Part shown: piece after piece, positions 1 to 33,276 of the stretch
Position numbering within the stretch: position 1 is the stretch's first letter
How the letters are laid out: each line of letters begins with the position of its first letter
Assembly (NCBI GenBank): GCA_009861545.1
Contig: VXME01000138.1
Span: 1 to 33,276, forward strand
Length of the DNA stretch: 33,276 bases
Reading direction: 5' to 3'
Origin: Acidobacteriota bacterium
Lineage (GTDB): Bacteria > Acidobacteriota > Vicinamibacteria > Vicinamibacterales > UBA8438
Notes under the pieces: generated by a model
The model's input: only the letters and a program-made list of their open reading frames with translations
What the model was told of the DNA's origin: nothing
Database searches by the model: none
Made by a program: the position numbers and the translations under genes

Positions 1-721
<721 letters not shown>

Positions 722-728
722 GCCCCCA

Positions 729-1859
729 CTACGACGCCGTCAGCGTCCGCGTACGCACCGTCAGGTCGTCGACCCGGTCCACGTCGACCGCGACGCCGAG
801 GCCCGGCCGGTCGGCCGGCACCGTCACCATCCCTGCCGAATCCATCGTCCATTCCGGCTTCACGACGTCCTCGGTCCAGTAGCGGGCGCTCGGGCTGACG
901 TCGCCGGGCAGCGTGAAGTTGGGCAGCGACGCCAGTGCGACGTTGCAGGCGCGGCCGATGCCGCTCTCCAGCATCCCCCCGCACCAGACCGGCACCGCGT
1001 GGTGCTGGCAAACGTCGTGGATCGCCCGGGCCTGGGTGAAGCCTCCCACGCGGCCCGGCTTGATGTTCACGATACGGCCGGCGCCCAGGGCCAGCATGTC
1101 CTCGGCCGCCGCGGCGTGCGGGATCGACTCGTCGAGGCAGATGGGCGTCTCGAGCCGGTCCTGCAACTGCGCGTGCCGGCGGAGGTCGTCCTGCGCGAGC
1201 GGCTGCTCGATCATCAGCAGCCGGTAGGCGTCGAGATCCGCGAGGTGCTCCGTGTGGCCGAGCGTGTAGGCGCTGTTGGCGTCGGCCATCAGGGGGGCGT
1301 CGGGACCGAGCGCCTCGCGCACCGCCCCGATGTACTCGATGTCGGCCCCGGGCCGGATCTTGATCTTGATCTTGCGGTACCCGCGCGCCAGCGAGTCGCG
1401 CGCCTTGTCGACCAGCGCCCGCGGGCTGTCCTGGATGCCGATGGAGATGCCGGTCGCAATCGCGCGGCGGGTGCCGCCGAGGAGCTTCGAGAGGCTCGTT
1501 CCTTCGCGCTCGGCCCACAGCGCCCAGGCGCCCATCTCGACGGCCGCCTTCGCCATCGGGTGGCCGCGGAACCCGCGCCGCAGCATGCCGTCGATCGCGT
1601 CGGGCTGGCCGATGCCGGCGCCGAGCACGCGCGGGGCGATCCACTCGGTCAGCGCCAGCCACGCCGTGTCGATGGTCTCGGCCGAGAAGTTCGGCCGCTC
1701 CCCGGCGACGCACTCGCTCCAGGCGGTCGTGCCGTCGGCGTCCTCCAGCTCGAGCAGCAGAATCCGGCGGCCCGTCGTGCGGCCGGAGGAGATCTCGAAC
1801 GGCTCGCGCAACGTCATCCGGATCTCCCGCAGCGTGATGCGCGACAGGCGGAAGCTCAT
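729..1859 (-). CDS. N-succinylamino-acid racemase / o-succinylbenzoate synthase-type enzyme (enolase superfamily)
   Basis: A 376-aa protein of normal length for the MenC/NSAR branch. Visible active-site parts in order are the KIKIK lysine motif at residues 163-167, metal ligands D193 (MADAN), E218 (MIEQP) and D243 (CLDES), the second catalytic lysine K267 (NIKPGRVGG), and the conserved C-terminal block beginning ESGIGRACNVALASLP. Known family activities are o-succinylbenzoate synthesis for menaquinone and racemisation of N-succinyl amino acids; many members do both. The start ATG overlaps the stop of the upstream GNAT gene by 4 bases (ATGA), indicating translational coupling. No other menaquinone gene is present and the partner is a COG3375-type transferase, so I favour the racemase role over menaquinone synthesis. 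The family call is firm; the substrate is inferred. Confidence 0.88.
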   Translation of the reverse strand: MSFRLSRITLREIRMTLREPFEISSGRTTGRRILLLELEDADGTTAWSECVAGERPNFSAETIDTAWLALTEWIAPRVLGAGIGQPDAIDGMLRRGFRGHPMAKAAVEMGAWALWAEREGTSLSKLLGGTRRAIATGISIGIQDSPRALVDKARDSLARGYRKIKIKIRPGADIEYIGAVREALGPDAPLMADANSAYTLGHTEHLADLDAYRLLMIEQPLAQDDLRRHAQLQDRLETPICLDESIPHAAAAEDMLALGAGRIVNIKPGRVGGFTQARAIHDVCQHHAVPVWCGGMLESGIGRACNVALASLPNFTLPGDVSPSARYWTEDVVKPEWTMDSAGMVTVPADRPGLGVAVDVDRVDDLTVRTRTLTAS

Positions 1860-2743
1860 CGGTCGTCCGTTGCGGGCGAGCCCGCGGAGTCGCCCGCGGA
1901 TGCCGGCGCCCGGGTCACCAGGTAGTGCGAGTCGCCGGGGGCTCCGCGGTGCTCGAAGCCGGACACGCGGTACCCGTTGGCGAGGTACCAGGTGAACGCG
2001 CGGCGCTGGACCTGCTGCCATGCCCGGGCGCGCGGCGGGTCGGCCGCCTTCAGGCCGTCGATGTCGGCCGGCGCGGCCACGCGGACCCGCGGGCCGGTCG
2101 GCAGCGGGCGTTCCCGGCGGAGCCATTCCGCATCGACGATCGGCGCGGCTCCCGCCGTGGATCCCTTCTTTTCGAGCCCCGGCGCGCTTCCGGTGGGCGC
2201 GGTTCCCGCCGCAGGTTCGGCCCCGGCCGGTCCCGCCTCGTCGAGCCGCCACTCGACGATGAAGCGGTCCGTGTCCAGCCCCGCATGCAGCGCGCTGCGC
2301 GTGTCGCCGTACATGTTGGCGACGTACTCCACCGGCCGGGCCCCGAGGCTGTTCAGATTCAGATTGGCGTTGCGCGCCACGAGCGGATCGTAGGTCCAGA
2401 GCATGCGCCGGATGCCGCGCTCGAGAAGCTGCCGGCGCTGGAAGCGCTTGAGCCGCTTGCCGAGTCCCGCCCCGCGCGCCTGGGGCCGCACCGCGAGCAT
2501 GTCGGACCAGTGTACGAGCTCGCCGTCGCGGATGCCGCTGATGCCGAAGACGAAGCCGAGCAGGCGGCCGTCCGCGTCGAACGCCCCCGCCGACACGCCG
2601 CCGACCCGTTGGGAAACCATCAGGATCGTGGCCGGGACGACGTCCACGAAGTTCTCGCCCCAGGTCTCGCGCTGCAGCCGCACGCAGGCGTCGTAGTCGG
2701 CGCGGGAATCGAACGAGCGGATCGCCGCATCGGTCGCCGGCAT
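1856..2743 (-). CDS. GNAT-family N-acyltransferase, COG3375 type (probable amino-acid N-succinyltransferase)
   Basis: A 295-aa protein from ATG 2743. A GTG at 2794, directly after the preceding stop, would add 17 residues, but homologous-looking sequence begins near MPATDAAIRSF. The GNAT core covers roughly residues 5-180, with the acyl-CoA loop seen as RPQARGAGLGKRLK and a following YDPLVARNANLNLNSLGA block typical of COG3375 proteins. A low-complexity Gly/Ala/Pro linker of about 30 residues precedes the conserved C-terminal segment (AFTWYLANGYRVSGF). In Geobacillus the equivalent neighbour of the N-succinylamino-acid racemase succinylates D-amino acids, which are then racemised and hydrolysed to L-amino acids. 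The 4-base overlap with the racemase gene fits that coupling. No desuccinylase is visible in the window. Confidence 0.8.
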   Translation of the reverse strand: MPATDAAIRSFDSRADYDACVRLQRETWGENFVDVVPATILMVSQRVGGVSAGAFDADGRLLGFVFGISGIRDGELVHWSDMLAVRPQARGAGLGKRLKRFQRRQLLERGIRRMLWTYDPLVARNANLNLNSLGARPVEYVANMYGDTRSALHAGLDTDRFIVEWRLDEAGPAGAEPAAGTAPTGSAPGLEKKGSTAGAAPIVDAEWLRRERPLPTGPRVRVAAPADIDGLKAADPPRARAWQQVQRRAFTWYLANGYRVSGFEHRGAPGDSHYLVTRAPASAGDSAGSPATDDR

Positions 2744-2794
2744 CTTGATCGGTACAGTACATCGCACACGTGGGATCGGGGTGTCGCGGACCAC

Positions 2795-3943
2795 TCAGCG
2801 CAACACCTCACCGTCCCACAACCGCTTCAGAAAATCCAGCGCGGGCAGGATTCGCACGTCGTCCCAGAGGGCCGCTCGCTGTCCCAGATATACCCCGAAG
2901 CAGGTGGTTGCGTGCGGGGCGAGATGCTGCCGGACACGGTGCAGGCCCCGATTGAAGCGCCGGTCCCAGCGCGTCGTCGCCTTTATCTCGATCGCCACGA
3001 ATCCCGCGGCCGTCTCGCAGAGGACATCGACCTCCGCGTCGTCGTAGCTCCGCCAGTAGTGCGGGCGATAGTGGCGGCCCGTGTAGCTGAGAAAGGCGCG
3101 GATCTCGTTCAGGATCAACGTCTCCACCAGGGGGCCCCGCTCTTCGAGCGTCGGCGGGTACGGCAGGCGCCCCGACAGCGCCCGGACCACGCCGCCGTCG
3201 AAGAAATAGAACTTGCTCTGCCGCACCTGCTTCGTGGCGGACTTCAGCTTCCAGGCCGGCAGCCAGTATCCGATCAGCGTGTCGGTCAGGATCGCGAAGT
3301 GGTTCTGCACGGTGCGGCGGTCGATGCCGGCATCGCGGGCGATGGAAGTGGCGTTGGTCGCCTGCGCGTTCTGGCGGGCCGCGATCTCGAGGAACCGCGC
3401 GAAGGCGCCCAGGTTGCGGGTCAGCGCTTCGGCCTGTACTTCCTGGACCAGGTAGGTTTCGGCATACGTGCGCAGGTAGTCCAACGGGTCGTCGTCGACC
3501 AGGGCCATAGGTAGCGTCCCGTACGACAGCGCCCGCTCGATGTCGAGCTCGAAGTCCAGCTCGGCCGACACGAGCGGGAACAGGGTCGTGGTGATCGCCC
3601 GCCCGGCCAGCAGATTGACGCCTCGGCGCCGCAGCTTGCGGGCGCTCGAACCGGAGAGCACGAAGCGCAGACCGCGTGCTTCGATCAGCCGATGCACCTC
3701 GTTCAGCAGCTCGGGGACCTTCTGCACCTCGTCGATGACCGCCCAGGATCCGGCGGGCAGCGCAGCGAGTTCCCGGAAGAGAACGTCCGGGTTCTTGCTG
3801 AGCCGCAACGCCTCGCGCGTGTCGAGCAGGTCGTAGGCGTCGGCGGTCGGAAACCGGTCGCGGATCCAGGTGGTCTTGCCCGTGCCCCGGGGGCCGAACA
3901 GGAAGACCGAACGCGTCGGGGTCGGGAGTGATCTGGCGTACAA
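2795..3943 (-). CDS. AAA family ATPase with C-terminal DUF4143 domain
   Basis: A 382-aa protein with the AAA_14/DUF4143 architecture (COG1373). Walker A is GPRGTGKT at residues 17-24 and Walker B is WAVIDEVQ with D71/E72, followed by the sensor-like FVLSGSS near residue 96. The C-terminal half contains a PD-(D/E)xK nuclease-like signature: E304 and D306 in AEVDVL, then E319 and K321 in IEIKAT. The start is a TTG at 3943, since no better ATG lies upstream in frame. These ATPases are widespread, often horizontally transferred and of unproven function; links to toxin-antitoxin-like or defence roles are speculative. The gene is separated from GNAT by about 50 bases and has its own AT-rich upstream region with inverted repeats, so it is probably transcribed independently. 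Confidence 0.88.
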   Translation of the reverse strand: MYARSLPTPTRSVFLFGPRGTGKTTWIRDRFPTADAYDLLDTREALRLSKNPDVLFRELAALPAGSWAVIDEVQKVPELLNEVHRLIEARGLRFVLSGSSARKLRRRGVNLLAGRAITTTLFPLVSAELDFELDIERALSYGTLPMALVDDDPLDYLRTYAETYLVQEVQAEALTRNLGAFARFLEIAARQNAQATNATSIARDAGIDRRTVQNHFAILTDTLIGYWLPAWKLKSATKQVRQSKFYFFDGGVVRALSGRLPYPPTLEERGPLVETLILNEIRAFLSYTGRHYRPHYWRSYDDAEVDVLCETAAGFVAIEIKATTRWDRRFNRGLHRVRQHLAPHATTCFGVYLGQRAALWDDVRILPALDFLKRLWDGEVLR

Positions 3944-3968
3944 TATGTACTATTTTACCGAAAAATAG
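3938..3968 (-). promoter_or_regulatory. AT-rich inverted repeats at the start of the AAA/DUF4143 gene
   Basis: Two perfect inverted repeats lie over and just upstream of the TTG start. GTACA-ATA-TGTAC (3938-3950) covers the start codon, and CTATTTT-ACCGA-AAAATAG (3950-3968) has 7-bp arms. They sit in one of the few AT-rich patches of the window. Their position is what one would expect of an operator or overlapping promoter, possibly autoregulatory. This is inference; no regulator is identified. Confidence 0.4.
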
Positions 3969-4083
3969 AGCATCTATGAGTCCTCTTGGGCGGCACCGCT
4001 CCCTGGACCTGCCTGGAAATGCCCCGTCCCCCCCAAAGAAACCCTGCAGATTCCCCCGCGGGCGTCAATTCGCCGCACCAGAG

Positions 4084-4105
4084 TGATGTAATCTTCACGA
4101 CATCA
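4084..4105 (+). promoter_or_regulatory. Promoter/operator candidate of the vapBC-like operon
   Basis: A 6-bp inverted repeat, TGATGT (4084-4089) and ACATCA (4100-4105), flanks a 10-base spacer and touches the antitoxin start codon. A -10-like TGTAAT lies at 4087-4092, only about 12 bases before the ATG, so the transcript would be nearly leaderless. Ribbon-helix-helix antitoxins usually repress their own promoter by binding such repeats. That makes this a plausible VapB operator, but it is not proven. Confidence 0.4.
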
Positions 4106-4359
4106 TGGTGCGCACACAGGTACAGGTAACCGAAGCTCAACACCGGCGATTGACGCGCTACGCCGCGCGTCTCGGTATTTCGCTGGCGGAAGCGGTTCGG
4201 CGCTGCGTCGATGCCCAGCTCGACCGGGACGAGACGCAGCCGACGCGCGACGAACGAATTCGTGCGGCGCTCGCCGTCTGCGGCAAGTACCGCGACTCGA
4301 GCGGGGAGACCCGCGTGGCTCCGGAGCACGATCGGTACCTGGACGAGGCGTTCCGCTGA
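4105..4359 (+). CDS. vapB: Ribbon-helix-helix antitoxin (VapB-like)
   Basis: An 84-aa protein. The N-terminus VRTQVQVTEAQHRRLTRYA is a typical ribbon followed by helix A, and GISLAEAVRRCVDAQL forms helix B, as in CopG/Arc-type antitoxins. The C-terminal half (residues 45-84) is charged and would be the toxin-binding tail. The stop codon shares its last base with the ATG of the PIN-domain toxin (TGATG), the standard compact antitoxin-toxin arrangement. No Shine-Dalgarno is evident, consistent with a near-leaderless message. The protein should neutralise the toxin and repress the operon. The exact antitoxin family name is less certain than the role. Confidence 0.82.
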   Translation: MVRTQVQVTEAQHRRLTRYAARLGISLAEAVRRCVDAQLDRDETQPTRDERIRAALAVCGKYRDSSGETRVAPEHDRYLDEAFR

Positions 4360-4772
4360 TGAGCGTCTTTGCCGACACGTCCGGTCTGTATGCACTGCTC
4401 GTTGGCTCTGAAGATGGCCATGACAGCGTGGTGCGCGCGTTCCGAGGCGTCGTCTCGCAACGGCGTCCGCTCCGCACGACATCGTATGTCGCCGTCGAGA
4501 CGGTCGCTCTGCTGCAGCACCGCGTCGGACTGGAAGCGGTGCGGGATTTCGACGACCACGTGTTCCCGTTGCTGTCCGTGGAGTGGGTGTCCGATGCCCT
4601 GCATCGGCGCGGCATGCGACGCCTGTCGAGGGAGAACCGCCGCCGTCTCAGTCTCGTCGACTGCGTGAGTCTCGAATTCATGCGGCAGCACGCGATCGAA
4701 GACGTGCTGGGACTCGACCGGCACTTCGAGCAAGCCGGTTTCTCGCTGCTCCGTGGCTCTGGCGGCCCGTAG
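4359..4772 (+). CDS. vapC: PIN-domain ribonuclease toxin (VapC-like)
   Basis: A 137-aa protein of standard VapC length. The four acidic residues that bind the metal in PIN nucleases can be placed: D6 (FADTSGLYALL), E47 (VAVETVALLQ), D101 (SLVDCVSLEFM) and D120 (VLGLDRHFEQAGF). The family cleaves RNA, in studied cases mainly tRNAs or rRNA, to arrest growth when the antitoxin is lost. All catalytic positions are intact, so the toxin is probably active. The gene is translationally coupled to the upstream antitoxin by a 1-base overlap. The target RNA cannot be inferred. Confidence 0.9.
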   Translation: MSVFADTSGLYALLVGSEDGHDSVVRAFRGVVSQRRPLRTTSYVAVETVALLQHRVGLEAVRDFDDHVFPLLSVEWVSDALHRRGMRRLSRENRRRLSLVDCVSLEFMRQHAIEDVLGLDRHFEQAGFSLLRGSGGP

Positions 4773-4798
4773 ACCGAGCCGACCAGCCCGACCCTGCG

Positions 4799-4832
4799 TA
4801 TAATCGCGGCGGCAACCGCCGACTTCAAGGAG
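4799..4832 (+). promoter_or_regulatory. -10 box and ribosome binding site of the PQQ-like propeller gene
   Basis: A perfect TATAAT lies at 4799-4804, 34 bases before the ATG at 4838, and a clear Shine-Dalgarno AAGGAG lies at 4827-4832. No convincing -35 hexamer is visible at the normal spacing. The element starts 26 bases after the toxin stop, so the secretome block probably has its own promoter. Confidence 0.5.
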
Positions 4833-4837
4833 ATCCG

Positions 4838-6292
4838 ATGCGCCACGCACTATTCCGTTCCGTCGCAATCGCTGCCTTCGCCGCGGTCCTGCTCGCCCTC
4901 GTCGCCGCCGCGCCGCTGTCCGCCGCGTCCGAGAACTGGCCCGCCTTCCGGGGCGCCGACGCCATGTCGACGGTCGAGGACGACCCGCGGCTGCCGCTCA
5001 CCTGGAGCACGACCGAGAACGTCGTCTGGAAGACGCCGATTCCCGGGCTCGGCTGGTCGTCGCCGGTGGTCTGGGGCGACCGCATCTTCCTGACCACCGT
5101 CATCAGCGAGGGCGAGGAGGAGGAGCCGCGCATGGGGCTCTACTTCCCCTACGGCTCGCCGCAGGCGATGCCTTCCGGCGGGCGGTTCCGGGATCCGGAG
5201 CCGGGCGACCTGATGGAGCGCTCGGCGGCGGTCCATCACTGGCTGGTGCAAGCGATCGACTTCGAGAGCGGCGACGTGCTGTGGACATCCGAGGTGCACA
5301 CCGGGGAGCCGGACTTCGACCGCCACCTGAAGAACACCTACGCCTCGTCGACGCCGGTGACCGACGGCGAGCGCGTCTACGCCTACTTCGGCAACGTCGG
5401 CGTGTACGCCCTCGACATGGAGGGCGCCATCGTCTGGGAGCGCCGCTTCGAGGCGACGGACACGCGTCTCGGGTGGGGTCCCGCGGCCTCGCCGGTGCTG
5501 CACGACGGGACGCTCTACGTCGTCAACGACAACGACGAGCAGTCGTTCCTGGTGGCGCTCGACGCCGAGACCGGGGTGGAGCGCTGGCGGGACGACCGCA
5601 ACGAGGGGACGAACTGGTCGACGCCCTTCATTTGGCAGCATGAGGACCGCACGGAGCTCGTGACCACCGGCAGCGACCTGGTGCGCTCGTACGACCTCGA
5701 CGGCCGCGAGCTGTGGAGCTTCCGCGGGATGAACTCCATCTCGATCCCGCAGCCGTTCGCCGCCCACGGCCTGCTGTACGTCATGTCCGGCTACGTCGGC
5801 GACGCGGTCCGGCCGGTCTACGCCATCCGCCCCGGGGCCGAGGGCGACATCACCCTCCCGGACGGGGCGACCAGCAGCGACTACGTGGCCTGGTACCAGG
5901 ATGCCGCGGGGCCGTACCACCCGACCCCGCTGGTCTACGGCGATCACTACATCACCTTGCACGACCGCGGGTTCTTGACTGTCCACGACGCGCACACCGG
6001 CGAGGAGCTGTACTTCACCGAGCAGCAGATCCAGACGCAGGAAGTGCGCCGCCGCGTGGCGCGCGGGGCCACCGGATTCACGTCGTCGCCGTGGGCCTAC
6101 AACGGGATGATCTTCCTGCTGAGCGAGGACGGCGACACCTACGTGCTCGACAGCAACGACCGGTTCCGGCTGGTCGCCACCAACGCGCTGGAGGAGGTGG
6201 CCATGTCGACGCCGGCGATCGTCCGCGGGAACCTGGTCATCCGGACCCGCTCGCACCTGTGGAAGCTGAGCGACCTGTCCGGGGCGGAGTAG
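4838..6292 (+). CDS. Secreted PQQ-binding-like beta-propeller protein
   Basis: A 484-aa protein starting at ATG 4838, six bases after AAGGAG. A Sec signal peptide covers about residues 1-30 (MRHALFRSVAIAAFAAVLLA, then Ala-rich to PLSAAS). The mature part opens with the typical NWPAFRGADAMS. It then shows repeated propeller blades with the A(L/I)D-xx-(S/T)G-xxx-W pattern: AIDFESGDVLWTSEV, ALDMEGAIVWERRF, ALDAETGVERWRDD, SYDLDGRELWSF. Such PQQ-like proteins are periplasmic or extracellular. Many do not bind PQQ and have no proven enzyme activity, and I see no alcohol dehydrogenase Cys-Cys pair, so a dehydrogenase role is not supported. It leads a plus-strand run of exported proteins. Confidence 0.88.
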   Translation: MRHALFRSVAIAAFAAVLLALVAAAPLSAASENWPAFRGADAMSTVEDDPRLPLTWSTTENVVWKTPIPGLGWSSPVVWGDRIFLTTVISEGEEEEPRMGLYFPYGSPQAMPSGGRFRDPEPGDLMERSAAVHHWLVQAIDFESGDVLWTSEVHTGEPDFDRHLKNTYASSTPVTDGERVYAYFGNVGVYALDMEGAIVWERRFEATDTRLGWGPAASPVLHDGTLYVVNDNDEQSFLVALDAETGVERWRDDRNEGTNWSTPFIWQHEDRTELVTTGSDLVRSYDLDGRELWSFRGMNSISIPQPFAAHGLLYVMSGYVGDAVRPVYAIRPGAEGDITLPDGATSSDYVAWYQDAAGPYHPTPLVYGDHYITLHDRGFLTVHDAHTGEELYFTEQQIQTQEVRRRVARGATGFTSSPWAYNGMIFLLSEDGDTYVLDSNDRFRLVATNALEEVAMSTPAIVRGNLVIRTRSHLWKLSDLSGAE

Positions 6293-6316
6293 TCCAGGCG
6301 CGGGTCGGCGTTGCGT

Positions 6317-6322
6317 TATGAT
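6317..6322 (+). promoter_or_regulatory. -10-like TATGAT before the secreted unknown gene
   Basis: TATGAT follows GCGT, 57 bases ahead of ATG 6380. It resembles the other -10 candidates in this window (TATAAT 4799, TATGAT 12117, TATCAT 15503), each in a similar context. No -35 is convincing, so this is a weak call. Confidence 0.3.
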
Positions 6323-6379
6323 GCGGGATTACGAGGGGCAACGCTCCCTCCGGCGGGAGTGGAGGGGCAGCAGGAGACG

Positions 6380-7267
6380 ATGAGGCGTACCGTATCGCTG
6401 GTGGCAGCCTTCGCGGCGGCCATCGGGCTGGGCCCCACCGATCTCGCGGCGCAGCGCGCGTCCGAGCGGCGGGTGGCCAACCCGGGCGAGACGCAGTTCG
6501 AGCTCCAGTTGCTGCGGCCGTCGGGCGGTCCGGTGGTGCCGATCTTCGAAGGGTGGTACCGCAACCCCGACGGCACCTTCGAGCTGTCGTTCGGCTACTT
6601 CAACGTGAACACCGAGGAGACGCTGGAGATTCCCCTCGGGTCCGACAACTTCATCGAGCCGGCCGCGTTCGACGGGCGGCAGCCGACGGTGTTCGAACCG
6701 GTGCCCGAGAGCGACCGCCGCCACTGGGGCGCCTTCACCGTGACGGTGCCGGCCGACTTCGGCAGCCGCGACGTGGTCTGGACGCTGCACGCGCGCGGGC
6801 AGACGCTCTCGGTGCCGGGGCGGCTCACCAGCCCCGCCTACGAGCTGGCGGGGTGGGAGTTTCCGGGACGCTCGAGCGTGTCGCCGCTGCTGCGTCTGGC
6901 GGCGGAGGGTCCGTCGGGGCGCGGGCCGCGCGGGATCACGGGCGCGGGCCGGCGGGCGAAGGTGGGCGTTCCGCTCGATCTCGGCGCGTGGGTGTCCCGC
7001 GACGCCGAGGCGGTCGACGACGAGCGGCCGATCAACATCAAGTGGTTCAGGCACCAGGGGCCCGGCGACGTGACGTTCGCCGAGCGGACCGCCGTCGTCG
7101 AGCCGGACGCCTGGGCGCACGGGGACGGGGCGAAGGTGGCAACCGCGGCTACCTTCTCCACACCAGGCGAGTATCTGCTGCGGGTGCTTGCGTTCAACGT
7201 GATCCGGGAGTTCGAGTTCCAGTGCTGCTGGACCAACGGCTTCGTGCCGGTGACGGTGGCACCGTGA
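6380..7267 (+). CDS. Secreted protein of unknown function
   Basis: A 295-aa protein. The start ATG 6380 follows AGGAG (6372-6376) and opens a clear signal peptide (MRRTVSLVAAFAAAIGLG, cleavage near LAAQ at residues 21-25). An earlier in-frame TTG at 6311 would place non-signal sequence first and is rejected. The mature region looks all-beta, with an early motif PIFEGWYRNPDGTFELSFGY, a central acidic and aromatic section, and a C-terminal FEFQCCWTNGFVPVTV with paired cysteines. I recognise no enzyme motif. It lies between a PQQ-like propeller and a heme/copper oxidoreductase and may be co-transcribed with the following two genes (gaps of 21 and 60 bases), so a role in periplasmic or extracellular redox metabolism is possible but unproven. 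Confidence 0.75.
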   Translation: MRRTVSLVAAFAAAIGLGPTDLAAQRASERRVANPGETQFELQLLRPSGGPVVPIFEGWYRNPDGTFELSFGYFNVNTEETLEIPLGSDNFIEPAAFDGRQPTVFEPVPESDRRHWGAFTVTVPADFGSRDVVWTLHARGQTLSVPGRLTSPAYELAGWEFPGRSSVSPLLRLAAEGPSGRGPRGITGAGRRAKVGVPLDLGAWVSRDAEAVDDERPINIKWFRHQGPGDVTFAERTAVVEPDAWAHGDGAKVATAATFSTPGEYLLRVLAFNVIREFEFQCCWTNGFVPVTVAP

Positions 7268-7288
7268 TCGCCGGGCGGAAGGGGATCC

Positions 7289-7600
7289 GTGACAGCGGAA
7301 AACGAACTGGCAGTGGGCTTCCTGTGGGCGGTAGCCTATATGTTCCTGCTGGTGGGTGTCTTTGGGTTCGGAGCCTGCTGGCTCCTGAAGGATACCGTCC
7401 GCTGGGTCCTGCGTGAGCCACACTTGCGATGGCACCGCGCCGGGCGGTTGGTGGCTGGGATCGCGACGGTCGGCGGCTTGGGGACGATGAGCGCGTTTCT
7501 GGGCGACAATTGGACACTGGCCTTCGTGATCGTGTGTGCCTTGTCGACTCTTTTCGTCAAGTACGGGGCGAGTGCTCTGAAACGGCTCGGCGTTCTGTAG
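7289..7600 (+). CDS. Small integral membrane protein
   Basis: A 103-aa protein beginning with GTG 7289, preceded by AAGGGGA. Hydropathy by eye shows three membrane segments: about residues 8-33 (rich in Phe, Leu, Val and Gly), 51-69 (AGIATVGGLGTMSAF) and 74-90 (LAFVIVCALSTLFVKYG). The first loop is basic (KDTVRWVLREPHLRWHRAGR), suggesting it faces the cytoplasm. No family is recognised. It sits 21 bases after the secreted unknown and 60 bases before the heme/copper monooxygenase in the same direction, so it could belong to the same transcript. The coding call rests on the coherent hydrophobic pattern and a plausible ribosome binding site. Confidence 0.6.
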   Translation: MTAENELAVGFLWAVAYMFLLVGVFGFGACWLLKDTVRWVLREPHLRWHRAGRLVAGIATVGGLGTMSAFLGDNWTLAFVIVCALSTLFVKYGASALKRLGVL

Positions 7601-7660
7601 AGATCTGCAGGCTGGCGGAACGCCGGCGCGAGACGCTGCCGGCTGATCGGGGAGAAGATC

Positions 7661-9043
7661 ATGGCTAAGGTGGACAGGTTCGTTGGGCGGTTGTTCCTGG
7701 TCGGATTGGCGCTAACGCTGGTGCTGGCCGGTGCGGCCCCGGCCCTGGCGCAGTCCGGCGTCGCGGGCGTGTCCGGGGCGGCCGACGTAGAGCCCACGTT
7801 CAGCCGGGACGTCGCGCCGATCCTGCAGCGCTCGTGTCAGCACTGCCACCAGCCCGCCGGCATCGCGCCGATGTCGCTGCTCACCTATCGCGAGGCGCGC
7901 CCCTGGGCGCGCAGCATCCGGGATCGGGTGGAACGGCGCCTCATGCCCCCCTGGCACCTCGACACGACGGTGGGCATCCAGGACTACAAGAACGACATCT
8001 CGCTGACCGAGGACGAGATCGACACCGTCGTCCGGTGGGTGGACGCGGGCGCGCCGCAGGGCGACCCGGCGGATCTGCCTGCACCGCTGGAGTTCCCGCG
8101 CGCCGACGCCTGGGAGGTGGAGGCGCTGCTCGGCCGGCCACCCGACCTCATCGTTCGCTCGACCCCCTACCACGTCGTCGCCAACGGGCAGGACCAGTGG
8201 TGGTCGCCGCGGATCGAGTTCGAGGGCTTCGACGCGCCCCGCTACATCCGCGCGGCCGAGTTCAAGCCGTCCTGGCCGCTCGGGATCAAGGTCACGCATC
8301 ACGGCCACGCCACGCTGCGGAGCACGGCGGCCGAGGGTGAAGACCCGCCGCGGACGCATCTGGTCGGCATGGGCATCGGCAAGCGGTACGACCTGCTGCC
8401 CGAGGGTGTCGGCAAGCTGCTGCCGCCAGGCCCCGGCACGGTGAACTTCAGCCTCCACTACTTCCCGATGGGCGAGGAGGTGACCGAGGTGGCCGACGTC
8501 GGGGTGTGGCTCTATCCGGAGGGCGAGGAGCCGGACATCGTGACCGCCGGCGAGCGGCAGTTCTACGTCGACGGCACCCACCGCGAGCGGCTGCGGGCCA
8601 GCGACATCCTCATTCCGCCGCACGGGCACCTCGTGCTCGAGGACCAGTACGTCATGGAGCAGCCCGCGCTGATCCAGAGCTTCCGGCCCCACATGCACAT
8701 GCGGGGTACCGAAATGTCGATGGCCGTGCTCTATCCCGACGGCCGCCGCGAGCTGCTAAGCAGCGTCAACCGCTACGACCACAACTGGCAGATCGCCTAC
8801 GTCTACGACGACGACGCGCAGCCGCTCCTGCCCAAGGGCTCGGTGATCATGCTGCGCGCGAAGTGGGACAACACGGCCGCCAACCGCATCAACCCCGACC
8901 CGGACCAGTGGGTGGTGTTCGGCGCCCGGGGCGTCGACGAGATGTCCCACGCGTGGATCGGCATCACCTATCTGGAGGACGCCGACTACGAGGAGCTGGC
9001 CGCGGAGCGCGTGGCGGCCGAAACCACGGACGAGTCGCAGTAG
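7661..9043 (+). CDS. Secreted cytochrome c / copper type II (ascorbate-dependent) monooxygenase-like protein
   Basis: A 460-aa protein with a ribosome binding site GGGGAG at 7649-7654. The signal peptide covers residues 1-30 (hydrophobic, ending APALAQ). A c-type heme site, C59-x-x-C62-H63 (SCQHCHQPAG), lies in a short cytochrome-like domain (about 45-135; M71 and M95 are possible axial ligands). The C-terminal two thirds match the peptidylglycine hydroxylating monooxygenase fold used by PHM and DBM. H213/H214 (VTHHGHA) and H266 (LHYFPMG) would bind the first copper. H344/H346 (HMHMRG) and M428 (DEMSHAWIG) would bind the second. The heme domain could deliver electrons in place of ascorbate. 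This domain pair recurs in Acidobacteria and Planctomycetes, but substrates are unknown. Confidence 0.85.
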   Translation: MAKVDRFVGRLFLVGLALTLVLAGAAPALAQSGVAGVSGAADVEPTFSRDVAPILQRSCQHCHQPAGIAPMSLLTYREARPWARSIRDRVERRLMPPWHLDTTVGIQDYKNDISLTEDEIDTVVRWVDAGAPQGDPADLPAPLEFPRADAWEVEALLGRPPDLIVRSTPYHVVANGQDQWWSPRIEFEGFDAPRYIRAAEFKPSWPLGIKVTHHGHATLRSTAAEGEDPPRTHLVGMGIGKRYDLLPEGVGKLLPPGPGTVNFSLHYFPMGEEVTEVADVGVWLYPEGEEPDIVTAGERQFYVDGTHRERLRASDILIPPHGHLVLEDQYVMEQPALIQSFRPHMHMRGTEMSMAVLYPDGRRELLSSVNRYDHNWQIAYVYDDDAQPLLPKGSVIMLRAKWDNTAANRINPDPDQWVVFGARGVDEMSHAWIGITYLEDADYEELAAERVAAETTDESQ

Positions 9044-9330
9044 GCGGCCTCTATCGGGGATCCACCTCATACAAGCCGCCGCCGGACGGGTTCGTGCCGC
9101 ATCCGTGGTCCGGCCGGCGGCGTTGCCGTCTCGTCGGCCGCCATCCTTCCCGGGCGCCGCGGACCCTCGGCGCCGGGCCCGCCGTCGGCCAGATTCTGAT
9201 CGCTACGCGGCGTCTCGAACACCGGGGCGAGACCAGAGTCAGATTGGACAGGCAGCAACCCAGGATGAATGCGCTGGCGAGGTCTATCGAGTAGATGGAC
9301 GGCAAGCGGCGGGTCGAGGAGGAACAGGTC
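9044..9330 (+). other. Intergenic region before the sulfatase
   Basis: No supported gene lies in these 287 bases. They contain a 6-bp inverted repeat, GTCTCG (9212-9217) and CGAGAC (9228-9233), and the sulfatase ribosome binding site GAGGAGG at 9316-9322. No clear promoter hexamers were found. A frame opening at ATG 9295 merely extends the sulfatase by 12 charged residues ahead of its signal peptide. Confidence 0.5.
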
Positions 9331-10974
9331 ATGCGGCACTCGATGTTCTTCACGTTGACCGGGGTTGCGCTCGTCTGCCTGCTGCTGATCCTGGCCGCCT
9401 CGCTTCGGTTGCTCGCGGGCGGGGAAGCGCAGCGGCCGAACATCCTTCTCATCGTCGCCGACGATCTCGGCTATGCCGACCTCGGCGCCTACGGCAGCGA
9501 CATTCGAACCCCCAATATCGACCGGCTGGCGGCCGGGGGCATCCTCTTCACCCAGTTTCACACCGCACCCATGTGTGCGCCCACGCGCGCGATGCTGTAC
9601 ACGGGCAACAACAACCACATGGCGGGCATGGGGCGGCAGGTGATCATCCCGACGCTTGCCCATGAGCTGGCCGTTCCCGGCTACGAGGGCCGCTTGTCCG
9701 ACCGGGTCGTTCCCGTGTCCAGGGTGCTGGCGGACGCCGGCTACCGCACGTACTTCGCGGGGAAGTGGCACCTCGGAGACACGCAGGAGCACAGCCCCTT
9801 CGCCGCGGGCTTCGATCGTTCCTTCTCGCTGCTGCACGGGGCGGCCAGTCACTTCAGCCCGGTCGGCTTTTTCCCTGGCGGGTCGGTGTACTCGCGGGAC
9901 GGGCAACCCGCCGAGTGGCCCGACGGGGCCTATTCGTCCGAGCTGTTCACCGACGAGCTGATCGGTTTCATCGAGAGCGACGGCAACGACGGGCGGCCGT
10001 TCTTCGCGGTAGCCGCCTACACCGCCCCCCATGCGCCCCTGCAGGTGCCCGACGACTACCTGCACCGCTACTCGGGCCGGTACGACGACGGCTACGACGT
10101 GTTGCGAGAGCGTCGATTCGAGGAGCTGAAGCGGGCGGGAATCGTCGCCGCCGACGCGCGGATGCCGCCGCGCAACCCGGCCATCACGCCCTGGTCCGAG
10201 CTGAGCGAGTCGCGGCGGCGCGTCGAGGCCCGGAAGATGGAGCTGTACGCGGCGCTGGTCGAGAACCTGGACTCTCACGTGGGCCGGCTCCTCGACTACC
10301 TCAGAGTCGAGGGCCTGTCCGAGAACACGCTCGTGATCTTCCTGTCGGACAACGGCGCCGCGGCGGAAGACTTCTACAACCGCGGCATCCGGATGCCCTA
10401 CGTCCGCCGGCACTACGACAACGACTACGACAACATGGGCAAGCCCGGCTCCTGGGTCTCCTACGGCGCGCCCTGGGCGGAAGCGAGCTCCGCGCCCTTC
10501 CAGCGCTACAAGACCTTCACCCTGCAGGGAGGCATCGTCTCACCGCTGATCGTTGCCGGCGCCGGCGTGAACCATACCGACGTCATCACGGATACCTACG
10601 TCACGGTGATGGACATCGCCCCCACGCTGATCGAGCTCGCCGGAGGCGTCTACCCCGAGGGCGAAGACGTGCGGCCCATGCTGGGAGAGACCATGCTTCC
10701 GTTGCTTTCCGGCCGCAGCGACAGGGTTCATGAAGACGACTACGTGACCACCCTCCATCATCAGGGACGGGCGTTCGTGCGCCAGGGCCGATGGAAGCTG
10801 GTCACCCGCGCGGGCCCGTTCGACGAGTCGAGGTTCGAGCTGTACGACATCGAGGCCGACCCTGGCGAAGCACGGGACCTGAAGACGCAAGAGCCCGGCG
10901 TGCACGGACGGATGATCGAGTTGTGGAGGGAGGAGCGGCGCAAGCTCGGGATCATGCTTCCCGGGGATCTCTAG
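9331..10974 (+). CDS. Secreted or membrane-anchored type I sulfatase (arylsulfatase family)
   Basis: A 547-aa protein. ATG 9331 is chosen because GAGGAGG lies eight bases upstream and the signal sequence begins there (MRHSMFFTLTGVALVCLLLI). An ATG at 9295 would place a charged leader before it. The mature part starts with RPNILLIVADDLGYADLG, giving the metal-binding D44/D45. The sulfatase signature follows as C82-A-P84-T-R86, the cysteine that is converted to formylglycine in this class, and KWHLGD lies further on. FLSDNGAAAEDF supplies the later Asp-Asn metal ligands. Length and motifs are complete, so the enzyme should be active given a maturase, which is not in the window. It probably hydrolyses sulfate esters of aryl compounds or polysaccharides; the substrate is unknown. 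Confidence 0.9.
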   Translation: MRHSMFFTLTGVALVCLLLILAASLRLLAGGEAQRPNILLIVADDLGYADLGAYGSDIRTPNIDRLAAGGILFTQFHTAPMCAPTRAMLYTGNNNHMAGMGRQVIIPTLAHELAVPGYEGRLSDRVVPVSRVLADAGYRTYFAGKWHLGDTQEHSPFAAGFDRSFSLLHGAASHFSPVGFFPGGSVYSRDGQPAEWPDGAYSSELFTDELIGFIESDGNDGRPFFAVAAYTAPHAPLQVPDDYLHRYSGRYDDGYDVLRERRFEELKRAGIVAADARMPPRNPAITPWSELSESRRRVEARKMELYAALVENLDSHVGRLLDYLRVEGLSENTLVIFLSDNGAAAEDFYNRGIRMPYVRRHYDNDYDNMGKPGSWVSYGAPWAEASSAPFQRYKTFTLQGGIVSPLIVAGAGVNHTDVITDTYVTVMDIAPTLIELAGGVYPEGEDVRPMLGETMLPLLSGRSDRVHEDDYVTTLHHQGRAFVRQGRWKLVTRAGPFDESRFELYDIEADPGEARDLKTQEPGVHGRMIELWREERRKLGIMLPGDL

Positions 10975-11085
10975 CGGTACGGCTGCGCCGCTCTGCCTGT
11001 CCGATCAGGCACCCTCCGCGGTGTACCGCGTCACACGACGTTCATCGGTACGGCTACTGCGGCGTGGCTGTCCGCTCAGGCACCC
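10975..11085. repeat. Degenerate 40-bp direct repeat between convergent genes
   Basis: The segments 10975-11014 and 11046-11085 align over 40 positions without gaps, at roughly three quarters identity by eye. Both begin CGGTACGGCT and end TCAGGCACCC. The second copy encodes the last residues of the methyltransferase, while the first lies in the 79-base gap after the sulfatase. It looks like an old small duplication of the methyltransferase 3' end. No strong terminator is visible in the gap. Confidence 0.45.
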
Positions 11086-12100
11086 CGGCGACGATCAGCC
11101 CGCCGAGGGGCGTCCCGCGCTCGGCTTCGCCGCCGAAGGCCTCGTAGCTCCGGAACTCGAGTCCGCGGGCCTCGATGAACTTCCTTGCACGCTCTCGCGC
11201 CGGGGTCGCGGTCGAGATGCCGAAGAGCCAGCTCTCGCCGTAGAAGGCCTTCATGGCGTACTTCGCGTAGTTCCCCAATACCACGAAGGGCTTGCGGGCG
11301 AACACCAATTCCCGGCTGAGGAAGTCGAAGGCGATGCGCGATCCGGGCGCGAGTCCCGCTACCTCGCCCAGCGTCTTGTCGATCGCCGCGTCGTCGAGAT
11401 ACATCGTCACGCCTTCCCACAGGATGAAGGTCGGCAAGTCCGGGTCGAACCCGTGCGCCTTCAGCGACGCCATCCACGACTGCTGGTTGAAGTCGGTCGG
11501 CGCGAAGACGACGTGGCCGCTGTCGACGCCGGCGGCGCGCAGTGCCTCGACCTTGGCCGCTTGCGTCGGCGGCTCGTCGACCTCGAAGCATCGCACAGCC
11601 TCGCCGCCGTAGCGGCCGTCGGGCGCGCGCAGGTCCGCTCCGTCCGGCAGCGGTCCGTAGAAGCGCGTGTCCCACCCCGCGCCGAGCACGACGAACTGCC
11701 GGATGGGACTCTCCGCGGCGGCAGCGGCGGCGACGGCGCCGTCGAAGAAGTGCGTGCGATGGCTGATGAAGGTCATCAGCGTCGACGGCCGCGGGCCCGG
11801 GTACGCGAGGAACGAACCCCTGAAGCCGCTCCACCGCGCCGCCAGGACCAGGGTGTCCACCAACAGCCGCAGGACCACGGGCGACAGCGCGGGCAGGTGC
11901 GGCGCGATCCGCTCGGCTGCCGCGTCGGTGCGGCTCCCGATGTGGTGGAGTAGCAGCCGCGTCATGTACGGCTCGTAGGCCGTACCCGAGATGCCGCGCG
12001 GCCTGTTCACGAAACGGATCCGGCAGGTGTAGATCAGCGTGCCGATGAGCTGGAGGGGGAAGAACACGATCTCCAGAAGGGTGAAGAGCAGGACTCTCAT
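11054..12100 (-). CDS. Class I SAM-dependent methyltransferase, leucine carboxyl methyltransferase (LCM/PPM1) family
   Basis: A 348-aa protein. SAM-binding motif I is VVLGAGWDTRFYG (about 142-154), followed by CFEVDEPPTQAAK (about 179-191) with the acidic residue after beta-2, then VVFAPTDFN and FILWEGVTMYL. All are characteristic of the TIGR00027/PF04072 group. In bacteria members methylate carboxyl groups or small molecules, and the substrate is usually unknown. The N-terminus (LLFTLLEIVFFPLQLIGTLI) is strongly hydrophobic and could be a membrane anchor, which is unusual for this group. The gene is convergent with the sulfatase and divergent from the PD40 gene (45-base gap), so it is likely monocistronic. 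Confidence 0.85.
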   Translation of the reverse strand: MRVLLFTLLEIVFFPLQLIGTLIYTCRIRFVNRPRGISGTAYEPYMTRLLLHHIGSRTDAAAERIAPHLPALSPVVLRLLVDTLVLAARWSGFRGSFLAYPGPRPSTLMTFISHRTHFFDGAVAAAAAAESPIRQFVVLGAGWDTRFYGPLPDGADLRAPDGRYGGEAVRCFEVDEPPTQAAKVEALRAAGVDSGHVVFAPTDFNQQSWMASLKAHGFDPDLPTFILWEGVTMYLDDAAIDKTLGEVAGLAPGSRIAFDFLSRELVFARKPFVVLGNYAKYAMKAFYGESWLFGISTATPARERARKFIEARGLEFRSYEAFGGEAERGTPLGGLIVAGVPERTATPQ

Positions 12101-12116
12101 CGGCGCGAGCGTACCC

Positions 12117-12138
12117 TATGATCCGACGAGTCGAGGAG
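12117..12138 (+). promoter_or_regulatory. -10 box and ribosome binding site of the PD40 gene
   Basis: TATGAT at 12117-12122 is followed by GAGGAGG at about 12133-12138 and an ATG at 12146. The short leader implies a transcript starting near 12129. A second ATG at 12140 lies immediately after the Shine-Dalgarno and is a poorer start. No -35 is obvious. Confidence 0.4.
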
Positions 12139-12145
12139 GATGGAC

Positions 12146-13117
12146 ATGAACAGACGGATGACCGGCGCGGCGTGGGGGATCGGAGTCGTCGTCGCCTGCC
12201 TGACCGCGGCGGCTCCCGCGGCGGCGCAGCAGAGCTGGGTCGAGCGTGCCGTGCACAACTTCGGCGAGCCGATCAACACACTCTGGGCCGAGGGTGAGCT
12301 GTCGTTCGCGGCCGACGGCACGATGGTCTACTGCAGCGCGCGCGAGGACCTCGGCGCGGCGCCCGGCGACCCCAAGGATCTCTACATCGCGACGTTCGAC
12401 GCCGAGACCGGACGCTGGAACACGCCCGTCAACATGGGACAGCCGGTCAACTCCGCCCCCGCCACCGGCGTGGACCCGCTACGGCTCGGCGACGACCGGG
12501 AACCGTGGATCACCGCCGACGGCAACACCATCTATTTCAAGTCGGACCGGCTGGCGACCAGCGACCCCCGCAACGCCAGCGATCTGTTCGTCACCCGCAA
12601 GGTCGAGGGGGTGTGGACCACGCCGGAGTTGCTCCCGTATCCGATCAGCACGGACGCCGGCGACGAGCATTGCCCGGCGATTCTCAATGACGGCGAGACG
12701 CTCTGCTTCGCCTCCCGGCGGGAGGGCGGCTACGGCGGGTCGGACATCTGGTGCTCGCGGCAGGACGCCGACGGCGTCTGGCAGCAGCCTGTGAACCAAG
12801 GGCCCAACATCAACACCGCGGCCGAGGAGTTCCACTTCTCGCAGGACGCCGACGGCCGGGTCTACTTCAGCTCGAACCGTCCCGGCGGTGAGGGCGGGAT
12901 GGATATCTGGTCGGCGATGCAGACGGGACCGAACCGTTGGGCGCCCGCGGTGAACCTGGGGCCACAGGTGAACACCGCGGCCGCCGACATGTGTCCGGCG
13001 CTCCCGCCGGACGACACCACCTTCACCTGGTTCTCGTACCGCGAGGACAACAGCCTCGGGGGAGTCGACATCTTCTGGACCCACAGGTCCAACCTGGCGA
13101 CCGAGCCGGAGCAATAG
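12146..13117 (+). CDS. Exported PD40/TolB-like beta-propeller protein
   Basis: A 323-aa protein from ATG 12146. The signal peptide runs to about residue 28 (hydrophobic core WGIGVVVACLTAAAPAAAQQ). The mature part carries repeated WD40-like PD40 blades: LSFAADGTMVYCSA, PWITADGNTIYFKSDR, CFASRREGGYGGSDIWCSR, YFSSNRPGGEGGMDIWSA and a last WFSYREDNSLGGVDIFWTH. This (F)-S-x-R-x-GG-x-GG-x-DI(W/F) pattern is typical of exported PD40 proteins in Acidobacteria and Bacteroidetes. Such propellers are probably interaction or glycan-binding modules; no catalytic site is visible. It is divergent from the methyltransferase and followed by an AT-rich region before the Fic gene. Confidence 0.85.
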   Translation: MNRRMTGAAWGIGVVVACLTAAAPAAAQQSWVERAVHNFGEPINTLWAEGELSFAADGTMVYCSAREDLGAAPGDPKDLYIATFDAETGRWNTPVNMGQPVNSAPATGVDPLRLGDDREPWITADGNTIYFKSDRLATSDPRNASDLFVTRKVEGVWTTPELLPYPISTDAGDEHCPAILNDGETLCFASRREGGYGGSDIWCSRQDADGVWQQPVNQGPNINTAAEEFHFSQDADGRVYFSSNRPGGEGGMDIWSAMQTGPNRWAPAVNLGPQVNTAAADMCPALPPDDTTFTWFSYREDNSLGGVDIFWTHRSNLATEPEQ

Positions 13118-13239
13118 ATCAGCCGAACAAGCTGTCGAATAGAGCGTCAACTATTACATGGAAAGGAGTATAAGTAGCTTTTTATGCAGTATCTTGCACT
13201 GAAAAAAATCATGCCTGAAAATGTGTCAAAATAGGCGTC
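13118..13239 (+). promoter_or_regulatory. AT-rich leader and promoter candidate of the Fic gene
   Basis: This is one of the most AT-rich stretches in the window, with A and T runs such as CTTTTTATG and GAAAAAAATC. A candidate promoter is TTGCAC (13194-13199), 17 bases, then GAAAAT (13217-13222), ending 17 bases before ATG 13240. No strong ribosome binding site precedes the start. The base composition is unlike the neighbours and suggests acquired DNA or a strongly regulated promoter. Confidence 0.4.
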
Positions 13240-14421
13240 ATGGACTGGACGCGGTTCGGTTTCGAGTACCGGTTGCGCCTGGACGCGCTGACTCCCGGCC
13301 TGATCCGGATCGAAGCATCCAGGGAGACAGCGCACAATCTGGTGCTGCCACCGGACTGGAAGACGCAACTGGACCAGTTGAACCGCGTGCGTGCCGTCCA
13401 TGGAACGACCGCCCTCGAAGGCAATCCGCTGTCCGAGGACGAGGTGCGCCGGCAGATGGATCTGCTGGCGTCCTCTTCGACGTCTCCTGCGGCTCCGTCC
13501 AGGGACCAGCAGCAGGTGCGAAACGCCGGCCGTGCGCAGGACTGGGTCCGCCAGCGATTCACGCCGGCGGCCGCTCCGTTGCGGCGTTTCGACCTCCTGC
13601 GGATGCATGAGTTGCTCACGGAGGGGTCCGACGAGACGGACAACCTGCCGGGTCGCCTGCGGACCCATTCCGTCGTCGTGGGTACGGAAGCGCTGGGCGG
13701 TGTGCATCGAGGCGCACCGCCGCAGGACGTGTCCGGGCTCGTCGACCGGTTCGTGGACTTCGTGAATTCGGGACCCTTCCTCGCGCAACACCCCGTCGTG
13801 CGCGCTCTGCTGGCGCACTTCTTCCTCGTCACGATCCACCCGTTCGGGGACGGAAACGGCCGGGTGTCCCGGCTCGTCGAGGCCGGCATTCTCTTTCAGG
13901 GCGAGTACAACGTGTTCGGATTCTACGGCCTGTCGAACTACTTCTATCGCCACGGAGACGACTACAAGCGGCTGCTGCAGCAAAGCCGGCGCACCCAACC
14001 CTTCGACCTGAACGCGTTCGTGGCGTTCGGCGTGGAAGGGTTCGCGGCCGAGCTGAGGGGCATCAACAACTTCATCAAGACGAAGCTGAACCGCGTCGTC
14101 TACCGCGCCACCCTGGTTCGGGCGTTCAACCAGCGGGCGGGCAAGCGCCGGCGCGTGATCAACCAGCGCGAGTATCGCCTTCTGGACTTCCTGCTGCAGG
14201 AAACGGAACCGACCGATCCCTTCGCAGAGGAGCCCTCCCGGAAAATCGCCTACTCGGCGCTTCGCCGGGCGCCGTACGTCACCGGGGTGTACGGCGACGT
14301 CACGGTTCGTACCTTCTATCGGGAACTGACGAGGCTGGCTGAAATGGGGTTCATCAAGTTCCCGGCCCAGGAGTCGGAGCCGACCATCGAGATCGACTTC
14401 GACGCGATCGGCCGGTACTGA
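13240..14421 (+). CDS. Fic family AMPylator-type protein with N-terminal inhibitory motif
   Basis: A 393-aa protein. The Fic core motif is complete: H200-P-F-G-D-G-N-G-R-V-S-R matches HxFx(D/E)GNGRxxR, with H200 the catalytic base. An inhibitory helix motif (S/T)xxxE(G/N) is present as T56-T-A-L-E60-G61, placing it among class II Fic proteins, where the glutamate blocks ATP binding until relieved. The N-terminal residues 1-60 resemble the Fic_N/DUF4172-like helical domain. The C-terminal part after about 270 contains a winged-helix-like region (NQREYRLLDFLLQETE, then VTVRTFYRELTRLAEMGFI). Family members transfer AMP, or more rarely other phosphates, to protein side chains. The target is unknown. 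The gene stands alone behind an AT-rich leader. Confidence 0.92.
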   Translation: MDWTRFGFEYRLRLDALTPGLIRIEASRETAHNLVLPPDWKTQLDQLNRVRAVHGTTALEGNPLSEDEVRRQMDLLASSSTSPAAPSRDQQQVRNAGRAQDWVRQRFTPAAAPLRRFDLLRMHELLTEGSDETDNLPGRLRTHSVVVGTEALGGVHRGAPPQDVSGLVDRFVDFVNSGPFLAQHPVVRALLAHFFLVTIHPFGDGNGRVSRLVEAGILFQGEYNVFGFYGLSNYFYRHGDDYKRLLQQSRRTQPFDLNAFVAFGVEGFAAELRGINNFIKTKLNRVVYRATLVRAFNQRAGKRRRVINQREYRLLDFLLQETEPTDPFAEEPSRKIAYSALRRAPYVTGVYGDVTVRTFYRELTRLAEMGFIKFPAQESEPTIEIDFDAIGRY

Positions 14422-14602
14422 CCCGGGGGGCCGCACGCTACGACATGGCGCAACCGGTCCAGCGGTCGTGACGCCTGAACCCTCACACGGGCACGGGACT
14501 CGGACACACGCAATCGCCTTGGCCACCGTCCTGCCAGTGACGCCGAGTGCGCCGAATGACTCGGACACCCAGCCCAAGCGGCCCGAGGAGCTTGTGAAGC
14601 GA

Positions 14603-14649
14603 TCCGCTGGTAGACCAGCGGACCCAGCCCACCACCGGTGGCGGTGGGC
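14603..14649. terminator. Two adjacent stem-loops between convergent fic and LPMO-like genes
   Basis: The gap 14422-14724 (about 300 bases) has no supported gene. It holds a perfect 20-bp inverted repeat, TCCGCTGGT-AG-ACCAGCGGA (14603-14622). Next to it is a stem-loop with arms GCCCACC (14627-14633) and GGTGGGC (14643-14649). Neither is followed by a T run, so they are not classic intrinsic terminators. Lying between two gene ends, they most likely act in bidirectional termination or 3'-end protection. The 2-base centre of the first could also make it a protein-binding palindrome. Confidence 0.45.
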
Positions 14650-14724
14650 CGGATGGGGAACCTCGTCCCGTGAGCGTCCTCCGCTGACGGCAGCCCGATT
14701 GCCGCCAGCCCGCCACGACCTCGG

Positions 14725-15387
14725 TCAGTCGTTGGTCATCATCTGCCCCGGCCAGCGGCTATCGATGGGCATGGACGGATCGGCCGTGATCTTCAGGTCG
14801 GCGCAGTGATGATAGGAATAGCCGCCCGGTGTGTTGTACACGTGATCGGCCATGAACTGGATGACCTGCAGCGTGCACTTCTCGCAGTTGATGTTCGGGA
14901 TGGGGATGTCGGCCTCCCAGGGATCCATCGGGGTCTCGGGCCGGAACGAGGCGCGCTGGTCCCCTACCGGATAGTGCGTGAACAGGCCGTCCGCGAGGAC
15001 CGGAATCTGCGGCGGGCTCTGAATCACGCCCCAGACCGAGTAGAGACCCCGATCCGTCCACTCCTCGACCGCGGTTGGATCCGCCGGCAGCTCGTTGCGC
15101 GAGTTCACCGAGAGCGCGACGCGGTAGTGGCCCGAGTGGAAGATGGTCTCCTGGATCTTCAAGTGCAGGTTCGACCCGCCGGTGACCTCGGTGACGATGC
15201 CCGACAGAATCGCGTCGTTGTCGCCGGTCGGGTTGCCGCCGCACGGTCCGACCTTCTGCGGGTTGCCGAGCCTGTCCAGGTTGATCCAGGGCGCCGGTTC
15301 CAGCAGTTGGAAGTGCGCTTGCGTATCGACCGGCAGCATGGCCAGCGCGACGGCCGCGGCGAACAGGAAATGCAGTAGGCGCTTCAT
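14725..15387 (-). CDS. Secreted lytic polysaccharide monooxygenase-like protein
   Basis: A 220-aa protein. ATG 15387 follows GAGGAGGAA (15395-15403, read on the minus strand). Signal peptidase cleavage after DTQA would expose H25 as the mature N-terminus (HFQLLEPAPW), the hallmark of LPMO copper histidine braces. Other visible features are PCGGNPTG (C49), FHSGHYRVALS (H84 and H87, candidate second copper histidine), C168-E-K-C171-TLQ, and YHHCAD with H193, H194 and C195. The two cysteine regions could be disulfide-linked. Length and layout agree with single-domain LPMO-like proteins of Myxococcota and Acidobacteriota; I believe a named SCE4755-type family covers these, from memory. Oxidation of a polysaccharide is inferred. 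The gene is divergent from the aconitase-like cluster. Confidence 0.65.
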   Translation of the reverse strand: MKRLLHFLFAAAVALAMLPVDTQAHFQLLEPAPWINLDRLGNPQKVGPCGGNPTGDNDAILSGIVTEVTGGSNLHLKIQETIFHSGHYRVALSVNSRNELPADPTAVEEWTDRGLYSVWGVIQSPPQIPVLADGLFTHYPVGDQRASFRPETPMDPWEADIPIPNINCEKCTLQVIQFMADHVYNTPGGYSYHHCADLKITADPSMPIDSRWPGQMMTND

Positions 15388-15479
15388 GGTGTCGTTCCTC
15401 CTCGATGGACGCGGTGATTCCGATGGATGGCGGTCTCTGGACGCGCGCCACAACGGAGGCGGCACGCCAAGGTGCCCGT

Positions 15480-15508
15480 ATTGTAGCTCCACGGCGCGTT
15501 GATATCAT
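15480..15508. promoter_or_regulatory. Divergent promoter region between LPMO-like and LeuC-like genes
   Basis: Between starts 15387 (minus) and 15572 (plus) lie a minus-strand -10-like TACAAT (complement of 15480-15485) and a plus-strand -10-like TATCAT (15503-15508). The latter overlaps the 8-bp palindrome TGATATCA (15500-15507). The two candidate promoters are back to back within 30 bases, so one regulator could act on both. The -35 elements are not recognisable and the call is tentative. Confidence 0.35.
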
Positions 15509-15571
15509 GGTCGCCGGCGGCCGGCGAACGAACTTGCCGCAAGCCGCGGGGTATCGGCAGCGGAGGGCACG

Positions 15572-17059
15572 ATGAACAGACGCGACTTCATCAGAACGTC
15601 GGTGGGCGCCGGGCTTCTCGTATCGGCCTACCCCAGGTCCCTGTTCGCGCGATTCCAGGCGCAGGAACGTCGCGGAACGATGTTCGACAAGATCTGGGAC
15701 GCGCACGTCGTCGCCAACCTCGGCGGCGAGACGGACCTGCTCCAGGTGGACCGCTGCATCGGCGGCAGTCCCACCCAGGTCATGCGGCTGGTCCGGGAAG
15801 GCGTCGAGCTCCGCAATCCCGAGATCTTCTACAGCGTGCCGGACCATACGGTCTCCACCTCGCCGGACCGCTACGACGACCCGTCGCTGGGATGGGGCTG
15901 GCAGCCGTACGAGGAGCTCGCCGACGACATGCGGGAGCTGGGCTTCACCAAGGCCTTCGGCCAGTTCGATCCGCGCTACGGGATCATGCACGTCGTCGGC
16001 CCCGAGACCGGGCTGAGCCAGCCGGGCATGGTGCTCTGCGCGGGCGACAGCCACACCTGCACGCACGGGGCGATGGGACTGATCTCCTGGGGCGGCGAGA
16101 ACTCCGAGAACATCCTGCGCACCGGCACGGTCATCCGGCGCCGTCCGCGGTCCATGCGCGTGAACATCGTGGGCACGCTCGGTCCGGGTATCCGCGCGAA
16201 GGACGTCATCCTGCGTACGATCGCGCAGCTCGGCACGGACTCGGGCACCGGCTACGCGGTGGAGTACGCGGGTCCGGTCGTGCGGGCCCTGTCGCAGGAG
16301 GCCCGCTTCTCGGTCTGCAATCTCGCGGTGGAGATGGCCTCGCCGACGGGCATGGTCAGCCCCGACGACACGACCTACGAGTACCTCGCGGGCCGGGAGT
16401 TCGCCCCCTCGGCGCGCTACTGGGACCAGGCGCTCGCGTTCTGGCGCACCCTGCCCACGAACGACGACGCGGTGTTCGATCGGGAGGAGACGATCGACAT
16501 GACCGGGGTGGAGCCGCAGGTCACCTGGGGCATCAACCCCGAGCACGCCATCGGGATCGGCGAACGGATTCCGGATCCCGACCGGGCGCCCGCGAACAAG
16601 CGGGCCACCTACCGGCAGGCGATCGAGTACAGCCGCCTCACGCCGGGCGAGCCGATCCTGGGGACGCCGATCGACGAGGTGTTCATCGGCTCCTGCGTCG
16701 AGAGCCGGATCAGCGACCTGCGCGCGGCGGCGGCCGTCGTCGAGGGCCGCCGGGTCGCGTCGAACATCACCTCGGCGTGGGTCGTTCCGGGGTCGAACGC
16801 GGTCAAGGCCCAGGCCGAGGCGGAGGGCCTGGACCGCATCTTTACGGATGCGGGCTTCGAATGGCGCGAGTCCGGCTGCTCGAAGTGCTACGGATCGAAC
16901 GGCGACTACGTCGAGCCGGGTCACCGCTGCGTCTCGAACTCGAACCGCAACTACATCGGCCGGCAGGGACGCGACACGAACACGATGCTGGCGAGCACGA
17001 CGACCGTCGCCGCCTCGGCGATCGCCGGTCGCATCGCCGACGTGCGCACGTTTCTGTAG
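15572..17059 (+). CDS. LeuC/aconitase-family large subunit with a Tat-like signal sequence
   Basis: A 495-aa protein. ATG 15572 has GGAGGG (15562-15567) upstream and encodes MNRRDFIRTSVGAGLLVSAY, a typical twin-arginine signal (R3, R4). The normal LeuC start region (MFDKIWDAHVV) begins only at residue 37 (ATG 15680). The body has HVVGPETGLSQPGM, AGDSHTCTHGAMG, GTDSGTGYAVEYAG and SPDDTTYEYL. Fe-S ligands are intact: C375 (FIGSCVESR, against the usual GSCTNGR) and C436/C439 (GCSKCYG), followed by NSNRNYIGRQGRDTN. Family members are 4Fe-4S dehydratases that isomerise hydroxy-acids such as isopropylmalate. Changes such as DRH to DRC near residue 61 and GSCTN to GSCVE suggest a different substrate. 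No other leucine biosynthesis gene is nearby. The location is inferred to be periplasmic if the Tat signal is used. Confidence 0.85.
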   Translation: MNRRDFIRTSVGAGLLVSAYPRSLFARFQAQERRGTMFDKIWDAHVVANLGGETDLLQVDRCIGGSPTQVMRLVREGVELRNPEIFYSVPDHTVSTSPDRYDDPSLGWGWQPYEELADDMRELGFTKAFGQFDPRYGIMHVVGPETGLSQPGMVLCAGDSHTCTHGAMGLISWGGENSENILRTGTVIRRRPRSMRVNIVGTLGPGIRAKDVILRTIAQLGTDSGTGYAVEYAGPVVRALSQEARFSVCNLAVEMASPTGMVSPDDTTYEYLAGREFAPSARYWDQALAFWRTLPTNDDAVFDREETIDMTGVEPQVTWGINPEHAIGIGERIPDPDRAPANKRATYRQAIEYSRLTPGEPILGTPIDEVFIGSCVESRISDLRAAAAVVEGRRVASNITSAWVVPGSNAVKAQAEAEGLDRIFTDAGFEWRESGCSKCYGSNGDYVEPGHRCVSNSNRNYIGRQGRDTNTMLASTTTVAASAIAGRIADVRTFL

Positions 17060-17090
17060 GAGTCGGCGCCGTAGAACGGCGCGGACTCCT
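17058..17090 (+). other. Strong hairpin between large- and small-subunit genes
   Basis: Starting inside the stop codon region, AGGAGTC (17058-17064) pairs with GACTCCT (17084-17090), and GCGCCGT (17066-17072) pairs with ACGGCGC (17076-17082). Only a G-G mismatch (17065/17083) interrupts the stem, and the loop is AGA. The stem has 14 pairs in total. There is no T tract downstream, so full termination is unlikely. It may act as an RNA processing or stability element that sets different expression of the two parts, or as a partial terminator. The remaining gap to 17160 is G-rich and otherwise empty. Confidence 0.6.
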
Positions 17091-17159
17091 GGAGGGTTGG
17101 TTGGGCGCCAGGCGGAGCCGGGAGGCGACGATTGGCGGGCGAGCAGGGGGGCCGGGGCC

Positions 17160-17840
17160 ATGGGACAGAACATAGAGCGTGGCGGGCATAGCTTCGCGGT
17201 GCACGAGGGCCTGGCGGCGCCCTTCCTGTTCGACAACGTGAGTACCGACGTGATCGCGCCGGCCCTGACCAACCTGACCGACGGTCTGGACGCGCCCCGC
17301 GGCGGCCTCGGCTCGAGCCGGGGCGCCACGGCGTTCGCGAACATCCGCTACAACGCGGACGGATCCCCGCGGCGGGACTTCGTCTTCAACCAGGAGGCGT
17401 ACCGGACCGCCTCGATCCTGGTCGTCGGCAAGAACTACGCCACCGGCAGCTCGCGGGTCACCGGGGTCACCCGGCCGCTCGCGGCCTGGGGCGTCAGGGT
17501 CTACATCGGAGAGAGCTTCGGGCCGATCTTCCTGACCAACGCGGTGCAGTACGGCGTGCTGACGGTGGAGCTGCCGCGGGAGACGCTGAACGAGATCGTC
17601 GAGTGGGTCGAGTCGCACCACGGCGTCAGGATGAAGGTGGATCTGGAGCGGCAGTTGATCGAGATGCCGGGTCGTGACCCGATCCCGTTCGAGACCGATC
17701 CCAGGCTGCGGAACAAGCTGCTGAACGGCCTGCACGACCTCGAAGAGATCCAGCCGCACCTTCCGGCGGCCCAGGCGGTGCGGGAGCGGGACCAGCAGGA
17801 GCGCCCCTGGATCTATCAACCCGGTGATGGCCGCCGCTGA
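17160..17840 (+). CDS. LeuD/aconitase-swivel-like small subunit 1
   Basis: A 226-aa protein, close to LeuD length. It shows the family path: FLFDNVSTDVIAP (normally NVDTDQIIP), ANIRYNADGSPRRDFVFN, an ILVVGKNYATGSSRVTG loop, and IGESFGPIFLTNAVQYGVLTVEL (normally APSFADIF-NN-GLLPV). The loop keeps S97, S98 and R99, the equivalents of the catalytic serine and substrate arginine of aconitases, but replaces the usual Glu-His after the arginine with Val-Thr. No signal peptide is seen. The C-terminus ends in a basic RERDQQERPWIY segment shared with the next gene. The ATG at 17160 has only a poor G-rich ribosome binding site. It probably forms a complex with the LeuC-like subunit; its substrate is unknown. 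Confidence 0.82.
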   Translation: MGQNIERGGHSFAVHEGLAAPFLFDNVSTDVIAPALTNLTDGLDAPRGGLGSSRGATAFANIRYNADGSPRRDFVFNQEAYRTASILVVGKNYATGSSRVTGVTRPLAAWGVRVYIGESFGPIFLTNAVQYGVLTVELPRETLNEIVEWVESHHGVRMKVDLERQLIEMPGRDPIPFETDPRLRNKLLNGLHDLEEIQPHLPAAQAVRERDQQERPWIYQPGDGRR

Positions 17841-18555
17841 GGTCCCTGCCGCCATGTCCAGGCCTGCACCGCGATTCGTGCGCCATACCGGCATCGCGGC
17901 GCCCTTCCGGCAGCCGGATCTCGAGAGCGAGCTCATCGCCCCGGTCGGTGAGGAGCTTCGGGATCTCCACGCAGTGCACCTGGATCCGGGCGACGTACCT
18001 CTCGACGCTCACCGGCACGACGGTTCCTGGACCGGCCGGCATGCGTTTCCTGGCTTCCGGTACCGGCCCGACGGCACGGAGGATCCGGACTTCGTCCTCA
18101 ATCACGAACCCTATCGCGAGGCCTCCATCCTGCTTGCCGGACGGAACTTCGGGCAGGGCAGCCAGCAGGCGTATGCGGTCATCCGGCTCCGGCAGTGTGG
18201 GATGCGCGTGGTCATCGCCCCGAGCTTCGGGCCGGTGTTCCATGACGACTGCTTCGACTTCGGTCTCCTCCCGGTTACGCTGGACGAGCAGGTGGTGCAA
18301 GCGCTCACGGATCGCGTCCGGGCGAATCCCGGGATCGAGATGACGGTCGACCTGGAGAGACAGGTGGTCGAGCGTCCGGGCATGGCGACCGCTCCCTTCC
18401 GGATCGACTCGCGACGGCGCGAGAGCCTGCTCCAAGGCGTGGACACTACGCTGCTGGAACGGTTTCGGCACGACGCGAACGCCGAGGAGATGCGGGAGAG
18501 GGATCGGCGTCGCCGCCCCTGGATCTACGACGACCCCGACCGTCGCGAGCCGTGA
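17827..18555 (+). CDS. LeuD/aconitase-swivel-like small subunit 2
   Basis: A 242-aa protein from ATG 17827; ATG 17854 (MSRPAPRFVRHTG) is an alternative start giving a more usual length. It overlaps the end of subunit 1 by 14 bases, implying coupled translation. LeuD features are FRYRPDGTEDPDFVLNHEPY, ILLAGRNFGQGSQQAYAV and IAPSFGPVFHDDCFDFGLLPVTL, the last being closer to true LeuD than in subunit 1. The key loop, however, reads GSQQAYA instead of GSSREHA. S112 remains, but the second serine, arginine, glutamate and histidine are lost. The C-terminus (MRERDRRRRPWIYDD) matches subunit 1, so the two are tandem paralogues. It may have a structural or modified-substrate role in a three-protein complex. 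Confidence 0.8.
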   Translation: MAAAEVPAAMSRPAPRFVRHTGIAAPFRQPDLESELIAPVGEELRDLHAVHLDPGDVPLDAHRHDGSWTGRHAFPGFRYRPDGTEDPDFVLNHEPYREASILLAGRNFGQGSQQAYAVIRLRQCGMRVVIAPSFGPVFHDDCFDFGLLPVTLDEQVVQALTDRVRANPGIEMTVDLERQVVERPGMATAPFRIDSRRRESLLQGVDTTLLERFRHDANAEEMRERDRRRRPWIYDDPDRREP

Positions 18556-18580
18556 GGGTGCGCCGGTTATCCGAACGACT

Positions 18581-18814
18581 TCATTCGGCCGGGTCTGGTG
18601 CTGGAAGGTGGAGCCGCTCCAGAGTGGCGAGGCGCTGGCCTACCTTTCCGAACTCGATCTCGACGGCCCGCAGCCGATCATCGAGACGCCGAAGATCGTT
18701 TCGGACCTCGGCGACGTCGCTCCGCAGGCCGGCGAACAGAGTGACGACGACCGCGATCACCGCCACGGTCGACCCGACGATCGCCGCCAACAACGCCTTC
18801 GTGTCGCTACTCAC
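18581..18814 (-). CDS. Small single-pass membrane protein with coiled coil
   Basis: A 77-aa protein starting at GTG 18814. It has a short polar N-terminus, one strong membrane helix (residues 8-28, LLAAIVGSTVAVIAVVVTLF), then a heptad-like coiled coil (about 31-70: VAEVRNDLRRLDDRLRAVEI). A Pro-rich tail ends the protein. Small proteins of this plan are common and mostly uncharacterised; some resemble phage holin-associated or DUF1640-type proteins, but I cannot assign one. Strong hydrophobic and heptad patterns in a GC-rich region support it being real. It is convergent with the second LeuD-like gene (25-base gap). Confidence 0.6.
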   Translation of the reverse strand: MSSDTKALLAAIVGSTVAVIAVVVTLFAGLRSDVAEVRNDLRRLDDRLRAVEIEFGKVGQRLATLERLHLPAPDPAE

Positions 18815-18888
18815 TACACTTGGAGCGTAGCACGTTCACGCGGCGAATCGTCTCGGTAGACGTAGCCCCCGCTTGCCCGAACAGCATG

Positions 18889-19341
18889 CTATTTCGGCGT
18901 GCCCGACGAGACCGTCGATCGGATGCGGTAGCCGGTCTGCGGGTCGCCCTCACGATACGTCGCGTGACACGCGTCGCAGGCGCGAGTGACATCTCCGAGG
19001 ACCGCGGCCACTGCCGCGACATCGACCGTTGTCGCCGACAGGGCCTCGTCGAGCGCGTCCAGTGCGGCCACGGCCTCCCGGTTCATCCGCACGGCGTCGC
19101 GTTGCCCGTCGGTCTCCCACTCGGGTCGGGTGGAGGCAAGCACCTGTCGTGCGAGCGCCAGGGGCGTCTTGGCCTCGACGTACGACGCCGACCCGAGGGC
19201 CTCCTCCACGCCTTCGAGGGCGGCGCCGATGGTCTTCATCGCGCGGTCGAACTCCTCGGGGCCTACCACCTTCTGCGCGGCCGCGAGGGTCCCCGTTCCG
19301 ACCACGATCGCGACCGTCCACCCTGCCAGGCTACGTGTCAT
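18889..19341 (-). CDS. Exported cytochrome c-prime-like monoheme protein
   Basis: A 150-aa protein from ATG 19341, with GAGG-type ribosome binding sequence upstream (complement of 19342-19349). The signal peptide covers residues 1-22 (LAGWTVAIVVGTGTLAAAQ). The mature part is helical with one heme c site near the C-terminus, C122-D-A-C125-H126 followed by ATYR. This position and the CxxCHxxYR ending are typical of the cytochrome c-prime four-helix family. Such proteins handle NO or act as periplasmic electron carriers; the role here is not determinable. The gene starts 41 bases after the end of the ankyrin gene on the same strand and may be co-transcribed with it. A longer open frame reading through from 20931 is a shadow of the ankyrin gene. 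Confidence 0.8.
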   Translation of the reverse strand: MTRSLAGWTVAIVVGTGTLAAAQKVVGPEEFDRAMKTIGAALEGVEEALGSASYVEAKTPLALARQVLASTRPEWETDGQRDAVRMNREAVAALDALDEALSATTVDVAAVAAVLGDVTRACDACHATYREGDPQTGYRIRSTVSSGTPK

Positions 19342-19382
19342 TCGACCTCGTGGATCATCGATCGCGCATCCGGCGCGGCCGT

Positions 19383-20963
19383 CTACCGGGGCGCCACCAG
19401 CCCTCGCAGGCGCTCGTGGATGGTCCCCGGGATTCCCAGGCGGGTATTGGCTCCGAGCTCCGCGAGCAGGGCCGCCGTCTCCGGCCACGCCTGGTAGTGG
19501 AACGACTGCTTGGCGCCCTCGGCGAGGCGGAACGCCGTCCGGCCCCGCCAGTCGCGCGCGTCGATGTCGGCGCCGCGCTCCACGAGCAGTCGGATCACCT
19601 CGTTGAGGCCGCTGAAGGCGGCGCAGTGCAACGCCGTGAAGTCGCCCTCGTTGGTGGCGTTCACGTCCATGCCGGCCTCGATGAGAATCCCGATGGCCTC
19701 CTCCGCCATGGGCTGGCGGGCTGCCCGCGGCGTGTTCGTCCAGTGCCCCCACCGCCCGCAACCGGCCGCGGCCATCATCGGCGTGGTGCCGTCGTTCGAC
19801 GTGATCTCGGGCCGGGCGCTCGCTCTTAGCAGGCGGCGCAGGACGTCGCCGGTGGAGCTGTGCGTGCTCCACCCGTTGCGCATCCGGCCCGGGCCGGGGT
19901 TGGTCGCGAACGCCGCCACCCACAGCGGCGTGGCCCCGGCCACGTCTCCGGTGCCCGTCGCGAACGTGTCGTAGGCGCCATTGCGGACGAACCCCTGCTC
20001 GGTCACGTCCGAGGCGGTCATGCGCGCGTTGGGGTCGGCGCCGCGGGCCAGCAGGGCGTCGACCAGCGCCAGCCGCTCCCGGAGCGGGAGCCGGCCGGCC
20101 CGCGCGCCCGCGCCGCCGTGCTTGCGGTTCCATGCCTTCAGCCACGTGCGGACAGGGCCGGCGGCGGCGTGCAGCGCCGTGACGCCGTCGACCGCCCCGT
20201 TCGGATCGGCGCCCCGCTCCAGCAGAAAGTGGGCGAATGCGACCTGCCCGACGATGACCGCGTAGGCCAGCGGATGCGCCCCGTCCGAACCGGTCTCGTC
20301 CACGCCGGCCCCCGCGGCGAGCAACAGCTCGGCCGTCTCGATGTCGCCGTTGCGGGCGGCGGCGATCAGCGGCGAGAACGCCTGCCCTGGTCGGGGATGC
20401 ACGTCGGCGCCCCGCTCGACGAGCGCGCGGACGATGTCGAGGTGGCGCCCGGCCACCGCCCACATCAGCGCCGTTTCGTGGGTGGCGGCGGTGGCGGCGT
20501 CGACGCCGGCCCCGCCGGAGAGCAGCGCCCGCACGACCTCGAGGCTGCCGGTGCGCGCGGCGGTCATCAGCGGCGTCAGGCCGTTCGACTGGGCCGCGTT
20601 CGGATTCGCCCCGGCGGCGAGAAGCCGCTCGACCATCGACGCGCTCGCGTTCTCGCAAGCCCGGGCGAGCGGCGTCACGCCGTGATCGTCCGCGGCATTC
20701 ACGTCGGCGCCGGCGTCGAGGAGCAGCTCGACCGCCTCGCCGTCGTCCCAGTGGGCCGCCCACAGCAGCGCCGTCGCGCCATCGGCCCGCGCGGCGTTCA
20801 CGTCGAGATCCTCGTCGGCGAGCAGCCCGCGCAGGCCGGCGGTGTCGCGCTCCGCCATCGCCTCCACGAGGCGCAGGTCCGGCTCGGCAGCCGCCGCGCT
20901 GCCGACCGCTGCCGCGAGGAGGACGAAACACAGGCTGGCGAGACCCTTCGTCAGGACGCGCAT
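19383..20963 (-). CDS. Exported ankyrin-repeat protein
   Basis: A 526-aa protein. ATG 20963 lies five bases after GGGAGGAG (complement of 20968-20975) and opens a signal peptide (MRVLTKGLASLCFVLLAAAV, cleavage near SAAAAEP). The mature part consists of about eleven ankyrin repeats, seen as GATALLWAAHWDDGEAVELL, GVTPLARACENASASMVERL, GLTPLMTAARTGSLEVVRAL and so on, with GADVNA-type turns between them. The middle (about 300-400) has longer, irregular linkers. Ankyrin repeats bind other proteins. An exported ankyrin protein with a periplasmic cytochrome next to it recalls the bacterial pattern in which ankyrin proteins accompany periplasmic redox enzymes, but the partner is not known. Confidence 0.88.
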   Translation of the reverse strand: MRVLTKGLASLCFVLLAAAVGSAAAAEPDLRLVEAMAERDTAGLRGLLADEDLDVNAARADGATALLWAAHWDDGEAVELLLDAGADVNAADDHGVTPLARACENASASMVERLLAAGANPNAAQSNGLTPLMTAARTGSLEVVRALLSGGAGVDAATAATHETALMWAVAGRHLDIVRALVERGADVHPRPGQAFSPLIAAARNGDIETAELLLAAGAGVDETGSDGAHPLAYAVIVGQVAFAHFLLERGADPNGAVDGVTALHAAAGPVRTWLKAWNRKHGGAGARAGRLPLRERLALVDALLARGADPNARMTASDVTEQGFVRNGAYDTFATGTGDVAGATPLWVAAFATNPGPGRMRNGWSTHSSTGDVLRRLLRASARPEITSNDGTTPMMAAAGCGRWGHWTNTPRAARQPMAEEAIGILIEAGMDVNATNEGDFTALHCAAFSGLNEVIRLLVERGADIDARDWRGRTAFRLAEGAKQSFHYQAWPETAALLAELGANTRLGIPGTIHERLRGLVAPR

Positions 20964-21119
20964 TCTGCTCCTCCCGCGTTCGGTTCCGTGCGAATGTCGA
21001 TTCCGGCGACTCGCCACCACGTCGGGAACATCCTAGCTTTCTTGCGTGGGGGCGGCAAAGGTGATAGGTAGAGCGCAGGGCGTGGGTGGGCGCCCGCGGG
21101 AGACCCGGGGCTGCATACT

Positions 21120-23561
21120 ATGTCCACGATGAGAGTGCTTGGCGCGGCATGCTTGGCGGGGATTGTGATGGTGGTGGCGGCGCCGCAGCACGCCGCCGCC
21201 GGGACAGAGGCGCCGTCACGCGCGCTGCTCGACCGGTACTGCGTCACCTGTCACAACGAACGGCTGCAGACGGCCGGTGTGATGTTCGACCGGGTCGACA
21301 TCGACCGCGCCGATCTGCACCGTGAGCTCTTCGAGAAGGTCGCCCGCAAGCTCCGTAGCGGGCAGATGCCGCCGCCGGGCCGCCCGCGGCCGGAGCCGGC
21401 GGCGGTCGACGCCTTCGTGACGGCGCTCGAGGCGGAGCTCGACCGGGTAGGCGCGGCGGCGCCCGACCCGGGGCGCGTGGCGTCGCACCGCCTGAATCGA
21501 ACCGAGTACGTCAACGCCGTGCGCGACCTGCTCGATCTGGAGATAGACGGGGAGGCGCTGCTCCCGAGCGACATGGCGGGCTTCGGCTTCGACAACAACG
21601 CCGACGTGCTCGCGATGACCCCGGCGTTGATGGATCGCTACATCACCGCGGCCACCAAGGTCAGTCGCCTCGCGGTCGGCACGCTGGAGAATCGCCCGGC
21701 GATCAGCACGTACAGGCTGCCGAACGCGGCGCGGCAGGAAGCCCGGATGGGCGAGGACCTGCCGTTCGCGACGCACGGCGGCCTGGCGGCGCGCCATGCG
21801 TTCTCGCTCGACGGCGACTACGTCTTCCGGATTCGGTTGCAGCGGAGCGATATCGGGGGGACGATCCGCGGCAACATCGCGGAGCGCGAGTACCACATCG
21901 AGCTGCGCGTCGACCACGCGCTCGTCGAGCGCCTCACGGTGGGCGGCGCGTTCGCGGGGCAGGTCCGGTACACCTTGTCGGGAGGCGGCATCGCGCCGCC
22001 GGACGACGATGTCGTGCACCAGCAGGTCGCGCTCTACAACCAGACGGCCGACGAGGGTCTGGAGGTGCGCCTGCCCGTCAGGGCCGGCACGCGGCTCGTG
22101 TCGGCGGCGTTCACCGACACGGCCCCCTCCGCGTCGGCCGGCGTGGGCGACAACGTGGTGGCCGGCATCGCGTCGCTCGAGATCCATGGTCCGTACGGCG
22201 GGAAGGTCCCCGAAGAGACGCCGAGCCGCCGGCGCGTTCTCGTGTGCCGGCCGAGCGGTGCCCACGACGAGGAGCCGTGCGCGAGGAGCATCATGGGCAC
22301 GCTGGCCCGGCGGGCATACCGCCGCCCGGTCACCGACGTCGACCTCGCACCGCTGATGGAGATCTTCGAGATCGGGCGCAGAGCCGGGGGCTTCGAGACC
22401 GGCATCGCGCGAGCCCTGGAAGCGCTCCTGACCATGCCGGCGTTTCTCATGCGCGCCGAGGTCGATCCGGTAGGCGCTCCCGCCGGGACCATCTACCCAC
22501 TAAGCGACGTGGAGCTGGCGTCGCGCCTGGCGTTCTTCCTGTGGCGGAGCATTCCGGACGAAGAGCTGCTGGATGCGGCCGTCCGCGGCCGACTGCGCGA
22601 TCCGGTCGTGCTGGAACGGCAGACGCGCCGGATGCTGGCGGATCGGCGGGCCGCCCGCTGGATGGGCGACTTCCTCGGGCAGTGGCTGCAGGTGCGCAAC
22701 CTGCGGACCATGGTGCCGGATCCGGTGCGCTTCCCCGGTTACGACAGCACCCTGCGCGACGCGTTGATGAAGGAAACCGAGCTGTTCTTCGAGAGTCAGG
22801 TGCGTGAGGATCGCAGCGTGCTGGACCTGTTGCGCGCCGAATACACCTTCCTCAACGCCCGGCTCGCCGAGCACTACGGCATCGAGGGCGTCCATGGCAG
22901 CCACTTCCGGCGCATGCCGGTCGCCGATCCGGCGCGGGCTGGGCTCCTGGGGCACGGGAGCGTCCTGACGGCGACCTCGTATGCGGACCGGACGTCGGTG
23001 GTGCTCAGGGGCAAGTGGGTGCTCGAAACGCTGCTCGGCTCGCCGCCGCCGCCGCCACCGGCCAACGTGCCGCCGCTTCCGGAAAACGACGGCAAGAGCG
23101 AGCCGGCATCGCTGCGGGAGAGGATGGAGCAGCATCGAGCGAACCCGGTGTGTGCGACCTGCCACGCCAACATGGATCCGCTGGGCTTCGCGCTGGAGAA
23201 CTTCGACGCGATCGGGAGGTGGCGCGAGCGCGACGAGGGCGCGCCGATCGACTCCGCGATTACGTGGAGAGATACGTCGATCGACAGCCCGAAGACGTTC
23301 CGCGAAGCGTTGTTGCGACAGGGCGAGGACGAGCTCCTGCGCACGATCGCGGAAAAGCTGCTGACCTACGCCCTCGGTCGCGGCGTCGACTATCTGGATG
23401 CGCCCACGGTGCGCCAGATCGTGCGGGAAGCGGCGCGCGACGACCATCGCTGGTCGTCGTTCGTCCTCGGCATCGTGCGGAGCGCCCCGTTCCAGCAGCG
23501 GATCGTGCGGGACTCGGAGCCGGAAGAGCGTGTTGCCGCCCACGTCGGGGGCGGACAGTAG
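21120..23561 (+). CDS. Secreted multidomain cytochrome c-like protein (DUF1587/1592/1588/1585 type)
   Basis: An 813-aa protein. A signal peptide (MRVLGAACLAGIVMVVAAP) starts at residue 4, so ATG 21129 is an alternative start. A heme c site is C41-V-T-C44-H45, followed by GVMFDRVDID. Then come the domains typical of this planctomycete/acidobacterial family: HRLNRTEYVNAVRDLLDLE (DUF1587), a beta-rich insert around 220-370, RRAYRRPVTDVDL to FFLWRSIPDEELL (DUF1592/1595), a Pro run then C678-A-T-C681-H682-ANMDPLGFALENFDAIG (DUF1588), and LLTYALGRGVDYLDAPTVRQI (DUF1585). Function is unproven; proteins of this kind pair with DUF1552 partners in putative outer-surface redox or polymer-degrading systems, as here. 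Its last codons lie in an exact direct repeat. Confidence 0.9.
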   Translation: MSTMRVLGAACLAGIVMVVAAPQHAAAGTEAPSRALLDRYCVTCHNERLQTAGVMFDRVDIDRADLHRELFEKVARKLRSGQMPPPGRPRPEPAAVDAFVTALEAELDRVGAAAPDPGRVASHRLNRTEYVNAVRDLLDLEIDGEALLPSDMAGFGFDNNADVLAMTPALMDRYITAATKVSRLAVGTLENRPAISTYRLPNAARQEARMGEDLPFATHGGLAARHAFSLDGDYVFRIRLQRSDIGGTIRGNIAEREYHIELRVDHALVERLTVGGAFAGQVRYTLSGGGIAPPDDDVVHQQVALYNQTADEGLEVRLPVRAGTRLVSAAFTDTAPSASAGVGDNVVAGIASLEIHGPYGGKVPEETPSRRRVLVCRPSGAHDEEPCARSIMGTLARRAYRRPVTDVDLAPLMEIFEIGRRAGGFETGIARALEALLTMPAFLMRAEVDPVGAPAGTIYPLSDVELASRLAFFLWRSIPDEELLDAAVRGRLRDPVVLERQTRRMLADRRAARWMGDFLGQWLQVRNLRTMVPDPVRFPGYDSTLRDALMKETELFFESQVREDRSVLDLLRAEYTFLNARLAEHYGIEGVHGSHFRRMPVADPARAGLLGHGSVLTATSYADRTSVVLRGKWVLETLLGSPPPPPPANVPPLPENDGKSEPASLRERMEQHRANPVCATCHANMDPLGFALENFDAIGRWRERDEGAPIDSAITWRDTSIDSPKTFREALLRQGEDELLRTIAEKLLTYALGRGVDYLDAPTVRQIVREAARDDHRWSSFVLGIVRSAPFQQRIVRDSEPEERVAAHVGGGQ

Positions 23562-23638
23562 GCGCGCGTAGTCCAGCGCCTCCGACAGCCGCGACAGCAG
23601 CGTGTTGCCGCCCACGTCGGGGGCGGACAGTAGGCGCG
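23527..23638. repeat. Exact 40-bp direct repeat, 72-bp spacing
   Basis: Positions 23527-23566 and 23599-23638 are identical for 40 bases (AGCGTGTTGCCGCCCACG at the start, AGTAGGCGCG at the end), with 32 bases between. The first copy covers the last codons and the stop of the DUF1592 gene; the second lies in the gap before the DUF1552 gene. The unit contains GCCGCCC and GGGCGGA, which pair imperfectly. It could be a recent tandem duplication or part of a dispersed repeat family. On the minus strand both copies read as a similar peptide (RLLSAPDVGGNTL), but no gene is supported there. Confidence 0.85.
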
Positions 23639-23688
23639 GGAGCGCGTCGCCGGGAGGCAGCGCGTCGCCACGACGCGGGGAGAAGCCC

Positions 23689-25038
23689 ATGTTCATCACC
23701 AGGAAGCACTTGTCCCGGCGTGCGGTGCTGCGCGGCGCCGGCGCCACCCTCGCCCTCCCGCTGCTCGACTGCATGGTGCCGGCCCTGACCGCCCTCAGCC
23801 GGACGGCGGCGGCGCCGGCGCGGTTGCGCCGGCTGGGGGTGTTCTACGTGCCCAACGGCATGTCGATGGGCTACTGGTGGCCGAGGACGGAAGGACCGCT
23901 GCAGGAACTGCCGCCGACGCTGCGGTCGCTGGGGGCGCTCAAGGACCGGGTTCTGTTGCTGGGCGGCCTGGCCGACAAGCCCGCGGACCTCATGGAAGGG
24001 GGCGGCGATCACGCGCGATCGGCGGGCACGTTCCTGACCGCGACCACGTTCAAGCTGACCACCGGCGCCGACGTGTACGCGGCGGTGTCGATGGACCAGG
24101 TGGCGGCGCGGGAGCTCGCCCGGGAGACGCAGCTCACGTCGCTGGAGCTCGGTATCGAGTCCAACGCGATGGTGGGCACCTGCGACGGGGGCTCGAGCTG
24201 CGCCTACACGAACACCGTCGCGTGGCGGACGCCGACCACGCCGTTGCCCGTCGAGCGGGACCCGCGCGCCGTCTTCGAGCGCCTGTTCGGCACCAGCGGC
24301 AGCACGGATCCCGCCGCGCGGCTGGCCCGGCTCGAGCGCGATCGGACCATCATCGACGCCGTTTCCTCCGAGCTGAAGCGCCTGGAGCGGCTCCTGGGGG
24401 CCGGCGACCGGGCCAAGGTGTCCGAGTACGTCGACTCGGTGCGGGACGTGGAGCGGCGCATCCGCACCGCCGAGCGGCAGAGCTCGCGCGAGCTGCCGCT
24501 GGTGGACGAGCCGGCGGGCATTCCGGACGACTACGCGACGCACGCGAAGCTCCAGATGGACCTGCTGGCGCTCGCCTACCAGACCGATCTGACCCGCGTC
24601 AGCACCTTCATGCTGGGGAAGGAGGTCAGCGGCCGGGCCTATCCCGAGATCGGGGTTTCCGACTCGCATCACCCCTTGTCGCATCACCAGGACGAGTACG
24701 GCAAGCTGGAGCGCCTGCACCGGATCAACGAGTACCACTTCCAGCAGTTCGCCCACCTGGTGGAGAGAATGGAGGCGATGCCGGAAGGCGACGGCACGAT
24801 GCTGGACCACACGGTCTTCCTGTACGGGACCGGCATCAGCGACAGCAACACGCACTTCCACGACGACCTGCCCGTCGCGGTCGTCGGGGGGCAGAGCGCC
24901 GGGATCAGGGCCGGTCGCTACGTGCGGCACCCGCAGGGGACGCCGATCGCGAACCTCTACGTGTCGCTGCTCGACCGGCTCGGCGTGCACGTCGACAGCT
25001 TCGGCGACAGCACGGGCCGGCTCGAGACGCTGACCTGA
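23689..25038 (+). CDS. DUF1552 family protein with Tat signal
   Basis: A 449-aa protein. ATG 23689 begins a twin-arginine signal (HLSRRAVLRGAGATLALPLL, R10 and R11), and GGGGAGA lies just upstream. Characteristic DUF1552 segments are GVFYVPNGMSMGYWWP near residue 50, LLLGGLADKPADLMEGGGDHARSAG with GTFLTATTF, a later SMDQVAARELA and the C-terminal LSHHQDEYGKLERLHRINEYH. The fold resembles the DUF1501/sulfatase-alkaline phosphatase group but no activity is established. Pairing with the DUF1592 cytochrome (gap of 127 bases, same strand) is the conserved arrangement in Acidobacteria, Planctomycetes and Verrucomicrobia. Tat export implies folding with a cofactor or assembly with partners in the cytoplasm. 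Confidence 0.9.
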   Translation: MFITRKHLSRRAVLRGAGATLALPLLDCMVPALTALSRTAAAPARLRRLGVFYVPNGMSMGYWWPRTEGPLQELPPTLRSLGALKDRVLLLGGLADKPADLMEGGGDHARSAGTFLTATTFKLTTGADVYAAVSMDQVAARELARETQLTSLELGIESNAMVGTCDGGSSCAYTNTVAWRTPTTPLPVERDPRAVFERLFGTSGSTDPAARLARLERDRTIIDAVSSELKRLERLLGAGDRAKVSEYVDSVRDVERRIRTAERQSSRELPLVDEPAGIPDDYATHAKLQMDLLALAYQTDLTRVSTFMLGKEVSGRAYPEIGVSDSHHPLSHHQDEYGKLERLHRINEYHFQQFAHLVERMEAMPEGDGTMLDHTVFLYGTGISDSNTHFHDDLPVAVVGGQSAGIRAGRYVRHPQGTPIANLYVSLLDRLGVHVDSFGDSTGRLETLT

Positions 25039-25040
25039 CG

Positions 25041-25388
25041 AGATTCGGGAGAGCGCAGGATATCGCCGCCCGGTTCGACGACGCGGACATGCTGGTGCGC
25101 TCCATGGAGCAGGGGCGCGATCTCGCCGCCACGCTCGGCGGCAACTCCTGCGTGCTCATGCGAGGACACGGCGCCGTGGTGGCGGCGGGCTCGCTCAAGC
25201 AAGCCGTGATGATTGCCATCTATCTCAAGCTCAATGCCGAGGTGCAACTGCAGGCGATGGCGATCGGGACGCCGCGGGGTCTGTCGGAGCGTGAGGTCGA
25301 GCTATCCCGCGCGACGCAGCTCTCGCCGCTCGCCCTCGACCGCGCCTGGGAGTACTTCTGCGTGCGCGCCGGCGTCGATCCGATCTAG
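25041..25388 (+). pseudogene. Truncated class II aldolase/adducin-family gene (C-terminal remnant)
   Basis: In the frame ending at the stop 25386-25388, the sequence after the DUF1552 gene reads like the C-terminal half of a class II aldolase. It has FDDADMLVRSMEQGRDLAATLG, then VLMRGHGAVVAAGSLKQAV, IYLKLNAEVQLQAMAIG and a final tail REVELSRAT. The RGHG and subsequent pattern is distinctive of the family. The N-terminal half with the usual zinc histidines and catalytic glutamate is absent, and upstream the frame only overlaps the DUF1552 gene. An internal ATG at 25089 could give about 99 residues but no complete enzyme. I read it as a remnant left by a deletion or insertion. The source gene is not in the window. 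Confidence 0.7.
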
Positions 25389-25424
25389 GCGTTCCCCCCG
25401 GCGTCGGAGCGAGAGCGGTCATTG

Positions 25425-25445
25425 CAGCTTCAAGAGCGGAAGCTG
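25425..25445 (+). promoter_or_regulatory. Inverted repeat upstream of the ATPase/DUF4276 operon
   Basis: CAGCTTC (25425-25431) and GAAGCTG (25439-25445) form perfect 7-bp arms around a 7-base loop, 40 bases before the ATPase start. It may be an operator or a leader hairpin. No promoter hexamers are clear. The Shine-Dalgarno AGGAGG follows at 25473-25478. Confidence 0.35.
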
Positions 25446-25484
25446 TCGCACGTCGTGTGAGAAGATCCGTACAGGAGGATGTCG

Positions 25485-26615
25485 ATGAGCGCAGGCAGGA
25501 TCGAATCGGTGCGCATCCGGGGGTTCAGATCGCTCGCAGATGTCGAGTTGTCCAATCTCCAGAATGCGAACGTCCTGATTGGCGCCAATGGCTCGGGAAA
25601 GTCCAACTTCATCCGATTCTTCGAGATGATGGGCTGGATGCTGCGGTCACGAAGACTCGGCGAGTTCGTTGAGCGGCACGGCGGCGCCGATGACCAACTG
25701 TACGGGGGCAACAGCGTTACCCCGCGCATGGAGGGTGAACTTGCGCTGCGTACCGGGAAGGGCCGCAACGATTATCGCTTTACGTTGTCTCATGCACATC
25801 CGGACCGATTCATCTTTACTGAGGAAGCATATCGATTCAGCCCGACCCACTATGCCACGGATGCGCCGTGGCAATGTATTGCCAATGGTCACCGGGAAGC
25901 CGGAATCGTCGACGTTGCGCAGGCTTGGTCATCCGTCGAACCCAATCCGGTCACTGCCAGGGTCATTGTCCACCTCTTGAAGGGCTGCCAGGTCTTCCAG
26001 TTCCACGACACGTCCGACACTTCGAACTTCAAGAAGCGCTGGGACACGGAAGACAACAATTACCTGCGTACGCACGGCGGGAATCTCGCCGCGGTCCTGC
26101 ATCGACTGGAGGAGGAAGACGTCAAGCGGTTCGATCTGATATGTCAGCATGTCAGGCGTGTATTGCCGGTTTTCGACCGCTTCCAGGTCGACGAGAGCTT
26201 TGGGAAAGTATCGTTGCGATGGAAGGCGTCCGGTACGGACAAGACCATCGGGGCGCACCTCACCTCGGACGGATCACTCCGCTTCTTTGCTCTGGTGACG
26301 TTGTTGAACCTGCCGTCCGAGATGTTGCCGGACGTTCTGCTGCTGGACGAACCGGAGCTCGGCTTGCATCCCGCGGCCATCGCCCTGGTTGGCAGCATGA
26401 TCAAGTCGCTCGCGATGGAGAGGCAGATCATCGTAGCGACGCAGTCGCCGCTACTCGTCGACGCGTTTGACCTGGAGGACATCGTCGTTCTGGAGCTGCG
26501 GGAGGGGCGGACCATGTTCCGCCGACCTGACGCCGAGGGATACAAGCGATGGCTCGATGAAGGCTTCATGCCGGGCGAGATGTGGCAGAAGAACCTCATT
26601 GGAGGGCGTCCGTGA
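25485..26615 (+). CDS. OLD/ABC-type AAA ATPase (AAA_21, COG4637-like), partner of DUF4276
   Basis: A 376-aa protein. ATG 25485 sits six bases after AGGAGG; an ATG at 25479 touches the Shine-Dalgarno and is less likely. It begins IESVRIRGFRSLADVEL, then Walker A GANGSGKS (33-40). The ABC-like half contains a signature-like TSDGSLRFFAL, Walker B PDVLLLDEPELGLHP (D288, E289) and IIVATQSPLLVD. Such single-gene SMC/OLD-like ATPases often pair with a TOPRIM or other nuclease partner in phage-defence modules. Here the stop overlaps the GTG start of the DUF4276 gene by 4 bases. The coding sequence is visibly less GC-rich than the surrounding genes, suggesting recent acquisition. A defence role is inferred, not shown. 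Confidence 0.88.
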   Translation: MSAGRIESVRIRGFRSLADVELSNLQNANVLIGANGSGKSNFIRFFEMMGWMLRSRRLGEFVERHGGADDQLYGGNSVTPRMEGELALRTGKGRNDYRFTLSHAHPDRFIFTEEAYRFSPTHYATDAPWQCIANGHREAGIVDVAQAWSSVEPNPVTARVIVHLLKGCQVFQFHDTSDTSNFKKRWDTEDNNYLRTHGGNLAAVLHRLEEEDVKRFDLICQHVRRVLPVFDRFQVDESFGKVSLRWKASGTDKTIGAHLTSDGSLRFFALVTLLNLPSEMLPDVLLLDEPELGLHPAAIALVGSMIKSLAMERQIIVATQSPLLVDAFDLEDIVVLELREGRTMFRRPDAEGYKRWLDEGFMPGEMWQKNLIGGRP

Positions 26616-27229
26616 TTCGTCTCGCGGTGTCGGTGGAGGGGCAGACGGAAGAAGAGTTCGTGAAGAGGGTCCTCGACGAGCACTTGCGACCGCTCGGCGT
26701 CGCGCCGGAGCCGATCCTGATCGGCGGCAGCGTTACAGTCAGGCGGCTCGCGTTCGATATGGCGCTACTGTATCAGTCCCATGATTCCGTGACCTCGCTT
26801 GTTGATTTCTATGGATTCCCGCGGAAAGGGGACAGGACTGTCGAAGCTATTGAGACACACCTTCGCGAGAAGATTGGTGAGCGGGTCGGTGGCGGCTGGG
26901 ATGAGAACAGAGTCTTCCCGTACGTCCAGATGCACGAATTCGAAGGCTTATTGTTTTCGGATGTCGAGGTTTTTGCGACGCAAATCGACTTCCCGCCAGA
27001 CTGTATGGCAGCGCTGCGGGCTGTGCGTGAACAGTTCACGACTCCAGAGGACATCAACGATAGTTGCGAAACGGCTCCGAGCAAGCGCATCGCACGTGCA
27101 ATTCCGAGGTACGACAAGCGTCTTCACGGTCCGATATTGGCCGAGGAAATCGGTCTCGACAGGATCCGTACGGAGTGTCCGCGATTCGATGCGTGGGTGA
27201 GGCGTCTGGAGACGCTGGGGACTGAATGA
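26612..27229 (+). CDS. DUF4276 family protein (TOPRIM-like nuclease candidate)
   Basis: A 205-aa protein with GTG start at 26612, overlapping the ATPase stop (GTGA) and preceded by GGAGGG at 26601-26606. The N-terminus LAVSVEGQTEEEFVKRVL (E9, E13) is the TOPRIM-like signature of DUF4276, followed by SLVDFYGFP (D65) and PYVQMHEFEGLLFSD with H108, E109 and E111. These acidic residues could bind metal as in TOPRIM nucleases. The protein is of normal length and all signature motifs are kept. Together with the upstream ATPase it forms a compact two-gene module resembling other ATPase-TOPRIM anti-phage systems in layout. Whether it defends against phage or acts in repair is unknown. Confidence 0.85.
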   Translation: MIRLAVSVEGQTEEEFVKRVLDEHLRPLGVAPEPILIGGSVTVRRLAFDMALLYQSHDSVTSLVDFYGFPRKGDRTVEAIETHLREKIGERVGGGWDENRVFPYVQMHEFEGLLFSDVEVFATQIDFPPDCMAALRAVREQFTTPEDINDSCETAPSKRIARAIPRYDKRLHGPILAEEIGLDRIRTECPRFDAWVRRLETLGTE

Positions 27230-27336
27230 CTCTCGTTGGAGGAGGGCTGAATCGGTTGCCCCCAATCGGCGAAAGGATGGCCGGTGTCGGCGTCGAGCGC
27301 CCAGAGTAAAGGAGCCCGCGGCTGGCGCGTCCCCCG

Positions 27337-30300
27337 TCAAGGCACGCGCCCGAGCAGTCGGAGCGTCGCACCGGTCGACGCATCGAGCGCCTCCAGCAAC
27401 CGGTTGCGCTCGCGCAAGAGCGTGATCTCGGCGAATCGATACGCGTCCCCCTCCGGATCCGCCGTCGCGAGCGTCCGCAGCGGTGACAGGCCGGGCAGCG
27501 CGCTCGAATCGAGGCCGGGATCCGGGTGAAACGGATCCGATGGCGAATAGAGCACGCGATGTAACGGCCGCAGGATGCGCAGGAGGGCCAGATCCAGCGG
27601 CGCGCCGAGCGGAAGGGTCGCGCCGGCGTCGACCTCCGACACCAGCTCCAGCAGGCGCCGTTGTCGTCGAATCGCCTCGGCGAGATCGAAGCGGTCGCCG
27701 GCCTCCTCCGCCCTGCGCTCGAGCGCCTCGCCCAGCGCGCTGACCTGGCTCGTCAGGTCCACTGGCAGTCGCGGAGCGCTCAGCAGGCGGGCCAGCGCGT
27801 CCCCGTACAGATCCGTGTCGGTCTTCAGGATATCGAAGTCGATCTTGTCGAACGTGTCGTCCGGGGTGTGCCACCACCAGTACCCGCCGTCCGCCTCCAG
27901 GCGCCGGTGATCGAGCTGCAGGAGCGGGAGGCCGACGCCGTTGAACGACTGATCGGAGTTGCGCCCCGGACGCACCGGCTCTACGGCTTCCCCGGTCCGT
28001 TGCGCCACGACGTCCGCGGCCAGGCCGCCGAGGGCGGCGCTCGCGGTGGCGCCGAAGCGGCGGGCTCCCATCTGCCCCATGCCGTCGATGTTGACGTAGG
28101 CGACGCCGCGCGTCCGCAGCTCGTCGAAGTGATGGTCGGCGAACCAGGTCGAGCCGCCGTAGCGGGCGTTGCTGTGTCCCGGCCACCAGGCCACGACGAG
28201 ACCGCGCCGAAGGCGCTGCCGATTGGCGTGGAAGGCACGGGCGAGCTCGACCATCGCGGCATTCGACGCCCCCTCGTCGGTGCCGCCGAAATACCAGGAA
28301 TCGATGTGCCCGCCGAACAGGACGAACGGCGCGTCGGGATCGGGGGCCGGAATCCGCGCGACGGCAAGATGGTGCTGGCGCCATCCCGCGTCCACGTCCG
28401 CCGTGATGCGCACGCGTGTCTCGCGCTGCGCGAGCCGGAACCGGAGCGCGTCGCCGTCGCTGCGCCGGATGTGCACGGCCGGGATCGCCGGCAGCCGGTG
28501 GTAGTTGCGCAGCGAGGGGGTTCCCCAGGTGCTCGTGACGATCAGATCGTTCAGACGCTCTTCGCGGTGCACGTACACGACGCCGGCCGCGCCGAGCATG
28601 GCGAGCCGATCGAGGGAGGCCCGTCCGGGATTGCCGTCGACCAGGACGACGGCCCCGGTCACGTCGGGGTAGCGGCTCCGCGCCGTACCAGGAGCGTCGA
28701 TCTCCCCGGCCAGCACGAGGCGCTCGCCCGTGCCCGGTTGGAGCGCGGGAATGTCGCGGACGTCGCCACCGTCGACCAGGTCGGCCTCCAGCCCGTCGGT
28801 GGGCGCCGAGAACGAGTAGGTGATCGCGTCGGGCGAAAAGGACCCGCCCACCACGTCCAGGCTCGCCGCGATCGGGGTGCTCGCGTATGCCTGATACGTG
28901 TGCACCTCGACATCGACGCCGTCGCGGCGCAGGGTATCGACGATGTGGTCTATCGCCGCCCGCTCGCCGGCGCTCCCGGAGGGGCGCTGGTGTCGCACGA
29001 TCGCGGCGGCCTGTTCCTCGAGCCCGCGGGGCGTGACCAGCTCGCGAACCGCGGCGGACAGCCCGGACTGCACCGTGGAGCGCTCGACGGCCCGCGGCGG
29101 CCCGTTCTTGTAGACGCGCCCCCCGCGCATCACGAAGACGACCCGGCCCAGCGCCGCCGGGTCGGTCAGCGGGTCGCCGTCGAGCGCGATGATGTCCGTC
29201 TCGTACCCGGTGGCAATGGCGCCGATCCGATCCTCCATGCCCAGCGACTCGGCGGCGAGCGAGGTGGCCGAGACCACCGCGTCCATCGGGTCCTGCCCGC
29301 CCTGCTCGACGTAGGCCACCAGCTCGTCGGCGTTGGAGCCGTGGCTGCCCGCATTGGCGTCGGTGCTGTAGACGATCCGCACGCCGGGGGTGGCCGCCGC
29401 GGCCCGGAAGAAGGCGAGGGCGCCCGGCCGCGACGCTTGCAGGTTGGCGAACCCCTCCAGCGTGTAGCCCCCGACGCCGGCGTAGCGGTCGCCATTCTCC
29501 TGGTAGTTGCGGAAGAGCAGGTCGATCTGGTTGCCGAGATACATGCCGCTTTCGACGAACACGTCGACGTCCCCCGGCTCGAGCATCCAGCCGTGCTCCA
29601 CCTGGGTGCACCCGGCGTCGGCGGTGAGGCGCAGCGCGTCCGATCGATGCAGGTGGACGACCGAGCGCAGTCCCCGGGCGCGCGCCTCCCCGCAGGCGGC
29701 CTCGAGCTGGGCGGCCGACAGGTTGGTGACGCCGCCGAAGCGGATGCTCGTCGACGCGAACACCTTGATGACGTCGGCCCCCGCCGCGGCCCGCTCGCGC
29801 ACGTACGCCCGAATCTCGTCCGGCGTGCCGGTGTCTTCGCGCACCGCCCCGAGCGACGACAGCAGCCGCGGGCCCGGAATCTCACCCCGGTCGATCCACG
29901 CCTTCAGTTCGGCGTCATCCGGCGAGCCCAGACTCTGCATCGTGGTGATGCCGTTCATCAGCGTGCGGTACGCGTTCTCGGCGCCGTGCAGCGTCACGTG
30001 GGCGGCGCTGGGGTCGTTCTCCTCCCGGTGCACCTTGCCGTCGTCGTCGAAGTGGTTGCCGATGTGCACGTGCGTGTCGATGTAGCCCGGCAGCACCGTC
30101 AGGGCGCTCAGGTCGTGGACGCGGTCGCCCCGGCCGCTGCCACGGGGCACGATCTCGGCAATCCGCCCGTCGTGCACCACCAGATCGCGGTCCTCCAGCA
30201 CCTCGCCGCGCCCGTCGAGGATACGGGCGGCGCGGAGCACCGTCGTTTCACCGGCGGGCTGACCGAGCGCCGGTGCCCCCGGCCACGCGCTGGCCAGGGC

Positions 30301-30357
30301 CAGCAGCAGGGCAAGGACGAGCAGGCGGTGCTCCGGGCGGTCGATTCGGTCGTTCAC
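27337..30357 (-). CDS. Amidohydrolase-M28 metallopeptidase fusion, exported
   Basis: A single uninterrupted 1006-aa frame from GTG 30357, with GGGAGGAA just upstream (complement of 30361-30368). The signal peptide is at about 1-33 (LLVLALLLALASAWPGAPALGQ). Domain 1 (about 38-420) is an amidohydrolase: H96/H98 (DTHVHIG), K198 (VIKVFAS), H235 (VVHLH), H255 (VEHGW) and D333 (YSTDANAG). Domain 2 (about 430-1006) is an M28-type peptidase with an inserted PA-like region near 500-640. It has H684 (GGHIDSW), D694 (GTDEGASNAA), D758 (NIDGMGQ) and H830 (WWHTPDDTFDKID). The usual catalytic Glu-Glu is replaced by PGHS (726-729, WWPGHSNARYGGSTW), a pattern I recall in a subgroup of M28 proteins. Both halves are of full length. 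It may degrade acylated or cyclic peptides in the periplasm; this is inference. Confidence 0.85.
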   Translation of the reverse strand: MNDRIDRPEHRLLVLALLLALASAWPGAPALGQPAGETTVLRAARILDGRGEVLEDRDLVVHDGRIAEIVPRGSGRGDRVHDLSALTVLPGYIDTHVHIGNHFDDDGKVHREENDPSAAHVTLHGAENAYRTLMNGITTMQSLGSPDDAELKAWIDRGEIPGPRLLSSLGAVREDTGTPDEIRAYVRERAAAGADVIKVFASTSIRFGGVTNLSAAQLEAACGEARARGLRSVVHLHRSDALRLTADAGCTQVEHGWMLEPGDVDVFVESGMYLGNQIDLLFRNYQENGDRYAGVGGYTLEGFANLQASRPGALAFFRAAAATPGVRIVYSTDANAGSHGSNADELVAYVEQGGQDPMDAVVSATSLAAESLGMEDRIGAIATGYETDIIALDGDPLTDPAALGRVVFVMRGGRVYKNGPPRAVERSTVQSGLSAAVRELVTPRGLEEQAAAIVRHQRPSGSAGERAAIDHIVDTLRRDGVDVEVHTYQAYASTPIAASLDVVGGSFSPDAITYSFSAPTDGLEADLVDGGDVRDIPALQPGTGERLVLAGEIDAPGTARSRYPDVTGAVVLVDGNPGRASLDRLAMLGAAGVVYVHREERLNDLIVTSTWGTPSLRNYHRLPAIPAVHIRRSDGDALRFRLAQRETRVRITADVDAGWRQHHLAVARIPAPDPDAPFVLFGGHIDSWYFGGTDEGASNAAMVELARAFHANRQRLRRGLVVAWWPGHSNARYGGSTWFADHHFDELRTRGVAYVNIDGMGQMGARRFGATASAALGGLAADVVAQRTGEAVEPVRPGRNSDQSFNGVGLPLLQLDHRRLEADGGYWWWHTPDDTFDKIDFDILKTDTDLYGDALARLLSAPRLPVDLTSQVSALGEALERRAEEAGDRFDLAEAIRRQRRLLELVSEVDAGATLPLGAPLDLALLRILRPLHRVLYSPSDPFHPDPGLDSSALPGLSPLRTLATADPEGDAYRFAEITLLRERNRLLEALDASTGATLRLLGRVP

Positions 30358-30403
30358 GGTTTCCTCCCTCACGCGTGAGCGTCGAGGTCCTGACTCCCCA
30401 TCA

Positions 30404-30422
30404 GTACGGCATGATGACGTAC
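30404..30422. promoter_or_regulatory. Inverted repeat in the divergent region of fusion and alpha/beta-hydrolase genes
   Basis: The 182-base gap between the divergent starts 30357 (minus) and 30540 (plus) contains GTACG (30404-30408) and CGTAC (30418-30422) around GCATGATGA. CATGAT (plus) and CATCAT (minus) inside it resemble -10 boxes for both directions. The evidence for a shared operator is weak. The AGAGGAG ribosome binding site of the hydrolase is at 30526-30532. Confidence 0.3.
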
Positions 30423-30539
30423 CCTGACCACAGTGTGCAGCACATGCATGCAGGCGGGCAGCGCGCGGCGCGCTCAACTGGCGCCCTCGGGGCGCGCGGT
30501 TGCCGGACGACGCGATGCAGTGAACAGAGGAGCAGTCGG

Positions 30540-31895
30540 ATGAGTGTGAATCGCAGGACGTTCATGTTGCGCGCCGGCGGCGCTGCCGTCGGACTGTCGG
30601 TGACGTTCGCGGAGAGGTCCGCGGCGGCACGGGTCCAGGCAGGCGCGTCCACCGCCGCGCAGTCCGAGCTGGAGGGGTTCGATCCGCAGGCCCTCTCCAC
30701 CCTCGTCAATGCCGACCCGGAGTTCGGGCTCGCCGCTCGCGAGTGGGATGCGCTCGTGCAGCTCGGACTCGATGACCACCACTACGGTGTCTCGATCCGC
30801 AACGGACGGGTGGTCGAGGTCGTTCCTGCAAGTCCCGGCGCGGACTTCGACGTCCGGATCGCCGGGCCGCTGGACGCCTGGCGCCAGGGCTTCGGCGACT
30901 ACGGTCTCCGGTCCTCCGGAGACGACCCCGATCACCGCTGGCCGTACCAGGCCGCCATTCTGCGGCTCGCGGCGCTCGTTCGCGAGACGCTGGGGGCCCC
31001 GGTTGCGGAGCACCTGGGCGACGAGGTCGACCGCGAGTTCGACTCGACGGTCGGACGCTACGTCTACGTCCGGATCCGCGGCATCCAGTACCGGGTGTAC
31101 TTCGAGGAAGCCGGTCAGGGCATGCCGATGGTGCTGCAGCACACGGCCGGCTCCGACAGCCGGCAGTGGCGACACCTCCTGGAAGACCGCGAGCTTCAGC
31201 AACGGTTCCGGATGATCGCCTACGACCTGCCGTTCCACGGGCGATCGCTCCCGCCGACCACGGACCGCTGGTGGACCACAGAGTACCGGATGGACACGCA
31301 GCACCTCATGGATTCGATCGTGGCGATCTCGAACGCCCTGAAGCTCGAGCGCCCCGTCTACATGGGCTGCTCGGTGGGCGGCTATCTCGCACCGGATCTC
31401 GCCTACTACCATCCCGACAAGTTCCGGGCGGTGATCGGGATCAACTCGTCGATTGCCGGAACGCGCGTCGAGAACAAGGGCAAGCCGTATGCGAGCCGCT
31501 TCAGCCATCCGCAGAACGGCACCGCCTACATCGGGTCCCGGATGTACATGATCACCTCCCCGGAGGCCCGCGAGGCGTTCCGGCGGGAGACGGGCTGGAT
31601 CTACAGCCAGGGCGGCCCCGGGATCTTCGGCGGCGACCTGTACTACTTCTCGGTCGAGCACGATCTCAGAGGGAAGGCGCACACCATCGACACCTCCAGG
31701 GTCGGGGTCCACCTCCTCAGCGGCGAGTACGATCCGACGGCCAGGGGGCCGGCGGAGTCGCTGGCGGCGATGATCGACGGGGCGACCTACGACGTCATCG
31801 AGGGCGGGTCGCACTTCGCGATGAGCGACGACTATCCGCGCTTCCGGAAGTACCTGCTCCCGGTGCTCGATCGGGTCTACCGGGAGCGGGGATGA
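30540..31895 (+). CDS. Tat-exported alpha/beta hydrolase with N-terminal extra domain
   Basis: A 451-aa protein. ATG 30540 follows AGAGGAG by seven bases and starts a twin-arginine signal (MSVNRRTFMLRAGGAAVGLS, R5 and R6). Residues about 45-150 form an extra domain (DHHYGVSIRNGRVVEVV, GPLDAWRQGFGD) that recalls sterol-carrier-like or regulatory folds but is not identified. The hydrolase part starts near 180 (YRVYFEEAGQGMPMVLQHTA). The nucleophile elbow is G-C-S278-V-G, the acid is probably D398 (SGEYDPT), and the base is H425 (GGSHFAMS), so the triad is complete. An ester or C-C bond hydrolase is likely. It is divergent from the amidohydrolase-M28 fusion and followed by a lipocalin-like gene. 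Confidence 0.85.
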   Translation: MSVNRRTFMLRAGGAAVGLSVTFAERSAAARVQAGASTAAQSELEGFDPQALSTLVNADPEFGLAAREWDALVQLGLDDHHYGVSIRNGRVVEVVPASPGADFDVRIAGPLDAWRQGFGDYGLRSSGDDPDHRWPYQAAILRLAALVRETLGAPVAEHLGDEVDREFDSTVGRYVYVRIRGIQYRVYFEEAGQGMPMVLQHTAGSDSRQWRHLLEDRELQQRFRMIAYDLPFHGRSLPPTTDRWWTTEYRMDTQHLMDSIVAISNALKLERPVYMGCSVGGYLAPDLAYYHPDKFRAVIGINSSIAGTRVENKGKPYASRFSHPQNGTAYIGSRMYMITSPEAREAFRRETGWIYSQGGPGIFGGDLYYFSVEHDLRGKAHTIDTSRVGVHLLSGEYDPTARGPAESLAAMIDGATYDVIEGGSHFAMSDDYPRFRKYLLPVLDRVYRERG

Positions 31896-31966
31896 CCCCG
31901 GCGGGCGCGACGGGCGCGCGCCTCGCGGCGTTGGCGTGACCCTGGCGGTCACCGGAGAATGAGGGA

Positions 31967-32497
31967 ATGCGGAGAACCATGCGACTGATTGAAAGACGTC
32001 TCATCGTGTTGGCAATCGCGTCGGTGTGTTTCGCGGCTCAATCGCCCGCGACGGCCCAGCAAGCGGAGGCGCCCGCGGAGCTGCGGTCGCTCCTCGAGGG
32101 CACCTGGGAGCTCGTCGAGTGGCACGTCGACGGCGAGGTGCTCCGTCCGCCGCACGCCGGCGGCCGCTGGTCGAATCACGACGGCGTCGTGGTGGCCACG
32201 TTCCACCGCGAGACGGCGGCCGGATTCGAGTCGTTCGTCGGCTACGGCACCTACGAGATGGACGCCTCGCACTGGAGCTACACGTACGAGCGGGTCCAGA
32301 CCGCGAGCGGACCGTCCGCCGGGGAAGCTGCGGTCGCCGTGCGGTCGGGGGGAGAGCCGCGGCGGTTCACGATTGTCCGCGACGGGGATGCCATTGTCCT
32401 CGAGGGCACGAACGATCGACGCGAATACGCGGACGGCTACTTCTCCTACATGCCGAACGGCAGGCTGTTGCGCAAGTACCGCAGAGTGGACGAGTAG
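31967..32497 (+). CDS. Secreted lipocalin-like domain protein
   Basis: A 176-aa protein from ATG 31967 (GGAGA eight bases upstream; ATG 31979 is an alternative). The signal peptide spans about residues 5-30 (RLIVLAIASVCFAAQSPATA). The mature part starts a lipocalin-like beta-barrel with LLEGTWELVEWHVDGE, followed by ATFHRETAAGFESFVGYGTYEMD and ending PNGRLLRKYRRVDE. This resembles the lipocalin_5/DUF1579-like groups that bind small hydrophobic ligands; no catalytic residues are visible. It follows the alpha/beta hydrolase by 71 bases on the same strand and could act on a related compound. Confidence 0.65.
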   Translation: MRRTMRLIERRLIVLAIASVCFAAQSPATAQQAEAPAELRSLLEGTWELVEWHVDGEVLRPPHAGGRWSNHDGVVVATFHRETAAGFESFVGYGTYEMDASHWSYTYERVQTASGPSAGEAAVAVRSGGEPRRFTIVRDGDAIVLEGTNDRREYADGYFSYMPNGRLLRKYRRVDE

Positions 32498-32618
32498 GAC
32501 TCCGGACGTCGACGGCGAGCGCGGCGTTCATGTCGGCGAGCGCGCTCATCGGCCTGGCGCCACTATCCGCGATGCGTGACCAGGCGGGAGAGCTGGACCA
32601 GCAATAGGCAGGAACGGG

Positions 32619-32626
32619 TATATATA
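32619..32626 (+). promoter_or_regulatory. TATATATA -10 candidate before the membrane protein gene
   Basis: TATATATA stands out in a GC-rich gap (32498-32667), 41 bases ahead of ATG 32668, whose ribosome binding site AGAGGAGG is at 32654-32661. No -35 is evident. The rest of the gap shows no supported gene. Confidence 0.4.
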
Positions 32627-32667
32627 GGGGGGTCCGATCCGGGAAGAACCGCCAGAGGAGGTCGAGC

Positions 32668-33225
32668 ATGAGCGCAGAGCCATGGAACGCCGACAGGGTA
32701 GCGGAGTTCGTCAGGAAGAACCTCCTCGGCATCGCGGCCGGGCTGGCGGTGGCAGTCGTGGCGGGGGTCGCGGTCTGGACCGTGAACTGCCCCTGCGAGG
32801 CGACCCCCGGCTTCATCCTGCTGGGTGACACCAATGAGGAGCCGGTGGCCGACTGGAGCTTCGCGAACGACGTCCCGCTGTGCGCGATCCAGATCTGGAT
32901 CTGGGGGCGGCCCCACTCGGTGAACGTCAACTGCATGGCCACGCCGGAGGGCGAGCTGTTCATCAGTTGCTCGGTCGGCGACCAGAAGTACTGGTGCCCG
33001 CGGGTGGGACAGGACCACGCGGGACGCCTTCGGCTCGACGGCGTCGTCTACCCCGTCTTCCTCAACCGCGAGATGGACCCGGCCCAGCTCGACCACGTCT
33101 GGGCCACGCGGATCCGGAAGCTGCAGAAGCCGGCGGTGCAGGCGCGGCAGCCCGGGGGCGGCGGCGCCCCGCCGCCGCGCGGCGGCCCGCGGCGGCGCCG
33201 CCGGCGACCCCTCCGGCCCGGGTAG
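32668..33225 (+). CDS. Membrane-anchored Cys-containing protein of unknown function
   Basis: A 185-aa protein starting at ATG 32668 after AGAGGAGG. One membrane helix covers about residues 19-38 (LLGIAAGLAVAVVAGVAVW), followed by an outside domain with six cysteines (C41, C43, C72, C89, C101, C110) that could form disulfides or a metal site. The region GELFISCSVGDQKYWCPRVG resembles split-barrel flavin or F420-like proteins, but I am not sure of that. The C-terminal 30 residues (Gly/Pro/Arg, ending PRRRRRRPLRPG) are low complexity and are encoded by an extremely GC-rich tract that may contain sequencing errors. No family is assigned. Confidence 0.65.
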   Translation: MSAEPWNADRVAEFVRKNLLGIAAGLAVAVVAGVAVWTVNCPCEATPGFILLGDTNEEPVADWSFANDVPLCAIQIWIWGRPHSVNVNCMATPEGELFISCSVGDQKYWCPRVGQDHAGRLRLDGVVYPVFLNREMDPAQLDHVWATRIRKLQKPAVQARQPGGGGAPPPRGGPRRRRRRPLRPG

Positions 33226-33276
33226 CGCGCGTTGCGCCGGGGGAGCGACGCCGCTCGGGGCCGGTCGGGGAAGGCC

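Follow-up and report, generated by a model that had tools for sequence, protein, structure and literature searches.

A probable lineage-specific fusion of two exported hydrolases, an amidohydrolase and an M28-fold protein, in an Acidobacteriota genome

A stretch of 33,276 nucleotides of an Acidobacteriota genome (VXME01000138.1; hereafter the window) holds one uninterrupted reading frame of 1006 residues, at 27337-30357 (-), that encodes an amidohydrolase followed by an M28-fold domain. Overall, this is a probable lineage-specific fusion of two neighbourhood hydrolases, with ordinary parts, an unusual M28-fold clade and an eroding locus, and its likely origin is an in-frame deletion that joined two co-directional genes for exported hydrolases. 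The ancestor would have carried an exported amidohydrolase gene upstream of an exported glutamate carboxypeptidase II (GCPII)-like M28-fold gene on the same strand, and the deletion would have taken the stop codon of the former, the intergenic DNA and the signal peptide of the latter. If expressed and stable, the product would be one exported chain of 1006 residues, translated from the ribosome binding site of the amidohydrolase and carrying its signal peptide.

Architecture and active sites of the fused protein

The features of the fused frame are as follows.

27337..30357 (-): fused open reading frame, 1006 amino acids, GTG start at 30357 and stop at 27337
30360..30368 (-): ribosome binding site GGGAGGAAA, 2 nt upstream of the start codon (by eye)
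30259..30357 (-): N-terminus of the amidohydrolase, resembling a signal peptide, residues 1 to about 33 (by eye)
29107..30243 (-): amidohydrolase domain (residues 39-417), a relative of L-Arg carboxypeptidase Cc2672 (3mtw)
29077..29082 (-): fusion junction R426/S427 (CGC/TCC); at this point relatives carry the stop of the amidohydrolase or the leader of M28
27346..29067 (-): M28 half (residues 431-1004), resembling GCPII and the transferrin receptor
28447..28683 (-): insert resembling a protease-associated (PA) domain, residues 559-637 (Pfam, below cut-off)
28171..28185 (-): WPGHS motif (residues 725-729), occupying the position of the Glu-Glu pair of M28 peptidases

Directly 5' of the GTG the sequence reads AGGGAGGAAACC, and the signal-peptide-like N-terminus includes a helix at residues 8-23 in the structure model, which is of low confidence there. 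The initial annotation had described an amidohydrolase and an M28 domain in a single protein of 1006 residues, both of full length, and this is borne out by the unbroken frame, by two Pfam profiles over their cut-offs and by halves that are both complete in the assembly's fusion. The linker that it had placed near residues 420-430 contains the junction at 426/427, and its signal peptide and ribosome binding site agree with our reading.

In the N-terminal half, Amidohydro_1 (Pfam) covers residues 86-414 (E 1.1e-28) and its 101 bits against a cut-off of 25 place the half in the amidohydrolase superfamily, while residues 39-417 match Cc2672 with an E-value of 1.2e-41. The closest known systems are COG1228-type amidohydrolases, namely Cc2672 (3mtw), the Xaa-Pro dipeptidase 2qs8 and ochratoxinase (4c5y). 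As in these, all metal ligands (HxH, Lys, His, His, Asp) are present, at H96, H98, K198, H235, H255 and D333, and the protein is exported by appearance. All loci that cover these ligands (36-38, counting the window's own locus and duplicates) have the same residues; 38 of 89 loci gave a match. Unlike the COG1228-type enzymes, the fusion bears a second enzyme domain, and it lies far under the Xaa-Pro dipeptidase cut-off, with 211.9 bits for the equivalog NF051886 against a curated 500 (NCBIfam). In one published source, Cc2672 is given as an L-Arg/Lys carboxypeptidase and ochratoxinase as cutting before a C-terminal Phe, Ala or Leu (PMC11342369). The N-terminal half would similarly cut amide bonds ahead of a C-terminal residue, in the manner of COG1228 carboxypeptidases and prolidases. 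The structure model of this half is of low confidence and no use was made of it for domain packing.

The C-terminal half carries Peptidase_M28 (Pfam) at residues 665-844 (E 8.8e-18; 65.2 bits against a cut-off of 21.3), and the PA match at residues 559-637 stays below its cut-off (20.6 against 23.9 bits). The structure model is mostly confident here, and its residues 429-1004 align along the GCPII ectodomain 4ngr_A (VIA-align, Z 35.6, rmsd 3.1, 533 aligned residues), followed by transferrin receptor chains at Z of about 34-35; the best Foldseek E-value is 3.8e-30. As modelled, the half is a whole GCPII/transferrin-receptor-like fold along the full ectodomain. Unlike GCPII, to which it is 18% identical over that alignment, it has WPGHSN for the Glu-Glu pair and is joined to an amidohydrolase.

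Ordinary M28 enzymes have a Glu base beside a Glu metal ligand. Both are absent from this half and its relatives, since WPGHSN, without an acidic residue, stands at their place in every one of the 43 loci in which the motif is covered (45 of 52 loci gave a match). Eight more distant M28 relatives, at 30-35% identity, have WPGHS/T or WTGHS in 8/8 cases, and a different M28 protein of the window's genome carries GGEEEG at the motif. The remaining M28 ligands are present as H684, D694, D758 (Glu in 2 of 44 loci) and H830; alignments disagree by one position on how H728, S729 and N730 pair with the two Glu. The earlier statement that most metal ligands are present is therefore right, with the whole amidohydrolase set and these four M28 positions in place, but the absent Glu-Glu pair is an important gap.

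Judged by sequence, the WPGHSN clade would have either a His with a changed metal site or a pseudo-enzyme state like that of the transferrin receptor, and the former is favoured because the loop and the ligands are strictly conserved. As the Glu pair of M28 peptidases is missing, peptidase activity is not to be assumed. With a GCPII-type fold, most of the metal site and a His in or beside the place of the Glu base, the C-terminal half may be active, perhaps on a related compound of the same catabolic set as the N-terminal half. If real, the fusion also draws attention to a conserved M28-fold clade in which the Glu pair is missing. Elsewhere in the same genome (G000:C76:88466-89114), the profile match of another M28 gene is split across two overlapping frames, perhaps by a frameshift.

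The junction and its eroding locus

Three further features flank the fused frame.

27251..27318 (-): PQQ dehydrogenase remnant of about 21 residues, LLWALDADTGHPFADWGQPI... (tblastn E 1.2e-8)
26582..27229 (+): DUF4276 gene; in G003, which lacks the M28 gene, the match to it ends after residue 67
30543..31895 (+): divergent gene for an alpha/beta hydrolase, almost complete in G003 and present as C-terminal pieces only in G001

Separate proteins at the same locus in two congeners correspond to the two halves: an amidohydrolase in G003 (91-92% identity) and an M28 protein in G001 (95%), each genome having a close orthologue (E <= 1e-120) of one half only. The G003 amidohydrolase ends in ...PPRAPRR-stop and that of G019 in ...PPRAAER-stop, and the G001 M28 protein begins with its own signal-peptide-like leader of 29 residues, followed by STVQSRLSAAVRELV. 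Across the junction the window reads ...PPRAVER and then directly STVQSGLSAAVRELV. The join thus coincides with the missing amidohydrolase stop and sits just behind the missing M28 leader. A conserved stop and start at the junction in relatives had been named beforehand as a sign that a sequencing error created the fusion. Relatives do have the stop (G003) and the start (G001), but this does not point to a base-calling error. The window lacks both the leader of M28 and the DNA between the genes altogether, and such a loss takes a deletion or a wrongly made join; a single-base error was therefore rejected as the cause. If the deletion is real, a two-domain exported enzyme has been caught near its origin with its unfused parents kept at the same locus in congeners, and the fusion step can therefore be read base by base.

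The locus is deletion-prone, as the three congeners that have it show differing losses and the window keeps the PQQ scrap as a second scar. G003 aligns with the window, though with gaps, over 17959-26782 and 29090-33193; it has lost the M28 gene and most of DUF4276. G001 retains M28, lacks a close amidohydrolase, of which short-word blastn found no remnant upstream of M28, and has lost most of the alpha/beta hydrolase (residues 389-406 and 434-449 are left). The PQQ remnant lies directly behind the fusion's stop, a position occupied in G001, downstream of M28, by an open frame for a PQQ dehydrogenase, and the window's M28 with this remnant, as well as the stretch from 31700 on, matches G001. 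Neither close orthologue occurs in G002, the fourth genome of the genus (88% complete). The ancestral order along the window, judged from the overlapping losses in G001 and G003, would have been PQQ dehydrogenase, M28, amidohydrolase and alpha/beta hydrolase. The two genes are directly adjacent in this order in none of the genomes compared; the nearest kin with both, G013 and G019, have them on the same strand, separated by 9.0 and 8.9 kb that hold PQQ dehydrogenase, metallo-beta-lactamase-fold and beta-lactamase-fold genes.

The window has two further features of note. At 25479-27229 an AAA_21 ATPase gene overlaps the DUF4276 gene, a pair resembling defence gene pairs. A dispersed repeat of about 90 bp (17058-17143) has 42 matches in the genome, including the query place, and also occurs 5' of the amidohydrolase gene of G013 and G019.

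No other full-span match to the fusion was found among the matches listed in 100 genomes (own included), nor in 52 loci, in 28 genomes of the family (own included), in 43 genomes that carry an M28 orthologue (43 of the 45 M28 loci) or in 396 genomes of the phylum (own included, best two candidates each). These sets overlap, and the queries covered relatives of the 1006-residue protein rather than all amidohydrolase-M28 pairings. Relatives match one half or the other and most matches break near residue 427; of those that overshoot, up to residue 466 from the amidohydrolase side and from residue 337 on the M28 side, nearly all either read through stops or pass the break by some tens of residues (for example, G014 12-466 with two stops, G135 337-991 with three and G129 396-994 with none). 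Within the family, a close amidohydrolase (E <= 1e-120) is present in 9/28 genomes and a close M28 protein in 4/28, the window's genome (G000) counting in both. A widely conserved or recurrent amidohydrolase-M28 fusion was rejected, as no other full-span match stood among those listed, and the fusion appears from these comparisons to be a lineage-specific joining of two otherwise known enzyme kinds.

A serious rival, which we regard as quite possible, is that the fused frame is a by-product of decay, left open by chance in an eroding locus, and that the fused protein is of no benefit or is being lost. The differing losses in the three congeners, the second scar beside the fusion and the absence of the fusion from every relative among the matches listed are all consistent with decay. 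Against it, neither mature domain is truncated or out of frame, the ligands are intact, and dN/dS is about 0.15 (M28 half against G001, 0.153; amidohydrolase half against G003, 0.154), values that also cover the time before the join. The branch-specific changes are mixed. For the M28 half, with G013 as outgroup and 32 ambiguous codons left out, the G000 branch has 7 non-synonymous and 17 synonymous codon changes and the G001 branch 6 and 33; counted as residue changes, these are 12 against 7. For the amidohydrolase half, the G000 branch has 10 non-synonymous and 29 synonymous changes against 5 and 29 with outgroup G013, and 9 and 27 against 3 and 25 with G006; G022 (4 and 24 against 7 and 26) and G010 (5 and 25 against 8 and 25) give the opposite lean. 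The G000 branch thus seems to lean non-synonymous for M28 and, with two of four outgroups, for the amidohydrolase, which adds to the case for decay; the changes are too few to decide and not reassuring. These codon counts suggest neither clear decay nor clear proof against it.

Gene neighbourhood and joint function

Beyond the genus, the surroundings of 45 M28 loci were surveyed with 5 kb flanks, some cut by contig ends. Three gene rows, all with a WPGH-type M28 gene and from Gemmatimonadota, are the following.

L043:8-6710: amidohydrolase, PQQ dehydrogenase, GMC oxidoreductase and M28, on one strand
L050:1-6743: the same row, on one strand
L048:1585-7071: amidohydrolase (63%) divergent from M28, with a PQQ gene after M28 and no GMC oxidoreductase found

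By mechanical frame starts, the M28 frame begins 52 bases past the GMC frame in one of the first two rows and overlaps it by 4 bases in the other. A PQQ dehydrogenase at least 54% identical to the L043 or L048 query stands beside M28 in 20/45 loci, always on the same strand, a count that includes L043 and L048 themselves; weaker neighbours occur at three loci (33-36%) and, on the other strand, at one (27%), and 21 loci have none. GMC oxidoreductases lie near M28 in 7/45 loci, in one case on the opposite strand. Eight Gemmatimonadota genomes, chosen for having a PQQ neighbour, have 2-6 PQQ genes each, and chance adjacency to M28 in these would be of the order of 1-2% by a rough estimate made without a control. 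By comparison, G000, G001, G003 and G013 have at least 47-51 PQQ-dependent dehydrogenase matches per genome, and because PQQ genes are so many there, PQQ neighbours in Acidobacteriota were not counted as evidence.

Amidohydrolase relatives (E <= 1e-60) are present in 24 of the 43 M28-bearing genomes (which hold 43 of the 45 M28 loci). They lie within 10 kb of M28 in three, G102, G105 and G106, with gaps of 4.5, 0.5 and 4.2 kb and identities of 52%, 64% and 54%, and two of the three, those at 52-54%, may be paralogues. In two more genomes the amidohydrolase is on the same contig, more than 50 kb away.

The proximity of both genes in some other genomes, twice with a PQQ dehydrogenase and a GMC oxidoreductase between them, suggests a functional link, and the neighbourhood thus gives some support to functional coupling of the halves. 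Joint action of the halves on one substrate is plausible. That the fusion is a selected bifunctional enzyme making two successive cuts in one substrate, for which the initial annotation had suggested N-acylated or cyclic peptides, is rather unlikely. The nearness of the two genes elsewhere, and the two rows on one strand, argue for such an enzyme; the M28 half lacking the Glu pair, 40/43 M28-bearing genomes having no such amidohydrolase within 10 kb, and G001 and G003 each keeping one half argue against it. More speculatively, the WPGHSN proteins could form a GCPII-fold enzyme clade whose active site has been rebuilt around a His base and a changed metal site, and which belongs, together with a PQQ dehydrogenase, a GMC oxidoreductase and an amidohydrolase, to an exported catabolic module found in two phyla; the fusion would hard-wire two members of this module into one, probably dimeric, bifunctional enzyme. 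We put this forward tentatively. The fusion, if real, also suggests the other three as possible pathway partners. No literature combining the M28-fold clade with these three was found in a search largely confined to papers free of subscription, which is weak evidence of novelty.

Integrity of the assembled join

Fusion by deletion also has to be set against an assembly artefact, in which the contig falsely joins the end of an amidohydrolase gene to the interior of an M28 gene. The join is known from one assembly only and close kin carry separate genes, but an artefact is improbable, given that the join keeps the reading frame and falls at domain borders, the flanks are syntenic with G003, M28 with the PQQ remnant and the stretch from 31700 on match G001, and no unfused copy of either half exists elsewhere in the window's genome, where the next best matches are 48% and 29% identical. 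The microhomology at the join is 2 bp (CT) only, with relatives' sequence as a stand-in, and a true deletion is probably the simpler reading because k-mer collapse would need a repeat longer than this shared CT.

A repeat seen by eye beside the amidohydrolase 3' end in G022, G010 and G024 was considered as a cause of deletions; a core of it is absent from the window and occurs in 3/121 loci. Elsewhere the window encodes a Fic/DOC-family protein (13240-14421) and a protein with the PSD2-5/PSCyt3 (DUF1585-DUF1595) domain set known from planctomycetes (21120-23561).
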